Shown here: one piece after another, positions 1-64,000 of the stretch
How positions within the stretch are numbered: position 1 is the first letter of the stretch
Layout of the letters: every line of letters begins with the position of its first letter
NCBI RefSeq assembly: GCF_010093065.1
Contig: NZ_CP048113.1
Coordinates: forward strand, 5,084,001 to 5,148,000
Origin: Chitinophaga agri
GTDB lineage: Bacteria > Bacteroidota > Bacteroidia > Chitinophagales > Chitinophagaceae
Direction of reading: 5' to 3'
Length of the DNA stretch: 64,000 bases
The notes under the pieces: model-generated
Told to the model about the DNA's origin: nothing
Databases searched by the model: none
What the model saw: only the letters and a program-made list of their open reading frames with translations
Program-made: the position numbers and the translations under genes

Positions 1-1114
1 GGCATACTTCCGTGCAGTTCCCACAAAGAGACGATGCATAGCTAAGGTGCATGAACGAGTCCATGCCCTGCAGGTGTGGGGTGATAACAGATCCGATAGG
101 ACCACTATAGGTCGTACCGTAGCTATGTCCGCCGATGTTCTTATAAACGGGGCATGCATTCAGGCAGGAGCCGCAGCGTATGCAGTAAAGGCTTTCGCGG
201 GCATCTACGTCCTGTAGGATATTGGTACGGCCGTTATCCATCAGGATGACATACATTTCTTCCGGACCGTCAGTCTCATGTTCCTGGCGGGGACCGCTGA
301 AGATTGAATTATAGACAGTTACCTGCTGACCGGTACCATAAGTGGCCAGCAAAGGCCAGAACAGTGCGAGGTCATTGATGGAGGGCAGCATTTTCTCTAT
401 CCCTACGAGTACAATATGTGTTTTGGGAAATGCGGTGCTCAGACGTGCGTTGCCTTCATTTTCAGTGACAGCTACACCACCGATATCTGCAATAATAAAG
501 TTGGCACCTGTAATACCGATCTCCGCATCCAGGTATTTCTGACGGAGTTTCTCTCGGGCCACCAATGTCATTTCTTGTGGCGTGAGGTCGGGAGGAGTGC
601 CTAACTTTTCGGCGAAGAGTTTGGCTACGTCTTCCTTGCTTTTATGCATCGCAGGCGTCACAATATGATAGGGGGGCTCATCATCCAGCTGTTGGATATA
701 CTCGCCCAGGTCCGTCTCCACACATTCTATATTATGTTGCGCGAGGAAGTGGTTCAGGTGTACCTCTTCGGTTGCCATGGACTTGCTTTTTACAATGCTC
801 TTGCACTGTTTGGCTTCGCAGATAGCGAGTATTTCATCCAATACCTGCTGGGAGTTCTCCGCCCAGATCACTTTTCCGCCTCTGCGGGTGAAGTTACTCT
901 CAAATTCCTCCAGGTGCTTGTCAAGATGCTCGATCGCTCTCCACTTAATATTTTTGGCCCTCTCACGCGCGATAGTCAGCTCAGTAAACTGTTGTTTACC
1001 TGCTTTAACGGCAGTATTATACTTGCCGATATTAAAGTTGATAGTCTGGCGGTGTATGAGGTTAGTCGCTTTTTTCTCGCTGTTTTCGAGAAAGGTGGAG
1101 GCGTTCTGATGCAT
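1..1114 (-). CDS. LutB/LldF-like lactate utilization iron-sulfur protein (3' end cut by window edge)
   Basis: The C-terminal end lies outside the left edge; 371 codons are present. The protein begins MHQNASTFLENSEKK and has a LUD domain over roughly residues 50-300, with GITGANFIIADIGGVAVTEN typical of LutB/LldF proteins. Two ferredoxin-type cysteine clusters follow: CIRCGSCLNACP and, at the window edge, CGNCTEVC. Family knowledge: with LutA and LutC it forms a cytoplasmic complex that oxidises L-lactate to pyruvate. The partners are not in the window, so the pathway is inferred from this protein alone. I chose the ATG at 1114 because it gives the usual short N-terminus before the helical LUD entry; the frame stays open further upstream, so the start is not certain. 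Confidence 0.85.
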   Translation of the reverse strand, partial: MHQNASTFLENSEKKATNLIHRQTINFNIGKYNTAVKAGKQQFTELTIARERAKNIKWRAIEHLDKHLEEFESNFTRRGGKVIWAENSQQVLDEILAICEAKQCKSIVKSKSMATEEVHLNHFLAQHNIECVETDLGEYIQQLDDEPPYHIVTPAMHKSKEDVAKLFAEKLGTPPDLTPQEMTLVAREKLRQKYLDAEIGITGANFIIADIGGVAVTENEGNARLSTAFPKTHIVLVGIEKMLPSINDLALFWPLLATYGTGQQVTVYNSIFSGPRQEHETDGPEEMYVILMDNGRTNILQDVDARESLYCIRCGSCLNACPVYKNIGGHSYGTTYSGPIGSVITPHLQGMDSFMHLSYASSLCGNCTEVC

Positions 1115-1246
1115 AAGTTGTCGAGTATTGCTGATTTCGGAATTACAAAACCCATACCGCTTTACGGTTGGGGAATGAATGAACAACTGTCAGTTAGTAA
1201 AAAGTAAAGATAGGAAATGCAGAGATAGCATCAGCAGGCAGTTCCA

Positions 1247-1822
1247 CTACTCTGGCTTATATTGTTTCCGGGCGATCTTATCCAGCACCTGATAGAATTC
1301 CTCTCCGTATTTACGGATCAATGCATCTTTAAGGAAGCGGTATACCGGTACACGAAGGCTTTTACCGTTCTTACACGCAGGTTTACAGATGTCCCAGCGG
1401 TCGTAGTTCAATGCTTCGAAGGATTCGTATTTTGTCACTCTGATGGGGTAGAGGTGACAGGAAATAGGCTTTTTGTAGTCAACTACACCTTCGTTGTAGG
1501 CCTTTTCAATACCGCAACCTACGGTACCGTGGTCGTCAATGACGGCATAGGCGCAGATGCCTTTATTGACGATTGGTGTTACATAGCCATATTCGTCGTC
1601 AGTGGTATGTGTTCCTGTTTTTTCTATTTCAGCGATGCCATCGGGCCGAAGGTATGATTTGATCTTCGGATAGATCTTCTTCAGTTTCTTCACTTCCTCT
1701 TTATCGAGCGGCGCTCCGCAATCACCTGCAACGCAGCAGGCGCCTTTACAGGCTCCCAGGTTACAGACGAACTGTTCCTCAATAACTTCGTCGCTGATGT
1801 ACTTATCGTCAATGATGATCAT
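1247..1822 (-). CDS. DUF3109 cysteine-rich protein
   Basis: A 191-residue protein recognised as DUF3109, common in Bacteroidota. The N-terminal third is rich in cysteine (C20, C25, C29, C30, C35), and further cysteines sit in VGCGIEKAYNEG, ISCHLYPIR and DICKPACKNG. The pattern suggests bound metal, probably an iron-sulfur cluster, but no reaction is known for the family. There is no signal peptide, so it should be cytoplasmic. It lies downstream of gldD on the same strand after about 97 bases and upstream of the LutB-like gene. Family assignment is firm; metal binding is inferred from the cysteine spacing. Confidence 0.8.
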   Translation of the reverse strand: MIIIDDKYISDEVIEEQFVCNLGACKGACCVAGDCGAPLDKEEVKKLKKIYPKIKSYLRPDGIAEIEKTGTHTTDDEYGYVTPIVNKGICAYAVIDDHGTVGCGIEKAYNEGVVDYKKPISCHLYPIRVTKYESFEALNYDRWDICKPACKNGKSLRVPVYRFLKDALIRKYGEEFYQVLDKIARKQYKPE

Positions 1823-1919
1823 AAAAAATTGATGGCCGATAGACCGGCAGCGTTGGCATGGCTGACGGTATCGGTATTCCTTAAAACTGCAAAGTTACAA
1901 AATAGTCGCAGTTCCTGGA

Positions 1920-2516
1920 TTATCTCCATTTCAATGTTTGTACGAGGTGCCACATGTCTTCCTGGAGGAACTGTTGCACAGGTGCGAGGGAGTCTGCATT
2001 GGGAGCGGCATCAAAGTACAGTGCGCCACGTAGGAAGTGTGCAGAAGAATCAGTAGCATAGAATTGTTTGGCGGAGGCGGCATTACCACCTACATCATAG
2101 AATTCTCCGGTTACATGATTGGGGGTGCTGATTGTTTTTTCGTCGATATATTCAGCCTTGTAAGTGTGTTTGTAAGTCATCTTAAAGGCGTCATTAACGA
2201 GTTGCTGGAAGCTGTTCTTATCGCCTTTACCGATCTCCTTGTAGCTCATATATATTTTGCCATTGAGCGTAGGGAATTCAACATTGATCCAGTAGGGATT
2301 TTCGGTTTTCTCACCGAAGAACAGGGTGTCTTTGACGATATTGGCGTAAGCAGGATACTCGAAGGTATATGGATAGCCGGGCACGTCGAACACTCGGTAT
2401 TCCCTTTCAGGGAAGTTGATGTGAAAATAGCCGCGGGGCTTGGGTGTATAGGATTGTTCGCAGGCTGCAAATGACAGCAGCAGCAATAGACAGATGATAT
2501 TCCCGGTTAATTTCAT
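1920..2516 (-). CDS. gldD: Gliding motility lipoprotein GldD
   Basis: A 198-residue lipoprotein. The signal peptide ends in SFAAC with the lipidated cysteine at residue 19. The mature start YTPKPRGYFHINFPEREYR is the hallmark of GldD. In Flavobacterium johnsoniae GldD is needed for gliding, in association with the type IX secretion machinery. The gene sits 29 bases after gldE, the order seen across gliding Bacteroidota, so the two are probably co-transcribed. Length is normal for the family. Confidence 0.92.
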   Translation of the reverse strand: MKLTGNIICLLLLLSFAACEQSYTPKPRGYFHINFPEREYRVFDVPGYPYTFEYPAYANIVKDTLFFGEKTENPYWINVEFPTLNGKIYMSYKEIGKGDKNSFQQLVNDAFKMTYKHTYKAEYIDEKTISTPNHVTGEFYDVGGNAASAKQFYATDSSAHFLRGALYFDAAPNADSLAPVQQFLQEDMWHLVQTLKWR

Positions 2517-2545
2517 AGTAGCTTCTTGTAATTAGGTGTCCTGCA

Positions 2546-3940
2546 CTATTTCTCGTCGTCCACGTTTTGCCTGATGGTGACCTGTACTTTCTGGATACGC
2601 ATTTTGCTTACTTCCAGTACGGTAAAGTCGTATCCATCGTGGGATATTACGCTGTTTTCCTCAGGGAATTTACCGGCAAGTTCCAGTATGAGACCACCGA
2701 TAGAATCGCTTTCTCCTTTTACGACTTCAAACGTATCGGGAGCGATGTTCATTATACGGCAAACATCATTTAACATGGTTTTGCCTTCAAATACGTAGGT
2801 ATTGCTGTCTACTTTACTGTAGTTAAATTCTTCTTCATCGAATTCGTCTTTGATATCGCCGATCACTTCTTCCACAATGTCTTCAAGGGTGACGATACCG
2901 GAGGTACCGCCGAATTCATCTACCACTACGGCAAAATGCATACGTCTGCTCTGGAATTCGGAAAGCAGGTCTTCTATCAGTTTATGACCATGTACGAAGA
3001 AAGGCTGGCGCATTACAGTATGCCAGTCGAAGTTCTTGCCTTTATCGAGGTGGGGCAGGAGGTCTTTGGTGTGAATGACGCCTACGATATTATCGAGGTT
3101 GCCTTTGTATACCGGGAGACGGGAGTAATGCAGGTCGGCCACTCTTTTCACAACGATATCAAAAGTATCGTCATATTCTATCCCCGATACGTCCAGGCGG
3201 GTGTGCATGATCTGCTTAACAGTGATATTCCCGAATTTAAGGATGCCTTTAAGGATATTCTTTTCTTCCTGGGAGGCGGTCGGGTCTACGCTCATTTCGA
3301 TAGCCTGGTCTATTTCCTGGTAGTTGACAGCGCCACTGCCTCTGTGAAAGAAGCGGGCTTCAATGCTTTCGCTGATGCTTACATAGAAGTCGCTTACGGG
3401 TTCCAGGGTAGCGTGTATCAGGCTGACGAACCAGGCGAAATAGGTCGCAAAGCGGATATTATTCTGCGCTGCCCATACTCTTGGGAGTACCTGTCCACAG
3501 AACAGGAGGACAAACAGGATAATGGCTATACGTACTACAAAAGATACGACCGGAACGGTCTGCAGGTCCTCCATCTGTGTGATGAGGTAGCTGGTCACCA
3601 TGATAAAGGCGAGGGAGAGCAGTACGCCGGCTATCTGGAGGGAGGCCAGCAGGGAGCGTGGTTTTTCCAGTAGTTTGGTGATCAGCTTTCCGCTGGTGTT
3701 CTGCCTTGTTTTCAGGGCATTCAGGTCTTTATAGTTCAGGGAGAAGAAAGCTACTTCTGCGCCGGATACGATAAAGGCCATGAGGAGGAGGACGAATATC
3801 ACAAGCAGATAGATAACCACGTTAGGAGTGGCGATGGGCGCCGCTGCTTGTAACAGGGTAAGCTTACCAGGTAAAATGCTTGCCGGATAGGTGTACAAAA
3901 TGTTCAACTTTGACGTGATAAATATTAGAACCCCGAGCAT
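2546..3940 (-). CDS. gldE: Gliding motility-associated protein GldE (CNNM/CorC-type membrane protein)
   Basis: A 464-residue integral membrane protein of the CNNM/HlyC-CorC architecture. Hydrophobic segments fall near residues 40-65, 95-120, 130-150 and 155-180 (DUF21 domain). A pair of CBS domains follows (about 225-345, with YSRLPVYKGNLDNIVGVIH), and then a C-terminal CorC/HlyC transporter-associated domain with VVVDEFGGTSGIVTLEDIVEE. Relatives are magnesium or cobalt transport proteins; in F. johnsoniae GldE is encoded beside gldD and partly compensates for its loss. The first ATG gives an N-terminus somewhat longer than usual and no later ATG precedes the membrane domain, so a non-ATG start inside the first 35 codons is possible. 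Confidence 0.9.
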   Translation of the reverse strand: MLGVLIFITSKLNILYTYPASILPGKLTLLQAAAPIATPNVVIYLLVIFVLLLMAFIVSGAEVAFFSLNYKDLNALKTRQNTSGKLITKLLEKPRSLLASLQIAGVLLSLAFIMVTSYLITQMEDLQTVPVVSFVVRIAIILFVLLFCGQVLPRVWAAQNNIRFATYFAWFVSLIHATLEPVSDFYVSISESIEARFFHRGSGAVNYQEIDQAIEMSVDPTASQEEKNILKGILKFGNITVKQIMHTRLDVSGIEYDDTFDIVVKRVADLHYSRLPVYKGNLDNIVGVIHTKDLLPHLDKGKNFDWHTVMRQPFFVHGHKLIEDLLSEFQSRRMHFAVVVDEFGGTSGIVTLEDIVEEVIGDIKDEFDEEEFNYSKVDSNTYVFEGKTMLNDVCRIMNIAPDTFEVVKGESDSIGGLILELAGKFPEENSVISHDGYDFTVLEVSKMRIQKVQVTIRQNVDDEK

Positions 3941-4077
3941 ATAGCAAAGTAAGTTCCAAAAAAATGGGAAAGTAATTCAGGTCTTTAAATGAATCGCTTT
4001 CCCTATATGCAAATATAAGTAATGTCCCATAAAGGGATTATCAATCAAAAAAGAATATAGTATTTTTTATTGGATAG

Positions 4078-4533
4078 TTAAAAAGGAAGATCGTCCGCTG
4101 TGTCGTTCAGTTGGGGGGGTATTTCCATATTGGGGAAATTATCACCTGTATTGCTGCCTGTATTGCTGTGATGTATGGCATGTTCGGCATTGTTCAGGTC
4201 CATACGTTTATCGAGCATAACGAGGTTATCGCCTACTACTTCAGTGGCAAACTTCTTATTACCCTCTTTGTCTTCCCAGCTACGGGTACGGAGGCGTCCT
4301 TCAATATATACAAGGCTACCTTTGTGCAGGTACTTTTGGGCTAATTCAGCCAGTCCGCGCCATAATACAACTGTATGCCATTCTGTTTGGGATATCAGCT
4401 TACCAGCCCTGTCTTTGAATGTTTCTGTTGTAGCCAGCGAAAACTTAGCTACTGCGATATTACCTTCTAAAAACTGTACGTCTGGATCTCTACCCAAGTT
4501 GCCAATCAGGATTACTTTATTAACACCTCTCAT
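4078..4533 (-). CDS. ssb: Single-stranded DNA-binding protein SSB
   Basis: A 151-residue SSB. The OB-fold occupies about residues 1-105 (start MRGVNKVILIGNLGRDPDVQ; WHTVVLWRGLAELAQKYLHKGSLVYIEG). A short linker leads to an acidic tail ending DDLPF, the tip that recruits repair and replication partners. It acts in the cytoplasm in replication, recombination and repair. It lies between mutY (181 bases upstream) and gldE (137 bases downstream), an arrangement widely kept in Bacteroidota. The gaps allow its own promoters, so operon membership is not proven. Confidence 0.95.
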   Translation of the reverse strand: MRGVNKVILIGNLGRDPDVQFLEGNIAVAKFSLATTETFKDRAGKLISQTEWHTVVLWRGLAELAQKYLHKGSLVYIEGRLRTRSWEDKEGNKKFATEVVGDNLVMLDKRMDLNNAEHAIHHSNTGSNTGDNFPNMEIPPQLNDTADDLPF

Positions 4534-4714
4534 TGTTGCAGGTTTTAATCTATTGATTTTAAACTATTGAAAATATACGCTTCTTATAAATGAACAACCT
4601 TTCTAAAGTTAATGTTTTTTTCAAATCGACAGTGAAAATTTTACTGTATAGTTTTTAGCTCAAATACCTTGCCGTAGCAAGTTGAGCGCTGTTGACAGGC
4701 AGTAAGTTTTCGTA

Positions 4715-5779
4715 TCAGAACAGGGTCAGTTCCCTGTTCTTTAGGAAGTCGGTTATGGTTTTGGGAAAGGCGTAGCTGTCCAGCTGATTACGGGGGACTG
4801 CGGTATAGCCCTGTATTTCAGGCTTTTTACTAACAGAAAGGAGTAGGAACTGGCTATGAATTGTCTGGTGTGTAAGCTGCTGTTTAAAGGTAGCAGAAGC
4901 CGCATCCATGTTGTAACGTATATCACCCATGATCGCTTTAAAGGCTGCGGATGACTGTAACGTGGCCGGATCTTCAGGACCGGAGGTCTCTATCAGTATA
5001 AACTCGTGAAGGTTTTGCCAGATATCATTTTCGGTACGTTTGCGGATATAGACGTTGTCTTTATGCTGCAGGACAAGGTAGTAGAAGTACCGTTTTTTGA
5101 TAACGAGTTTCTTGGTTTTGACAGGCAGGAGGGCGGTCAGGCCCTGTTGATAGCCTTTGCATTTTTTAGCCAGGGGGCATGTGTTGCAGGCAGGTTGCTG
5201 AGGTTTGCATACTACTGCACCAAAGTCCATAATGGACTGGTTATACGAAGCCGATAAACCGTGGGGGAGTAGTTCCTGTGCCAGCTGTGCAAATTGCTTT
5301 TTACCTGCGGTACTGTCAATTGGGGTGTCTATATCAAAGAAGCGGGATAATACACGGAACACGTTGCCATCCAGCACGGCATGTGGCAGATTAAATGCGA
5401 AGGATGCAATAGCAGCCGCCGTGTATGGTCCTATGCCTTTGAGTGACAGGATGCTATCATGCGTATTGGGAAAATGACCATGATACTGTGATACGATCTG
5501 TTTTGCAGCGGCCAGCATATTCTTACAACGTGCATAGTAGCCCAGGCCCTGCCAGAGGCGGAACACCGCTTCTTCCGGCGCAGCAGCCAGGTCCTGTACC
5601 GTGGGATAGTTTAAGATAAACTTTTCGTAGTAGGCCCATCCCTGTTCCACACGTGTTTGCTGGAGTATGATTTCAGACAGCCATATCCGGTAGGGGTCTT
5701 TCTCGCCTTTCCAGGGCATGGAACGGGTATTCTCGTTATTGTTCCAGTCCAGGAGTGCATTCGTAAAAAACTGCTTCAT
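4715..5779 (-). CDS. mutY: A/G-specific adenine glycosylase MutY
   Basis: A 354-residue DNA repair enzyme that removes adenine mispaired with 8-oxoguanine. The N-terminal part has WLSEIILQQTRVEQG, containing the catalytic glutamate, and the helix-hairpin-helix LKGIGPYTAAAIASFAF followed by VLDGNVFRVLSR. A C-x6-C-x2-C-x5-C iron-sulfur motif (CKPQQPACNTCPLAKKC) closes the catalytic domain. The last third is a NUDIX-like 8-oxoG recognition domain (RYFYYLVLQHKDNVYIRKR). Length and domain order are normal. It is the first gene of the leftward block mutY-ssb-gldE-gldD and is divergent from the HU gene. Confidence 0.95.
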   Translation of the reverse strand: MKQFFTNALLDWNNNENTRSMPWKGEKDPYRIWLSEIILQQTRVEQGWAYYEKFILNYPTVQDLAAAPEEAVFRLWQGLGYYARCKNMLAAAKQIVSQYHGHFPNTHDSILSLKGIGPYTAAAIASFAFNLPHAVLDGNVFRVLSRFFDIDTPIDSTAGKKQFAQLAQELLPHGLSASYNQSIMDFGAVVCKPQQPACNTCPLAKKCKGYQQGLTALLPVKTKKLVIKKRYFYYLVLQHKDNVYIRKRTENDIWQNLHEFILIETSGPEDPATLQSSAAFKAIMGDIRYNMDAASATFKQQLTHQTIHSQFLLLSVSKKPEIQGYTAVPRNQLDSYAFPKTITDFLKNRELTLF

Positions 5780-6349
5780 TTCTGCAAATATAATAGGATG
5801 AGTTGTAACCGGAATAATGGTAACGGCGAGACTGTTTGTATAGTTATTTATTCAGGAGAGTGGAGTGAAAAGGGGATAGGGAAAATTCTTCATCTGCGTT
5901 AGATATATTTACGATAATTTTCAACTGTAGGGCGGTAGCAGTTAATTGGAATGGAAGTTGTTGAAATATAGACGAATATGTGGAAAAACGCGTTATAATA
6001 AGCAAAGAGTGTTTATTTGTTAACGGTTGAGCAGGAGAGATCTTTTTCATTAAGTAAAGAAAAAAAAGGCGAAATGAATATATTTTTTTGTATATTCGTT
6101 AATGTGTGGTTTAGTGAAATATTGTGATTTACCCTAATGAATATGTACTTGTACTGGCCTGGCGCAATGGATCCCTCTCTTTTGGTGATAGCCTGTTAAA
6201 TACGTATTTTAGAAGTAAGTAACTGATTCGCAAATAAATACATTAGATAATTGCTTGGTATAAGAAAAAAAGTTAAAATTTATTTGCTTAAAATTCAGCA
6301 ATTAGAAAAAAATAAATAATTTTGGGACAAGTAATCCTTCGCTTCAATT
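5780..6349. other. AT-rich divergent intergenic region between mutY and the HU gene
   Basis: About 570 bases without a convincing gene. A 68-codon minus-strand frame at 5844-6050 has no recognisable start context, domain or homologue and is probably chance. The right half (about 6050-6340) is very AT-rich with many A and T tracts and carries a -7 promoter box for the HU gene at 6317-6324. The promoter for mutY should be near the left end, but I cannot point to one there. Confidence 0.5.
6317..6324 (+). promoter_or_regulatory. Bacteroidota -7 promoter box for the HU gene
   Basis: TAATTTTG matches the Bacteroidota TAnnTTTG -7 consensus exactly and lies 26 bases before the ATG at 6350. A TTTG at 6283-6286 is a possible -33 element but the spacing is long. 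Expected transcript start is near 6330. Confidence 0.55.
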
Positions 6350-6637
6350 ATGAGAAAAGCTGACTTAATTAACAATATTGCTGAAAAAACCGGCATACCT
6401 AAAGTAGATGTGTTAGTAACACTAGAGGCCATGTTTAAGGAGGTCAAGGAAGCGTTGGCTAATGGCGAGCATATCTATATCAGGGGCTTTGGTAGCTTCA
6501 TTACGAAAAAGAGAGCTGCTAAAATTGGCCGTAACATCAAGAAAAACGTTGCCGTTGAGATTCCGGAGCATTTTATTCCAGCGTTTAAGCCTTCTAAAGA
6601 ATTCGTTGCAGAAGTAAAGAAGCTTAAAAGTTCGTAA
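6350..6637 (+). CDS. HU/IHF-family DNA-binding protein
   Basis: A 95-residue nucleoid protein. MRKADLINNIAEKTGIPKVDV is the usual N-terminal helical dimerisation part, and HIYIRGFGSFITKKRAAKIGRN leads into the DNA-bending beta arm. The C-terminal helix ends AEVKKLKSS. It binds and bends DNA in the nucleoid; which sites or operons it serves cannot be told from sequence. It is divergent from mutY, and the promoter of the next gene overlaps its stop codon. Confidence 0.93.
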   Translation: MRKADLINNIAEKTGIPKVDVLVTLEAMFKEVKEALANGEHIYIRGFGSFITKKRAAKIGRNIKKNVAVEIPEHFIPAFKPSKEFVAEVKKLKSS

Positions 6638-6642
6638 TTTTG
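6635..6642 (+). promoter_or_regulatory. -7 promoter box overlapping the HU stop codon
   Basis: TAATTTTG begins on the TAA stop of the HU gene and fits TAnnTTTG exactly. It lies 18 bases before the GTG start of the TPR gene, so the downstream genes may have their own transcript with a very short leader. No clear -33 TTG at standard spacing. Confidence 0.45.
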
Positions 6643-6660
6643 CAGCCTAATATTTAAGGC

Positions 6661-7503
6661 GTGCAAAAATCACAAATTCTCCTGGTCGGTGCCGCAGCGA
6701 CATTACTTGTAGTATTAGTCGCCTTCGGCCGCACCGTGCCTCATTCGGATAAAAAAGCGATGCCAACTGCCGATCATATGCATGACGGACAGAGTGGAAC
6801 ACCTATTGCCTTTGATGAATTGCTGGCATCTGCCAAGCAAAAAATCCCTGCAGACAAACTCGTTTCGATCACCGCCTTGGAGAACAAGACGGTGCGAGGC
6901 GACGTTAAAACACAGCAAATAGACGCTTACAAACAATTATATGCCTCCTGGGACAGCCTTAACCAACTGCCCATAGCTGCGTATTATCTTGGCGAATCTG
7001 CTAAGTTGGAAAATTCCGAAAAAAGCCTCACCTTTGCAGCCAATTTATTTTTAGAACATCTGGAACACGCAGAGGACCCTGCTATTGCCAAATGGGAAAG
7101 CGAACAGGCCATCGGCCTGCTGGAAAAAGCTATTAATCTGAATCCGGCAAACGACTCCCTTAAAATTAAACAGGCGCTGCTGTATATGAATACAGGAGAA
7201 CCTATGGTAGGTGTCCAAAAACTCAGGGATGTGGTGGCAGCCAATCCTGATAACGCAGATGCTCAGATCACGCTGGCAAATCTAGCTATTCAATCAAATC
7301 AGTTTGATAAAGCCATAGAAAGGATGGAAGCGTTCACGCAGAAACATCCTGAAGAGGCTAAAGCTGTATTTGTATTAGCAGAAGCGTATCGCGGCAAAGG
7401 TGATATTAAAAAGGCAGTTGAATTGCTGGAACACTGTAAGACACTGTTACAAGATCCCTCACTGAAGGCCGAAATAGACACGTATATTAAGAGTATTAAA
7501 TAA
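6661..7503 (+). CDS. Membrane-anchored tetratricopeptide repeat protein
   Basis: A 280-residue protein starting at GTG. A hydrophobic segment at residues 6-24 (ILLVGAAATLLVVLVAF) is a signal anchor or uncleaved signal peptide. After a linker and a helical region, TPR-like helix pairs fill about residues 150-275 (AINLNPANDSLKIKQALLYM; NPDNADAQITLANLAIQSN; HPEEAKAVFVLAEAYRGKG). TPR domains carry protein-protein contacts; the partner is unknown. The GTG at 6661 is preferred because no ATG precedes the membrane segment in frame and a -7 box lies just upstream. The gene is followed after 35 bases by a tiny basic protein. Confidence 0.8.
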   Translation: MQKSQILLVGAAATLLVVLVAFGRTVPHSDKKAMPTADHMHDGQSGTPIAFDELLASAKQKIPADKLVSITALENKTVRGDVKTQQIDAYKQLYASWDSLNQLPIAAYYLGESAKLENSEKSLTFAANLFLEHLEHAEDPAIAKWESEQAIGLLEKAINLNPANDSLKIKQALLYMNTGEPMVGVQKLRDVVAANPDNADAQITLANLAIQSNQFDKAIERMEAFTQKHPEEAKAVFVLAEAYRGKGDIKKAVELLEHCKTLLQDPSLKAEIDTYIKSIK

Positions 7504-7538
7504 TATTCATTTTTTCAAACATTAAAACTTATTAGCGT

Positions 7539-7634
7539 ATGCCTTGCGGTAAGAAAAGAAAAAGACATAAGATAGCAACTCACAAGCGTAAAAAAAGACT
7601 GAGAAAGAACCGGCATAAGAAGAATAAGAAATAA
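7539..7634 (+). CDS. 31-residue basic AURKAIP1/COX24-domain (mS38-like) protein
   Basis: A small ORF of 31 codons, beginning MPCGKKRKRHKIATHKRKK and made largely of Lys, Arg and His. This is the conserved Bacteroidota short protein matching the AURKAIP1/COX24 domain, whose mitochondrial relatives (mS38) are small-subunit ribosomal proteins. A ribosomal role here is inferred from that relation. It follows the TPR gene after 35 bases and precedes a terminator. It is the kind of gene automatic callers miss because of its length. Confidence 0.85.
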   Translation: MPCGKKRKRHKIATHKRKKRLRKNRHKKNKK

Positions 7635-7711
7635 TTTTCTCCTATTTCCCGCCATTTATACTAACCAGGTTTTATTTGCGGCGCGGTGATCGGATAAAAA
7701 TTTTTATATAT

Positions 7712-7763
7712 CCTGCATGATTTTAGCGATTATTGTTAAATTGCTGAAGTCATGCAGGTTTTT
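7712..7763 (+). terminator. Rho-independent terminator in the TPR/mS38 to RNase G gap
   Basis: Perfect 9-bp arms CCTGCATGA (7712-7720) and TCATGCAGG (7750-7758), a 29-base loop with partial inner pairing, then five T. It closes the HU-TPR-mS38 group. The rest of the 303-base gap (7635-7937) shows no gene; AAATTTTG just before 7938 is a near match to a -7 box for RNase G. Confidence 0.65.
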
Positions 7764-7937
7764 CCACAAATCCCGCTTAGAATTCCGGATATTACCTGCT
7801 GATCGCTAAACCCTTAAGCAATCCATCATCACGTACGCTGGCTTTCCGCCAGCAGTAATCTGGTATGCAGTACGCTGTTATTAAATAGCCCGTGCATAAC
7901 TCAAAGGTGAAGTTATAATGGTTAAAATTTTGGACGC

Positions 7938-9488
7938 TTGAACAAGGAACTTATTATAAATGCGGCACCTACCGGTGTGGAAATAGCGTTGCTGGAAGAT
8001 AAGAAATTGGTTGAATTGCATCATGAGAGCGGCAATCCCAATTTTTCTGTAGGGGATTTATACCTTGGGCGGGTGAAAAAACTGATCCCAGGCCTCAATG
8101 CGGCTTTTGTTGATGTGGGTTTTGAAAAAGATGCCTTCTTACATTACACAGATCTTAGCCCATATATACGTTCTATACTCAAATTTACCCAGCAGGCTAT
8201 TTCGGATAAAACCCCCGAAGGGTTTGACTTTACAAAGTTTAAGAATGAGCCGGAAATCGTAAAGACCGGCAAAATCACAGATGTGCTGGGCGGAAAGCCC
8301 AACATCCTGGTGCAGATACTAAAAGAACCGATTTCCTCTAAAGGTCCTCGTCTTAGTTGCGAAATTTCTCTTCCCGGAAGATTTATCGTGTTAACACCCT
8401 TTAATGACATTGTCGCAGTATCTAAAAAGATACACTCTTCCGAAGAAAGAAAAAGATTACAGAAGATAGTCGAGGCGATCAAAACGCCCAACTTTGGTGT
8501 AATTGTCCGCACGGCGGCTGAAGGAAAGAAAACGGCTGAACTGCATGAGGATCTGACCACTCTTGTGGAAACCTGGAAAAATATACAGGCCAACCTGCGT
8601 GGCTCACAGCCTCCGCAGAAAATCCTGAGTGAACAGGCCAAAACCACCAGCATCTTACGTGACCTTCTTAACGAAAGCTTTAACCGGATCGTGATCAATG
8701 ACCGGAACATGTTCGCTGATACCAGGGCCTATATTCAGAAAATAGCTCCTGAAAAACAGGATATCGTTCAGCATTATCACAACGGCGCTCCCATTTTCGA
8801 TCACTACGGCGTGACCCGCCAGGTAAAAGCATCCTTCGGGAAGACCGTCAACCTGGACAGTGGCGTATACCTGATCATAGAAGCAACAGAAGCATTACAT
8901 GTCATAGACGTTAATAGCGGATATAAAAGCTCCAGCAATAACCAGGAACAGAATGCACTCGCATCCAACCTGGAAGCCGCCGGTGAAATAGCCCGCCAGC
9001 TACGCCTCCGTGACCTGGGTGGTATCATCATCATCGACTTCATTGATATGAAGTTGCCCGAAAACAAGAAAGTAGTATATGAAGCCATGGAGAAATTCAT
9101 GGCGCAGGACAGAGCCAAACACACTATCCTGCCTATTTCTAAGTTCGGTTTGATGCAGATCACCCGCCAACGTGTAAAACCTGAAGTCACCATATCAGTG
9201 GCGGAAGATTGCCCTACCTGCCACGGCACCGGTAAAATAGGCGCTTCTGTACTGATTATTGATGAAATCGAAAAGAACCTCCAATACCTGATCAACCATC
9301 AGCATAAAGGTCTTACGATCAGGGTACACCCTATATTTTATGCCTACCTGGCTAAAGGTTTCCTGACCTCCCGCCGGTGGAAATGGTATTTCCAGTATAA
9401 AAAATGGGTCAGGATCAAAGCTGATTCTAACTATCATCTGACAGAATATCGCTTCTTTGATGCCAACGAAGAAGAGATCAAATTATAA
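7938..9488 (+). CDS. rng: Ribonuclease E/G family endoribonuclease
   Basis: A 516-residue enzyme of the RNase G size class, lacking the long C-terminal scaffold of RNase E. The S1-like domain lies near residues 35-120 (GDLYLGRVKKLIPGLNAAFVDVG). The catalytic core contains HVIDVNSG and LGGIIIIDFIDM, whose aspartates should bind magnesium. The zinc-link CPTCHGTGKI has C425 and C428. It acts in the cytoplasm on rRNA maturation and mRNA decay. It starts at TTG: MNKELIINAA is the conserved Bacteroidota N-terminus and no ATG is available nearby. Confidence 0.93.
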   Translation: MNKELIINAAPTGVEIALLEDKKLVELHHESGNPNFSVGDLYLGRVKKLIPGLNAAFVDVGFEKDAFLHYTDLSPYIRSILKFTQQAISDKTPEGFDFTKFKNEPEIVKTGKITDVLGGKPNILVQILKEPISSKGPRLSCEISLPGRFIVLTPFNDIVAVSKKIHSSEERKRLQKIVEAIKTPNFGVIVRTAAEGKKTAELHEDLTTLVETWKNIQANLRGSQPPQKILSEQAKTTSILRDLLNESFNRIVINDRNMFADTRAYIQKIAPEKQDIVQHYHNGAPIFDHYGVTRQVKASFGKTVNLDSGVYLIIEATEALHVIDVNSGYKSSSNNQEQNALASNLEAAGEIARQLRLRDLGGIIIIDFIDMKLPENKKVVYEAMEKFMAQDRAKHTILPISKFGLMQITRQRVKPEVTISVAEDCPTCHGTGKIGASVLIIDEIEKNLQYLINHQHKGLTIRVHPIFYAYLAKGFLTSRRWKWYFQYKKWVRIKADSNYHLTEYRFFDANEEEIKL

Positions 9489-9510
9489 TTACATCCTAAC
9501 TGCTTTATCT

Positions 9511-9544
9511 AAAACGCTTAGCACAATATTGTGTTAAGCGTTTT
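9511..9544. terminator. Strong palindromic terminator after RNase G
   Basis: Nearly perfect palindrome from AAAACGCTTA to TAAGCGTTTT with an inner GCACAATATTGTG. A-tract and T-tract on the two sides make it able to work in either direction. Confidence 0.8.
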
Positions 9545-9645
9545 ACATTTGTACTATCAAACATTTCAGCAGCAATGGCTGTTGTTCTTTAAAATGCTAC
9601 CTCCAGGGGACTTTCTCACTCATTACTAAAACTCCTATTACGTTT

Positions 9646-11295
9646 ATGTTTTTGCGTTACACGTGTCTTTTACTTTCCTCAATTATCTTCTTGACTGCCT
9701 GTGGCGGACGATTCGGCAGAAAAAAAGGGCTCGTGAGAGACACCTCCCATTATACCCAACAGGAATATATCGATCTCACGCTGGACAGTAACACGGTTAA
9801 CAGGTTCCTCGAAACAGATACCGCTTATGCTGAATACATCCGTGATTTCTACCGCCAGCGTGATTTTCACTATGCATGGATCGGCAATGATGGTCAGCTG
9901 ACAGAGCAGGCAGGTAACTTCATCAATATGATGAAAGCAGATGCGGAGTATGGGCTGCACGACAGTACCGTGATCAGTAAACCCCTCCGTGAAATGTATG
10001 ATACATTGCTGATGGAGGGAGAAAAACTACGCCCAGGTGATAAAGCTGCCCCTACAGCAGAGCTGCTCCTCACCGCGCAGTTCTTTGCCTATGGAAATAA
10101 GGTATGGAGCGGGTTGACGTCAGATAGTGCCAAGTCGCTGGAATGGTTTATTCCACGTAAGAAAATAAACATGGAAAGCCTGCTGGATTCCATGGTGAAT
10201 AAGCCTGCAAGCGCATTTGAAGAGCCGGTAAACAAACAGTATAAATTGCTGCGCGATCAACTGAAGAAACTGGATGTGCTGGAGAAAATGCAGTGGGATT
10301 CTTTAAAGGGAACCCGGAAAATATATAAAGCAGGCGAACAGGATATACTGATCGCAGGTGTAAAACACAGACTGCATCTGCTGGGAGATCTGGCCGTAGC
10401 CGATACCTCACAGTTGTTTACACCCGCACTCGACTCTGCTATCCGTAATTTCCAGGATCGTACAGGACTCAAACCCGACGGTACCATCCAGCAATCTTTG
10501 CTGAATGCCCTGAACATTACTCCTAAACAACGTATCCGTCAGATACTGATCAATATGGAACGTATTCGCTGGGTGCCTGCTGAACCACCGGCAAAATACC
10601 TGTTGGTCAATATCCCTGCATTTAAACTCTATGTATATGATAATAATCAGCTGGACTGGAGTTGCAATGTGGTAGTCGGAAAACCGGGCGCAAATACGGT
10701 CATCTTCAGCAATGAAGTAAAATATGTTGTCTTCGCTCCCTACTGGAATGTACCTCCCGGTATACTTGTGCACGAAGTATTACCTGCAATGAGGAAAAAT
10801 CCAGGTTACCTCGCACGACAGAATATGGAAGTGGTGACTGGTTCAGGTGGCCCGGTAAATGCAGGGTCGCTGAACTGGAGTAAATACTCAGGCGGCAATT
10901 TCCCTTATATCATACGACAGAAACCCGGCGGACATAACGCATTAGGGAAGGTAAAATTCCTGTTCCCCAATGAGTACAACATCTACCTGCACGATACGCC
11001 TTCCAAGGGTTTATTTGGAGAAAATAAACGCACATTCAGCCATGGTTGTATCCGCGTATCAGCACCACAGCAGCTGGCAGAATGGCTGTTGCGCAGTGAT
11101 TCTTCCTGGACAAAACAAAAGATTGTGGAAGCCATGAACGGTAGCAAAGAGAAGTTCGTCAGCCTCAAAGAAAGAGTGCCGGTATATATAGGTTATTTTA
11201 CTGCGTTTGTAGACAGTGACGGCCGGCTGAATTTCCGTGATGATGTATACGGACATGATGCTAAACTGGCAGCCACATTGTTTGGCAGTAAGTAA
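9646..11295 (+). CDS. L,D-transpeptidase (YcbB type) lipoprotein
   Basis: A 549-residue envelope protein. The signal peptide ends in LTAC with the lipidated cysteine at residue 19. A helical scaffold domain at about 50-230 is followed by a peptidoglycan-binding domain (about 245-300, LHLLGDLAV...FQDRTGLKPDGTIQQSLLNAL). The YkuD catalytic domain covers about 320-500, with SHGCIRVS carrying the nucleophile C468 after H466. It makes 3-3 cross-links, or attaches proteins to peptidoglycan, in the periplasm. It is flanked by terminators on both sides and so is probably a single-gene unit. Confidence 0.9.
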   Translation: MFLRYTCLLLSSIIFLTACGGRFGRKKGLVRDTSHYTQQEYIDLTLDSNTVNRFLETDTAYAEYIRDFYRQRDFHYAWIGNDGQLTEQAGNFINMMKADAEYGLHDSTVISKPLREMYDTLLMEGEKLRPGDKAAPTAELLLTAQFFAYGNKVWSGLTSDSAKSLEWFIPRKKINMESLLDSMVNKPASAFEEPVNKQYKLLRDQLKKLDVLEKMQWDSLKGTRKIYKAGEQDILIAGVKHRLHLLGDLAVADTSQLFTPALDSAIRNFQDRTGLKPDGTIQQSLLNALNITPKQRIRQILINMERIRWVPAEPPAKYLLVNIPAFKLYVYDNNQLDWSCNVVVGKPGANTVIFSNEVKYVVFAPYWNVPPGILVHEVLPAMRKNPGYLARQNMEVVTGSGGPVNAGSLNWSKYSGGNFPYIIRQKPGGHNALGKVKFLFPNEYNIYLHDTPSKGLFGENKRTFSHGCIRVSAPQQLAEWLLRSDSSWTKQKIVEAMNGSKEKFVSLKERVPVYIGYFTAFVDSDGRLNFRDDVYGHDAKLAATLFGSK

Positions 11296-11329
11296 AGAAA
11301 GAGGCCTGCACACGGGCCTCTTTCTTTTT
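11296..11329. terminator. Bidirectional terminator between L,D-transpeptidase and RidA
   Basis: Eleven-base arms AGAAAGAGGCC (11296-11306) and GGCCTCTTTCT (11315-11325) with an 8-base loop and flanking T-rich stretch. It lies between convergent genes and can serve both. Confidence 0.85.
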
Positions 11330-11334
11330 ACTAA

Positions 11335-11715
11335 TTATTTGCTCGCAATGACAGAGATCTCTACATTCACACCTTTAGGCAGTGCAGCTACCTGTACTGT
11401 TTCACGGGCTGGATAATCGCTGGTGAAATAAGAACCATATACTTCATTGATCAGCGCGAAGTCATTCATGTTCATAATGAAAATGGTACTCTTAAGCACA
11501 TTACTGAAGTCCATACCCGCCTCTGTAAGTATACCCTTCAGGTTTTTCATTACCTGATGGGTCTCAGTTTTGATATCATCCAGCACCAGTTGATTGGTTT
11601 CCGGATTGATGGCTATCTGTCCGGATACAAACAGCAGATTGCCTGATAATACCGCCTGGTTATACGGGCCGATAGGAGCAGGAGCGTTATTCGTATTGAT
11701 GATCTGTTTTTCCAT
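11335..11715 (-). CDS. ridA: RidA family enamine/imine deaminase
   Basis: A RidA/YjgF/UK114 protein of about 126 residues. MEKQIINTNNAPAPIGPYNQAV is the conserved start and LLFVSGQIAINPETNQLV forms the core. RETVQVAALPKGVNVEISVIA near the end holds the arginine that binds the substrate carboxylate. Family role: hydrolysis of reactive 2-aminoacrylate and other enamines made by PLP enzymes. I use the second ATG (11715); an ATG two codons upstream is possible but gives a less conserved N-terminus. It is divergent from the next gene. Confidence 0.9.
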   Translation of the reverse strand: MEKQIINTNNAPAPIGPYNQAVLSGNLLFVSGQIAINPETNQLVLDDIKTETHQVMKNLKGILTEAGMDFSNVLKSTIFIMNMNDFALINEVYGSYFTSDYPARETVQVAALPKGVNVEISVIASK

Positions 11716-11754
11716 GAGCATAAAAATAGGGTCTTATTATTAGTTATTAATTAA

Positions 11755-11762
11755 TAGGTTTG
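11755..11762 (+). promoter_or_regulatory. -7 promoter box before the 3HCDH-like gene
   Basis: TAGGTTTG fits TAnnTTTG and lies 14 bases before the ATG at 11777, implying a leader of only a few bases. This favours the ATG at 11777 over the TTG at 11771. Confidence 0.5.
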
Positions 11763-11776
11763 CGAAAATTTTGCAC

Positions 11777-12454
11777 ATGAATATCCTCGTTATAGGAGAG
11801 GAGCCACATTATGCGGCTTTTCTTGAAAAGGGTGGTTTGAATGGGCACCGGGTGCAGCAGGTTACATCGCTGGAGCGGACAGGCACACTGGCTGATCATG
11901 AGCTGGTAGTAGACCTGAATTTTGATGAGCATACCGGACGGGCGCGTATCTACGCCAAGTACCCACAGGTACCGGTACTGGCTTCCATCGTACGCACCTC
12001 TTTGTCAGAACTGATGAGCAATTACGCTTTCGAACAGGGATTCAGTATCATTGGATGTAACTGGCTACCTGGATTTGCAGCAATGCCCGTAACAGAGGTA
12101 TCTGTGATAGGAGAAGAGCAAAAGCCGCTGCTGGCAGAGATAATGACTTCATTAGGTTGGGAATATGAAATTGTGGAAGACAGGGTCGGACTCGTGACGC
12201 CAAGAGTGATCTGTATGATCATCAATGAAGCGTACCTGGCTGCTGAAGAAGGAACCGCTTCCAGAGAAGATATCAATACTGCTATGCGACTGGGAACTAA
12301 TTATCCGATGGGCCCTTTCGAATGGTGTGAAAAAATAGGTATCAGGCACGTATGTGGTGTGCTGGATGCGGTGTACAAAGCCACCGGTAATGAACGGTAT
12401 AAAATAAGCGCATTGCTGGCACGTGAAGCCGGTATGAATGTGACTGTCATGTGA
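11777..12454 (+). CDS. 3-hydroxyacyl-CoA dehydrogenase-like protein with degenerate NAD domain
   Basis: A 225-residue protein. The C-terminal half matches the 3HCDH C-terminal domain (VGLVTPRVICMIINEAYLAA; AMRLGTNYPMGPFEWCEKIG). The N-terminal half should be the NAD-binding Rossmann part but is short and lacks the glycine-rich GxGxxG loop, reading NILVIGEEPHYAAFLE instead. True enzymes of the family are about 280-300 residues. It may therefore not bind NAD in the usual way; an enzymatic role in beta-oxidation is doubtful. It is 20 bases upstream of tsaB and probably co-transcribed with it. Confidence 0.75.
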   Translation: MNILVIGEEPHYAAFLEKGGLNGHRVQQVTSLERTGTLADHELVVDLNFDEHTGRARIYAKYPQVPVLASIVRTSLSELMSNYAFEQGFSIIGCNWLPGFAAMPVTEVSVIGEEQKPLLAEIMTSLGWEYEIVEDRVGLVTPRVICMIINEAYLAAEEGTASREDINTAMRLGTNYPMGPFEWCEKIGIRHVCGVLDAVYKATGNERYKISALLAREAGMNVTVM

Positions 12455-12474
12455 AATCATTAAACTGAAAAACA

Positions 12475-13152
12475 TTGTCTTTAATACTGCACATAGATAC
12501 AGCTACTTCGGTAGGTTCTGTTTGTCTTTCAAAAGATGGACAAGTACTGCAAACACTGGTAAACGATAAACAGCAGGATCATGCAGCATCCATGGTGCTG
12601 TTTGTGAAGGATATCATGCAACAGCAGGGCATCGCACCCGCTGATCTCGATGCAATAGCTGTAAGCGCCGGCCCTGGTTCCTACACCGGGCTCAGAGTTG
12701 GTGTGGCTACAGCAAAAGGACTGTGTTACACATGGGAAAAACCATTGATAGCAGTATCAACATTGCAGATGATGGCGCAGGGCATTTTGTCACGTACGCA
12801 AGACGTGAATGCGTTGTATTGTCCGATGCTTGATGCAAGAAGAATGGAAGTATACACCGCAATGTATGATGCTTCATTGAATACCACGATCGCACCGCAT
12901 GCGCTAATACTCACTCCTGAGGCTTTCGCCGAACAGATAGCAAAACATAAAATATACTTCTTTGGGAATGGTAGTGACAAATGGCAGCAACTGATGTTAC
13001 CTTCGGATAACGCAGTGTTTGTTACCTACACATTGAATGCTGCGGATATGGTGCCGTTAGCAACCGCTGCTTTTGCCCGTAAAGCATTTGAAGATGTAGC
13101 TTATTTCAGCCCGTTTTACCTCAAGCCTTTCCACTCTACAATGAAAAAATAG
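12475..13152 (+). CDS. tsaB: tRNA threonylcarbamoyladenosine biosynthesis protein TsaB
   Basis: A 225-residue member of the ASKHA-fold TsaB family. LILHIDTATSVGSVCLSKDG is the N-terminal nucleotide-fold strand, and AVSAGPGSYTGLRVGVATAKGL is the family signature. With TsaD and TsaE it transfers threonylcarbamoyl to A37 of ANN-decoding tRNAs in the cytoplasm. Starts at TTG; no ATG or GTG precedes the first beta strand. Length is normal. Confidence 0.93.
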   Translation: MSLILHIDTATSVGSVCLSKDGQVLQTLVNDKQQDHAASMVLFVKDIMQQQGIAPADLDAIAVSAGPGSYTGLRVGVATAKGLCYTWEKPLIAVSTLQMMAQGILSRTQDVNALYCPMLDARRMEVYTAMYDASLNTTIAPHALILTPEAFAEQIAKHKIYFFGNGSDKWQQLMLPSDNAVFVTYTLNAADMVPLATAAFARKAFEDVAYFSPFYLKPFHSTMKK

Positions 13153-13344
13153 GTCATTTTCACAGGTTGAAAATCCATCCATCGATATGATAACAGGCTT
13201 TTTATGTCTTATTAAGAAGCGTAATTCCTACACTTGCGTCAATTTGTGTCATGAAACTGTCAAATTACGTTTATTTGGCAAGTAATCAGTGTGCATATAT
13301 TAAAAAATAAGGTATAGAAGTTTTTTTTATTACGACTAATATTA

Positions 13345-13352
13345 TATTTTTG
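13345..13352 (+). promoter_or_regulatory. -7 promoter box for the ArsR-type gene
   Basis: TATTTTTG fits TAnnTTTG exactly. Predicted start near 13358 leaves a leader of about 88 bases before the ATG at 13447. The gap 13153-13446 holds nothing else that I can recognise. Confidence 0.5.
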
Positions 13353-13446
13353 TATAAATCGATACCCGGTTATTGTTGTCTAACAAGTTATGGGTTTACT
13401 GTCCGTTGATCCCTTTCATTTCATCATTTTTTAAAACTATTATGCG

Positions 13447-13806
13447 ATGGAAAAAACATTATTAACGACCTCTTCTAATACTCTTATTATTTCTAGAGGT
13501 ACCAATGAAAAAGACCAAATTAAATTGGATTACATTGCCGTTAAGAAGGCAGCTATGGTTTTACGTGCGATAAACCATAAGCTCCGCCAGCAGATGATTA
13601 AGCTGCTGGAAGATCACAAAAAAATGACAGTAACTGAAATCTACGTTAAGCTGCGTCTGGAGCAGTCAGTAGCTTCACAGCATCTGGCTATTCTGCGCCG
13701 TGCCGGCATTGTGATTACAGAAAGAGATGGTAAGTTCATTCACTATACGATCAACAAACAGCGTATAGCAGAAGTTGCCAAATTCGTGGAAGAGCTGGTA
13801 GGCTAA
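13447..13806 (+). CDS. ArsR-family winged-helix transcriptional regulator without cysteines
   Basis: A 119-residue DNA-binding protein. The winged helix covers about residues 35-115: MTVTEIYVKLRLEQSVASQHL is the helix-turn-helix with recognition helix, and GIVITERDGKFIHYTIN is the wing. There is no cysteine at all, so the usual metal, arsenite or persulfide thiol sensing of ArsR proteins is excluded. The signal it senses is unknown. It has its own promoter and terminator and precedes the MBL-rhodanese gene, though nothing shows that it controls that gene. Confidence 0.85.
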   Translation: MEKTLLTTSSNTLIISRGTNEKDQIKLDYIAVKKAAMVLRAINHKLRQQMIKLLEDHKKMTVTEIYVKLRLEQSVASQHLAILRRAGIVITERDGKFIHYTINKQRIAEVAKFVEELVG

Positions 13807-13852
13807 TCTGGTTTTGGAATACTGGTCATACAGCATTACTTACATTAATCCG

Positions 13853-13902
13853 GGCCTAACTAAGAGTATATAAAAGGACTTTTAGTTAGGCTCTGATTTT
13901 TT
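13853..13902 (+). terminator. Terminator after the ArsR-type gene
   Basis: Ten-base arms GCCTAACTAA (13854-13863) and TTAGTTAGGC (13882-13891), then TCTGATTTTTT. Confidence 0.75.
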
Positions 13903-14012
13903 GTAGTGATCTCATTTTCGTTTCGTACGATTTAATTAAAGGTATTATTCCGGTTATGAAGATAACGGGCGGACTGTTTTATGCCTGATCATCCTGCACG
14001 GATTTAAATCCG

Positions 14013-14020
14013 TATTTTTG
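14013..14020 (+). promoter_or_regulatory. -7 promoter box that decides the start of the MBL-rhodanese gene
   Basis: TATTTTTG fits TAnnTTTG exactly. It overlaps an in-frame TTG at 14018, so that upstream start cannot be in the transcript; translation should begin at the ATG at 14045. Confidence 0.6.
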
Positions 14021-14044
14021 CAGATAAATCAGAAATCAAAAACC

Positions 14045-15448
14045 ATGTTCGTCAAGCAACTTTATACCAATTGCTTATCAGAAGCCGCCTACTTTATTGA
14101 GTCAGAAGGAGAAGCTGTTGTGATTGACCCGCTAAGGGATATTGACGCTTACCTTGATTTAGCTAAAGAGCGTAACGCTACCATTAAGTACATTTTCGAA
14201 ACGCACTTTCATGCCGACTTCGTATCCGGTCACCTCGACCTGGCTGCAGCAACAAAGGCACCAATTGTATACGGTCCTGAAGCAGTGACCAATTTCCCGA
14301 TATATCTGGCTAAAGACAAAGAGAAATTTACCATCGGTAAACTGACACTTGAAGTACTGCATACACCGGGACATACACTGGAATCAACCTGTTACCTTTT
14401 ATATGATGAAGCAGGAAACCCTGACAGCCTGTTCACCGGCGACACACTGTTCGTTGGTGACGTAGGACGTCCTGACCTCTTCAGTGGTAACCTTACCAAA
14501 GAAGAACTGGCCGGTTACCTGTATGATTCATTGAACAATAAGATCAAGGTATTGCCGGATAACGTGACCGTATACCCTGCACATGGTCCTGGTTCATCCT
14601 GTGGTAAGAACCTGGGCCCTCATACCTACAGCACATTGGGAGATGAGAAAAGCGCTAACTATGCACTGAAAGCTGAAGATAAAGATGCCTTCATCAAAGA
14701 AGTAACATCTGGCCTGAGCACTCCTCCATCTTACTTTCCGATCAACGCCCGTATCAACAAAGAAGGATATGATGCATTACAGGCAGTAATGGAGAAAAGT
14801 AATCGTCCGCTGTCCGTAGCCAAAGTGAAAGAGAAACTGAAAGACGAAGTATTGATCCTGGATACGCGTCCTGCAGCTGAATTTGCGGAAGGTTTTGTAC
14901 CTGGTTCCCTCAGCATTGGTCTGGAGGGCCGTTTTGCAGAGTGGGCAGGAAGCCTGCTGCCGTTTGGTGAAGAGATCATCCTGGTAACAAGCCCTGGTAA
15001 GGAAGAAGAAACCATCGTACGTCTGGCACGTGTAGGATTTGACCACGTAGCTGGTTACCTGGAAGGTGGTTATGAAGCCTGGATCGCAGCTGGCGAACAG
15101 CGTGACCTCATCATCACCGTAGAGCCGGATGAGCTGGCGATGGACCTGCCTCATGACGAGAACCTGGTGATCGTAGACGTTCGCAAGCCCGCGGAGTACG
15201 CAGATGGTCATATCGAAGGAGCAATAAACCTAAGCCTCAGCGACATGACAGATCCTGGAAATCTGGCTGATTTTGATGATAATCATAACCTGTATGTACA
15301 CTGCCAGGGTGGGTACCGTAGTATCATTGCCTGCTCTATGATGAAGAGAGAAGGTATTCACAATATCCGCAACGTGGATGGTGGGTTCAATGCAATGAAA
15401 ACACAGGAAGGACTGAAGGTGGTGCAGGAAAAAAATGTGCTGAATTAA
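14045..15448 (+). CDS. MBL-fold hydrolase fused to two rhodanese domains (persulfide dioxygenase/CstB-like)
   Basis: A 467-residue cytoplasmic fusion. Residues 1-245 are a metallo-beta-lactamase fold with THFHADF (H54, H56, D58), LHTPGHTLESTCYLL and FTGDTLFVGDVGRPDLF. Residues 270-355 form a first rhodanese domain in which the catalytic cysteine position reads LVTSPG (S316), so it is probably inactive. Residues 370-460 form a second rhodanese with CQGGYR and C420 in place. The architecture resembles CstB-type persulfide dioxygenase-sulfurtransferases that remove sulfane sulfur; this activity is inferred. A strong terminator follows. Confidence 0.88.
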   Translation: MFVKQLYTNCLSEAAYFIESEGEAVVIDPLRDIDAYLDLAKERNATIKYIFETHFHADFVSGHLDLAAATKAPIVYGPEAVTNFPIYLAKDKEKFTIGKLTLEVLHTPGHTLESTCYLLYDEAGNPDSLFTGDTLFVGDVGRPDLFSGNLTKEELAGYLYDSLNNKIKVLPDNVTVYPAHGPGSSCGKNLGPHTYSTLGDEKSANYALKAEDKDAFIKEVTSGLSTPPSYFPINARINKEGYDALQAVMEKSNRPLSVAKVKEKLKDEVLILDTRPAAEFAEGFVPGSLSIGLEGRFAEWAGSLLPFGEEIILVTSPGKEEETIVRLARVGFDHVAGYLEGGYEAWIAAGEQRDLIITVEPDELAMDLPHDENLVIVDVRKPAEYADGHIEGAINLSLSDMTDPGNLADFDDNHNLYVHCQGGYRSIIACSMMKREGIHNIRNVDGGFNAMKTQEGLKVVQEKNVLN

Positions 15449-15467
15449 TATCAAAATATTGATAATG

Positions 15468-15499
15468 AAGGCTCCGCAGTACCGCTGTGGAGCCTTTTT
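15468..15499 (+). terminator. Terminator after the MBL-rhodanese gene
   Basis: Twelve-base arms AAGGCTCCGCAG (15468-15479) and CTGTGGAGCCTT (15485-15496) with one G-T wobble, 5-base loop and T tail. Confidence 0.85.
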
Positions 15500-15544
15500 A
15501 TTTTCGCAGGTATACTTTTTGACCCTTTTCCCGAAAACCTTGCA

Positions 15545-16354
15545 ATGGGAAAACTCTTAAACGGACAGATTGCGCTCGTTACCGGTAGTAGCAGCGGTAT
15601 TGGCGCGGCAATAGCAGTGGCCTTCGGTGAGGCGGGTGCTACGGTGGTAGTAAATCATCACAGCGACAAAAGCCTGAAAGACGCAGAAGAAGTACTGGCA
15701 AAGATTAAGGCGGCAGGTAGTGACGGTTTCATTCAGCAGTGTGATATCAGTAAGGAAGACGAGGTGAAAGCCATGTATGCGGAAATATTTTCCCGCTTTG
15801 GTACGATAGACATAGTCGTAGCAAATGCCGGTATCCAGCAGGATGCCTCTTTTCTTGATATGACACTGGAGCAATGGAACAAGGTGATCGATACCAATCT
15901 TACCGGACAGTTCCTCTGTGCCCGCGAAGCTGCCCGTGAGTTTAAACGCAGAGGGGTGGTAGAAGGCCGGTCAAAAGCCGCGGGTAAGATCATCTGCATG
16001 AGTAGTGTACACGAAGTAATCCCCTGGGCTGGTCATGTGAACTATGCTGCCAGTAAAGGCGGGGTGAAGCTGTTAATGGAGTCCATGGCACAGGAACTGG
16101 CTCCGCAACGTATAAGGGTGAACAGCCTGGCTCCCGGAGCCATTAAAACCCGTATCAATGAAGATGCATGGGATACGCCGGAAGATGAAAAGAAACTCCT
16201 GGAACTCATTCCATATGGCAGAGTAGGAATACCCGAAGACGTAGCTAAAGCAGCCGTGTGGCTGGCCAGCGACGAGAGTGATTATGTGACCGGAACGACA
16301 CTTTTTGTGGATGGTGGAATGACCCTTTACCCGGGGTTTGCAGATAATGGTTGA
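15545..16354 (+). CDS. Short-chain dehydrogenase/reductase (glucose 1-dehydrogenase-like)
   Basis: A 269-residue classical SDR. TGSSSGIGAAIA is the cofactor loop, NAG follows in IDIVVANAGIQ, and the catalytic serine and Tyr-x3-Lys are in CMSSVHEVIPWAGHVNYAASKGG. The C-terminal GTTLFVDGGMTLYPGFADNG closely resembles proteins annotated as glucose 1-dehydrogenase. Substrate cannot be fixed from sequence. It stands alone after a terminator, and a small lipoprotein gene follows. Confidence 0.88.
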   Translation: MGKLLNGQIALVTGSSSGIGAAIAVAFGEAGATVVVNHHSDKSLKDAEEVLAKIKAAGSDGFIQQCDISKEDEVKAMYAEIFSRFGTIDIVVANAGIQQDASFLDMTLEQWNKVIDTNLTGQFLCAREAAREFKRRGVVEGRSKAAGKIICMSSVHEVIPWAGHVNYAASKGGVKLLMESMAQELAPQRIRVNSLAPGAIKTRINEDAWDTPEDEKKLLELIPYGRVGIPEDVAKAAVWLASDESDYVTGTTLFVDGGMTLYPGFADNG

Positions 16355-16427
16355 TTAACAGTTGTTTGTGGCAAAACAATATAATGGTTTAGCATGTTAT
16401 TTGTTTTACTTAGTTAAACTTTTAACC

Positions 16428-16760
16428 ATGAAATGTAAAGCTTTCCTCATGGCGGGAATGATGTTCCTGGCCGTATGTTTATTCTCCTGTTCGCCAAGTG
16501 ATTCCAGCGTTCAGCAATCTGTTAACGAGAAACTCACCGCTAGCCCCGGCGTAACTGCTGAGGTGAAAGAAGGTGCAGTAACCCTTAATGGTGAAGTAGC
16601 TGATGATGCTGCAAAGATGGCCGCTGAAGATGCCGTTAAAGGCGTTAGCGGCGTAAAATCTGTGACTAACAATATTATGGTGCAGGCAGCAGTTCCGCCG
16701 CCTCCTCCTCCAGCAACAGCTGATACTGCTATGAGTGCAGATACCACTGTTAAAAAGTAA
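16428..16760 (+). CDS. BON-domain lipoprotein
   Basis: A 110-residue lipoprotein. The signal peptide MKCKAFLMAGMMFLAVCLFSC places the lipidated cysteine at residue 21. Residues about 29-85 are one BON domain (VNEKLTASPGVTAEVKEGAV; ASPGV and VKGVSGVKSV are typical). A tail with PPPPPP and threonine/alanine repeats ends the protein. BON domains bind phospholipid or peptidoglycan-linked surfaces and are common in osmotic-stress envelope proteins. The frame is open upstream to 16362, but only the ATG at 16428 gives a proper signal peptide. Confidence 0.85.
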   Translation: MKCKAFLMAGMMFLAVCLFSCSPSDSSVQQSVNEKLTASPGVTAEVKEGAVTLNGEVADDAAKMAAEDAVKGVSGVKSVTNNIMVQAAVPPPPPPATADTAMSADTTVKK

Positions 16761-16767
16761 CTGACCC

Positions 16768-16808
16768 GGCTGAATTGGTGAGTTAATACTAGCCAATTCA
16801 GCCTTTTT
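16768..16808. terminator. Terminator between BON lipoprotein and acyltransferase genes
   Basis: Eleven-base arms GGCTGAATTGG (16768-16778) and CCAATTCAGCC (16793-16803) followed by TTTTT. Its right arm contains the stop codon of the convergent acyltransferase gene. Confidence 0.8.
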
Positions 16809-17667
16809 GTTCCTCTCTGTACTCATGTTTCCACCTTCTGTGGCTCCACACCCATACCTCAGGTTGTTCCCTGATATTCCCTTCCAGAAATCTCACAAAC
16901 GCTTCTGTAATTGTTCCCTCTGGTACTGCTGCTGGTTCTTCGAAAGCAAGTTTTAAGGTGGCGTGGTAATAACCGCGCCTGGTTTTACGGATATCCACAA
17001 ATACAACAGGAATATTATTTCTACGTGCCGTCATTTCCGGACCCTTATAAAACGCGGTCATTTTATTCAGGAAGGGCACCCAGTAACTTCGCCTTGGATT
17101 ACCGGGATTCTGATCGGCTACCAATGCGATCAGGTATTGTTTGTCCATCCAGGGCAACATGCTGTTCTTGATATCATTGGCAGGTAATAATGTACTACCG
17201 AACTTCTCACGGAAATGCCTGAATACCCTGTCGCCGACCTTACTGGTCAATGGCATATATACTACCAGGAAAGGATAATTCACGCCCTGCATACAGAACA
17301 GATTAGCCCATTCCCAGTTGAAGTTATGTCCGAGGTGCATCTGGCAGCTCTTCCCCCTGTTATACAGGTCGTGCAGTACACGCAGATCGCATATAAAGCG
17401 GCGTTGTAATTCCTTTGGGCTGATGGTCAGCAGTTTGACTGTTTCCACCATCATATCTGTCAGATTGAGATAATACTTCTTTGCAAGCTGTGTGATCTCC
17501 TGCTTGTTCTTTTCAGGAAATGCCTGCTTCAGGTTCTCAAATACAACCGATCTGCGATAACCAACAACGTAATAAATGATCAGGTATAAAACATCACTTA
17601 TGCGATATAATAACCATAGCGGCAATATTGAAATGCCGTACATAAATGCCAGTAACAAATAATACAT
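16798..17667 (-). CDS. LpxL/HtrB-family lysophospholipid or lipid A acyltransferase
   Basis: A 289-residue membrane-associated acyltransferase. An N-terminal hydrophobic stretch (YYLLLAFMYGISILPLWLLY) anchors it. LGHNFNWEWANL supplies the H-x4-E catalytic motif of the LPLAT family, and SMLPWMDKQYLIALVADQNPG is the second conserved block. Family members transfer secondary acyl chains to lipid A; an alternative is transfer to an ornithine- or glycine-type lipid. It lies 11 bases downstream of nadB and is probably in its transcript. The stop codon lies inside the terminator hairpin. Confidence 0.88.
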   Translation of the reverse strand: MYYLLLAFMYGISILPLWLLYRISDVLYLIIYYVVGYRRSVVFENLKQAFPEKNKQEITQLAKKYYLNLTDMMVETVKLLTISPKELQRRFICDLRVLHDLYNRGKSCQMHLGHNFNWEWANLFCMQGVNYPFLVVYMPLTSKVGDRVFRHFREKFGSTLLPANDIKNSMLPWMDKQYLIALVADQNPGNPRRSYWVPFLNKMTAFYKGPEMTARRNNIPVVFVDIRKTRRGYYHATLKLAFEEPAAVPEGTITEAFVRFLEGNIREQPEVWVWSHRRWKHEYREEQKG

Positions 17668-17678
17668 GTCATCAATTT

Positions 17679-19277
17679 CTATAACACAATATTCTGTACA
17701 AGGGCGCTCTTCTGAGGATAGTCTGTATTAAAATGTAAACCGCGGCTTTCTTTACGGAATGAAGCTCCCTTTACAATGAGATAGCCAACAGTGATCAGGT
17801 TTCTTAATTCACATAGCTGAGGAGATACTTCTGTTCTCTCGTACAACTGCTCCGTCTCTTCATGCAGAATGTCAAGCCTGCGGCTCGCGCGCTGCATACG
17901 TTCATTTGTACGCACGATACCAAGATAGTCACTCATGATCTGCTTCAGCTCTTTCAGGCTCTGGGTGATGAGGATCATTTCTTTGGGAGCAGTGGTGCCG
18001 CCGGCATTCCAGTCAGGTACCTTCGCTTCAAATGAGATGGTATTTATTTTCTCAATACTGTCTAAATAACAACGATGTGCAAATACCATTGCCTCCAGTA
18101 ATGAATTGGATGCAAGTCTGTTGGCCCCATGTAAACCTGTGCTGGAACATTCTCCGCAGGCATACAGGTTATTGATGGACGTACGGCCGTATTCGTTCAC
18201 TTTAATACCGCCACAGCTATAGTGTGCAGCTGGCGCTACCGGTATCATGTCTCTCTGTACATCTATACCCGATTCCAGGCATTTATCATAAATGTTTGGA
18301 AAGTGGTGTATGAACTTCTGCATGTCCATATGCCGGCAATCCAGGTATACGTACTCGGTACCGGTTATTTTCATCTCACTGTCAATCGCTCTTGCCACAA
18401 TATCACGTGGTGCCAGAGACAGACGTGGATCATACTTATGCATGAAATCCTCTCCATGTATGTTGCGTAAGATACCGCCATCGCCACGTACTGCTTCCGT
18501 GATCAGGAAGGCATTATTGACGCCTGGCTGATACAGGGCGGTAGGATGGAACTGGATAAATTCCATATTCTCGATCCTGCCTTTTGCACGGTATACCATG
18601 GCTACACCGTCACCGGTAGCAATGGTCGGATTGGTAGTACTACGGTACACCTGTCCGTTACCGCCGGTAGCCAGCACAGTGATACTGCTTAATACCTTTT
18701 CGATCTTATTGGTCAGCAGGTTCAGCACATATACACCATAACATTCTATGTCAGGAGTAGATTTTGTAATGAGATAGCCGAGGTGGTGCTGGGTGATAAG
18801 GTCAACTACGAAACAATGTGTGACCAGTTCGATATTGGGCTGTTTGTGTACCGCATCCAGCAGGGCGCGTTCAATTTCCTTACCAGTGACATCCTTATAG
18901 TGGATCACGCGAAATTCGGAATGACCGCCTTCTTTACCCAGTGAAAAGTCGCCTGAAGAATTTTTATCAAAGTTGGCGCCCCATTCAATGATCTCATTGA
19001 CACGTTCCGGACCTTCTTTTACAACGATTTCCACAATTGCCTCGTTACACAGGCCGTCGCCGGCAATCAGTGTGTCTTCGATATGCTTTTCAAAGCTGTC
19101 ATTCTCGAGGTCGTTCACTACGGCTACTCCACCCTGTGCATATTTTGTATTGGTCTCGTCTTCACGCGATTTGGTGATGATGGTAATTTTCTTGTCAGGA
19201 CATGCGGCCGCAACCTTGAGGGCATAGGTCAATCCTGCTATACCGGAACCAATTACTAAGAAATCTGTTTGTTTCAT
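17679..19277 (-). CDS. nadB: L-aspartate oxidase NadB
   Basis: A 532-residue flavoprotein for the first step of quinolinate and NAD synthesis (L-aspartate to iminosuccinate). FLVIGSGIAGLTYALKVA is the FAD-binding loop, NTKYAQGGVAVV and MEFIQFHPTALYQPG are family blocks, and YSCGGIKVNEYGRTSINNLYACGE precedes GLHGANRLASNSLLEAMVFA. The C-terminal helical domain is complete. nadA and nadC are not in the window. It seems to head a two-gene unit with the acyltransferase. Confidence 0.95.
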   Translation of the reverse strand: MKQTDFLVIGSGIAGLTYALKVAAACPDKKITIITKSREDETNTKYAQGGVAVVNDLENDSFEKHIEDTLIAGDGLCNEAIVEIVVKEGPERVNEIIEWGANFDKNSSGDFSLGKEGGHSEFRVIHYKDVTGKEIERALLDAVHKQPNIELVTHCFVVDLITQHHLGYLITKSTPDIECYGVYVLNLLTNKIEKVLSSITVLATGGNGQVYRSTTNPTIATGDGVAMVYRAKGRIENMEFIQFHPTALYQPGVNNAFLITEAVRGDGGILRNIHGEDFMHKYDPRLSLAPRDIVARAIDSEMKITGTEYVYLDCRHMDMQKFIHHFPNIYDKCLESGIDVQRDMIPVAPAAHYSCGGIKVNEYGRTSINNLYACGECSSTGLHGANRLASNSLLEAMVFAHRCYLDSIEKINTISFEAKVPDWNAGGTTAPKEMILITQSLKELKQIMSDYLGIVRTNERMQRASRRLDILHEETEQLYERTEVSPQLCELRNLITVGYLIVKGASFRKESRGLHFNTDYPQKSALVQNIVL

Positions 19278-19338
19278 AAGCTGTTCTCATCAAGCAAGGA
19301 CCAAATGTACGGTTTATGTGCGGTTTATGTGTACCGAT

Positions 19339-20037
19339 TTATTGCGTAGCATAACCCCTGCGCATGCGCAGGTAGAGTAGCCCGCCCAGTACCAGTCCCC
19401 ATTGCGCCAGTCCATAGGTCAATACGATAAAGAAAGGACCTGTCTCCATGGGGTGATAGAAGTGATGGATCGCGATAAGCGCACAGGATATGATATATAG
19501 CCCAGCCCCTGCCAGGGCATACCATCCTGACGGTTGTTCTTTTAGCCTGAACGCATGTTTCACCGCCTGCAGCATTACGGAGGCAATGATCGCAAACCCC
19601 AGTACTGGTATTGTCATGGATCCCAGATAAGGCATTATGAAGAACATAAAAGCAATAATAGCTGCCTGCATTCCAATGATAAATGCCCACTGACAACGGG
19701 GGAGTGGGTAGTTAGAATACCTGATCTTCAGGAAAAAGGCAATGTACGCAAGTAATGACACGCCGAATGTGGCCAGTGCAAAAGTGAAAAAGAGGGGATA
19801 CTGATCAGAGAAAAGCAGGAAAATATCACCAAATCCTGTCAGGAAAAGTGCGGCCACCATAGGAACCCGGAAAACCGAAGGCACACCCTCTGTTCCCAGA
19901 ATAAACTGTATAACCAGTATAAATGACAGCAGGAACTTGGATGCGTAAGACAGTACTTCCAGATGGAACACGATGGCTAGCAGGTGAACAAATAACGTGA
20001 CGGCATATAAGATGTTAAAGACACTTCTTCCTTGCAT
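19339..20037 (-). CDS. YhhN-family (lysoplasmalogenase-like) membrane protein
   Basis: A 232-residue protein with about eight hydrophobic segments spread from residue 8 to 225. The pattern and the block VAALFLTGFGDIFLLF with a following segment and LLAYIAFFL suggest the YhhN/TMEM86 family, whose characterised members cleave the vinyl-ether bond of lysoplasmalogens. The match is by motif and topology only and the catalytic activity is not established for bacterial relatives in general. It stands between nadB and the kinase gene. Confidence 0.6.
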   Translation of the reverse strand: MQGRSVFNILYAVTLFVHLLAIVFHLEVLSYASKFLLSFILVIQFILGTEGVPSVFRVPMVAALFLTGFGDIFLLFSDQYPLFFTFALATFGVSLLAYIAFFLKIRYSNYPLPRCQWAFIIGMQAAIIAFMFFIMPYLGSMTIPVLGFAIIASVMLQAVKHAFRLKEQPSGWYALAGAGLYIISCALIAIHHFYHPMETGPFFIVLTYGLAQWGLVLGGLLYLRMRRGYATQ

Positions 20038-20086
20038 AATAAAGAGGAATAATGCCTTAAAATACGATTTCTTTACCTAAATGGTT

Positions 20087-21424
20087 TCAGCTTACAGGAA
20101 GTAATACTGAAAAGGTGGTGCCATTGTTGCCGGAACGACTCACTTTCAGTTGCCCGCCATGCGATTGTATGATCTGCTGTGAAAGGCTCAAACCAATACC
20201 ACTGCCTTTTTTCTTGGTAGTATAGAAAGGTATAAAGATCTTATTCATTGCTTCTGCATCAATACCCGGACCATTATCAATGATCTCAATATGCAGCTGA
20301 TTAGGGCTATTCATGGTCGCCTTTACCTCTATGGAAGGTGTGGGCGTCTGTTCCAGTGCATCCATGGCGTTTTTGATCAGATTGATCATCACCATCTGCA
20401 GCTGGGCTACATCCGCATGGATCTCCGTTCCTGAAGACTCAATCTCGTAGTGGTAATAAATACCTGCCTGCTTTAACTCCGGCTGCAGCAAACTGCTTAC
20501 TCCAGTGATCAGTTCTTTCACATTAACATGGGTGAACTGTGGTTTAGGCAATGTCGTATAATCCCTGTAAGCGTTGACAAAGTTCATAATACCCTTGCTC
20601 CGGCTCTTAATGGTTTCCAGGGCTTCCTGTAAATCGGCAATGGCCTCTTTCTGGGCCGCCTCCGGAGAAATGTCCTGCTCTACGATATCCTGCATGGTGC
20701 CTATCAGCGATACAATAGGCGTGACGGAGTTCATGATCTCATGACGGAGTATCTTGGTCAGATTCTGCCATGCTTCCAGTTCTTTTTGTTGCAGCTCGGC
20801 ATGAATGTTCTGCAGCGAGATCAGCTTGATCAACCGGCCCTGCAGCCTTACACTGGCGGCATGAATCGATAATTGCTGTTCCTGTCGTGTGCGGTATAGT
20901 AATTTGCTGCCGGAACGTATCTCCAGCAGATATTCTGCTAACCCCGGGTGGGTGTTTTTCAGCTCAGAAATATTCCTCAGCCGGTAAATGCCCAGTAACC
21001 GGAAGGCGGCAGGGTTAATGAGTTCAATACGCCCTTCCGTATCAAATGACAGTACGCCGATGCTGATATGCTGAACGATCGTATCAATATATTTCAGGTT
21101 CGCCTCTTTTTCAGCCCTGGTTTGCCGGAAAGCTTCCAGTACTTCATTGAACTGGTGGTTCAGTGCCTGGAAACTCTTACCCAGTTTATTATCAGCACTG
21201 AACCTGATCGAAAAGTCTTCATACCGGATAGACTCCAGGAACAGGGTGAGTTTCCTGTTTACCCGGTTAATATAGTAGTACATGCCATATATCTGCATAC
21301 ATATAAGGATGGCCATGGCAATGCCAGGGAAGGCGCCCAGCACAGACCATACCCACACACTGGCAATTGTGCTGACGGTAAGCAGGATGATACGCAGTAA
21401 TATATTGACACTGAACTTGTTCAT
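20087..21424 (-). CDS. Sensor histidine kinase (NtrY-like) paired with the sigma54 activator
   Basis: A 445-residue inner-membrane kinase. Two membrane segments at about 8-28 and 31-50 are joined by almost no periplasmic loop, so sensing is probably intramembrane or cytoplasmic. A HAMP-like linker is followed by a PAS-like domain (about 110-200). The phospho-acceptor box LRHEIMNSVTPI has H228, and the HATPase domain contains NLIKNAMDAL, DNGPGI and GSGIGLSLSQQI. The gene starts 9 bases after the stop of the response regulator, so the two form an operon. The close link to the efflux operon suggests it senses a substrate or membrane stress relieved by export. Confidence 0.92.
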   Translation of the reverse strand: MNKFSVNILLRIILLTVSTIASVWVWSVLGAFPGIAMAILICMQIYGMYYYINRVNRKLTLFLESIRYEDFSIRFSADNKLGKSFQALNHQFNEVLEAFRQTRAEKEANLKYIDTIVQHISIGVLSFDTEGRIELINPAAFRLLGIYRLRNISELKNTHPGLAEYLLEIRSGSKLLYRTRQEQQLSIHAASVRLQGRLIKLISLQNIHAELQQKELEAWQNLTKILRHEIMNSVTPIVSLIGTMQDIVEQDISPEAAQKEAIADLQEALETIKSRSKGIMNFVNAYRDYTTLPKPQFTHVNVKELITGVSSLLQPELKQAGIYYHYEIESSGTEIHADVAQLQMVMINLIKNAMDALEQTPTPSIEVKATMNSPNQLHIEIIDNGPGIDAEAMNKIFIPFYTTKKKGSGIGLSLSQQIIQSHGGQLKVSRSGNNGTTFSVLLPVS

Positions 21425-21433
21425 TGTAAGCTA

Positions 21434-22786
21434 CTAGATGTTATATTTTTCCAGTCTTCTGTACAGGGCGGCTCTGCTTAATCCCAGTTCCTTTGCAGCT
21501 TCCGTAATATTGCCATTACATTTTTTCATGGCCTGCGTAATGATGTTGCGTTCCATTTCCTCCAGGTTATAACCGGTATTGAGGGTCTGGTCCTGTACAG
21601 GGTTCTTCACAAACACGTCCTTAGGCATCAGGATCTTACCCTGGCACAGAATGACCGCTCTTTCCATGGCATGTTGCAGTTCCCGGATATTACCCGGCCA
21701 TTCATACTGTCTTAATTGCTGTGCCAGTGTTTCATGGATGGACGTAACGGTGCGTTTATATTTTGTCGAATATTTCTGAAGGAAATATTCTGCCAGTGGT
21801 ACGATATCTTCCAAACGTTCCCGTAAAGGAGGGAGCTGGATCTCTATGGTGTTGATACGATAGAGTAAGTCCTGCCGGAACTGATATTCGGCAGCCATAC
21901 GCTGTATATTCCGGTTGGTGGCCGTAATAAGCCTGACATCCACCGATATGGATTTATTACTGCCTACCCTGGTCACAGCCCTGTTCTGGAGTACAGTCAG
22001 CAGTTTGGCCTGTAACGGCAGGGAGATGTTTCCCAGTTCATCCAGAAAGATCGTTCCACCGTTGGCTTCTTCGAAGCGGCCGGTACGGTCTTCCCGGGCG
22101 TCGGTAAAGGCGCCTTTCACATGTCCGAAAAGCTCACTTTCAAACAGCGTTTCACTGATCGCTCCAAGGTCTACACTTACAAATGATTGTTTATTACGGA
22201 GTGACAGGGCATGTATATGTCTGGCAAGAAGGTCCTTTCCGGTACCGTTTTCTCCCAGGATCAGGACGTTGGCGTCGGTACTAGCCACCCTGGCAGCGGT
22301 ATCGAGTACCTCCTGCATAGCAGGACTGCTACCGATGATCTGAATGTCCGATTGTGGAGTGGCCACTGCAACCGGTCCCTTTTCCTTATTACCATGCTTC
22401 TTATTGTAGGCTGCCTGCATGGTAGCCAGCAATTTGTCATTTTCCCAGGGCTTGAGCACAAAGTCGACTGCGCCGGCTTTTATAGCCCTTACTGCCATTT
22501 CCACATCTCCATAGGCGGTGAACAGTACAACGGCTACTTCCGGCCTGATGTCCAGGATGCGGTCCAGCCATTCAAACCCCTCTTTCCCGCTACTGAGGTC
22601 GCGGGTGAAGTTCATGTCCAGGAGAATAACATCATATTCGAAATTGGTAACGAGGTAGGGTATCTTTTGCGGATTACGTTCGAAATCCACCTGTTCAAAG
22701 TGGCGCTTTAACAATAAACGTGCAGCACGCAGCACGTCCATGTCATCATCTACAATAAGAATTTTACCGGGCAACGGTGTGGTCAT
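21434..22786 (-). CDS. NtrC-family sigma54-dependent response regulator
   Basis: A 450-residue activator. Receiver domain 1-125 with acidic DDD near the start, phospho-acceptor D57 in VILLDMNF, and K in VLKPWEN. The AAA+ domain (about 150-375) has Walker A GENGTGKD, the sigma54 contact loop GAFTDA (consensus GAFTGA; a D variant also familiar from Bacteroidota), and GGTIFLDELGN. The C-terminal Fis-type helix-turn-helix is NITEAAKELGLSRAALYRRLEKYNI up to the end. It should act with sigma54 on the divergent efflux operon, where a good -24/-12 promoter lies. Confidence 0.94.
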   Translation of the reverse strand: MTTPLPGKILIVDDDMDVLRAARLLLKRHFEQVDFERNPQKIPYLVTNFEYDVILLDMNFTRDLSSGKEGFEWLDRILDIRPEVAVVLFTAYGDVEMAVRAIKAGAVDFVLKPWENDKLLATMQAAYNKKHGNKEKGPVAVATPQSDIQIIGSSPAMQEVLDTAARVASTDANVLILGENGTGKDLLARHIHALSLRNKQSFVSVDLGAISETLFESELFGHVKGAFTDAREDRTGRFEEANGGTIFLDELGNISLPLQAKLLTVLQNRAVTRVGSNKSISVDVRLITATNRNIQRMAAEYQFRQDLLYRINTIEIQLPPLRERLEDIVPLAEYFLQKYSTKYKRTVTSIHETLAQQLRQYEWPGNIRELQHAMERAVILCQGKILMPKDVFVKNPVQDQTLNTGYNLEEMERNIITQAMKKCNGNITEAAKELGLSRAALYRRLEKYNI

Positions 22787-22826
22787 AAAAGTAACGTCTT
22801 ATCTAAGTTATTGCTGTAATGAATCC

Positions 22827-22840
22827 GCAAACAGTGTTCC
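22827..22840 (-). promoter_or_regulatory. Possible sigma54 promoter for the regulator-kinase operon
   Basis: On the minus strand, GGGAACACTGTTTGC has GG and GC separated by exactly 10 bases. The -12 part TTTGC is good and the -24 part is only fair. It lies about 40 bases before the regulator start codon and would allow autoregulation. Confidence 0.35.
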
Positions 22841-22943
22841 CGACAGGGCTTGTGGAATGGCTGCCCGTGGCGGATGCGGCCACTGGCAATATTATAAAAA
22901 GATTTCGGTTTTTACAGACTGCCCGGAACTTAGCGCCCGAATT

Positions 22944-22957
22944 GTCCGGAAATGGAC
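22944..22957. promoter_or_regulatory. Candidate activator-binding inverted repeat
   Basis: GTCC-GGAAAT-GGAC, centred about 84 bases upstream of the plus-strand -24 element, at a distance typical for NtrC-type enhancer sites. The arms are short, so chance is not excluded. Confidence 0.3.
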
Positions 22958-23033
22958 GTCTGGTGTGCGCTTCAGGACGATTATAAGAGGGGGTGTGCCG
23001 CTGTAATGCCCTGCTGTACTGTATTTCGGGCTT

Positions 23034-23048
23034 TGGCATGCCCGTTGC
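23034..23048 (+). promoter_or_regulatory. Sigma54 (-24/-12) promoter of the efflux operon
   Basis: TGGCATGCCCGTTGC matches TGGCACG-N4-TTGC with one mismatch in the -24 half, and GG and GC are separated by exactly 10 bases. Expected start near 23060, 19 bases before the adaptor ATG at 23079. Confidence 0.75.
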
Positions 23049-23078
23049 CTTACCTGGTCAGGAAAGTAAGTAAAACCT

Positions 23079-24326
23079 ATGGACAGAAAAATAGAAAAGA
23101 AGTACTGGTCTAAAAAGAGGATCGCCCTGATCAGCGGGGGAGCTGTAGTAGCGATGTTACTTCTGTACAATCTGATATTTGCTGATCACCGCTCTAAGTT
23201 GAATGTAGAGAAAGACAAGATCACAATATCCACCGTAAGCAAAGGCACCTTTGATCAATATATTGCTGTTACAGCAGTGGTATTACCGCTCAAGACCATC
23301 CGCCTCGATGCCATCGTCGGTGGATATGTTAGCCAGAAGTACCTGGAAGGTGGTAGCATGGTCAAGAAAGGCGACAGTATCCTGCGCCTAGAAAACCAGA
23401 ACCTGATGATGGACTTTGTAAACCATGAAACAGAGATCTACCGCCTGATCAATGAACTGCAGAATACCAGGCAATCACTGAAACAAAACCGTTTTACCAT
23501 GAAGCAGACGGTCGCTAACCTCGATTATCAGATCGAACAGGCCAAAGACCTGTATGACCGTACCAAACAGCTGGTAGATGAAAAGATCGTTTCCAGACAG
23601 GAATTCAATAAGAATAAGATTGATTATGAGCGTCTTGTAAAACAACGGCAGATAGAAATAGAAAGCCAGCAGTTCCAGGAAGAGAACGCCAAAATACAGA
23701 TAGACCGTCTTGAATCTACCATTCTGCGTACCCAGCGTAACCTTCAGATGATGAAGGATAACCTGAGCAATCTGGTGCTGAAAGCACCTATCGATGGACA
23801 GTTGTCTTCTGTTGACGCGGAAATCGGTAGCAGCATCACTTCCGGACAGAACATTGGCCAGATCGATGACCTCGACGGTTTTAAGATGCGCGCTGAAGTA
23901 GATGAACACTATATTTCCCGTGTGTTCCCCGGCTTGAAGGCCTCTTTTGAGTTTAATAATAAAAGCTATGCATTGTCCATTATCAAGGTATATCCGGAAG
24001 TGAAAAACGGACGCTTTAATGTGGATATGAAGTTTGAAAAAGAAACCCCAGAAGGTATACGCCGCGGACAATCTTCTCCTATCCGTCTGGAACTGGGTAA
24101 GTCCTCCTCTGCACTACTGCTTCCGGTAGGTGGTTTCTTCTCTGATACCGGTGGTAACTGGGTATATGTAGTGGATAAGGGTGGAAACAGGGCTGTGAAA
24201 CGCAGCATATCCCTGGGACAGAAAAACCCTCAGTATTTTGAAGTGCTGGAAGGCTTGCAGGAAGGTGAGCAGGTGATCACCTCTTCCTACGAGAATTTTG
24301 GAGACAAAGAGGTTTTAGTATTTTAA
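23079..24326 (+). CDS. HlyD-family periplasmic adaptor of an ABC efflux system
   Basis: A 415-residue membrane-fusion protein. One N-terminal membrane segment (RIALISGGAVVAMLLLYNLIF, about 12-32). The first half of the lipoyl domain is near 70-105 (LDAIVGGYVSQKYLEGGSMVKKGD), a long coiled coil spans about 110-220, and the second lipoyl half is LVLKAPIDGQLSSVDAEIGSSI. Beta-barrel and membrane-proximal parts follow. It links an inner-membrane ABC permease to a TolC channel. It is the first gene of the operon, just behind the sigma54 promoter. A second, different adaptor closes the operon. Confidence 0.9.
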   Translation: MDRKIEKKYWSKKRIALISGGAVVAMLLLYNLIFADHRSKLNVEKDKITISTVSKGTFDQYIAVTAVVLPLKTIRLDAIVGGYVSQKYLEGGSMVKKGDSILRLENQNLMMDFVNHETEIYRLINELQNTRQSLKQNRFTMKQTVANLDYQIEQAKDLYDRTKQLVDEKIVSRQEFNKNKIDYERLVKQRQIEIESQQFQEENAKIQIDRLESTILRTQRNLQMMKDNLSNLVLKAPIDGQLSSVDAEIGSSITSGQNIGQIDDLDGFKMRAEVDEHYISRVFPGLKASFEFNNKSYALSIIKVYPEVKNGRFNVDMKFEKETPEGIRRGQSSPIRLELGKSSSALLLPVGGFFSDTGGNWVYVVDKGGNRAVKRSISLGQKNPQYFEVLEGLQEGEQVITSSYENFGDKEVLVF

Positions 24327-24361
24327 TATAGCAGTTACAGTTGTTTTAGTTCCGGTGCCTG

Positions 24362-24381
24362 CCTCTGCCCAGATGCAGAGG
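24362..24381 (+). repeat. Small hairpin before the first permease gene
   Basis: CCTCTGC-CCAGAT-GCAGAGG, perfect 7-bp stem in the 87-base gap between adaptor and permease. No T tail, so more likely a translational or processing element than a terminator. Confidence 0.4.
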
Positions 24382-24413
24382 TGGTATCCTGAACGCCTCA
24401 CCTGAAAATTTAT

Positions 24414-26819
24414 ATGCAGATGATCAGCATGTACATCACAATTGCCTTAAGGCACCTTGCCAAACGTAAATTGTTTTCGTTTATCAACATCGCAGGACTG
24501 GCCATTGGTATCACGTTCTCTTTGCTTATCGGGGTTTACATAGGCGAGGAGAAACTGGTCAATGGAGACATCAAAAATCTTCCCCGGCAGTACTATATGC
24601 AGTCCGCATGGAAGGCTGATAATATGTATATGCCACTGATCACGCCAGGCGCGCTGGCCAAAGGACTGCACGACCAGTACCCCTCCCTGGTGGCCAACTA
24701 TTACCGTACTTTTCCCTGTTCAGCCAATGCTTCCTACCAGGATAAACATTTCAGGGTAGGTATGCAGCCAGGCGATACTACCGTTGTGTCTGCCTTCGGC
24801 CTGACGATGTTGTATGGTGATCCTAATCACGCCTTCCGCGATAACAATTCTATTGTTATCACAGAGGAAACGGCAATGAAATTCTTTGGTAAAGCCAACG
24901 CACTGGATGAAGTGCTAACAATAGATACAAGGAAGGACGGCAAAAAGGACTACACTGTTACCGGGGTCCTGAAGAAAGAAAGCCGGATGAATAGTGTCAC
25001 TACTATCAACGGTTTTAAGAATGAGATCTTTCTGCCTATGCAGAGTGTAGACTACTTTGCTGCCCCTGATGCCGATAAGGACTGGAATAACGTGTGTATG
25101 GCCTCCTATCTGCAGCTGCAACCAGGGGTAACTCCCGCGCAGCTGGATGGACCTATCCGTAAACTGGTGGCTATGAACTGCAACCAGCAGCTGAAAGACA
25201 ATATGACCATTCAGCTGGTCGGATTGGATACGTTCCATCTCGATACCAACAATGGACTCGTAAGGAAAATGATCTATATTCTAGCTATCATAGCGGGCTT
25301 TGTACTGCTGATGGCGGTGATCAATTATGTGAATATCAGTGTGGGTACTTCCATGTACCGACTGAAAGAGATCGGTTTGCGTAAAGTGTTTGGTGGCAAA
25401 CGTAAGCAGCTGATCACACAATTCCTCGCTGAGTCGATCGTACTCACCGGCATAGCGGCCTTTCTTTCCATTGCGCTTTATGAATTACTCCGTCCGGTAT
25501 TCGGACAGATACTCAACAAAACGTTACCCCATGTATGGTCTTTTTCCGGATGGATGGTATTGTTTTATTTGCTGCTGGTCGCAGGAGTCGGATTAGTAGC
25601 CGGTGCTTATCCCGCTTTTGTCCTGACAGCCAGCAATCTGCTGAAAGTACTGAAAGGGAAGATCGCTGTAGGTAAAGGCGAGCTGCTTTTCAGAAAGGCG
25701 TCTCTCGTACTACAGTTTTCCCTGGCTATTCTGGTGTTTGTGTGTACCCTGTTCATTTCCAGGCAGATCAATTATTTCTTTAAAAGGCAGCTGGGATATA
25801 ACAAGGAACAACTCCTGGTGATCTCTTCCGTACCGCGTCAATGGGATAGTGCAGGACTGAAAAGAGTGGAACTGGTAAGAGATCAGATGATGCAACAGGC
25901 AGGTGTAAGCAGTGCTACGGTATCATTCGAAGTCCCCGATGGCATGAATGGGGGTAGTATACCCGTGTTGCCTGAAGGTGCTGCTAATGACGCTTTCGTC
26001 AATGTCGAGAGACTGGTGACCGATGGTAATTATGCAGCTGCCTACGGATTACAGCTACAGGCAGGACGTTTTTTCACCGATCAGGATAATCCGTTAGATG
26101 TTGTACTTAATGAGACCGCTGTTAAAGCGTTACACCTGAAACAGGGCGTCGGAGAAGAAATACGCCTTGCTGATAGTGATACCAAACTGACAGTAAGAGG
26201 TGTCGTGAAAGATTTTCACTTTACACATATAGGACAGAAGATCGCCCCGATGGTGATCTTAAGCCAGGAGACTGGTCCGATGTACCGCTATCTGAGCGTT
26301 AAATTAAAAACGACTGATATTAAAAAGCATATCGCCGGTATCGAAGCTATCTGGAAAGCCCGTTATCCTGATTCTCCATTTGACTATTTCTTTATGGATG
26401 AGAAGTTCCAGGCAATGTATTTCAGTGAAACCCGCCTGAGCAAAGCTGCGGATGTAGCAACTGCGCTGAACTTTGTGATCATATTACTGGGGGCTGTCGG
26501 TGTAGTCGCTTTCAGCCTTACACGCAGGGCAAAAGAGGTAGGTGTGAGAAAGGTACTGGGTGCAGATACCCGCAATATCATCTTCCTGTTCCTGAAAGAA
26601 TATACCGTCGTGATCATCATCGCTAATCTGATAGCCTGGCCGGCTGCCTATTTTATTGCCAATAAGTGGCTCGATGAATATGCCTATCGTACAAGTATGA
26701 GTGTGGGACCTTTTATCGTCGCAGCGCTCATCACCTTCAGCTTAACCTATTTACTGATCGCGTTACAAAGTTTCCGTACAGCAAATGCCAGCCCTACCGG
26801 CTTGCTGAGGAATGAATAA
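24414..26819 (+). CDS. FtsX-like ABC transporter permease 1 (MacB type)
   Basis: An 801-residue permease with the duplicated MacB/FtsX layout common in Bacteroidota: a membrane segment near residues 20-42, a large periplasmic MacB_PCD domain (about 45-275), three segments around 285-425, then a second copy with its own leading segment (about 435-455), periplasmic domain and three segments near 680-790. GLRKVFGGKRKQLITQFLAES and GVRKVLGADTRNIIFLFLKEY are the paired FtsX signatures. The end reads SFRTANASPTGLLRNE. ATG codons at 24414, 24420 and 24429 are all in frame; the family begins close to the YITIALRHL block, so any of them could serve. It is followed after 34 bases by its ATPase. Confidence 0.92.
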   Translation: MQMISMYITIALRHLAKRKLFSFINIAGLAIGITFSLLIGVYIGEEKLVNGDIKNLPRQYYMQSAWKADNMYMPLITPGALAKGLHDQYPSLVANYYRTFPCSANASYQDKHFRVGMQPGDTTVVSAFGLTMLYGDPNHAFRDNNSIVITEETAMKFFGKANALDEVLTIDTRKDGKKDYTVTGVLKKESRMNSVTTINGFKNEIFLPMQSVDYFAAPDADKDWNNVCMASYLQLQPGVTPAQLDGPIRKLVAMNCNQQLKDNMTIQLVGLDTFHLDTNNGLVRKMIYILAIIAGFVLLMAVINYVNISVGTSMYRLKEIGLRKVFGGKRKQLITQFLAESIVLTGIAAFLSIALYELLRPVFGQILNKTLPHVWSFSGWMVLFYLLLVAGVGLVAGAYPAFVLTASNLLKVLKGKIAVGKGELLFRKASLVLQFSLAILVFVCTLFISRQINYFFKRQLGYNKEQLLVISSVPRQWDSAGLKRVELVRDQMMQQAGVSSATVSFEVPDGMNGGSIPVLPEGAANDAFVNVERLVTDGNYAAAYGLQLQAGRFFTDQDNPLDVVLNETAVKALHLKQGVGEEIRLADSDTKLTVRGVVKDFHFTHIGQKIAPMVILSQETGPMYRYLSVKLKTTDIKKHIAGIEAIWKARYPDSPFDYFFMDEKFQAMYFSETRLSKAADVATALNFVIILLGAVGVVAFSLTRRAKEVGVRKVLGADTRNIIFLFLKEYTVVIIIANLIAWPAAYFIANKWLDEYAYRTSMSVGPFIVAALITFSLTYLLIALQSFRTANASPTGLLRNE

Positions 26820-26853
26820 TAAACTATCATTCAAAATTTAATAAACCGAAGTC

Positions 26854-27543
26854 ATGATACGTACAGTCAATCTGCAAAAGATTTTTACTACGGAAGAAAT
26901 AGAAACCTCCGCGCTGAATGGAATTAATATGGAAGTGAAGGATGGTGAGTTTGTTGCTATCATGGGCCCATCAGGTTGTGGTAAATCCACCCTGCTCAAC
27001 ATCCTGGGACTGCTGGACAATCCAAGTGGTGGTGAATACCATTTCTGGGATCACGAAGTAGCCCGTATGAGCGAACGCCAGCGTGCACAACTCAGGAAAG
27101 GTTCTATCGGATTTGTGTTCCAGAGCTTCAACCTGATCGATGAACTGACTGTATTTGAAAACGTGGAACTGCCATTGTTATACCTGAAAGTACCTGCCAG
27201 CGAAAGAAAGGAAAAGGTAGAGAAGGTACTCGAGCGTATGAATATAATGCATCGCCGTAACCACTTCCCGCAACAGTTATCCGGTGGTCAGCAGCAGCGT
27301 GTGGCGATTGCCCGTGCTGTAGTGGCTAACCCGAAGATGATCCTGGCGGATGAGCCTACCGGTAACCTGGATTCTACTAACGGAGAAGAAGTAATGAAAC
27401 TCCTGCAGGAACTGAATGAAGCAGGTACTACCATGATCATGGTGACCCACAGCCCGTATGATGCTGGTTTTGCTCATCGTGTGATCAACCTGTTTGACGG
27501 CCGTGTCGTAACTGAAAATATTAAAGAGCAGTTCCACGTATAG
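26854..27543 (+). CDS. ABC transporter ATP-binding protein (MacB/LolD type) 1
   Basis: A 229-residue ATPase with Walker A GPSGCGKST, Q-loop FVFQSFNLIDELTV, signature LSGGQQQRVAIARAV, Walker [14 protein letters not shown] and switch histidine VTHS. All motifs are intact. It energises MacB/FtsX-type permeases in the inner membrane. It stands between permease 1 and the permease remnant. Confidence 0.94.
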   Translation: MIRTVNLQKIFTTEEIETSALNGINMEVKDGEFVAIMGPSGCGKSTLLNILGLLDNPSGGEYHFWDHEVARMSERQRAQLRKGSIGFVFQSFNLIDELTVFENVELPLLYLKVPASERKEKVEKVLERMNIMHRRNHFPQQLSGGQQQRVAIARAVVANPKMILADEPTGNLDSTNGEEVMKLLQELNEAGTTMIMVTHSPYDAGFAHRVINLFDGRVVTENIKEQFHV

Positions 27544-27592
27544 TAGCTGCCTGATATCCCCCCCTGACCAATGACCTTTTAAACTGACTCAT

Positions 27593-27779
27593 ATGCTTAA
27601 TAACTGTCTGCGTGTAGCCTGGCCTAATCTCCGGCGTTGATGCCTACAGGATAACCATCAGCTGGTGGGTATTTCTTGCCGCCGGTGGACTGCCTATTAT
27701 TGTAGCGTTGTGTACTCTCAGCTTTCAGGCGGTGAAGGCCGCATTAAGAAACCCCGTACGCTCATTAAGAACTGAATAG
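27593..27779 (+). pseudogene. Remnant of an FtsX-like permease gene (only both ends left)
   Basis: A 187-base relic. It opens with MLNNCLRVAWPNLRR and then a stop, clearly the N-terminus of these permeases (compare MLKNYLKIAWRN of the next gene). In another frame the C-terminus follows at once: DAYRITISWWVFLAAGG, then FQAVKAALRNPVRSLRTE and a stop, as in the neighbours. Over 700 codons between the two ends are gone and the join is out of frame. It is best read as an internal deletion of a former fifth permease gene. Confidence 0.88.
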
Positions 27780-27801
27780 TTCACCAAATAAAAACACGGA
27801 T

Positions 27802-30192
27802 ATGTTAAAGAACTATCTGAAAATAGCCTGGAGGAATATCACCAAACAGAAATTCTATTCCTTCATCAATATACTGGGGCTAACAATAGGTATGACCTGT
27901 TGCTTCCTGATCTTTATGTACGTGAAGTTTGAGTTGAGTTATGATAGTTTTCATGAGCATAAAGATCATATCTACAGGCTTGTTACTGATGTGAAAACGC
28001 CTACTGAAGTGATCCCCGCGGGTATTACTTCAATGCCAATGGCGCCTAATCTGAAACAGGATTTTCCGGAAGTAAAGGAAGCTGTCCGGATTAATTTAAC
28101 CAATATGCTGGTTCTTGTAGGCGAGAACAAGTACCAGGAAGATGAAATTGCGGTAGCTGATTCTAACCTGTTTAAAGTATTTTCTTTCCCATTGATAAGT
28201 GGGAATAGCAGAACTGCGTTGTCCGAACCTTTCAACGTCGTGCTGACGGAAAGTGCTGCCATGAAATACTTCGGTACGACCAATGTCATCGGTAAATCCA
28301 TTCAGATCGGAGGCAGTCAGTACACTGTCAAGGTGACTGGTGTGATGAAGGATGTACCTGAAAATTCTCAGCTTCCTTTTAATATGGTGTTTTCCATGGC
28401 CACTTATAAAGCCCTGGGAGATAACTTCGATAACTGGGGAGGATTCGGTGTAAATACATATCTCCTCTTAGAAAAGGGCGTTGATCCCTTAAAGCTTGAA
28501 AGTAAGTTTCCCGCGTTTATGGAGAAACATGTGGGTGAGATGATGAAGAAGCAGAATATGTATTACACCTTGCACCTGGAGCATTTAAAAGACGTATACC
28601 TCCATTCCAACAGAAGGGATAACAGGGTATCACAGGGTAGCATCACCAATGTATACATCTTCTCTTTTGTTGCGCTCTTTATTATGCTCATTGCGGTGAT
28701 CAATTTCGTTAATCTGGCCACGGCAAGAGCCACCGAAAGGGCACGGGAAGTAGGCGTGCGTAAAGCAGTAGGCGCGTTTGAATCTCAGCTGACATTCCAG
28801 TTCCTGTGTGAAACATTGGTGTTAAGCCTGTTTGCATTTGTGTTGTCAGTGGTGCTGTGTCAGTTGCTGTTACCCGGCTTTAATATATTGACCGGGAAAG
28901 AAATTGCCAGCAATATATTCCTGACTGGCACCGTAGGTATATTCCTGCTGATAGCTATCTGTGTTGGTTTGCTGGCTGGTATTTATCCTGCGCTGGTGCT
29001 GTCGTCCTATAAGCCGGTAGTGGTGTTGAAAGGTGCTTTCAGCAATAGTAATAAGGGATTATTCCTGAGAAGAGGACTGGTCGTATTCCAGTTTGTGATC
29101 ACTATTATATTGATCGCAGGTGTGATCATTATCCACTATCAGTTACATTACATGCAGTCCCGGGATCTTGGATTTAAGAAAGATCAGCAACTGGTAGTAG
29201 AGTTTAGCAGCATAGATGCGATCAAGGAAAAATGGCCGCAGATAAAACGGGAGGTCGCTGCTATCACTGGTGTGACGTCTTGTTCCTTTTCTTCTGCTAT
29301 ACCAGGAATGTCCCACAATTCTGCCTATACCAATATGGAGCTGAAGAGTGGTGATATGCAGGCAAGTAATATCAATCTCTATTTTGTAGACTATGACTTC
29401 CTGAAGGTATATGATGTGAAGGTACTGGCAGGACGTGGCTTCTCTGAACAAATGGGCACTGACAGTACACAGGCGATGATCGTGAATGAGGCGACGGTAT
29501 CTTCTCTGGGTTACAGCAAACCTGAAGACATAATAGGAAAGAAGTTTTCTCAGTGGGGACGGGAGGGAAAGGTGATCGGTGTGATCAAAAACTTCAATTA
29601 CCATTCACTCCGGGACGAGGTGGCACCATTGAGCCTGCGTATTGAGCCCTGGGGGTATATGCCAATGACAATTACCATTAGCCCCTCCAAACTAAAAACA
29701 ATACTGAAAGATGTAGAGGCTGTTTACAACAGATATGCGCCGGATGGAAGATTTAATTATTTCTTCGTAGATGAGTCATTTGACAGGCAGTATAAAGCTG
29801 ATTACCGTTTTGGCCGCCTGGTACTGACATTTACCGTGCTGGCTATTTTCCTGGCTACTTTAGGTCTACTGGGACTGATTTCCTATATCGTTATCCAGCG
29901 TACCAAGGAGATCGGTATCAGAAAAGTATTAGGTGCTTCTGTAGGCAGTATTCTGTTCCTGTTGTCCAGCGACTTTCTGAAACTGGTCGTAATTGCCTTA
30001 TTGGTAGCCACGCCGCTTGCCTGGTACCTGATGTACCAATGGCTGAAGGACTTCGCATACCGCATAGATATACAATGGTGGGTGTTTGTATTAGCAGGTA
30101 GTGTGGCCGTTGTATTAGCACTGGTGACAGTTTACATACAGACAGTAAAGACGGCACTGGCCAGCCCTGTAAAATCATTAAGGACTGAATAG
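27802..30192 (+). CDS. FtsX-like ABC transporter permease 2
   Basis: A 796-residue permease with the same duplicated plan as permease 1. It starts MLKNYLKIAWRNITKQKFYSF, with the first membrane segment about 20-42. FtsX blocks are VGVRKAVGAFESQLTFQFLCE and IGIRKVLGASVGSILFLLSSD, and it ends VKTALASPVKSLRTE. Large periplasmic domains lie between the segments. It begins 22 bases after the permease remnant. Similarity to permeases 3 and 4 indicates tandem duplication followed by divergence. Confidence 0.93.
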   Translation: MLKNYLKIAWRNITKQKFYSFINILGLTIGMTCCFLIFMYVKFELSYDSFHEHKDHIYRLVTDVKTPTEVIPAGITSMPMAPNLKQDFPEVKEAVRINLTNMLVLVGENKYQEDEIAVADSNLFKVFSFPLISGNSRTALSEPFNVVLTESAAMKYFGTTNVIGKSIQIGGSQYTVKVTGVMKDVPENSQLPFNMVFSMATYKALGDNFDNWGGFGVNTYLLLEKGVDPLKLESKFPAFMEKHVGEMMKKQNMYYTLHLEHLKDVYLHSNRRDNRVSQGSITNVYIFSFVALFIMLIAVINFVNLATARATERAREVGVRKAVGAFESQLTFQFLCETLVLSLFAFVLSVVLCQLLLPGFNILTGKEIASNIFLTGTVGIFLLIAICVGLLAGIYPALVLSSYKPVVVLKGAFSNSNKGLFLRRGLVVFQFVITIILIAGVIIIHYQLHYMQSRDLGFKKDQQLVVEFSSIDAIKEKWPQIKREVAAITGVTSCSFSSAIPGMSHNSAYTNMELKSGDMQASNINLYFVDYDFLKVYDVKVLAGRGFSEQMGTDSTQAMIVNEATVSSLGYSKPEDIIGKKFSQWGREGKVIGVIKNFNYHSLRDEVAPLSLRIEPWGYMPMTITISPSKLKTILKDVEAVYNRYAPDGRFNYFFVDESFDRQYKADYRFGRLVLTFTVLAIFLATLGLLGLISYIVIQRTKEIGIRKVLGASVGSILFLLSSDFLKLVVIALLVATPLAWYLMYQWLKDFAYRIDIQWWVFVLAGSVAVVLALVTVYIQTVKTALASPVKSLRTE

Positions 30193-30216
30193 TTTCTGTA
30201 GTAGTTACGTTTAAAT

Positions 30217-30258
30217 ATGACAAGTGAAATGTGTCATGGGCAGGTATCTACCAGCCCA
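30217..30258 (+). repeat. Two adjacent hairpins between permeases 2 and 3
   Basis: ATGACA (30217-30222) pairs with TGTCAT (30232-30237), and directly after it an almost perfect palindrome at 30237-30258 (TGGGC, GGTA, TACC, GCCCA with one A-A mismatch) is followed by TTATTTCTT. It may be a weak internal terminator or processing site in the operon. Confidence 0.4.
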
Positions 30259-30287
30259 TTATTTCTTACACGCTTTAAAATGTTACT

Positions 30288-32630
30288 ATGGTAGAGAGTT
30301 ATATAAAGATAGCCTGGAGGAATTTGTGGCGCAACCGCACATTTTCCGCCATTAATATCGCTGGTCTGACAGTAGGTATGACCGTGAGTTTTACGCTGTT
30401 ATTATACGTATTGTTTCAGTTCAGTTATGACAGCTTTCACAAGCAGCGACGGGATATTTATCTGATGCGTACAGGTGCTGAAGGTAGCCGGAATACACCT
30501 GTGCCATTGGCTGGTTATCTGCAGAAGAATATTCCTGAGATCAAGGCGGTAGTCCGTTCTACCTATACTGTCTCTCACTTACTGAAGGCGGGAGATAAGT
30601 CTTTAAAGCTGGCAGGACCTAATGTTGATCCTAACTTCCTGGATGTATTCACCTTCCCGCTCATTAAGGGGCAACGCAAGCTGAAAGATCCCAATGTCAT
30701 TGTATTAACGGAAAGTACTGCGCGTAAGCTATTTGGAGATGCAGAGCCAATAGGACAGATCGTTACTCTCGACATGGCGCATCCGCTGGTCGTAGAAGGT
30801 GTTGTAAAAGACCCTCCTGCAAATTCCAGTATACGGTTCTCATACCTGTTAAGCTGGTCATTCTGTGAAGTGATCATGCCGTGGGTGAAAGAGAATCAAT
30901 GGGGAAATTTTAGTCTGCAGACATATGTACAACTGCTACCAACCGCTGATCCTGCGGTGGTCTCCCGTAAGGTGAGAGACATTCTTCATAAACAGAATGG
31001 TATTGTAGCCGAGACATCTTTTTTGACTATCCATCCTATGAGCCAGTGGAAGTTATATGGAAAGATGAAGGAGGGGAAAGTAGTAGGAGGGGAGATTGCT
31101 TCTGTGCGCTTATTTGGTTTACTGGCACTGGGTATTCTGCTGATCGCCTGTGTGAATTTTATCAACCTGAGTACCGCCCAGAGTGAGCGCAGGGCAAAGG
31201 AAGTAGGCGTCAGGAAGTCTGTTGGGGCCGACAGGCACATGTTGATCGGACAGTTTATGTCGGAGTCCATGCTGGTCGTCTTTATCTCGCTCATCCTGTC
31301 AGTCGGATGCATGTGGCTCGTGTTGCCTGGCTTCAATGCGCTTGCAAACAGTGCCTTAAAGTTGTCTCTTGCACCGGCTTACTTCTGGATCGCTGTAGTA
31401 GGACTGGCTATTGTGACAGGTATTATCTCAGGCAGTTATCCTGCCTTTGTATTGTCTTCCTTTAGGCCTGTCAAAGTGCTGAAAGGCGGGTTAGTTGAGA
31501 TCAAAGGGAGTTTCATATCAAGACAAACACTCGTTGTATTCCAGTTCAGTCTGGCTATTATATTAATACTGGTCACGATAGTTATTTACCGGCAACTCGA
31601 TTTTATCCGTAGCCGTCCGCTTGGATACGATCCGAAAGGATTAGTGAACGTAGAGCTGGAAGGAAAAGTATATGATGATTATAATACGTTCCGGCAGGAA
31701 GCGACCGCAACTGGCGCTGCTGTCAATGGCAGTGTGATGATGTCTTCCATTGCGGAGGTAGGAGGTTCGGTATGGGGACTGAAATGGCCCGGGCAATTGC
31801 CGGGAGAGGAGAATACAACATTTGGTATCCTTACCGCTACAGAAAACTTCGCCGCTACGTTTGGTGTACAAATAAAGGAAGGACGTGACTTTCAGTCGGC
31901 CGGTGACTCGCTGTCCATACTATTGAACGAGGCCGCAGTGAAGGTCATGCATCTCAGGGAACCAGTGGTAGGGCAGCAAATAGTATTGAATGGTCAGACC
32001 AGGACGATCACTGGCGTTGCAAAGGATTTTGTATGGGAGATGGCGTATGTGCCTACCAGCGCAATGGTGATACCTTACAATCCTGGCTGGAGAGGTTCGA
32101 TCACTTTTAAGTTAAATCCTCATTTATCTGTCAGTGAAGGAATGGCCCGCCTGGAAAAAGCCTATCATAAGCTGAACCCTGATTTTCCTTTCGAATATAC
32201 TTTCGTTGATCAGGCTTATGAGCAGAAGTATGCATCTGAGAAATTACTGGGTACACTGATCAACATATTTGCAGGACTCGCTATTCTGATCAGCTGTATG
32301 GGATTACTCGGACTATCAGTATTTGCCGCTGCCCGCAGAAAGAAGGAGATAGGAATACGCAAGGTGATGGGCGCTGGTGTGGCACAGGTAACGATGCTGT
32401 TATCAAAGGACTTCCTGAAACCGGTATTAATAGCAATAATGATCGCTTCTCCGGTAGCCTCCTATATCATGCTGCAATGGTTGCATTTGTATACTTACCG
32501 TATCTCCCTGGAGTGGTGGATGTATGCATCAGCAGGTATAGCAGCGGTTATGATCGCCCTGCTGACAGTGAGTATACAATCAGTCAGAGCTGCGTTGATG
32601 AATCCTGTTAAAGCATTGAGATCAGAATAA
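30288..32630 (+). CDS. FtsX-like ABC transporter permease 3
   Basis: A 780-residue permease. N-terminus MVESYIKIAWRNLWRNRTFSA, first membrane segment about 21-43. FtsX blocks VGVRKSVGADRHMLIGQFMSE and IGIRKVMGAGVAQVTMLLSKD; C-terminus SVRAALMNPVKALRSE. Both periplasmic domains are present and the length is normal for the family. It lies 95 bases after permease 2, with hairpins in between, and 22 bases before permease 4. Confidence 0.93.
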   Translation: MVESYIKIAWRNLWRNRTFSAINIAGLTVGMTVSFTLLLYVLFQFSYDSFHKQRRDIYLMRTGAEGSRNTPVPLAGYLQKNIPEIKAVVRSTYTVSHLLKAGDKSLKLAGPNVDPNFLDVFTFPLIKGQRKLKDPNVIVLTESTARKLFGDAEPIGQIVTLDMAHPLVVEGVVKDPPANSSIRFSYLLSWSFCEVIMPWVKENQWGNFSLQTYVQLLPTADPAVVSRKVRDILHKQNGIVAETSFLTIHPMSQWKLYGKMKEGKVVGGEIASVRLFGLLALGILLIACVNFINLSTAQSERRAKEVGVRKSVGADRHMLIGQFMSESMLVVFISLILSVGCMWLVLPGFNALANSALKLSLAPAYFWIAVVGLAIVTGIISGSYPAFVLSSFRPVKVLKGGLVEIKGSFISRQTLVVFQFSLAIILILVTIVIYRQLDFIRSRPLGYDPKGLVNVELEGKVYDDYNTFRQEATATGAAVNGSVMMSSIAEVGGSVWGLKWPGQLPGEENTTFGILTATENFAATFGVQIKEGRDFQSAGDSLSILLNEAAVKVMHLREPVVGQQIVLNGQTRTITGVAKDFVWEMAYVPTSAMVIPYNPGWRGSITFKLNPHLSVSEGMARLEKAYHKLNPDFPFEYTFVDQAYEQKYASEKLLGTLINIFAGLAILISCMGLLGLSVFAAARRKKEIGIRKVMGAGVAQVTMLLSKDFLKPVLIAIMIASPVASYIMLQWLHLYTYRISLEWWMYASAGIAAVMIALLTVSIQSVRAALMNPVKALRSE

Positions 32631-32652
32631 AACATTTTAAATCCTGCAAGTG

Positions 32653-35064
32653 ATGTTCAGAAACTATATCAAGATAGCATGGAGGAACCTGAAGCACAAT
32701 AAGGTCTTCAGTTTTATCAATATCGGCGGAATGGCAGTCGCTATCTGCGTCGCGTTGCTGCTGGGTATTGCCGCTTATCATGAGTGGTCTTATGATCAGT
32801 TCCATGTGAACAGATCTTCGCTATATGAGCTGTACATGGAAGAGGGCCTGCCAAATGGTAAAATAGCAGTGGGGGCCAATCACCCTGCACCACTGATGGC
32901 AGCTTTAAAGCATGAATGTCCTGGCGTTGGGCAGGTAACCCGTTATCAGTCCAGTAAAAGAGGTATCAGCTATAATGGGAAGACTATATCCGGCATCATC
33001 GGATTTGCAGATACGTCTTTTCTGCGCATGTTCACTTTCCCTTTGCTGAGAGGGAATATAGACGCATTGAGGAACAGAGATCAGGTACTGATCTCCGAAG
33101 AAACAGCTAAAAATATCTTTGGTACGGCAGATCCATTAAACAAGATCATTGAAGTGAAGATCGGACAGTTAATGAAAAGCTATACTGTCGGAGGGGTGAT
33201 GGCCAATGTACCTAAGAACTCAAGTATTTATTTTGAGGTGTTGGTAAACTTTTCCTCCCTGTTGGAATGGTACGGTAATGAAAGTTCCTGGTCTTACAGT
33301 TCTTATTACACCTTTGTGCAGTTACAGGAACATGCAGCCGTGCCGGGAGTATTGAAACAGATGCAGGCGCTCCCCGTAAAATATATGTCAGAGAAGCTGG
33401 AAAGTATGAAGAAGAATGGCGTGCAGCCGGGAAAGGACGGTCTTTTACTAAGGTATGGCCTTATTCCGCTGAAAGACATTCATTTTGATAATCGTGGCGG
33501 ATGGGCTGGTATCAGTAAGTTTTATCCCTGGATGATGGTGATCATTGCTATCATGATCGTGATCATCGCCGCAGGTAACTTTATCAATCTCTCTATAGGA
33601 CGGTCATTTACGCGGGCCGGAGAGATCGGTATGCGCAAGGCAATGGGTGCACAAAAAGGGCAGCTCATTGCCCAGTTCTGGGGAGAGGCATTTATACTGT
33701 GTAGTATCTCGTTGTTTGCAGGTGTTGTCCTGGCTTCCTTTCTGCTACCATCCTTCAATGAGTTATTCAGGTATCATTTCAGCATGTCAGCTGTATTCGG
33801 AGATATCCGTATCCTGGCGGGTATTATAGCAGGGTTCCTGCTGGTGACGCTACTGGCCGGCGGATATCCTGCCTGGATGATCTCCAGGTTTAAAATGCTG
33901 GAGGTGCTGAAAGGTAAACTGAATCTGGGCAGGAAGAATATATTCAGGAATGCCCTGATCGTTGTACAGTTTTCAATAGCCGTACTGCTGATCAGTTGTA
34001 CGGTCATTCTGTGGCAGCAGCTAACCTATCTGCGGTCGAAACCACTGGGTTATAATGAGCATGAGGTGATCAGTATTCCGGTAACTCCTAATCTGCGTCC
34101 GGAGGTGCATGCGCTGGCCAGACTGAGAGCAGCCCTGGCAGGAGATCCGCATATTATAGCTATCAGTGGGTCTAATACCAATTTCGGCGATGGCCTGGAT
34201 GGCGGAAGGAATGCAGCTACCTACGGATTTGATTATAAAGACCGGAATGTGAAGACGAACTGGACGATGGTGGATTATGATTATCTTCAGACATTAGGAC
34301 TTGAGCTGGTCGCTGGCCGCGATTTCTCCCGTGCCTTTGCCACTGATTCCAGTGCTGTGATCATCAATGAGCTGATGGCGAAACAGCTGGCCGAGAAAGA
34401 CCCTATAGGGGTGGAAATGGATGTGATCAGGAAGATGCACGTGGTGGGCGTGGTGAAAGATTTTAACTTCCGTTCGCTGAAAGAAGAATCCGGTCCGATG
34501 ACGATGGAGCTTGTTCCGGGAATGAAACCAATGTATATTTTTGTAAGGGTAGTGCCGGCCGATCTGCCGCTGGCAATGGATCGGGTACAGAAGGCCTGGC
34601 GTACCATTGACCCTGAAGGTGTGTTTGAAGCCTCTTTCCTGGATGAAAATGTAGACAGAATGTACAGATCGGAAGCCCGGCTGGCTAAGATCATTGTCAG
34701 TGGCGCCGTGATCGCTATTGTCATCTCCTGTATGGGGCTTTTTGCCATAGCAGTACTGGTCATCACACAACGTAATAAAGAAATAGGTATCCGCAAGGTA
34801 CTAGGCGCTTCCGTGTCGGGCATAGTGGCCCTGATAGCCAGGGATTTCCTGAAACTGGTGATAATGGCCATCCTCATCGCCACTCCGGTGGCCTGGTACA
34901 TGATGCATGCCTGGTTACAGGACTTTGCCTATCATGTGAATGTGCAATGGTGGGTGTTCGTGCTGGCAGGTGTTGCTGCGGTAGTGATCGCCTTTGTCAC
35001 GATAAGTTTCCAATCCGTGAAGGCCGCATTAATGAATCCCGTTAAATCGCTAAAAACAGAATAA
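32653..35064 (+). CDS. FtsX-like ABC transporter permease 4
   Basis: An 803-residue permease. I place the start at ATG 32653 (MFRNYIKIAWRNLKHNKVFSF), matching its paralogues, rather than the GTG one codon earlier. FtsX blocks IGMRKAMGAQKGQLIAQFWGE and IGIRKVLGASVSGIVALIARD; C-terminus SVKAALMNPVKSLKTE. The dedicated ATPase gene starts only 3 bases after its stop, so the two should be translationally linked. Confidence 0.93.
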   Translation: MFRNYIKIAWRNLKHNKVFSFINIGGMAVAICVALLLGIAAYHEWSYDQFHVNRSSLYELYMEEGLPNGKIAVGANHPAPLMAALKHECPGVGQVTRYQSSKRGISYNGKTISGIIGFADTSFLRMFTFPLLRGNIDALRNRDQVLISEETAKNIFGTADPLNKIIEVKIGQLMKSYTVGGVMANVPKNSSIYFEVLVNFSSLLEWYGNESSWSYSSYYTFVQLQEHAAVPGVLKQMQALPVKYMSEKLESMKKNGVQPGKDGLLLRYGLIPLKDIHFDNRGGWAGISKFYPWMMVIIAIMIVIIAAGNFINLSIGRSFTRAGEIGMRKAMGAQKGQLIAQFWGEAFILCSISLFAGVVLASFLLPSFNELFRYHFSMSAVFGDIRILAGIIAGFLLVTLLAGGYPAWMISRFKMLEVLKGKLNLGRKNIFRNALIVVQFSIAVLLISCTVILWQQLTYLRSKPLGYNEHEVISIPVTPNLRPEVHALARLRAALAGDPHIIAISGSNTNFGDGLDGGRNAATYGFDYKDRNVKTNWTMVDYDYLQTLGLELVAGRDFSRAFATDSSAVIINELMAKQLAEKDPIGVEMDVIRKMHVVGVVKDFNFRSLKEESGPMTMELVPGMKPMYIFVRVVPADLPLAMDRVQKAWRTIDPEGVFEASFLDENVDRMYRSEARLAKIIVSGAVIAIVISCMGLFAIAVLVITQRNKEIGIRKVLGASVSGIVALIARDFLKLVIMAILIATPVAWYMMHAWLQDFAYHVNVQWWVFVLAGVAAVVIAFVTISFQSVKAALMNPVKSLKTE

Positions 35065-35067
35065 CCA

Positions 35068-35730
35068 ATGATACAATTAAGACATATCTCCAAACATTAT
35101 CCCGTAGGATTTGGTAAGAATGAAATATTAAAAGATATTGATCTCCGGATCTTCGATGGAGAGTTTGTATCCATTATGGGGCCTTCCGGTTCCGGCAAAT
35201 CGACCCTCCTGCATATCATGGGATTGCTGGAGGAGCCTTCCCAGGGAGAATACCTGTTTGACGGTGAGTTGGTGCATAAAATGAATGAAAAGAAGAGAAC
35301 ACAATTGCACCGGGGAGCGATAGGGTTCGTATTCCAGGCTTATCACCTGATTGACGAACTGACCGTTTATGAGAACATTGAGACACCACTGCTATATAAA
35401 AATGTTCCTGCCGCAGAACGAAAGAGCCGTGTGGCCGATATCCTGGACCGTTTCAATATAGTAGCCAAAAAAGACCTTTTCCCAAATCAATTGTCTGGTG
35501 GACAGCAACAGCTGGTGGGTATAGCACGTGCCCTCGTAGGAGAACCTAAAGTCATCCTGGCGGACGAGCCCACCGGTAACCTGCATTCCGATCAGGCGAA
35601 GGAAATTATGGAACTGTTCAAACAGCTGAATGAAAAAGACAAGATTACAATAGTACAGGTAACCCATTCCGAAGTGAATGCCACTTACGGTCACAGGATC
35701 ATACAGATCCGGGACGGTAAGATCGCATAA
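35068..35730 (+). CDS. ABC transporter ATP-binding protein 2 with altered signature
   Basis: A 220-residue ATPase with Walker [11 protein letters not shown]-loop [14 protein letters not shown], Walker [12 protein letters not shown] and VTHSEV. The signature region reads [15 protein letters not shown] where most relatives, including the other ATPase here, have LSGGQQQRVAIARA. The core LSGGQ is intact, so activity is expected. After Walker B it has HSDQAKE, lacking the usual D in NLDS. It probably drives permeases 2-4, and its codons follow permease 4 by 3 bases. Confidence 0.92.
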
Positions 35731-35741
35731 GTTCTGGCTGG

Positions 35742-35828
35742 CAATTCCCGACATTAGGTAATCTTATCAAGCAGATACACGCCGGTGCATGCTGTTGTAA
35801 GTGACCTGATGTCGGGAATTGTGTATCT
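35742..35828 (+). repeat. Interlocked inverted repeats between ATPase 2 and TolC genes
   Basis: Arm A at 35742-35759 pairs with A' at 35804-35821 over 18 positions with one G-T wobble (core CAATTCCCGACAT / ATGTCGGGAATTG). Arm B (AGATACAC, 35773-35780) lies in the loop and pairs perfectly with B' (GTGTATCT, 35821-35828). The order A-B-A'-B' allows a pseudoknot or two competing hairpins. There is no T tail directly after A'. Confidence 0.65.
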
Positions 35829-35899
35829 ATAGCATTTTTACACCGTTCTTAAAGAATTTATTTATGTTATCATCACAATTATTATATTTTTGGAAGGTC

Positions 35900-37255
35900 A
35901 TGAAATTATCCAAGATCCCGGGATGTCTCCTGGCACTGTGCTTATTGTTTGCTAACGCTGTCGCCCTGAAAGCGCAGGATACCTGGACACTGCAACGCTC
36001 CGTAGAATATGCGCTTCAAAATAACATATCTATCAAGCAGCAGGATGTACAGAAACGCTATGCAGCACTGACACTCAGACAAAGCCAGCTGTCGCAGATC
36101 CCAACATTAAACGGTGGCGTACAGGCCACAATAGGTTCCGGTCGTAACATTGACCCGTATACCAACGTGTTTGTTACCCAGTCGTATTTCAACCTCGGTG
36201 GAGGTCTGAATGCGAATGTTGATATCTTCAACTGGTTCTATAAACGCAATAACATTGCTGCCAATAACTATGAAACGCAGGCACAGATCCGCTTCCTGGA
36301 AAAGGTAAAGAACGATGTCTCTTTTAATATCGCCAGTACTTTCCTGCAGATACTCATGAACATTGAGCAGGTACACGTCAGTGAGTTACAGGTTAAACTG
36401 ACCACTTCACAGCTGGAGAATACCAAAAAGCTGGTAATTGCCGGTTCTGTTCCCGAAAGTAATCAGGCTGACCTGGAAACAAAACTGGCCAGTGACAGTG
36501 TGACCCTGGTCTCTGCACAGAACCAGGTGATCCTTTCTACGCTTCAGATGAAGGCGTTACTGAACCTGGGCTTTGATCAGTCTTATGTGCCACAGGTACC
36601 GGAGAATATATCTCAGTTACCCGTACCCAGACTGGATGAAGTAGATCCTGAAATGGTATTCAGCGCAGCGCAGACAACTAATCCCCTGATCAAAGGCGAT
36701 AAACTGAAGGAACAGTCCATGCAACGTGCCTATGCCGCACAGAAAGGCCTGTTATATCCTTCCCTGGCTGCCAATGGTAGCTTGAACACCAGTTATACTG
36801 ACGTAGCGAAAGACGGGACAGGAAAGACCATCCGGTTCGGCGATCAGTTCAGTAACAACTTCCGCCAGTCCGCAGGATTGACACTGAATATTCCTATTCT
36901 CAATGCATGGCAGCAGCGTACCGCTGTTAACCGCGCAAAGCTGAATATTGAAAATCAGGAGCTGACAACCGCACAGGACCTCCAGAAACTGCGCCAGGAT
37001 ATCTATACTGCCCATGCCAATGCGGTAGCCGCTATTCAGAAATTCTCCGCTTCTTCGAAAGGCGTAGAGGCCTCCCAGCGTGCGTATGATTTTGCGACCA
37101 AACGGTATAACCTGGGATTAATGAATACTATTGACTATATTACTACCCAGACAAACCTGTTTAGAGCGCAGATAGATAAGGTGTCAGCGCAATACGATTT
37201 CATATTTAGAATGAAACTACTGGAGTTTTACAGAGATCAGAAGATCACGCTGTAA
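35900..37255 (+). CDS. TolC-family outer membrane efflux channel
   Basis: A 451-residue OMF protein. Signal peptide MKLSKIPGCLLALCLLFANAVALKAQ, then WTLQRSVEYALQNNISIKQQ, the standard start of the TolC helical repeat. Two OEP repeats follow (about 30-235 and 250-440), ending with YDFATKRYNLGLMNTIDYITTQTNLFRAQ. It forms the outer-membrane exit duct for the adaptors encoded on both sides. The frame is open for 27 codons upstream, but only this ATG gives a signal peptide. A TATTTTTG box at 35885-35892 might give a separate, nearly leaderless transcript. Confidence 0.9.
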   Translation: MKLSKIPGCLLALCLLFANAVALKAQDTWTLQRSVEYALQNNISIKQQDVQKRYAALTLRQSQLSQIPTLNGGVQATIGSGRNIDPYTNVFVTQSYFNLGGGLNANVDIFNWFYKRNNIAANNYETQAQIRFLEKVKNDVSFNIASTFLQILMNIEQVHVSELQVKLTTSQLENTKKLVIAGSVPESNQADLETKLASDSVTLVSAQNQVILSTLQMKALLNLGFDQSYVPQVPENISQLPVPRLDEVDPEMVFSAAQTTNPLIKGDKLKEQSMQRAYAAQKGLLYPSLAANGSLNTSYTDVAKDGTGKTIRFGDQFSNNFRQSAGLTLNIPILNAWQQRTAVNRAKLNIENQELTTAQDLQKLRQDIYTAHANAVAAIQKFSASSKGVEASQRAYDFATKRYNLGLMNTIDYITTQTNLFRAQIDKVSAQYDFIFRMKLLEFYRDQKITL

Positions 37256-37287
37256 TAGCTCCCCTCCTTTTGAAATAACGCCGTTTT

Positions 37288-38643
37288 ATGAAGAGAAAGA
37301 CTCTTTTTTGGATCCTGGGGATCATTGTTGTGCTCATTGCTATTATAGCCTTGAGCAAAGCCAACAAGGATGACAGCATCAAAGTCGCTGTGGACAAAGC
37401 AGCCGATAAAAATATTATTGAGGTGGTCTCTGCCAGTGGCAAGATCTACCCGGAGACAGAAGTAAAGGTAAGCTCCGACGTATCCGGTGAAATTGTAGAC
37501 CTCCCAGTACTGGAAGGTGACTCTGTTAAAAAAGGCCAGGTATTGGTACGCATCTATGCCGATATATATGGTTCCGTACGTGATAAGGCCACTGCCTCCC
37601 TCAGTCAGGCCCGTGCACAGCTGGCAAATACTGCCGCCTCTCTCAACGCCTTTAAAGCCAAACTGGAACAAAGTAAAGCTGCCTACGACCGTAACAAGGA
37701 ACTGCTGGCACAGAAAGTAGTGTCCCGTAGTGAGTTTGAAACAGCGGAAGCTACTTACCGCTCCGCACTGGCTGACTATAACGCCGCGGCAGAACAGGTG
37801 AACAGTAACCGTTTTGCCGTACAAAGCGCCAATGCAGGACTGACTGAAGCGAATACCAACCTGAAACGTACAACTATCGTCGCCCCGATGGACGGTGTCG
37901 TGTCCCTGTTACCTGTTAAAAAAGGTGAGCGTGTGGTAGGTACCGGACAGATGAGCGGTACAGAGATCATGCGTATTGCTGACCTGAACATTATGGAAGT
38001 ACAGGTGGATGTAGGTGAGAACGACATCCCCCGTGTAAAATATAACGATACTGCTGTTGTAGAGGTAGATGCCTACAGCGATCGTAAGTTCAAAGGTATC
38101 GTTACCCAGATTGCCAGCTCCAGTAAAGGTGCGGCAACTGCTACTGCTACCACCACCTCTTCTGCGGAGCAGGTAACCAGCTACATTGTACACATCCGTA
38201 TCCTGCCTGAAAGCTATGCGGACCTCATAGATCCGACACATCCCAAAAACTTCCCTTTCCGTCCGGGTATGAGCGCCAGCGTGGACATCCAGACCCGCAG
38301 GAAGAACAATGTACTGGCAGTGCCTATTAATGCCGTTACCACCCGCGATATTGTCGATACGACAAAAGCGGTGGGTGCCCGGAAAGAAGACCTGGCAGCA
38401 GAAAAAGAAAGCGGTAAGAACCAGAAAGAGGTTGTTTTTGTACTCCAGGAAGACAAGACAGTACGTGCGGTAACTGTTACTACTGGTGTGCAGGATGATG
38501 CAAATATTGAGATCCTCTCAGGACTGAAGAAAGGTGAGACAGTGATCAGTGCACCTTACTCTGCAGTATCTAAAGATCTGGAGCAGGGTAAAAAAGTGAA
38601 GGTTGTACCTAAGAAAGAACTGTTCGAAGGAACAGGTAAGTAA
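37288..38643 (+). CDS. MacA/RND-type periplasmic adaptor protein
   Basis: A 451-residue membrane-fusion protein. N-terminal membrane segment LFWILGIIVVLIAIIAL (about 5-21). The lipoyl halves are VSSDVSGEIVDLPVLEGDSVKKGQ and IVAPMDGVVSLLPVKKGERV, separated by a coiled coil (about 95-175). A beta-barrel and membrane-proximal domain follow (FRPGMSASVDIQTRRKNNV). A Ser/Ala/Thr-rich insert (GAATATATTTSSAEQV) in the barrel domain is lengthened relative to MacA. It starts 32 bases after the TolC gene and ends the operon at a strong terminator. Two adaptors of different families in one operon suggest two export assemblies sharing one channel. Confidence 0.9.
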   Translation: MKRKTLFWILGIIVVLIAIIALSKANKDDSIKVAVDKAADKNIIEVVSASGKIYPETEVKVSSDVSGEIVDLPVLEGDSVKKGQVLVRIYADIYGSVRDKATASLSQARAQLANTAASLNAFKAKLEQSKAAYDRNKELLAQKVVSRSEFETAEATYRSALADYNAAAEQVNSNRFAVQSANAGLTEANTNLKRTTIVAPMDGVVSLLPVKKGERVVGTGQMSGTEIMRIADLNIMEVQVDVGENDIPRVKYNDTAVVEVDAYSDRKFKGIVTQIASSSKGAATATATTTSSAEQVTSYIVHIRILPESYADLIDPTHPKNFPFRPGMSASVDIQTRRKNNVLAVPINAVTTRDIVDTTKAVGARKEDLAAEKESGKNQKEVVFVLQEDKTVRAVTVTTGVQDDANIEILSGLKKGETVISAPYSAVSKDLEQGKKVKVVPKKELFEGTGK

Positions 38644-38675
38644 GCCGAAAAAGATAGTTTATTATAATAAGCCGA

Positions 38676-38711
38676 AGAGGGCGTATCAAGCAATTGGTAC
38701 GCCCTCTTTTT
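38676..38711 (+). terminator. Strong terminator of the efflux operon
   Basis: Perfect 10-bp arms AGAGGGCGTA (38676-38685) and TACGCCCTCT (38698-38707), then TTTT. Confidence 0.9.
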
Positions 38712-38727
38712 GTTTAGTATCTGCTAT

Positions 38728-38850
38728 CGGTCAGCTCCCGTATTTATAATGTTACTTTCAGGTCACTTATATATCACTTCAATATCTCCAGGATAATAAA
38801 GTGATATACAAATAACGTATAAGTACGCAATTTGTATGAAGACCTGACCG
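38728..38850. repeat. Nested inverted repeats upstream of a hypothetical gene
   Basis: Three arm pairs are nested or compete: CGGTCAG (38728-38734) with CTGACCG (38844-38850), CAGGTC (38759-38764) with GACCTG (38841-38846), and inside them TATATCACTT (38770-38779) with AAGTGATATA (38799-38808). They may be an operator or a leader structure for the gene at 38901. Confidence 0.5.
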
Positions 38851-38900
38851 ATTTCAAAAGACTAGTTGTACCTTAGGAGTATACCTCAAAAGCAACTATT

Positions 38901-39440
38901 ATGGCCATTGTTAAAGACAATATTCTCCTGCAACTGGTGCGGGGCTCCATCGGGAAACAAATCACGATCTACGAACGGAACGGGCAGATCATTATGGCGA
39001 AGAAGCGCCGCCCTTCTAATAAAAAACCAACACAGAAACAGCTGGAAGCCAGGCATAAGATGCGCATAGCGGCAGATCTGGCGAGAGACATGATGAACGA
39101 TCCGCAGATAAAGGCGTATTACGCCTCGCTGGCAGGTCCGGGACAGAATGCCTATAACATGGCTGTGAAAGATGCGTACCGCTCTCCTGAAGTGCAGAAT
39201 ATCCGCCTGGAAGATACCGACATAGTGGTGACGGCTAAGGATGAATTCAGGGTAGCCGAGGTAAAGGTACAGGTACTCGATACTGATGGCGTTGTTACTG
39301 AAGGCGGTCCGGCTGTATTGGGCAGGAATGGTGTAGACTGGTATTATAAAGCAGCATCGTTACCAGCAGGGGGGCGTGTTATCGTGGTGGCTGCAGACCT
39401 GCCGGGGAAGGAAACTGTGAAGGAATTGCTCCTTAACTAA
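38901..39440 (+). CDS. Hypothetical protein with basic N-terminal third
   Basis: A 179-residue protein I cannot assign to a characterised family. The N-terminal part (about 1-75) is basic (MAKKRRPSNKKPTQKQLEARHKM nearby) and would suit nucleic acid or surface binding. The middle reads IKAYYASLAGPGQNAYNMAVKDAYRSPEV. The last 80 residues look like a beta-sandwich (IVVTAKDEFRVAEVKVQVLD and GRVIVVAADLPGKE). There are no cysteines, signal peptide or membrane segments. It is preceded by structured DNA and stands alone. Confidence 0.65.
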   Translation: MAIVKDNILLQLVRGSIGKQITIYERNGQIIMAKKRRPSNKKPTQKQLEARHKMRIAADLARDMMNDPQIKAYYASLAGPGQNAYNMAVKDAYRSPEVQNIRLEDTDIVVTAKDEFRVAEVKVQVLDTDGVVTEGGPAVLGRNGVDWYYKAASLPAGGRVIVVAADLPGKETVKELLLN

Positions 39441-39544
39441 TGAGGGGAACCGGGCCTATGCCAGAATAGCCTGCATGGGATAGAGACCTCTATATAAATA
39501 AGCATACAGGTGTTTCTAAAACAACGCAAACAGTGGCGTGAAAT

Positions 39545-39575
39545 AGCAGTAAAAGGTAGTACTTCTACTACTGCT
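39545..39575. repeat. Hairpin in the 39441-39694 gap
   Basis: AGCAGTA (39545-39551) pairs with TACTGCT (39569-39575), with an inner GTAG/CTAC stem. It could end transcription of the preceding gene, but has no clear T run. Confidence 0.4.
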
Positions 39576-39627
39576 TGTAGAGGTGTATCTATTTGTATTT
39601 CATATCATTATAAGGGTGATAAAAAAC

Positions 39628-39647
39628 TTAACATTGTCCAGTGTTAA
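39628..39647. promoter_or_regulatory. Operator-like palindrome before the H1-like gene
   Basis: TTAACA-N8-TGTTAA, with a further TTAACAT directly after it, about 50 bases before the ATG at 39695. It fits a repressor or activator site but no protein can be named. Confidence 0.3.
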
Positions 39648-39694
39648 TTTAACATTAAATTTATGTTATCACATCATTTAACGACTTATAAGTT

Positions 39695-40003
39695 ATGTCA
39701 AGTACAGATACTGCGAAGCCCGCCAAACCTGCCAAATCATCCCGTAAAGATGCCCGCGACACTATAGAGAAAAAATTAGACCTCCTGCTGGTAGACCTGA
39801 AAACTGAGTTAGGAGAAACAAAATTCAGGAACAGGATCAGAAAGGCTGCAAAGCTGCTGAGTAAAGGCCTGGACAAGCCTAAGAAGAAAAGCCTGGTGAA
39901 GAAGAAAGCTGCGAAAGGTGCTGTGAAGAAGGCGAAACCGGTTAAAACCGCTAAAGTGCCTAAACCGGCAAAGGCAGAAGCAATCACTAAAACAGCAGAG
40001 TAA
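39695..40003 (+). CDS. Histone H1-like basic protein
   Basis: A 102-residue protein rich in Lys, Ala and Pro. After a KPAKPAK start, a helical part (TIEKKLDLLLVDLKTELGETK) is followed by a long low-complexity tail of KKA and KPA repeats. The composition is that of bacterial histone H1-like (HC1-type) proteins, which bind and compact DNA; such basic proteins are frequent in Bacteroidota. Function is inferred from composition, since no domain is decisive. It has its own intergenic region on both sides. Confidence 0.75.
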   Translation: MSSTDTAKPAKPAKSSRKDARDTIEKKLDLLLVDLKTELGETKFRNRIRKAAKLLSKGLDKPKKKSLVKKKAAKGAVKKAKPVKTAKVPKPAKAEAITKTAE

Positions 40004-40053
40004 ATATGTGCCGCAGTATGCGGTTACTGATATTTACCGGTAATAAATATTTA

Positions 40054-40093
40054 ACGGCCCACACGTAACAGTTAACTGTTATTTGTGGGCCGT
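40054..40093. terminator. Hairpin between H1-like and GH92 genes
   Basis: Perfect 10-bp arms ACGGCCCACA (40054-40063) and TGTGGGCCGT (40084-40093), with the palindrome AACAGTTAACTGTT in the loop. Strong structure without a T run; probably a terminator of the H1-like gene. Confidence 0.55.
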
Positions 40094-40117
40094 GTGCCAT
40101 ATATTTAGGGCTTTTGT

Positions 40118-42160
40118 ATGAAAAAGTCGCTAATATATCTACTGAGTCTGCTATCGATCACCGCAGTCGCTCAGCCATCCAGTCAGGTGAATGTGTTCCT
40201 GGGTTCTTCCGGGGACAATGGGCAAATGTCTCCCGCAGCATCCTATCCTTTCAGCATGTTAAGCATTGGCCCGGAGACCTATCCCAATACCCATACGGGA
40301 TATGAATATTACGCCAAAGAGTTTCTCGGGTTTACCCATAACCGTATGGAGGGCGTCGGCTGCCAGGGATGCGGAGGTAATCTGCTCATACGCCCGTTCC
40401 TGGGAGATGGGCCTGTGAAAGCAGATCTGATGAAATATGAGGAACAGGCCTCTCCTGGTTATTACCATGTAGGATTTACCAATGGTATCAAAGCCTCGTT
40501 TACTGTATATAAAAATGGCGGTTTACATCAGTATAGTTTTCCTGAAGGAAAGAAAGGTCTGCTGCTTGATCTCGCATATGCACACGTAGGACGTTTTGTG
40601 GCAGAAGAACATACCATTGAAGGCAATGCGGTCAGTGGCTGGGTAGAATCCCGGACTACCTGCAGTGCTGGTATCTACAGGATCTACTATTATGTGGAAG
40701 CGGATCGTCCGGTAACATGGACCGCTACTACTGCACATCAGCTGGTGGTGAATATGACTGATAGTAACCTGGGGCTGAGAGTGGGCCTGTCATCCGTAGG
40801 AACAGCTTATGCGAAAGCGGCTGTTACCAAAGAAGCTTTTGATGTTGTAAAGAATAAAAGTGCAAAGGAGTGGAATGATATGCTGGGACATATCAAGGTA
40901 AAGGGTGATCCGGAAAGGGAAAAACTTTTCTATTCACTGTTTTACAGGTCTGTTCAGTCGCCCTATGTTGTGTCAGAACCAGATGGTGCTTATGCTGCGA
41001 CCGATGGAACGTTACAACATACCAGCAGCAAAATATATAATGGCTGGGCTATCTGGGACAATTACCGCACACAGTTGCCATTGTTATCAATCGCCTTTCC
41101 AACCGAATATCAGGACATGACGAACTCCATTGCCGGACTGTATAAACATGGCAAGAAGGACTATGCTACCCTGCATGAACCCTCTATTACTGTGAGGACA
41201 GAACATGCGGTAGTGGTATTGCTGGATGCACTTAAAAAGGACTATAAGCTGGATTTTAATGCTATTTCAGATTCGGTTGTCAGGGAGATACAAGGACTGG
41301 ATTACGCGCATCCTGATAAGGCGTTAGAGTCTTCCTATGACGCCTGGGCATTGTCGGAGATCTATTACGCACAGAAAGACAAGGCACATGGCGATCAGTA
41401 TAAGCAGCAGGCAGCAGACTATAAGAAATACTGGCTAAAAGACTTCCAGGACCTGACTAAGCGTGATGTAGACCGTATGCAGGCAAGAGGACTTTATCAG
41501 GGTACGATCTGGCAGTACCGCTGGTTTGTGCCATTTGATCTGAAAGGACTGATGGAATTATGTGGCGGAGAGGAGGCTTATGTATCGCAGCTGGACGAGT
41601 TTTTTGATAATGATTACTATTGTCATGCTAACCAGCCTGACCTGCAGGCCCCATTTATGTATAACGTTACTGGTCAGCCGTGGAAATCGCAGGCCCTTAT
41701 CCACAAGATCGCTGTAGATACCATGGTGCAGCATTATTTTAATGATAATAGCCGTGGTATTGGTTCAGAGATTGATCTGATCTATAAGAACCAGCCGAAA
41801 GCCTATGTCAGAACGATGGATGATGATGCGGGTACCATGTCTTCCTGGTTTGTACTGGTATCAACCGGCATTTTCCCGGCGTGTATTGGTACGCCGGTAT
41901 ATTACCTGAATGTGCCTTTATTTGAGTCCGTAGAATGGCAATGGCCGGGTAGGAAGCCATTTGCTGTGCATGTGAAGAACTTCGGTCCTGAGAATGTATA
42001 TATACAGGAAGTGTGGCTGAACGGCAAAAAGCTGGACCGCAACTGGATCAGTCATTCAGAGATCGCTAAAGGCGGGAAACTGGAAATAGTAGCGGGTGAT
42101 AAGCCTGCGCAGCAACAGGGACAGGGTAATAAGTGGATCACTGATCTTACCCGTCAATAG
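40118..42160 (+). CDS. GH92 family alpha-mannosidase
   Basis: A 680-residue secreted glycosidase. A signal peptide (MKKSLIYLLSLLSITAVAQ) is followed by QVNVFLGSSGDNGQMSPAASYPFSMLSIGPET, a GH92 N-terminal block. The catalytic (alpha/alpha)6 part carries YNGWAIWDNYRTQLPLLS and, later, DDAGTMSSWFVLVSTGIFPACIGTPVYYL, where family catalytic acids are found. GH92 enzymes are calcium-dependent exo-mannosidases acting on N-glycan or fungal mannan. It is shorter than many relatives (about 720-760). It is near, but separated by gpsA from, the first SusC/SusD pair. Confidence 0.92.
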   Translation: MKKSLIYLLSLLSITAVAQPSSQVNVFLGSSGDNGQMSPAASYPFSMLSIGPETYPNTHTGYEYYAKEFLGFTHNRMEGVGCQGCGGNLLIRPFLGDGPVKADLMKYEEQASPGYYHVGFTNGIKASFTVYKNGGLHQYSFPEGKKGLLLDLAYAHVGRFVAEEHTIEGNAVSGWVESRTTCSAGIYRIYYYVEADRPVTWTATTAHQLVVNMTDSNLGLRVGLSSVGTAYAKAAVTKEAFDVVKNKSAKEWNDMLGHIKVKGDPEREKLFYSLFYRSVQSPYVVSEPDGAYAATDGTLQHTSSKIYNGWAIWDNYRTQLPLLSIAFPTEYQDMTNSIAGLYKHGKKDYATLHEPSITVRTEHAVVVLLDALKKDYKLDFNAISDSVVREIQGLDYAHPDKALESSYDAWALSEIYYAQKDKAHGDQYKQQAADYKKYWLKDFQDLTKRDVDRMQARGLYQGTIWQYRWFVPFDLKGLMELCGGEEAYVSQLDEFFDNDYYCHANQPDLQAPFMYNVTGQPWKSQALIHKIAVDTMVQHYFNDNSRGIGSEIDLIYKNQPKAYVRTMDDDAGTMSSWFVLVSTGIFPACIGTPVYYLNVPLFESVEWQWPGRKPFAVHVKNFGPENVYIQEVWLNGKKLDRNWISHSEIAKGGKLEIVAGDKPAQQQGQGNKWITDLTRQ

Positions 42161-42226
42161 GTGGGGACTTAACGATATGGTAATATTAGTTGCTAAATTC
42201 CTTACTTTGCGGAAAAAGACAGATAC

Positions 42227-43228
42227 GTGAAAGCAGGTATTATCGGTAGCGGCAGTTGGGCAACAGCGTTGGCCAAGATTTTAACGGATAATGGTAATCA
42301 GATCTCCTGGTGGATCAGGAATGAGGATACGATCCGGTATATGCAGCTGCGTCATCATAACAGACACTATCTTACCTCCGTATATTTTGATACGAATTTG
42401 GTGAAGCTGAGCAGCCATCTTGAGGAGGTTGTAGCAGCAAGTGATGTATTGGTGCTGGCGGTACCTTCCGCTTTCCTGGAGGATGTGATGCTACAGTTAT
42501 CGCCGGAAGCCCTGCAGGGCAAGAAGGTGGTGAATGCGGTAAAAGGGCTTGTGCCGGGAAGCAACCTGCTGATCAATGACTACCTGTCCGATATTTTTGA
42601 TCTTCCGCTGGAGCAGTATTATGCCATTACAGGGCCTTGTCATGCGGAGGAAGTAGCCAATGAAAAACTCTCTTACCTGACCTTCTCCGGGTTACAGGAG
42701 GCAGCTGCGCAGTCCATCGCAGATATGTTCACCAATAGTTATTTACAGACCATTGTGAACCGCGATGTGATCGGCGTGCAGCTGGCAGCGGTACTCAAGA
42801 ATATTTATGCACTGGGGGCGGGTATTGCCCATGGCCTGGAATATGGGGATAACTTCCTCAGTGTGTATATCACCAACTGTTTCCGGGAAATGCAGCAATT
42901 CCTGGACGTCTACGGGAAAGATCATACGGAAGCGGGTACGCATAATTACAATGCCAGTGCCTATCTGGGTGATCTGCTGGTGACCTGCTATTCTTTACAT
43001 AGCCGTAACCGTACCTTCGGTAATATGATCGGTAAAGGCTACTCTGTAAAGGCGGCACAGTTAGAGCTGAATATGATCGCGGAGGGCTATTACGCCAGTA
43101 AGAGCCTGTTTGAGAAGAATATGGAAGTTGGCGCCTATATGCCTGTGGCACAGGCAGTGTATACTATATTATGGCAGCATCTCAATCCCAGAGAAGCCTT
43201 CCTTGCCCTGGAAAAGGGATTTATTTAA
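42227..43228 (+). CDS. gpsA: Glycerol-3-phosphate dehydrogenase GpsA
   Basis: A 333-residue cytoplasmic NAD(P)H-dependent enzyme that reduces dihydroxyacetone phosphate to glycerol-3-phosphate for phospholipid synthesis. Rossmann loop GSGSWATALAKIL, then VVNAVKGLVPGS, ITGPCHAEEVANEKLSY and the catalytic-lysine region LAAVLKNIYALGAGIAHGLEYGDN. It starts at GTG: the glycine-rich loop begins within seven residues and no ATG is available. A near -7 box TTACTTTG lies at 42202-42209. Confidence 0.94.
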   Translation: MKAGIIGSGSWATALAKILTDNGNQISWWIRNEDTIRYMQLRHHNRHYLTSVYFDTNLVKLSSHLEEVVAASDVLVLAVPSAFLEDVMLQLSPEALQGKKVVNAVKGLVPGSNLLINDYLSDIFDLPLEQYYAITGPCHAEEVANEKLSYLTFSGLQEAAAQSIADMFTNSYLQTIVNRDVIGVQLAAVLKNIYALGAGIAHGLEYGDNFLSVYITNCFREMQQFLDVYGKDHTEAGTHNYNASAYLGDLLVTCYSLHSRNRTFGNMIGKGYSVKAAQLELNMIAEGYYASKSLFEKNMEVGAYMPVAQAVYTILWQHLNPREAFLALEKGFI

Positions 43229-43318
43229 CTGATTGTTAACGTGTTGTTAAAATGTAGATAAGATTGTAGTGTAACCTTCGCAGCAGAATTTAATCAACCA
43301 GTAAAACTATATTCTGCT

Positions 43319-46300
43319 ATGCGTAAAGCACGTCTATGCCTTTTATCTTTATCCGCAGGCGTTTTCCTCCTTTTATTTTCCTTAAGTGTGATGGCCCAGC
43401 AGGCTATCAGTGGGAAAGTAATTTCAGGGGATGACAGGCAACCACTGCCCGGCGCCACCATCCAGGTGAAAGGTGCATCAAAGAAAACCATTACAGACAA
43501 TACCGGCAGCTTCACTATCGCCGCTGGCAATAACGACATAATTGTCATCAGCAGCATTGGTTTTACTACCCAGGAGATAAGTGCCTCCCGGGCGGGTAAT
43601 ATCGTACTGGCTACAGATACCCGTGGATTGGGTGAGGTAGTGGTCACAGCTCTTGGTATCAAAAAAGAACGTAAGAAATTAGGTTATGCCCTGCAGGAAG
43701 TGAAAGGTGAAGACCTGACCGTAGCCAGGGAATCTAACGTGGTCAACCAGCTGGCCGGTAAAGTAGCCGGTGTAACCGTGATTGGTAGCCCTTCGGGCGT
43801 CGGCGGTTCTGCAAGAGTATCTATCAGGGGTGAGCGTTCCGTAGACCTTAATAAGAACCAGCCACTGTACGTGGTGGATGGTGTGCCTATCAGCAATGCC
43901 ATCAATGGCGGTTCGGGCAGCAATAATACTGAAGTGGATTTCGGTAATGGAGCCAGCTTCATTAACCCGGATGACATAGAAAGTATGAACGTACTGAAAG
44001 GACCAGCGGCAGCGGCGCTGTATGGTTCCCGTGCGGCCAACGGTGTTATTATGATCAAGACCAAATCCGGCCGCAAGCAGAAAGGTATCGGTGTAGAGGT
44101 GAATAGTAACCTGACACTGGAATCGGCTTTGAAGCTGCCTGAGTACCAGAAGGTATATGGACAGGGTAATGCCAGCGGTGGTGACTTTGCTTTTGTAAAT
44201 GGTGGCGGTGCTGGTTTAGCAGATGGTACTGACGAAGGTTGGGGACCTGCCTTCCGTGGACAGCTTTTTCCACAGTTCAACTCTCCTCGTACCCTGAATG
44301 GTCAGGCGATCCCTTATACTGGTGGTGATATGAATGCGCCTGCAGGTAGTGTCATCACCCCGACAGCCTGGGTGCCGGATAATGATAACCTGAAGAATTT
44401 CCTGGAGACAGGCCGTACATTCACCAATAACGTAGCCCTTGTTGGTGGTAATGATCATGGCGATTTCCGTCTGAGCTATACGAACCTGAACCAGACAGGC
44501 ATTGTCCCTAATACTGATCTGAAAAGGAATACAACCAGCTTTTCAGCCGGGTATCACTTCACCCCTAAATTCACTGCCAAAGCTTTCGTAAGCTATATTA
44601 AAAGTGAAAGTGATAACCGTCCTTCCATCAGTTATGGTACAGAAAGTATCATGTACCTGTTTAACTGCTGGCTGCCGGCTTCTGTAAGCGTACGTGACCT
44701 GAAACGTTTGTGGCAGCGTGGCCGCGAAGACAGGCAACAGTACAACTGGAACTATAACTACCATGATAACCCGTATATGACCGTGTATGAGAACACAAAT
44801 GGTCAATATTATGATCGCCTGATCGGGAATGTTATTTTAAGATATGATCTGACCAGCTGGCTGAACCTGCAGGTACGTACAGCTACTGACTGGAGCAGTG
44901 AGCGTCGTGAGTATCGCAGAGCATTCAGTACCCAACGTTTCCCATTTGGTGAGTACCGTGAGGTGAATATCATCAATGAAGAACGTAACACTGACTTCCT
45001 GTTCGCAGCAGATAAAGAAATAAATTCCAATTTCTCCTTCAATACCACTTTGGGTGGTAACCAGATGCGTCAGACTTCCCGTTTCTCCGAAGATGTGGCA
45101 GGGCAGCTGAATATTCCCGGAGTATATCGCTTAACCAACTCAAGAATTGCCCTGGTAGCTAACCAGAACAATGTTGGTAAACGTATCAACAGCTTTTACG
45201 GATCAGGTGGTATCTCCTACAAGAACAAACTTTTCCTGGATGTAACCGGCCGTAATGACTGGAGCAGTGCACTCACATTGCCGGAAGACCTGAAAGCTTT
45301 TGGTACGGAGCAGAACGGTTATTTCTATTCTTCAGTGGCCCTGAGTGCAATTATCAGTGATATGATCAAATTACCGTCTGTGATCAGCTTCGCAAAACTG
45401 AGAGGTAGCTTTGCACAGGTAGGTAATGACACGGATCCGTTTGCATTTACACAAACTTTCAACCGTAGCGATCCATTTGGTGCCTCCCAGGTATATGGGG
45501 AAACCAGCCGTTTATCTAACCTGAACCTGAAACCAGAGATCAGCTCCGCATTTGAATTTGGTGCAGACATCCGTTTCTGGCAGAACAGAGTGGGCCTGGA
45601 CCTGACCTATTACCAGAGTAATACAAAGAATCAGATCCTGAATATCCCATTGTCTAATACCAGTGGGTATGAGAGCCGTGTGATCAATGCCGGTTCTATC
45701 CGTAACAATGGTTTTGAGGCGATGCTGAATGTAACTCCGGTCAGGAAGAATAACTTCTCCTGGGATGCTTATGTGAACTTCTCGATGAACCGGAGCAAAG
45801 TGCTTGAGCTGACTGATGGTCTGAGCAACTATGTGATGGCAGACAGAAGTGTATCAGTAGAGGCAAGGGTAGGAGAGCGTATGGGCGATCTGTATGGTAT
45901 TGGCTTTGCCCGTGTGCAAAATACCAATCCGGAGGGACCTTATTATGACGCATCAGGTCAGTATACCGGTCAGATGGTGTTTGCAGCGAATGGTCGTCCG
46001 GTAGCTACTACTGAAAGGATCAGACTGGGTAACTATAATCCTGACTGGCTGATGGGTATTGGTAACACATTTAATTATAAAGGTATCCGGCTGAGCTGCC
46101 TGTTTGATGTGCGTCATGGCGGAAAACTGTATTCACACACCCAGACCGTAGGTCGCGAGGGTGGCATCATAAAGGAAACCCTGGAAGGTCGTGCAGACGG
46201 TTATGATATGAGCAAAGCCGGCAACGGTGTGATCGGTAATGGTGTGGTACAGCAGGCAGACGGCAAGTTTGCAGTTAACACGACCAAGGTAGCAGTACGT

Positions 46301-46600
46301 GAGTGGCACAGTGCCTGGACAGGTGGCCGTAACATTGCAGAAGGCGTGATGTACGATGCTTCTTTTGTAAAGCTGCGTGAACTGCAGATCGGTTATTCCT
46401 TCCCGGGATCATTTAAAAAAGGCGTGATCAAAGGCATGAACGTATCGCTGGTAGGCCGTAACCTCTTCCTGTGGGATAACGTACCGCACGTAGATCCGGA
46501 GGTAATGTCCTATTCCGGAGGTACAGCGCTGCCAGGTATTGAGTATATGAGCTTACCGAGCAGCCGTAGCTACGGTGTGAACCTGAGCTTCAAATTATGA
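43319..46600 (+). CDS. SusC/RagA-type TonB-linked outer membrane transporter 1
   Basis: A 1093-residue outer membrane protein. Signal peptide about 1-27, then a carboxypeptidase-regulatory-like beta domain (about 28-110, ISGKVISGDDRQPLPGATIQV). The plug domain begins near VVVTALGIKKERKKLGYA, and the C-terminal barrel ends in LSFKL. No STN domain is present, so it does not signal directly to a FecR. With the SusD that follows (its stop overlaps the open frame of that gene) it forms a substrate import pair. The substrate is not identifiable; the nearby GH92 gene makes mannose glycans a guess. Confidence 0.93.
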   Translation: MRKARLCLLSLSAGVFLLLFSLSVMAQQAISGKVISGDDRQPLPGATIQVKGASKKTITDNTGSFTIAAGNNDIIVISSIGFTTQEISASRAGNIVLATDTRGLGEVVVTALGIKKERKKLGYALQEVKGEDLTVARESNVVNQLAGKVAGVTVIGSPSGVGGSARVSIRGERSVDLNKNQPLYVVDGVPISNAINGGSGSNNTEVDFGNGASFINPDDIESMNVLKGPAAAALYGSRAANGVIMIKTKSGRKQKGIGVEVNSNLTLESALKLPEYQKVYGQGNASGGDFAFVNGGGAGLADGTDEGWGPAFRGQLFPQFNSPRTLNGQAIPYTGGDMNAPAGSVITPTAWVPDNDNLKNFLETGRTFTNNVALVGGNDHGDFRLSYTNLNQTGIVPNTDLKRNTTSFSAGYHFTPKFTAKAFVSYIKSESDNRPSISYGTESIMYLFNCWLPASVSVRDLKRLWQRGREDRQQYNWNYNYHDNPYMTVYENTNGQYYDRLIGNVILRYDLTSWLNLQVRTATDWSSERREYRRAFSTQRFPFGEYREVNIINEERNTDFLFAADKEINSNFSFNTTLGGNQMRQTSRFSEDVAGQLNIPGVYRLTNSRIALVANQNNVGKRINSFYGSGGISYKNKLFLDVTGRNDWSSALTLPEDLKAFGTEQNGYFYSSVALSAIISDMIKLPSVISFAKLRGSFAQVGNDTDPFAFTQTFNRSDPFGASQVYGETSRLSNLNLKPEISSAFEFGADIRFWQNRVGLDLTYYQSNTKNQILNIPLSNTSGYESRVINAGSIRNNGFEAMLNVTPVRKNNFSWDAYVNFSMNRSKVLELTDGLSNYVMADRSVSVEARVGERMGDLYGIGFARVQNTNPEGPYYDASGQYTGQMVFAANGRPVATTERIRLGNYNPDWLMGIGNTFNYKGIRLSCLFDVRHGGKLYSHTQTVGREGGIIKETLEGRADGYDMSKAGNGVIGNGVVQQADGKFAVNTTKVAVREWHSAWTGGRNIAEGVMYDASFVKLRELQIGYSFPGSFKKGVIKGMNVSLVGRNLFLWDNVPHVDPEVMSYSGGTALPGIEYMSLPSSRSYGVNLSFKL

Positions 46601-46623
46601 TGATCACCATTAAACAAGCAATC

Positions 46624-48138
46624 ATGAAATTCTTAAAGATATTTTTATTAGCCGGCCTTTTATCATCCTGTACACACGACTTTAGTGAGACCAACACTAA
46701 TGAGAATAATCCCACCAATGTAACGCCTGATCTGCTGCTGAGTGGCGTGATCAGGAATATGATGAACTCTCAGGTGAATACCGCCTGGGGCATCGGTAAT
46801 ATCGTAGTGCAGCATCATGCCAAGATACAGTTCGTTAATGAGGACCGTTATCTGTGGGGTGAGCAGAATGGAGTATGGGACGAGGTTTACAATAACTATC
46901 GCAATCTGCAGAACATCTTTACCGCAGTAGGAGCAGATACAACGAACCCATACCTGGGAGTATCGCTGGTATTAAAATCCTGGATGTTTGCACTGGCGAC
47001 GGATACTTATGGAGATGTACCGTATACTGAAGCTGGCAGGGCCAAGCTGGAGGGCAAATATCAGCCTAAATATGATGAACAGGAGGCGATCTATGCCGGT
47101 ATACTTGCAGACCTTAGGCGGGCGAACACCCTGCTGATGAACAGCAATACCAATCTGGATGGTGATATTCTATATGGAGGAGGCGCCAGTGCGATCCTGA
47201 AATGGCGTAAGCTGGCCAACTCTCTGAGGCTGCGTTACCTGCTGCGTTTGTCTAAAAGAAAGGATGTGAGCGCAGAAATGAATGAGATCGTGGCTAATCC
47301 GGTCCTTTTCCCTTTATTCTCAGATAATGCAGACAATGCAGAGCTGGAATACCTGTCATCGGCGCCTAACCAGTGGCCTTTATATGGAGCACGTGTAGGT
47401 TCATTTGATGAGTTCAGGGTGAGTAAGACCTTAAGCGATCGGCTGACAGCGCTGGGCGATCCTCGTCTGAAGGTATTTGGTCGTCCGTCACAGCGGTCGG
47501 TTACAGCAGGTACACCGAAGATAGAGGGTATACCCAACGGGCTGAGTGATGTGAATGCACTGGCCTATAATGGTGGTGTACAGGGTGTATCGAGAGTAGG
47601 GTATACATTTGCCTGCCTGGTATGCAATGACCAGGGGCAGGCAGCACCAGACCCGGCGGCGGCTAAGGGTACACTGATGACCTATGCAGAACTGATGTTT
47701 ACACTGGCAGAGGCGAGAGAGCGTAATATGATCACAGTTGGAGAGGCGGCAACATATTACAATAACGGGATCACTGCCAACTTTAACTACTGGAAGAGCA
47801 TCGTGCCTTCTCAGTATGGTATTGATGTGACGATGCCGGCAAATTATCTTACCCAGACAGGGGTGGCCTATACAGGCACCCAGGAGGAGAAACTCGCAAA
47901 GATCGCTTTACAGAAGTGGGTATCCTACTATTTTACTGGTTTGGAGGCCTGGTTTGACTGGAGACGTACGGGGATGCCTGAAATTGTTCCAGGTCCGTCC
48001 AACCTGAATAATGGTCGGGTACCGGTGAGATTTATCTATCCTCAGAGAGAACAGTCGCTGAATGGCATCAACCGTGGAGATGCGGTGAAGCGTCAGGGTG
48101 CTGATGATCTGAATACACGCATGTGGATCGCTAAGTAG
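46624..48138 (+). CDS. SusD/RagB-family substrate-binding lipoprotein 1
   Basis: A 504-residue surface lipoprotein of the SusD/RagB-like type. Signal peptide MKFLKIFLLAGLLSSC with lipidated cysteine at 16. TPR-like helical SusD fold; family blocks include LKSWMFALATDTYGDVPYTEA and AELMFTLAEARERN near the C-terminus. An earlier in-frame ATG at 46597 overlaps the SusC stop, but the one at 46624 gives the correct signal peptide. It pairs with the preceding SusC as lid of the transporter. Confidence 0.9.
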   Translation: MKFLKIFLLAGLLSSCTHDFSETNTNENNPTNVTPDLLLSGVIRNMMNSQVNTAWGIGNIVVQHHAKIQFVNEDRYLWGEQNGVWDEVYNNYRNLQNIFTAVGADTTNPYLGVSLVLKSWMFALATDTYGDVPYTEAGRAKLEGKYQPKYDEQEAIYAGILADLRRANTLLMNSNTNLDGDILYGGGASAILKWRKLANSLRLRYLLRLSKRKDVSAEMNEIVANPVLFPLFSDNADNAELEYLSSAPNQWPLYGARVGSFDEFRVSKTLSDRLTALGDPRLKVFGRPSQRSVTAGTPKIEGIPNGLSDVNALAYNGGVQGVSRVGYTFACLVCNDQGQAAPDPAAAKGTLMTYAELMFTLAEARERNMITVGEAATYYNNGITANFNYWKSIVPSQYGIDVTMPANYLTQTGVAYTGTQEEKLAKIALQKWVSYYFTGLEAWFDWRRTGMPEIVPGPSNLNNGRVPVRFIYPQREQSLNGINRGDAVKRQGADDLNTRMWIAK

Positions 48139-48159
48139 CAGTGTATCTGTTTTGTATTG

Positions 48160-48197
48160 TCCGGCCATTTCTGCGAAGGGATGGCCGGATCTTATTT
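48160..48197 (+). terminator. Terminator after SusD 1
   Basis: Perfect 9-bp arms TCCGGCCAT (48160-48168) and ATGGCCGGA (48181-48189), then TCTTATTT. Confidence 0.7.
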
Positions 48198-48456
48198 AGT
48201 GAACCGCCAGGCCCAACCGATCAGTGCCAGCTGAAAGGGGAGTCGTAGCAGGGCCAGCCAGAGCATGGAATGTCCTATTGCGTAGTAGTTGATGGCCACA
48301 TGCCACTTCCACACCGCCACTGATATGAACCAATGCAGTCTGGAAGGGCAGCCAGGGAGGCATAATGCCTAGATAAATGTCTGGATTGATGAAGTGATTG
48401 ATACCAGCAGCCACGTATAAGGCGGCCATGATATACAATGAGAGTTTGCCGAGCAT
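48192..48456 (-). pseudogene. Decayed DoxX-like small membrane protein
   Basis: The first frame reads MLGKLSLYIMAALYVAAGINHFINPD then IMPPWLPFQTALVHISGGVEVACG, like small DoxX-type membrane proteins. It then runs into non-membrane sequence and stops at 48196. Reading on in the +1 frame restores HVAINYYAIGHSMLWLALLRL and LPFQLALIGWAWRFTK with a stop at 48192, the usual C-terminus. About one membrane segment in the middle is missing and the join is out of frame. I regard it as a broken gene; the shortened product of the first frame might still be made. Confidence 0.75.
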
Positions 48457-48489
48457 ATTCGTATAAACGCGAATACCCCTGTCAACTGT

Positions 48490-49800
48490 TTACTTGGCTA
48501 CATCAATCTTTACTTTCTTATTCTTGATCTTCTCGTTTTGGATCAATACCAGGGTATGGGCAGCTCTGCTTTTTCTTACCGCCACAAAAGAGAAGAAGTC
48601 TTTTACTTCGATCAGTCCCACATCCTCTTTTTTGAGCTGTCCTTTGTTAGTGAGGAAGCCTACGATGTCAATCTTATTGACTTTATCTTTCTTACCTGCT
48701 CCTATGAAGAAGGTAGTCCACTTTGGTTTTTCCGGCAGCTCGTATTGTGCCTCAAGGGTGATGAGTTCCGGATCGTCCTGTACATAGGCCGGCATTTTTT
48801 CGTCCGGACCGATCAGGAGGATGGCGGTACCACTGGCATCCATTCTGGCAGTACGGCCATTACGGTGTGTATAGGTATCTTCCGTATGAGGGAGGTGGTA
48901 GTGTACGATATATCTGATATGAGGAATATCCAGTCCGCGGGCGGCCAGGTCGGTTGTGACCAGCAGGTTACTGGTACCGTTCCTGAATTTGCACAAAGCC
49001 GCGTCCCTGTCTCTTTGTTCCATAGCGCCGTGGTAGAATACGCTGGTCAGGCCATTTTCCTTCAGGAAACTGTTGGTGCGTTCCACAGCTTCGCGGTGGT
49101 TACAGAACACGATAGTGGACCTGTTGCCCAGGTAGCAGATGAGGCGGAATAAGGTGTCGAGTTTGTCTTTATCCTCACTTTCCACGTACTTGATAGCCAG
49201 CGCTTCGGACTTTTCTTCTGTGAGGAAGTTGAGTCTGATGGGTGCTTCGATGCCCACGAAGTCAGGGATGTCCACGGCTTCGGTAGCGGAAGTCAGGATC
49301 CTTTTTTTCAGGTTAGGCAGCGATTCAATGATAAAGGCGATTTCATCCTGGAAGCCAAGTTCCAGGGATTTGTCAAATTCATCCAGCACCAGGAGTTTGA
49401 TACCTGCGGTTTTGATGTTCTCTCTGCGGATGTGGTCGCCCAGTCGTCCGGGTGTACCGATGATCAGCGCAGGGGCTTCGAGCAGGTTATTCTCTTCTGT
49501 TTCGCGCAGGTGTCCGCCATAGCAGCAGGTTACCTTGAATCCGGTGGTCATGGTTTTCCAGACCTTTTCGATCTGCATGGCCAGTTCACGGGAAGGCGCT
49601 ATCACTAAAGCCTGGGTACCAGGGGTATTTTTGTCCAGTTGTTCCAGTATCGGGATCAGGAAACCGAGGGTTTTACCTGAGCCGGTATTGGAGAGTAGAA
49701 TGACGTTGTCAGCCTTTTGGTTAGCATCAATAGAGGCGAGCTGCATCTCATTGAGTGCGTCGATTTTAAAGGCGGAGAGTATGGAGGCGTAATTTTGCAT
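48490..49800 (-). CDS. DEAD-box RNA helicase (DbpA-like)
   Basis: A 436-residue helicase. Q-motif region near the start (NEMQLASID), Walker A SNTGSGKTL, motif II DEFD (where DEAD is usual), SAT, motif V ARGLDIP and motif VI HRNGRTAR. The C-terminal 70 residues (KDKVNKIDIVGFLTNKGQL; DFFSFVAVRK) are a DbpA-type RNA-binding domain. Relatives act in large ribosomal subunit assembly by binding 23S rRNA. Specificity for 23S rRNA is inferred from the C-terminal domain. Single gene, facing the decayed DoxX-like gene. Confidence 0.92.
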   Translation of the reverse strand: MQNYASILSAFKIDALNEMQLASIDANQKADNVILLSNTGSGKTLGFLIPILEQLDKNTPGTQALVIAPSRELAMQIEKVWKTMTTGFKVTCCYGGHLRETEENNLLEAPALIIGTPGRLGDHIRRENIKTAGIKLLVLDEFDKSLELGFQDEIAFIIESLPNLKKRILTSATEAVDIPDFVGIEAPIRLNFLTEEKSEALAIKYVESEDKDKLDTLFRLICYLGNRSTIVFCNHREAVERTNSFLKENGLTSVFYHGAMEQRDRDAALCKFRNGTSNLLVTTDLAARGLDIPHIRYIVHYHLPHTEDTYTHRNGRTARMDASGTAILLIGPDEKMPAYVQDDPELITLEAQYELPEKPKWTTFFIGAGKKDKVNKIDIVGFLTNKGQLKKEDVGLIEVKDFFSFVAVRKSRAAHTLVLIQNEKIKNKKVKIDVAK

Positions 49801-49835
49801 CGGAGCAAAAGTACGGATTTCTTAGTGAGTGGAAT

Positions 49836-50981
49836 TTACCGGATGTGCAGTACACCATCTTTATAGTAGGATTCGGCGCCAGTGGTAAGCTGAATGGCAT
49901 CCAGGAATTCCTGCATAGGTTCTGCTTTCAGAATAGTGCCGGTAAAGCGTTTTTCAGCAATTTCCGGGTTATCGATCACTACCTGTACACCATACCAGCG
50001 GGGTAATACTTTAGTGATTTCTTTCATTGGCGTGTTATCAAGTTTATATTTCCCTTTGATCCAGAGTAGTTCGTTTTGATTTAAGGCGGTCAGTGCTGTG
50101 CCTTTGTCCTGCTGATATGTGATGGCTTGTCCGGGTTTGAGAACTGTTTGTTTACCGGCTATAGCGACAGAAACAGCGCCTTCTACCAGTGACACCTTTA
50201 TGCGTCCGGAGTCGTAAGTATTTACGTTAAAGGAGGTACCCAGTACTTGTACAGTACCTTTGGGCGTATGTAGTATGAACGGCCGGTTCTCATCTTTAGC
50301 GACCTGCAGCCAGGCTTCTCCATCGACAGTGATCTCTCTGGTATTGCCGGAGAAGTGGAACGGAAATCTAAGCGTAGTGGCACTGTTCAGGAATACGTGG
50401 GTGCCGTCAGATAATGTAATATGATAGTCCATTCCAGGAGGGACCCATAATTGGTTTACCTGGTCAGGGACAGCAGTATTTGTCTTAATGGTATATGTGA
50501 GGGAATTGTTTTGATTGTGGAGTTGTGCGGTACCGCCGTTAACAGCGATACTATCTTTCCGGGACGAGAGATCGACAATTTCCCCACTGGCAAGACGTAA
50601 CTGTAGCGTCTTATTACCGGTTGACATCAAAGCTACCTGTGCTTTGCGTGGATGGCTGGTAATAAGTGGATAAGTAAATATGGCAAGTGAGGTAATAGTA
50701 GCGGCTATAAACAGGACACCAAACGTCTGGACGCTCCGTTTACGGAGTTTCCTGTGTTTTAGTTCATCTTCGACATAAGCGAAGTCTGCTTCACTGTTGA
50801 GTGTTCTTACAGTGGGGTTTTCGGACCAAATGGCGTATTCCTGTTGAAGCTGTTCGAATTCGGTTTGTAATTCCGGATACTCTTTTAATGCATTTTGAAG
50901 GAGTTGCTCATCTGTTTCGTTAATAACCCCCATCACTTTTTCATTCATCAGCTGATGAATATGATCCCTGTCTAATTCCAT
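49836..50981 (-). CDS. FecR-family anti-sigma factor
   Basis: A 381-residue membrane-bound regulator. A cytoplasmic N-terminal part (1-80) is followed by a membrane segment VQTFGVLFIAATITSLAIFTYPLI (about 84-107). The periplasmic FecR domain covers about 180-275 (MDYHITLSDGTHVFLNSATTLRFP; EGAVSVAIAGKQTVLKPGQ). A C-terminal DUF4974/secretin-like domain (YKLDNTPMKEITKVLPRWYGV) ends the protein. It normally holds its ECF sigma until an STN-containing transporter signals substrate. It is 66 bases downstream of the sigma gene. Confidence 0.93.
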   Translation of the reverse strand: MELDRDHIHQLMNEKVMGVINETDEQLLQNALKEYPELQTEFEQLQQEYAIWSENPTVRTLNSEADFAYVEDELKHRKLRKRSVQTFGVLFIAATITSLAIFTYPLITSHPRKAQVALMSTGNKTLQLRLASGEIVDLSSRKDSIAVNGGTAQLHNQNNSLTYTIKTNTAVPDQVNQLWVPPGMDYHITLSDGTHVFLNSATTLRFPFHFSGNTREITVDGEAWLQVAKDENRPFILHTPKGTVQVLGTSFNVNTYDSGRIKVSLVEGAVSVAIAGKQTVLKPGQAITYQQDKGTALTALNQNELLWIKGKYKLDNTPMKEITKVLPRWYGVQVVIDNPEIAEKRFTGTILKAEPMQEFLDAIQLTTGAESYYKDGVLHIR

Positions 50982-51047
50982 GAAGTATTATTAAATCAAG
51001 TATAAGAGTACCGTAGTCTGAAAATGGGTGATATAATTATATGATTA

Positions 51048-51596
51048 TTATGACAATTTCTCGCGTAATGTTTTAATAGCTGTAGCAAGATGAGTCTTGA
51101 TAGTATTATCACTTAATCCCATTACGTTGGCTACTTCTTTTCTTTTCATACCCTGAAGAACATAGAGTTGAAATGCTTTACTTCTTTGTGCTGGCATGTA
51201 TTTAAGTAGCTCGTTCACTTTGTTATCAATGTAATCGCGTATGCCTGGTTCCTGTTCATCTTCGGGTTGAACAGTTGGCTCCTGTTGGGAGGAATAATAC
51301 GCCTGTTGTGATTTTTGCAGGCTCTTCTGTCTTTTTAAAATAAGCATACAGTTATACCGGATGGAGATATACAGATATCCCTTGAGGTTGGTATGTATGC
51401 TATTATATCGTTTTTTCTCGAAGAAGTCTATAAAGAAATCCTGTACCACATCCTTTGCTTCTTCGACACTTCCTAAAAGCCGGCTGGCTTCAAACAAAAG
51501 AAGTTTCTCAAAACGGATGTACATCGTTTTGTAAGCCTTGGTATCGCCGGATTTTAGTTCTTGTAGCAGCAGATCGTCATTCACGTCGGTGTGCAT
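51048..51596 (-). CDS. ECF-type RNA polymerase sigma-70 factor
   Basis: A 182-residue ECF sigma of the Bacteroidota FecI-like group. Region 2 lies about 22-95 (YIRFEKLLLFEASRLLGSVEEAKDVVQDFF) and region 4 about 120-178 (MPAQRSKAFQLYVLQGMKRKEVANVMGLSDNTIKTHL). It pairs with the FecR gene downstream and probably directs transcription of the divergent STN-SusC operon. Start taken at the ATG at 51596; the first few residues may vary. Confidence 0.94.
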   Translation of the reverse strand: MHTDVNDDLLLQELKSGDTKAYKTMYIRFEKLLLFEASRLLGSVEEAKDVVQDFFIDFFEKKRYNSIHTNLKGYLYISIRYNCMLILKRQKSLQKSQQAYYSSQQEPTVQPEDEQEPGIRDYIDNKVNELLKYMPAQRSKAFQLYVLQGMKRKEVANVMGLSDNTIKTHLATAIKTLREKLS

Positions 51597-51966
51597 GCTG
51601 ATTGATTCAGGTATGAATGATTAGATGAAAAGCACGTGTAAACTTAGTTCCCTTTAAATTAATATCATTGCATTCTCTGTTAATTTATTGTTCTCTATTC
51701 TGATGTACGGCAGTTTAATTTACACAGTTTCTCCGGATTTATTTCTTAATAATCAGTTAACATAGCCGGAAATGACTGATTCTATTGGTGTTAGTAGGTG
51801 GGGTGAGTGTCTGGCGTACTTTTTTTTAATAAAGCTTTCACCCATATTCTGCTACTTCTACTCTTAGATATAAAATCAGTAAACCAGAAACAGGGTGCTG
51901 TACTACACTAGCTAAATTCATTACAAATTCATGTCAGGAATTAACTAACCATTTAGACTTGTCCTT
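51597..51966. other. Divergent intergenic region between ECF sigma and STN-SusC genes
   Basis: About 370 bases, AT-rich, with no convincing gene. It should hold the promoters of both divergent units. I see no exact TAnnTTTG box on either strand, which fits control of the right-hand operon by an alternative sigma with an unknown recognition sequence. Confidence 0.45.
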
Positions 51967-54900
51967 ATGCATCGAAACTTTACTTACTGCTACGCGCAGC
52001 GTAGCTTAATGGCTATGCTATGGCTATTACTTCCCTGTATTTATTCATTTGCGCAGCGAAGTGCGCAGCCTGGAAGAAATGTTACACTTACCAATGCCCG
52101 GATTCCATTAGGTGAAGTGTTTAATATTATTGAAAAACAGACGGGTGTGCTGTTGTTTTTTGGAGAGCTGAATGTGGATCAGACGGTAGGGGTAAAGTTT
52201 GTTTCTACACCCGTAGAGGAGGCGCTGGGGACGATATTGCCACCGATAGGACTGACGTATGAGTATGTGAAGGGGAACAGGGATAAGATATTTATAAAGT
52301 CGGTAATGCCGACGAAGAAGGATACGGTGATGATGACAAGTATTAGTGGCGTGGTGACGGATGAGAAGGGGGAGCCGCTGCCGGGGGCGACGGTGCGGAT
52401 AAAAGGAGCACAGGTGGCAACAGCTACTAAAGACAACGGTTCCTTTACGTTGAATCATTCAGGAGAGAAGGACGTTTTACAAATCAGTTTTATGGGATTT
52501 GTATCTGCTGAAGTGGCGGTGGCGGGCAAAAAAAGTATAAAGGTGAAGTTGAGGCAGGGAGATAATAGCTTACAAGTGGTGACAGCTTATGGTACGACAA
52601 CACAGCGTGCATTAACGGGTGCTGTTACGGTAGTGAAAGGAGCTGAGATACAGAATTTACCGAATAGGTCATTTGATAAAAGTCTGCAAGGTTTGGTGCC
52701 TGGGTTATTAGTGACAAGTGGTACTGGTCAGCCTGGAGGCGGGCTTAGTAATTTTGTTTTAAGAGGGATTGCGTCGGCAGTGAATCCTGTAGCTGGTACA
52801 ACTGTCAGGAATCCATTAATTATAATAGATGGGATGCCCATATCCCAGGATGCGGCTCAGTTATATATAAACGAAAGAACCTCAATGACGCCTGTAAGTA
52901 ATCCTATTGCCCAGATTAACCCATCAGACATTGAAAGCATGTCTATTCTCAAAGATGCCGCGGCAATTGCGTTATATGGCGCAAAAGCGAGTAATGGTGT
53001 GATATTGATTACAACAAAGAGAGGTAAAGCAGGTAAAACACAGTTTAACTTCAGGCATCAGACAGATATCGCATCAGCGCTTTTAGGAACAAATGATTTT
53101 CTGGATCAGACAGAATATATGGACTTGCTATACGAGACCTATAAGAATACTCCTCGTATAGTGAACGGTGTGTCGATGCCCTGGACAGATCCTGAAATAC
53201 AGGAGGATCTTAAAAATAAATTCCCAACCCGCGCGGATGGTAGCTTTTATCCCGCTCCTGATTGGCGGAGGGAGATGTTCAATTCGGCGGCACTTACGGT
53301 TGGAAATGAAATTTCTATGTCCGGAGGTAATGATAGGAGTAATTACTATTTAAATGCGGAATATACAAAGCAAAATGGCGTCGTAAAAGGTACGGGTTAC
53401 GATAGGAAGTCTGTCAGGTTTAATTTCGAAAATCGTCCTGCCGACTGGGTGAAAGTCGGATTTAATAATCTTTTTTCCTACAATGTGCAGGATTATGGGG
53501 GGGCTCTTCAGAATGATGGGAATGTTTATTCTTCCAGTGTAGGCAAATTATCTCCTTTATTGCCAATTAGATTAGAGGATGGCAATTATCTCAACAATTT
53601 TGCCTATGGTGGCTTAGTAAATAATCAGGCCAATCCTGCTGCTGTAAGAGAATACAATGTTAACAGAAATACGGCTTTCCGCACATTGAATAAGTTGTAT
53701 GGAGAAATCGATTTCAAAAATGGTGTTAGAATCTCTTCTAATCTGGGACTGGATTTTATGTTGTCAGAAGCTAAAGAGATAGCCGATCCCAGATTGAAAG
53801 ACATCGCATCTGGAGCGGTGCAGGGAAGAATTGAAGAGCAGCATACTCGTTTGTCAAATATCATAACTACGAATATTATTAAATACGATAAAATAATCCG
53901 GCAACGACATGCAATAGGTTTTCTGATAGGGCAAGAGGCCCAGATTTTATACCGTAAGATATTGGGGGTAGGCGTCAGAGGACAGCGATCACCATACTAT
54001 GATCAAATAAGTAGCCCTGGTGTCTCTGCTACCGGGTTGCCAAGAGGATACGATAGGAAGGAGACGTTATTATCCTACTTTGGTCAGTTAAATTATGGAT
54101 TTGATAATAAATACTTCTTGTCAGGAAGTATTCGTAAAGATGGCTCCTCCAGATTTGGAGCAGATAAAAGGTATGGTGTTTACTGGTCAGCTGGAATGGG
54201 CTGGTTGTTAAGTGATGAAGCGCTGTTGAAAGAGCATTTGTCGTGGTTAAATCAGCTTAAAATACGTGGGAGTATTGGTGCAGCAGGAAATGCTTCAGCA
54301 ATTGACAGATTTACGCCTTATGATCAATTATCATTAGGTAGATACGACGGAAGTGCAGCAGTTTTTCCAGGGTCAGGGGCTGCTGGTAATCCGGATGTGA
54401 AATGGGAAAATACATTTACCTGGGACGCCGGTATAGAAAGCAGATTTCTTGATAATAGGATAGGACTGAATCTGGATTTCTATCAAAGAAATACTTCCAA
54501 TTTAATATATAGTATTAACCTTCCACTCAACACTGGTTTTCTGACTACGCTGGCAAATATTGGTAGAATGAGAAATAAGGGAATAGAATTAACATTTTCA
54601 GCGGATGTTATTAAGAATACTGATTTTCGATGGAACTTGATTGCCAACTGGAGTACGAACAAAAACACACTGATAAAGGCTGACGTACCCGCGGCAAGTT
54701 TAATATCAGGCATAATTGCTAATCAGGAAGGGCATAATTTCAATTCTTTTTACCTGCCCGATTGGGGCGGTGTTAACGCTACAGATGGAAGTCAGCAATG
54801 GATAGATTCAACAGGAAAGCTCACTAAAGATTATTTAGCAACAACTAGCTCGTTTGTAGGAAAGTCCCAGCCTGACGGATTTGGATCAGTGACGAATGCT

Positions 54901-55353
54901 TTTGCATTCAGGAATATAGAGGTTTCTTTCTCTTTATATTATCAGTATGGATTTCAGGTCTACAATTATAATGGGTTAGTGCACGACGGCGCTACCCCCT
55001 ATCTAAACCAGAGTAAACAGGCAAAAAATCATTGGCGTAAGCCAGGAGATGTTTCTCCTAATCCCAAACCGATACTAAATAATCCCATAAACAATGACTA
55101 TTTCTCGACGAGAAATTTATATGATGGCGATCATATAAGACTTCAGAATGTATCGGTAAGCTATAGCTTACCCAATGTTCTACTTCACGATTTGCACATC
55201 AGCAATGTCAAAATATATCTTCAGGGAAACAACCTGGCTCTTTGGTCCAGATATAAGGACAAGGATGTGTCAAATGTTGACATGGCAGGTATTTCCGGAC
55301 TTATATATCCTGCGCAGAAAACATACTCTATTGGTCTTAATGCAAGTTTCTAA
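51967..55353 (+). CDS. STN-containing SusC/RagA TonB-linked transporter 2
   Basis: A 1128-residue outer membrane transporter-transducer. Signal peptide about 1-29. An STN domain (about 38-100, GEVFNIIEKQTGVLLFFGEL) is the part that contacts FecR. A carboxypeptidase-regulatory-like domain (about 124-200, ISGVVTDEKGEPLPGATVRI) is followed by the plug (VVTAYGTTTQRALTGAVTVV) and a barrel ending in GLNASF. With the divergent sigma/FecR pair it forms a substrate-sensing circuit. SusD 2 begins 15 bases later. The substrate is not identifiable. Confidence 0.94.
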   Translation: MHRNFTYCYAQRSLMAMLWLLLPCIYSFAQRSAQPGRNVTLTNARIPLGEVFNIIEKQTGVLLFFGELNVDQTVGVKFVSTPVEEALGTILPPIGLTYEYVKGNRDKIFIKSVMPTKKDTVMMTSISGVVTDEKGEPLPGATVRIKGAQVATATKDNGSFTLNHSGEKDVLQISFMGFVSAEVAVAGKKSIKVKLRQGDNSLQVVTAYGTTTQRALTGAVTVVKGAEIQNLPNRSFDKSLQGLVPGLLVTSGTGQPGGGLSNFVLRGIASAVNPVAGTTVRNPLIIIDGMPISQDAAQLYINERTSMTPVSNPIAQINPSDIESMSILKDAAAIALYGAKASNGVILITTKRGKAGKTQFNFRHQTDIASALLGTNDFLDQTEYMDLLYETYKNTPRIVNGVSMPWTDPEIQEDLKNKFPTRADGSFYPAPDWRREMFNSAALTVGNEISMSGGNDRSNYYLNAEYTKQNGVVKGTGYDRKSVRFNFENRPADWVKVGFNNLFSYNVQDYGGALQNDGNVYSSSVGKLSPLLPIRLEDGNYLNNFAYGGLVNNQANPAAVREYNVNRNTAFRTLNKLYGEIDFKNGVRISSNLGLDFMLSEAKEIADPRLKDIASGAVQGRIEEQHTRLSNIITTNIIKYDKIIRQRHAIGFLIGQEAQILYRKILGVGVRGQRSPYYDQISSPGVSATGLPRGYDRKETLLSYFGQLNYGFDNKYFLSGSIRKDGSSRFGADKRYGVYWSAGMGWLLSDEALLKEHLSWLNQLKIRGSIGAAGNASAIDRFTPYDQLSLGRYDGSAAVFPGSGAAGNPDVKWENTFTWDAGIESRFLDNRIGLNLDFYQRNTSNLIYSINLPLNTGFLTTLANIGRMRNKGIELTFSADVIKNTDFRWNLIANWSTNKNTLIKADVPAASLISGIIANQEGHNFNSFYLPDWGGVNATDGSQQWIDSTGKLTKDYLATTSSFVGKSQPDGFGSVTNAFAFRNIEVSFSLYYQYGFQVYNYNGLVHDGATPYLNQSKQAKNHWRKPGDVSPNPKPILNNPINNDYFSTRNLYDGDHIRLQNVSVSYSLPNVLLHDLHISNVKIYLQGNNLALWSRYKDKDVSNVDMAGISGLIYPAQKTYSIGLNASF

Positions 55354-55368
55354 ATAATTATAAATATT

Positions 55369-56790
55369 ATGTCTGTATGTAAATGCGGCTGGTACGCGAT
55401 TTTAATGGCAGTCTTCTTTTTCTCCTGTAAAAAGAGCTTTTTGGAAGTTACGGATAAGACCGTTTTGTTAAAGCAAGCTTATGTCAAGGATCTGACTTCC
55501 ACGCAGGATTACCTGAATGGTATTTATATCAACCTGGTAAGCGATTATGCTTATGGTACGAAATTGCCTTATGCGGAAATCATTGCCGATAATATGAAAC
55601 CTGTTAATGGTGGCCGATATTTGATGACTGAGTATATGTGGACTCAACAGGCCAATAGCACAAGCGGTAAATCTAATTCTAATGAGCTTTGGCGTAAGCT
55701 GTACAGGATAATAAGAGACTGTAGCTTTGTGTCTGAGTGCGCCGACAAGTATAAAAACGAGAACGAAAGTAGTGCGAGGAGTATTAAAGGGCAGGCGCTT
55801 GGAATCAGAGCATTGATGCATTTTGTATTAGTGAATACATTTGCTCAATCTTATAATTTTACAAATGACGGTTCCCATCCGGGAATACCATATATCACAA
55901 CATCCGATCTGGAGAGTAAAGAGACGAGACAAACAGTTGCTGAAGTATATCAGGGAATCGAGGATGATTTAAAGTCAGCAATTTCATTATTATCCCAAAG
56001 CGATATAAAAACGGAAGTATTTAATTATCAGGCCGCAAAGGGACTGCTTGCCCGTGCATATCTTTTTTCAGGTGAGTTTTCTTCCGCAAAGGAAATGGCT
56101 ACACAGGTATTATCATCTGTGCCATTACTAATTGAGGGTTATCCGGAAAAACTTTATACGAGAGAAGAAACCGAGGCATTATTCCGGCTGCCACCAATTG
56201 TGTCAGAAGAGGATAACTACTATGGAATTTTTACAGGGTATTATGCTAGTCCTAAATGGGAAATGGCTTATTGGGCAACTGATGATATAGCAAAAATACT
56301 TCAGGAGAGCGCTGATGACAAGAGGGCGAATTGGGTGTCTCGATCACCAGATGGTTGGGTCATAACAAAGTTTCCAACAGGGGCCACAGGACTTTTCCCT
56401 GTTGTTGAAGGAGATCATTACCAGGTTCTCCTGCGATCGTCGGAGATGTGTTTAATCGCATCCGAATCTTGTGCACATCTTGGGCAGCTTGATAGCGCAA
56501 GAATATATCTTCAAAAGATACGCAGCCGTGCAAATCCTTCGGTGAGTCCAATGCCAATAGATCAGGGTAAGCCAGCCTTGCTTGATTCAATTTACAAGGA
56601 GCGACGCAAAGAGCTTGCATTCGATGGACTAAGAATGTTTGATCTGTTAAGATGGAAACAGGGTGTAAACAGATCAGATGCTAACAGTGATATGGCGAAA
56701 AGTTTGTCCTATCCCAATAATAAAGCAATTGCCCCTATTCCACAACAGGAAGTTGAATTGTCGGGATTTAGTCAGAACCCAGGTTATTGA
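55369..56790 (+). CDS. SusD/RagB-family lipoprotein 2
   Basis: A 473-residue surface lipoprotein with a signal peptide ending in FFFSC (lipidated C20). The helical SusD fold is seen in IKGQALGIRALMHFVLVNTFA and ERRKELAFDGLRMFDLLRWKQG near the C-terminus, both family blocks. It lies between the STN-SusC gene (15 bases) and the thioredoxin-phosphatase gene (26 bases), so the three form one operon. Confidence 0.92.
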   Translation: MSVCKCGWYAILMAVFFFSCKKSFLEVTDKTVLLKQAYVKDLTSTQDYLNGIYINLVSDYAYGTKLPYAEIIADNMKPVNGGRYLMTEYMWTQQANSTSGKSNSNELWRKLYRIIRDCSFVSECADKYKNENESSARSIKGQALGIRALMHFVLVNTFAQSYNFTNDGSHPGIPYITTSDLESKETRQTVAEVYQGIEDDLKSAISLLSQSDIKTEVFNYQAAKGLLARAYLFSGEFSSAKEMATQVLSSVPLLIEGYPEKLYTREETEALFRLPPIVSEEDNYYGIFTGYYASPKWEMAYWATDDIAKILQESADDKRANWVSRSPDGWVITKFPTGATGLFPVVEGDHYQVLLRSSEMCLIASESCAHLGQLDSARIYLQKIRSRANPSVSPMPIDQGKPALLDSIYKERRKELAFDGLRMFDLLRWKQGVNRSDANSDMAKSLSYPNNKAIAPIPQQEVELSGFSQNPGY

Positions 56791-56816
56791 CCCTTAATTA
56801 CTAAACAAACATTGGT

Positions 56817-59387
56817 ATGAGAAACTACTATATATTGATCCTGTGTCTATTGATTGCGATAACAGAAGGCATAGCACAAGACAGGAGTAAAATGATTTTA
56901 GTTATTGAATGCTCTTCTGGTGTTGCCAAAGATTCTGTTGAATTGACGTCAGTTTCCAGTCAAAGGGAATTTGTGACCAGGGAAAGAAGCACATTATATC
57001 TTAGTCAATGTCCGGTAACTAAGGTGTTCAATGCCGATGCGCCTCTCCTTATAACAGGGAGAGGTGAGGAAACTGCCACCAGTTTCTATTGTATTTTGGA
57101 GCCAGGTGATAGTTTGGTGGTCAGTTATAAAAATGATGACATCGTTTTATCTGGTGTTGGGGTGGAGAAAAATTTGCTCAAGAGAGAACTCCTCATGATC
57201 ACAGATGCTATGAAGCGACCATCGAATCCTTTTAGATACTATACGTATTCACTGGACGATTATTGGGAATGGAACGTGTATTTGGATAAGCAAATGTCTA
57301 ATGCATTGTCATTAATAGAGCAAAGAAAGAATATCCTGTCTCCAAAGGTATATCAACTATTAAAAGTTGAAACAATTCTCCATACGCAGGAACAGAAACA
57401 CGATAAATTTAGAGGTTTATATTCATTGTATATTAAAAATGGCAGCGTCTCAGGAATATCGAGGGAGATGCTGGCACAGATCTTTGATAAAACTTTCTTT
57501 AATGCCGATTTTAACTGGATGCGTTCTCAGAAAATAGGTCTTTCGGGCGACCTTGGTTTTGTAAAGGACTTAATAGAAAGAAACGGGTTATACCCCAGGG
57601 AGTATGATAGTCTGGCAGGCGGAGCTATTGGACGTCTACGGGAATATTATGAAGTTGGAAAGAAGATGTATGCTGGTGACGCGTTGGAGAGTTTTCTTAT
57701 TGAGATGATGACGACAGAGGTAATTTACGATGAGGGATACAAGAAAGGATTTGGCAAGCAAGTTGATGACTTGCTGCAACATTTTTATTCAGACCCGGCA
57801 ATAGATCTTAAAGCAAAGCAGATGGTACGCTCTTCTGAAGAAAAATATAGGCAGAAATCAGTAGGAGCCGGTGCTGTATTTCCTTCTTTTTCTTTTCGTG
57901 ATAAGCATGGCAGATATTACAAGAACCAGGACTTTGAAGGTAAATTCATCATTTTTAACTTCAATACTGAAGTGGAAAAGAAATTAGATTTATCAGGAAT
58001 TGAGGATATGTTAAGTAACGATCCACGAATGCTGGTAGTAAATGCAAAGATCAATAAAGTTGGAAAAGGCGTACACGTTAAAAAGACTAAAAATTCAAAG
58101 CCGTATGTTACCTATAACCAATTGGATCTGTATCCCTCTCCTGATGACGATATAAGCAGCCTTATAAAAACATTTCAATTACAGGAGCGGAAAAACGTAT
58201 TTATACTTAATGAGAAAGGCACCATATTGGCTAATTTTCCAACTGATTTTGATCGTTCTGAATTGCGCACTATGTTAAAGGAACGCTTGAATGTATTGGC
58301 TGATGGTCCATATATCGTTAAGGAAGGAGAGCAAAATGCTTCGTATGAGATAGGGCAACATGGTGACCTGACGAGAGTAGTGTGCGGAAAGAATAGTTTT
58401 ATAGAAGTTAATACGGATATTCTGGGGAAGTCCTTTGAGATCAAACTGAAAGATACAATTTATTCAGAGCCAGTGGAATTTGACAAACCTTCGAAGATAA
58501 TGGCATTGTCTGATATAGAGGGCAATTTTAAATCTTTCAGGGAGCTGCTGCAGGCTAATAAGGTTATAGATACTAACTTCAGATGGTGCTTTGATAGTGG
58601 TCATTTGGTTATTAATGGTGATATGTTTGACAGAGGAGAACAAGTCACCGAATGTCTATGGTTAATTTATAAGTTGGAAGATGAAGCCAGAGAGGCTGGA
58701 GGATATGTTCATTTTATATTGGGCAATCATGAGATCATGAACTTGAGTGGCAATCATAGATATGTGAAGGACAAGTATAAGCGTAATTCGAAAAAGATAG
58801 GAAGACGCTACAGTGGACTTTTTGACGAATACAGTGAACTAGGTAAATGGTTGAGAAGTAAAAATATCGCTGAAAAGGTAGGGGATTTACTTTTTGTGCA
58901 TGGAGGAATCAGTCCTGAGGTTTGTGACCTGGAGATTACTTTACACGATATGAACGCTATGGCGAAAAATTACTATGATAAGGATACCGTAGCCGCCCGG
59001 TCAAGTGATAATCGGTTAGCAGCCCTTTATAATGTTAAAATATCGCCATTTTGGTATAGACAATACTATTTGGAGAATGAAACCAAAGTTACCGTTAGTG
59101 CCAGGGGAATTGATACTACATTTAGAACTCCGGAATCAGTGATAGATAAAACACTTAAACTGTATAATGTTAACCATATTGTCACCGGGCATACTATTAT
59201 TAAAGGAAATACATATGGTAAATACGTGACCACTCATTATTCTAATAAAGTGATTAATACGGATACACATCATGCAAAAGGTGACACTGAAGCACTCATG
59301 TTTGATAGAAATGTTTATTATCGGGTTAATAAAGAAGGAATGCGGGTTTTACTGTTTTCTCAACCGGCTGCTTACACGCTGAAATAG
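56817..59387 (+). CDS. Secreted thioredoxin-like/metallophosphatase fusion protein
   Basis: An 856-residue periplasmic protein. Signal peptide MRNYYILILCLLIAITEGIAQ. Residues about 22-350 resemble the N-terminal part of Bacteroidota TlpA-like proteins. Residues about 355-500 have a TlpA/AhpC-like pattern (FPSFSFRDKHGRYYKNQDFEGKF and NVFILNEKGTILANFP) but no CxxC, so a redox role is unlikely. Residues about 560-850 are a PPP/Shewanella-like phosphatase: DIEGN (D566, E568 in place of the usual His, N570), GDMFDRG (D602, D605), GNHE (N637, H638), VHGG (H695) and GHT (H792). Its gene is third in the STN-SusC operon. Phosphatase activity on an envelope phosphoprotein or small phosphoester is inferred; the substrate is unknown. 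Confidence 0.85.
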   Translation: MRNYYILILCLLIAITEGIAQDRSKMILVIECSSGVAKDSVELTSVSSQREFVTRERSTLYLSQCPVTKVFNADAPLLITGRGEETATSFYCILEPGDSLVVSYKNDDIVLSGVGVEKNLLKRELLMITDAMKRPSNPFRYYTYSLDDYWEWNVYLDKQMSNALSLIEQRKNILSPKVYQLLKVETILHTQEQKHDKFRGLYSLYIKNGSVSGISREMLAQIFDKTFFNADFNWMRSQKIGLSGDLGFVKDLIERNGLYPREYDSLAGGAIGRLREYYEVGKKMYAGDALESFLIEMMTTEVIYDEGYKKGFGKQVDDLLQHFYSDPAIDLKAKQMVRSSEEKYRQKSVGAGAVFPSFSFRDKHGRYYKNQDFEGKFIIFNFNTEVEKKLDLSGIEDMLSNDPRMLVVNAKINKVGKGVHVKKTKNSKPYVTYNQLDLYPSPDDDISSLIKTFQLQERKNVFILNEKGTILANFPTDFDRSELRTMLKERLNVLADGPYIVKEGEQNASYEIGQHGDLTRVVCGKNSFIEVNTDILGKSFEIKLKDTIYSEPVEFDKPSKIMALSDIEGNFKSFRELLQANKVIDTNFRWCFDSGHLVINGDMFDRGEQVTECLWLIYKLEDEAREAGGYVHFILGNHEIMNLSGNHRYVKDKYKRNSKKIGRRYSGLFDEYSELGKWLRSKNIAEKVGDLLFVHGGISPEVCDLEITLHDMNAMAKNYYDKDTVAARSSDNRLAALYNVKISPFWYRQYYLENETKVTVSARGIDTTFRTPESVIDKTLKLYNVNHIVTGHTIIKGNTYGKYVTTHYSNKVINTDTHHAKGDTEALMFDRNVYYRVNKEGMRVLLFSQPAAYTLK

Positions 59388-59432
59388 AAAACCTCGCATC
59401 AGTAATGCTGAGTGTGTCAATTATAATGATAG

Positions 59433-59473
59433 CCTACAGGCATTTTTCTCTTTACGAGGATCATGTCTGTAGG
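59433..59473. terminator. Hairpin between convergent operons
   Basis: CCTACAGGCAT (59433-59443) pairs with ATGTCTGTAGG (59463-59473) with one G-T wobble, in the 170-base gap between the phosphatase gene and the last DUF4221 gene. The T-rich loop side could support termination; a likely bidirectional end. Confidence 0.5.
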
Positions 59474-59557
59474 TGCTAGTATAGATCCCTGTGTATTTTC
59501 ATTGTATTATTGGGGGATAACACATTAAATAAATGGGCGTTGTGTTTTTAACTACGT

Positions 59558-60682
59558 TTATTCCTGATATAACAGCTTGATAAAGCTGACACTATATTCG
59601 TTCCTTTTATTGACTCTGCAGTACATGTGCCCATCGTTCGCCCAAAATAGCTGATCTAGAGATATGTTGTTATCTATTGTCGACTCTCCGATGATTTGAA
59701 ATTTATGATCAAGTATTATAATCGATTGCCTTTTTTGCCTGGGTAAGGCATGATTTTTTTCCTCGATAGGGTGTTTCGCCACCCGAAGGTATTTATGGTG
59801 TTGTGGATCGGCATATATATAGTCGTATGAGTAATTTGTGTCGTATAGTTTTTGCCCATGTTCATTTTTAAAATCTTCATCTGTCATAGGGCTTAAAATA
59901 GTTGCATGATGTTTACTTTTCACTTTGTAAGCCCGTAGATATTGGGTTGATGTTGTTTCGTAAATATTTGTATCTCCGGCAAAACTTAATAGGAACGTGT
60001 TTCTGTCTGTCTCACAAAAACTTGATCTTAAGAATCTATGTCCATACCTCTCTGTACGCAGAGCTTTGGGATAATTTATATTTAATGAGGTCTTTTTTTC
60101 ATCTATATTAAATTCATACAGGTTTTTCCATTTTTTAATAGACTTAATGGAAGTCTCTTTTACAAAAGGACGTACGGCAGTGAAGAGGATATTATTTCTC
60201 TTTATGGCGGGATTATTAGTGTCAAAAAATGGCCATGCAAATTCAGGTGATGAGGCATAGGAGACTTTATTAACTATGCGCCCTGATTTATTTAGTAAGT
60301 AAAGATTTGTATTGTTTGTCACAAAAATACTGTCGAAGTTTTTTGTATATACCGAAACCTTATACAAATGAGAACTTCTGAGACATGTTTTTAAATTGAT
60401 GCGGACAGTCCGGATATGTGTATTCCAATCATATATATTAATGCTTTGCGAAGTATGATCGTATAGGGAAATAAAATTATTACCTGATTCGGAGAAGAAG
60501 CTGATGGATCTGATATCGTTGTAAGTGCTGTCATCCAGCTGAAAAATTGTTGTGTCTTTCGATGTTATAATTCCTGTCTTATTATAATCAGGCGTTAGTT
60601 CAATTATTGCGGGGTCTTCGTTTTCAGATGAGCAGCAACATACAATAAGACATAACAGGAGTGTGGGGTAATAATACTTCAT
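59558..60682 (-). CDS. DUF4221 lipoprotein, copy 2
   Basis: A 374-residue lipoprotein with a cysteine cluster at the signal-peptide end (LIVCCC, residues 12-17). The rest is all-beta in pattern with repeated aromatic-rich strands and reads as a DUF4221 protein, thought to fold as a propeller. Blocks such as YKVSVYTKNFDSIFV, FAGDTNIYE and SIIILDHKFQIIGES also occur in its neighbour, so the two arose by duplication. Last gene of the minus-strand cluster, 18 bases after copy 1. No enzymatic motif is visible. Confidence 0.8.
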   Translation of the reverse strand: MKYYYPTLLLCLIVCCCSSENEDPAIIELTPDYNKTGIITSKDTTIFQLDDSTYNDIRSISFFSESGNNFISLYDHTSQSINIYDWNTHIRTVRINLKTCLRSSHLYKVSVYTKNFDSIFVTNNTNLYLLNKSGRIVNKVSYASSPEFAWPFFDTNNPAIKRNNILFTAVRPFVKETSIKSIKKWKNLYEFNIDEKKTSLNINYPKALRTERYGHRFLRSSFCETDRNTFLLSFAGDTNIYETTSTQYLRAYKVKSKHHATILSPMTDEDFKNEHGQKLYDTNYSYDYIYADPQHHKYLRVAKHPIEEKNHALPRQKRQSIIILDHKFQIIGESTIDNNISLDQLFWANDGHMYCRVNKRNEYSVSFIKLLYQE

Positions 60683-60700
60683 GAATGTTGTTTTATAGTA

Positions 60701-61885
60701 TTACGCTTTCTTATATGTTAACCTTATGAAAGAAACTGCGCCTCTTTCTTTATTATTTAAGCGCGCGTATAATTTCCCATCTTGAGTGATCAATAAACCA
60801 TAGTTTATCATTAAACTATTACTTATGATGGATTCTCCAATAACTTCAAGATCGTCGTTCAAGATTATCAGGGATTGTGATTTTACCCAGTTTTTTTGAG
60901 CGTAGTTGCCATCAGATATGCCCTGTTGCGCAACTCTCAGGTATAGCCTGGAGTTATTGTCATAGTAAATGTTCCCATATGTGTCACTTTTCCAGTACAC
61001 TTCATTTCTGTCTGTCAATAAATCCTTCGTCGATGACACCAGATAATGATGCTGAAATTTGCTCTGTGCATAGTGTGCCAGATGGATGTCTTTAAAATCT
61101 GTTTCATAAATGCAGGTATCTCCGGTGAAACTGATCACGAATCTGCCATTGGCGTTGATACAGTAACTAGATATCAAAAAGCTAATATTTGAAATTGTGT
61201 CTCTAAATTTGGCCGGCAAATTATACAAGAGCTTACTGTTATTTTTCTTCAGGTCGAATTCATAAAGAATTTTCCAGTTTTTTAACTCGTTTTTTATAAA
61301 AGGTCTCATGTGGGGACGGACAGCAGTATAGATCTTTTGGTCTTTAAATGTCGCCGGATTTCCTGTTTGAAAGAATGCCCATGCTGAAGGGTGACTTGAA
61401 AGAAAGTCAGTGCTGTATCTTAGATTACCACTACTGTCGAATAAATTTATTTTGTTTCTATTAATGACAAATATGCTATCGAAGTTTTGTGTATAAATAC
61501 TGATCTTATATAGTTCTGTCTTTTTGAAGAGTTCATTCAGTGCAAATCTTTTAATTATTGTGGTATTATTGAAGTCATAGATGCTGAGCGTTTCTGAATA
61601 TGCATCATAGATGGAAATATAATCTTTGCCTCCATCGTTAAATATATTCATGGATTGAATATCCTTTTTGGGCATGGAAGGGAATAAGAAGCGTAGGGTG
61701 TCATCTGATTCCTTTAATTTTATTTTTCCATAGTCAGGAATACTAAAGACGTGCTTAGCTTCCTTTGATTCATTTTGTGAACAAGCAAACAGCACGAGTT
61801 GTAAGAATGAGAATAGTGTGTAAACGAAAATATTGTTAACCTGAATTGGAGCCTTGAACATACGGTATGAATTTTTAAGTTTCAC
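60701..61885 (-). CDS. DUF4221 lipoprotein, copy 1
   Basis: A 394-residue protein similar along its length to the next gene: YKISIYTQNFDSIFV, FTGDTCIYE, SLIILNDDLEVIGES. The ATG at 61861 (MFKAPIQVNN) is the better start, since it gives a signal peptide ending in VLFAC with lipidated C27; the longer start adds eight residues. Mostly beta strands, as expected for a DUF4221 propeller. Function unknown. It lies 27 bases after the phosphatase-like pseudoenzyme gene. Confidence 0.8.
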   Translation of the reverse strand: MKLKNSYRMFKAPIQVNNIFVYTLFSFLQLVLFACSQNESKEAKHVFSIPDYGKIKLKESDDTLRFLFPSMPKKDIQSMNIFNDGGKDYISIYDAYSETLSIYDFNNTTIIKRFALNELFKKTELYKISIYTQNFDSIFVINRNKINLFDSSGNLRYSTDFLSSHPSAWAFFQTGNPATFKDQKIYTAVRPHMRPFIKNELKNWKILYEFDLKKNNSKLLYNLPAKFRDTISNISFLISSYCINANGRFVISFTGDTCIYETDFKDIHLAHYAQSKFQHHYLVSSTKDLLTDRNEVYWKSDTYGNIYYDNNSRLYLRVAQQGISDGNYAQKNWVKSQSLIILNDDLEVIGESIISNSLMINYGLLITQDGKLYARLNNKERGAVSFIRLTYKKA

Positions 61886-61912
61886 GAGTCTTTTTCTGGA
61901 TCGTATGGATTA

Positions 61913-62824
61913 TTATAGCTGACGTGATCGGGACGGAGCATATTGAGTAATATAAAATTGGTTATTGCTAAAATATAGTGTCTGCCGCCGCTCTGTTGTT
62001 GGTAGTGATGGCAATAATATTACATTATCATTTTGTGCAAATTCTATTGTGTCCAGGTTCTTTTGTCCTAGAATAACATAAAATATCTCTTTGGGGGATA
62101 ATGATGAGCGTTCTTTATCAGATCTTATTTCACGCGGCGATGACATCTTTTCGGATTTCTCATCTTCATTATATGAGCAGATATTTGTTTTTCTTATTTT
62201 ATTAACATATTCAATCGCTTTAAGCGAAAAATGATATGGTTTATTCAGACGTTTAAAATTGTCACTTAATTCCGTTGAGAGTATTGTTGCCGTTGAGTGA
62301 CCAATGAGAAGAGTGCCTATTTTTTCAACAACATTTTTTGTTTTTAGCCATCTCCAAAGTTCATTGTTCCCATCATATAACACGGTGTTCGTCGATCTTA
62401 GAGATAAGCTTTCAATCATGGCATAGTTGGGATGACTATTTCGCCATATTGTATCTCTAAGGAGTGAATTATAGTTGGACAGTATTAAGTGGATATATCC
62501 TCCTTGTTTTTTTGCCTTTTCCTCCAGCGAATATAATAGCCACAGACAATTTATCCTTTCTTCTTCGATGGTCTCAAAGTCTTCGATTATCACAATATGT
62601 TTGTTCGAGAATGTCCATTTGTAGTGTTTGTCTATTATTTCTTCTTTGAGTAAGGTTTTTTGTAGAGAAGCGAAGTTATGAGTGATGTTAGATAAAAAGA
62701 TAATTTCGGGCGAGCAGTTAAATTCAATAGGTTCATTGATAAGATTTTTCTGTAGTCGAACAGAGAAATGCTTCGTATGTTCTTGTTTTCCTGGGACACG
62801 TATATGTAATCTTATTCTTGCCAT
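61913..62824 (-). CDS. Catalytically dead homologue of the metallophosphatase
   Basis: A 303-residue protein that aligns with residues of about 555-850 of the phosphatase encoded at 56817-59387. EPIEFNCSPEIIFLSN matches EPVEFDKPSKIMALSD, and INCLWLLYSLEEKAKKQGGYIHLILSN matches the corresponding helix. Every catalytic motif is changed: DIEGN to NITHN, GDMFDRG to EDFETIE, GNHE to SNYN, VHGG to IGHS, and GHT to LGQ. It lacks the thioredoxin-like part and has no obvious signal peptide from this start, so location is uncertain. It should not be an active phosphatase; a binding or regulatory role is inferred. It starts 14 bases after the CPYC lipoprotein gene. Confidence 0.82.
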   Translation of the reverse strand: MARIRLHIRVPGKQEHTKHFSVRLQKNLINEPIEFNCSPEIIFLSNITHNFASLQKTLLKEEIIDKHYKWTFSNKHIVIIEDFETIEEERINCLWLLYSLEEKAKKQGGYIHLILSNYNSLLRDTIWRNSHPNYAMIESLSLRSTNTVLYDGNNELWRWLKTKNVVEKIGTLLIGHSTATILSTELSDNFKRLNKPYHFSLKAIEYVNKIRKTNICSYNEDEKSEKMSSPREIRSDKERSSLSPKEIFYVILGQKNLDTIEFAQNDNVILLPSLPTTERRQTLYFSNNQFYITQYAPSRSRQL

Positions 62825-62838
62825 TGCTTTTATAATGC

Positions 62839-63348
62839 TTAGTGGAAAAAATCAGCTAAATCATCCTTCACCGAATAGGGGATTGAAGCTACTTTTTTGT
62901 AGATTTTCCCTTTTGTGGAATAATAGAATGTTGGTTTGTCAGCGCAGAGCGCATATTCACTAGCTTTATTTGTACTGTCTATGCGGATATTGGATGAAGT
63001 GATTGGTAGATCATAACCTTGTTCTCTAAACAATGCTGCTATTGTCTTTAGTCCCTTATTAGCAGATATTATTATGTAATGCGAGGTGTCAATATTTTTA
63101 TGTTTTTTAGCTATTTTTTCAATGGTTTTCTTTTTGCAATAAGGACAACTTGCATTGATTGGAAGAATAAGAAAAGCAAGAGAATCTTGAGATTTTACCT
63201 GAGGAATTCCTTCCAATAGGGAATCGATTTTTTTAAAGATATGAACTTGCACATTACTATCTAAGATCACTTCTGTATGTGTTACTTTCTTTTCGTTTCT
63301 ACACGAAATCAGTATTAAAGCCACAAAGAAAATAATATTTGTTTTCAT
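62839..63348 (-). CDS. Thioredoxin-fold lipoprotein with a CPYC motif
   Basis: A 169-residue periplasmic lipoprotein. From the ATG at 63348 the signal peptide ends in LISC (lipidated C16); ATGs up to five codons upstream are in frame. The redox motif CPYC is at residues 68-71, followed by a basic helix (KKKTIEKIAKKHK). The cis-proline block appears as DKPTFYYS. Both are as expected for a thiol-disulfide protein. It is the second gene of the minus-strand cluster, and its natural substrate may be the two-cysteine secreted protein encoded just upstream; this is inference. Confidence 0.8.
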   Translation of the reverse strand: MKTNIIFFVALILISCRNEKKVTHTEVILDSNVQVHIFKKIDSLLEGIPQVKSQDSLAFLILPINASCPYCKKKTIEKIAKKHKNIDTSHYIIISANKGLKTIAALFREQGYDLPITSSNIRIDSTNKASEYALCADKPTFYYSTKGKIYKKVASIPYSVKDDLADFFH

Positions 63349-63382
63349 CATTGTGAGGGTCATGATGCAGTCATGAATGGTG

Positions 63383-63431
63383 ATAGTTAAAACAACCTAA
63401 AGCTGGAATTGCCCTAGATTGTTTTAACTAT
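63383..63431. repeat. 13-bp inverted repeat between peptide and CPYC genes
   Basis: ATAGTTAAAACAA (63383-63395) and TTGTTTTAACTAT (63419-63431) pair perfectly around a 23-base loop. It lies directly after the peptide stop. It can act as a partial terminator, which would give more peptide transcript than downstream transcript. Confidence 0.6.
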
Positions 63432-63449
63432 TTGGATGTATTTAATCCA

Positions 63450-63764
63450 TTATTTATCACCTGTTACAGTTGTGTTAGTATCTGCACCTGCACTTGGCGC
63501 ATCACCAGAGGTTGCAGCTGCACCTACAGAAGTAGCAGATGCTCCGCCCGCAGTTAGCGTGTTGTGGCAATCTGCTGGTACGGTTGGACCTGATTCTTTT
63601 GGCTGGCAGGTAATAGAGTTGCCACTTCCGGTAAGTGTTCCATCCAGTGCGAATTTTGCATTGTCAGCTTTTGACTCTGATGGGATGAATGCAGCAGTGA
63701 TTGCAGAAGCACCAAGCAGTGCCATGCCTAGAAAAGAGAATTTTTTTACAGATAACTTTTGCAT
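63450..63764 (-). CDS. Short secreted two-cysteine protein
   Basis: A 104-residue protein with an N-terminal signal peptide (MQKLSVKKFSFLGMALLGAS, cleavage probably near SKA-DN at 33-34). The mature part has only two cysteines, C53 and C66, 12 residues apart, and so could form one disulfide. The last 35 residues are low-complexity Ala, Gly, Ser, Thr (TAGGASATSVGAAATSGDAP). I do not recognise a family. Small secreted peptides next to DUF4221-like or TlpA-like proteins are a recurring Bacteroidota theme (for example NVEALA-type peptides), which this resembles in size only. First gene of the cluster, with a -7 box upstream. Confidence 0.7.
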   Translation of the reverse strand: MQKLSVKKFSFLGMALLGASAITAAFIPSESKADNAKFALDGTLTGSGNSITCQPKESGPTVPADCHNTLTAGGASATSVGAAATSGDAPSAGADTNTTVTGDK

Positions 63765-63819
63765 AAAAAAAGGGTTAAAATGTTAATGATAGAAATTATT
63801 ACAATGGCCATTATCAGTA

Positions 63820-63827
63820 CAAAATTA
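63820..63827 (-). promoter_or_regulatory. -7 promoter box for the secreted peptide cluster
   Basis: On the minus strand TAATTTTG, an exact TAnnTTTG, with a predicted start near 63812 and a leader of about 48 bases before the peptide ATG. A clear -33 TTG is not seen. The remaining bases to 64000 hold only short open frames running off the right edge on the minus strand, which cannot be assigned. Confidence 0.5.
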
Positions 63828-64000
63828 GCGAAGGCTTGTCTTATATAAACAGACATAAAGTGTATGTCCGGTAATTATCTGATTTTATTTTTTCAGGATA
63901 TCAATAGCCGTACATTTTTATAGTTTACAAGTTGTAATTAATGCGTGGATATTAGCGGAAAGCCCATGTCTGTGTTGCAATAGCGTATCAGAAAGTGTAT

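Follow-up and report, generated by a model that had tools for sequence, protein, structure and literature searches.

A conserved gene system of Chitinophaga that joins a lyase-less kinase-LanC enzyme to a secreted peptide and phosphatases, and may make a phosphorylated peptide

Two groups of genes run towards each other near one end of the stretch of Chitinophaga agri DNA considered here, and the question raised by this locus is whether they form one system and, if so, what that system does. The window, meaning the whole stretch of 64,000 nucleotides that was analysed, covers positions 5084001-5148000 of a single-contig genome of 7.97 Mb. A first-pass annotation had linked the two groups through their homologous phosphatases, and had read them as a substrate-sensing envelope module in which a phosphatase and its inactive homologue act with a secreted peptide and a redox protein. 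The genes that it listed are confirmed, in place and in family, by coordinates and profile matches, and are given below with signal sequences judged by eye.

49836..50981, minus strand: FecR-type anti-sigma factor (PF04773 and PF16344, over cut-off)
51048..51596, minus strand: ECF sigma factor (Sigma70_r4_2 and TIGR02937, over cut-off)
51967..55353, plus strand: SusC-type TonB-dependent transporter with a possible STN domain (TIGR04056, 722 bits; STN E 0.0012, sub-cut-off)
55369..56790, plus strand: SusD-type lipoprotein (PF14322, PF07980)
56817..59387, plus strand: secreted fusion of a thioredoxin-like part and a PPP (calcineurin-type) phosphatase, motifs intact (PF00149; 2zbm, E 3e-52)
59558..60682, minus strand: DUF4221 lipoprotein a (PF13970; the family profile matches the solved structure 3s9j)
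60701..61885, minus strand: DUF4221 lipoprotein b (genome search over family cut-off; profile)
61913..62824, minus strand: short phosphatase homologue without active site and, by eye, without signal sequence (homologues, lost motifs, model matching 1v73)
62839..63363, minus strand: CxxC (CPYC) lipoprotein, weakly thioredoxin-like (alignment of 16; best PDB match 5um7, E 0.028)
63450..63764, minus strand: small two-cysteine, Thr/Ser-rich peptide with a Sec-type leader (family unnamed in Pfam and NCBIfam)
63938..64000, minus strand: 3' end (63 bases) of a lyase-less kinase-LanC gene, the remainder lying beyond the window, to 5150070

The genes for SusC, SusD, FecR and the ECF sigma factor lie side by side. 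The transporter had been called STN-SusC, of which the SusC part holds and the STN part scores under its cut-off. The fusion is borne out on both sides, the phosphatase by PF00149 and the thioredoxin-like part, which alone finds no Pfam match, by a profile made with its homologues that reaches TlpA/ResA-type structures (2lrn, E 2e-20). No CxxC was found by inspection in the thioredoxin-like part of the window fusion. The DUF4221 pair also stands, the first member by hmmscan and the second, which hmmscan does not match, by its genome-search score over the family cut-off; DUF4221 occurs at two further places in the C. agri genome. The CPYC protein, described as a lipoprotein, has a lipobox-like Cys21, both cysteines of its CxxC are invariant in the 16 homologues aligned, and its best PDB match is a thioredoxin-signature protein.

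Whether the two groups belong together can be read from other genomes. The CPYC lipoprotein, used as a query, is found in 15 of 60 genomes of the genus at 16 places, window included, and both halves are present at every one, so the units do not occur independently as a rule; SusC, SusD, a phosphatase, the peptide and DUF4221 are present at all 15 places besides the window. The comparison set holds 25 loci besides the window, namely these 15, seven from other genera of the same family, two from Niastella taken from the matches listed, and one without CPYC (L067). The long phosphatase and the CPYC gene run in the same direction in 22 of the 24 CPYC-bearing loci, which places the linkage of both units beyond chance and leads us to reject two independent units. 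The window and one other locus (L123) are convergent; L032 encodes the two parts of the fusion separately, as a thioredoxin-like protein and a secreted phosphatase. The link drawn in the first-pass annotation is therefore upheld, and it is supported that the parts of both units make one conserved system.

The usual order of this system is SusC, SusD, long phosphatase, peptide, DUF4221, CPYC and short phosphatase, and on the opposite side, facing them, stand a 235-residue protein, the kinase-LanC enzyme, a small HTH protein and an AraC regulator. The peptide is present in all 25 loci, kinase-LanC and the HTH protein in 24 each, the short phosphatase gene in 23 (it is absent from L032 and L067), the 235-residue protein in 13 and AraC in 12, some of the stretches analysed stopping short of the AraC position. 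Only L119 is without kinase-LanC; its contig stops there, and another contig (L217) carries the gene. L067 is without CPYC, DUF4221 and the short phosphatase, and retains kinase-LanC and the long phosphatase. A class-wide search of 395 genomes at E 1e-60 gave two matches, the C. agri genome itself and a kinase-only one, with at most two candidates scored per genome, so that absence across the class is weak evidence. Olivibacter and Myxococcales are among the matches listed in a contig scan, with proteins of 899 and 894 residues, a lyase-bearing length.

The enzyme central to the system lies almost wholly beyond the window. Its gene (5147938-5150070, 710 residues) encodes a protein kinase joined to a LanC-like domain, a fusion of LanKC/LanL type without the N-terminal lyase, and upstream of it on the same strand come the small HTH protein, the 235-residue protein and the AraC regulator. 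The earlier idea that substrate sensing is the main function finds no support here, since the centre is this lanthipeptide-synthetase-like enzyme with its peptide. Among NCBIfam models, those for class IV and class III lanthipeptide synthetases score best, though aligned from the kinase onward only and far below their cut-offs (226 against 650 bits and 157 against 575 bits). PF05147, the LanC-like domain, is over its cut-off in the C. agri enzyme (70 bits) and in relatives. The kinase domain starts near residue 30, the N-terminal lyase region being absent, and the kinase residues K65, H171-R172-D173, N178 and D191 are invariant in 17 lyase-less copies.

The missing lyase was sought elsewhere. 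RamC_N has no match in the kinase-LanC gene or in the whole C. agri genome, and HopA1 has none in that genome, so a lyase of these two families elsewhere was set aside; DUF4135 was silent in the genome, as was the control of the same search. C. agri has two other LanC-like loci, one of which adjoins a protein read as resembling LanB, the class I dehydratase. Across the genus, RamC_N has no genome-wide match in 10 of the 16 system-bearing genomes (C. agri and nine others) and is present somewhere in six; in L022 and L027, a RamC_N-kinase protein lies inside the cluster. The 235-residue protein was considered as a lyase and rejected, because its model (pLDDT 79, best PDB match E 0.035) shows no lyase-like fold among the top 50 PDB matches and it is found in about half of the loci. 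No Cys or His stands in the invariant columns of the LanC part of the 17 copies where zinc ligands, a trait of class IV cyclases, were looked for; a conserved adjacent Cys-His pair was not found in lyase-bearing relatives either, and loss of zinc ligands as a proof of a dead cyclase was dropped for this reason.

The putative substrate belongs to a peptide family with no name in Pfam or NCBIfam. A search with the single window peptide retrieves only itself, and a profile search gives 102 members, with Chitinophaga, Niastella and Paraflavitalea as the named hosts. The leader has six invariant positions in 19 aligned members, which seems more conservation than we would expect of a Sec signal alone. 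An aligned cysteine pair is present in 130 of 134 distinct peptide sequences. The residue before the first cysteine is Thr or Ser in 130 of 130, as compared with 83 of 688 cysteines in other proteins of the loci, and the third residue after the second cysteine is Thr or Ser in 121 of 130, against 55 of 687; no probability is attached to these counts, because the peptide sequences are related. Three peptides without the first cysteine (two in L067, and P0119) still have Thr at the position before it. In the two L067 peptides Ala-Ala replaces the cysteine pair, and one of them has two other cysteines near its end.

The long phosphatase and its short relative form a recurrent pairing across the loci. 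The fusion has a phosphatase domain that shares homology with a Shewanella protein-tyrosine phosphatase along some 310 residues (E about 1e-52), and the motifs DxEG, GDxxDRG, GNHE, HGG and TGHT are kept in all 25 distinct long copies, two of which have HAG. In the window short homologue, the corresponding DIEGNF, GDxFDRG, GNHE, VHGG and TGHT read NITHNF, EDFETIE, SNYN, GHST and LGQK, with the metal motifs lost; its model (pLDDT 76.5) still has the Shewanella cold-active phosphatase 1v73 as best match (E 3e-15). The loss of motifs with the fold retained marks 61913-62824 as a pseudophosphatase by alignment and predicted fold, in agreement with the dead phosphatase first proposed there. The accompanying claim that it is an envelope protein is not supported, for no signal sequence is seen by eye. 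The motifs are lost in 19 of 24 distinct short copies and intact in five (L117-L120 and L134), and none of the 15 copies of the genus keeps them. On the 47-protein tree discussed below, copies with and without the motifs are interspersed among the loci of other genera, so that, provided the ancestor was intact, the active site would have been lost more than once. W70, W95, Y98, H112, W127 and K163 are among the residues invariant in 31 aligned short homologues, and together with the retention of the gene in most loci this is in keeping with a binding role that has been preserved. Elsewhere, outside the system, there are also secreted phosphatases of about 370 residues.

Loss of the lyase goes with the phosphatase. 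The 60 genus genomes gave 52 kinase-LanC genes, among which a PPP phosphatase lies within 12 kb of all 17 lyase-less genes of the system type and of none of the 30 with RamC_N in the same gene (Fisher's exact test 4e-13, with the lyase-less genes a single clade). On the tree of 47 proteins, all 26 lyase-less proteins with a phosphatase fall in one clade (support 100/99), so that the 17 and the 30 are not independent observations; by this tree the association is tight, yet it is one evolutionary event. The remaining five genes have no phosphatase nearby. Two are lyase-less and LanKC-like (G023 and G046) and look like dead kinases, because by reading they have HRS for HRD and FINAG at the DFG-type site; two are long frames without a RamC_N match (G015, 888 residues, and G003:C11, 813 residues); and the last is a shorter gene with RamC_N.

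What such a system might do can be approached from a familiar case. In streptomycin biosynthesis, phosphate is added inside the cell and removed outside it, a prodrug logic. The reading that we favour, and to which we give an even chance, is that the peptide would be phosphorylated in the cytoplasm without dehydration, exported, and then dephosphorylated in the envelope. The kinase would phosphorylate Thr or Ser residues in the peptide, most probably the ones on either side of the cysteine pair, and without a lyase the phosphate would stay on. The phosphopeptide would leave the cytoplasm by Sec, and inside the cell the short homologue may bind it, as an escort or a brake, or, in lineages that keep it intact, act as an eraser. 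Once the peptide is in the envelope, its cysteine pair would be handled by the CxxC lipoprotein, as thiols or as a disulfide, and its phosphate stripped by the secreted phosphatase, which would activate the peptide, silence it or send it into recycling. At the outer membrane, SusCD could move or sense it, with possible feedback through FecR and the sigma factor. A more ambitious version is tentative and rather improbable: a writer-reader-eraser circuit across the envelope, in which the lyase-less synthetase would write phosphate on the Sec-exported peptide, the cytoplasmic pseudophosphatase would read or protect it, the secreted phosphatase would erase it outside, and SusC, FecR and sigma would report the result.

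Retained phosphate on the peptide is suggested by the absence of the lyase beside invariant kinase residues, by the codirectional synteny (22 of 24) with the peptide and kinase-LanC in 25 and 24 of 25 loci, and by a secreted phosphatase that is intact and has a structurally solved protein phosphatase as a homologue. It is also suggested by the contrast of 17 of 17 lyase-less with 0 of 30 lyase-bearing genes, by genomes free of RamC_N (C. agri and nine of the 15 others bearing the system), by the Thr/Ser before the first cysteine, kept as Thr even where that cysteine is gone, and by L067, which keeps kinase-LanC and the phosphatase with neither cysteine pair nor CPYC. Precedents for phosphorylation without elimination are reported in PMC9259500 and PMC13219514. 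Against it stand the LanC domain, kept though its dehydrated substrate would be missing, the RamC_N-kinase of the L022 and L027 clusters with RamC_N in six of 16 genomes, the single origin of the lyase-less clade, the five of 24 short homologues that are intact, and the fact that L067 is one lineage, with two other cysteines in one of its two peptides, and also without the short homologue and DUF4221.

The main rival, unlikely in our judgement, takes the retained LanC domain at face value. This would be a true lanthipeptide system, where phosphate is eliminated by the short phosphatase homologue or by a protein that escaped recognition, and LanC closes rings, for example between the Thr/Ser before the first cysteine and the second cysteine, and between the first cysteine and the Thr/Ser after the second. 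The cysteine pair in 130 of 134 peptides, mostly with Thr/Ser at both flanks, and the RamC_N-kinase in L022 and L027 agree with it. However, the C. agri genome offers no RamC_N or HopA1 match, the short homologue is missing from L032 and L067 and otherwise very variable, the 235-residue protein is in 13 of 25 loci and has no lyase-like fold among its top 50 matches, and the L067 peptides have no cysteine pair to close. Quite improbable is a metal or nutrient scavenger, whose phosphates would bind metal, whose complex SusCD would import under FecR and sigma, and whose cargo the phosphatase would free; the ECF sigma, FecR and SusC/SusD genes beside a Thr/Ser-rich peptide suit it, but no metal-related gene was recognised among the genes scanned, and a pair of flanking Thr/Ser offers little for binding metal. 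The last alternative is a SusCD module of the ordinary kind, for uptake or sensing, that has a phosphatase and kinase-LanC as a mere neighbour. It would account for the sigma/FecR and SusCD genes, SusC/SusD being common in such genomes, but is very improbable with the peptide in all 25 loci, kinase-LanC in 24 of them, and lyase loss going with the phosphatase.

The phosphorylated-peptide reading can also be set against known systems. LanKC and LanL enzymes share the kinase followed by a LanC-like domain and an adjoining small Thr/Ser/Cys precursor; they differ in the lyase domain (residues 29-213 of class III ThurKC, PMC10604976), absent here, where scores fall far under the NCBIfam cut-offs, and in that a Sec-type leader, phosphatases, a CxxC lipoprotein and SusCD stand alongside here. 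The phospeptin (embAM) enzyme, a lanthipeptide-synthetase relative reported to halt at phosphorylation, has a single class II-type (DUF4135) dehydration-type domain with mutated elimination residues (PMC9259500). In the present system, by contrast, a PF00069 kinase is joined to LanC (PF05147), a whole domain is lost, dedicated phosphatases are present and the product is a predicted one. Salivaricin 10 is a secreted RiPP with phosphothreonine retained; it differs in being a Streptococcus product with macrocycles, and a phosphatase goes unmentioned in its text (PMC13219514). The Shewanella cold-active protein-tyrosine phosphatase (1v73, 2z72, 2zbm) has the homologous domain, which here is fused to a thioredoxin-like domain and has short relatives mostly without active site. 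No lyase-less LanKC with a phosphatase was met in the literature searched, which included passages of PMC10604976, PMC7268733, PMC10206099, PMC8939145, PMC9259500 and PMC13219514, most subscription papers lying outside its scope. On gene content, the system would belong among the phosphorylating relatives of lanthipeptide synthetases, with an architecture not met in that literature, and it may be a branch, marked by its phosphatase, of a broader association between LanKC and SusCD.

The earlier functional reading keeps its one conserved system, while the envelope pseudoenzyme and substrate sensing as the main function find no support. If the phosphorylated-peptide reading is true, the loss of one domain has turned an antibiotic-type peptide pathway to writing phosphate, about two dozen natural examples encode writer and eraser together, and what phosphorylated RiPPs do could be put to the test in soil bacteria that can be cultured. 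The short phosphatase, with its active site lost repeatedly, would offer a clean case for pseudoenzymes gaining a binding role.

Other LanKC-type loci of the genus deserve a remark of their own. In 12 of 18 that are without this phosphatase (L068-L085), SusC and SusD lie within 19.5 kb, SusC/SusD pairs being common in these genomes, and LanKC-type loci are often accompanied by MauE/DoxX, thioredoxin-like proteins and other small leader peptides.

The lyase-less kinase-LanC gene, which lies mostly past the window end, is accompanied in 13 of the 25 loci compared with the window by an adjoining gene for a protein of one family, for whose member in this genome a family search and a fold comparison returned no family and no fold match.

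L036:4751-5458 (C. agri, beyond the window), 235-aa protein, adjoins the kinase-LanC gene

Other LanC-like or kinase-LanC-like genes, whose kinase motifs are altered or not recognised, are found in four other fetched stretches.

L022:2407-3762, 450-aa protein with a LanC-like part, adjoins the HTH gene
L024:3926-5278, 450-aa protein with a LanC-like part, adjoins the HTH gene
L212:8547-10493, kinase-LanC-like gene, 648 aa
L213:8750-10678, kinase-LanC-like gene, 642 aa

Kinase catalytic motifs were not found by alignment in the two 450-aa proteins, which may be a remnant or a regulator. In the two longer genes HRS replaces HRD, so that by sequence their kinase motifs look dead, and neither a lyase nor a phosphatase is encoded near them.

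A link between LanKC and SusC/SusD is possibly general, since SusC/SusD lies close to lyase-type LanKC genes in 12 of 18 loci fetched from genomes of the genus (L068-L085). MauE/DoxX and thioredoxin-like proteins accompany them, as do small leader peptides, of which some resemble DUF6520 weakly. The C. agri genome holds two further LanC-like genes; on visual inspection, the genes next to them look like those for enzymes of class I lanthipeptide type.

G000:C1:7589949 (L220), LanC-like gene, over the Pfam cut-off
G000:C1:5680524 (L221), LanC-like gene, over the Pfam cut-off

The fetched stretches L124-L131 encode PPP phosphatases that are secreted and some 370 aa long, and no kinase-LanC gene lies within these stretches.

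Two further regions of the window were annotated.

21434-37255, sigma-54-type response regulator, ABC ATPase and outer-membrane efflux protein
40118-48138, GH92 glycosidase, glycerol-3-phosphate dehydrogenase and a different SusC/SusD-type pair

The former, with four open frames of about 800 aa among these genes, is possibly an efflux locus; the latter adjoins the system.
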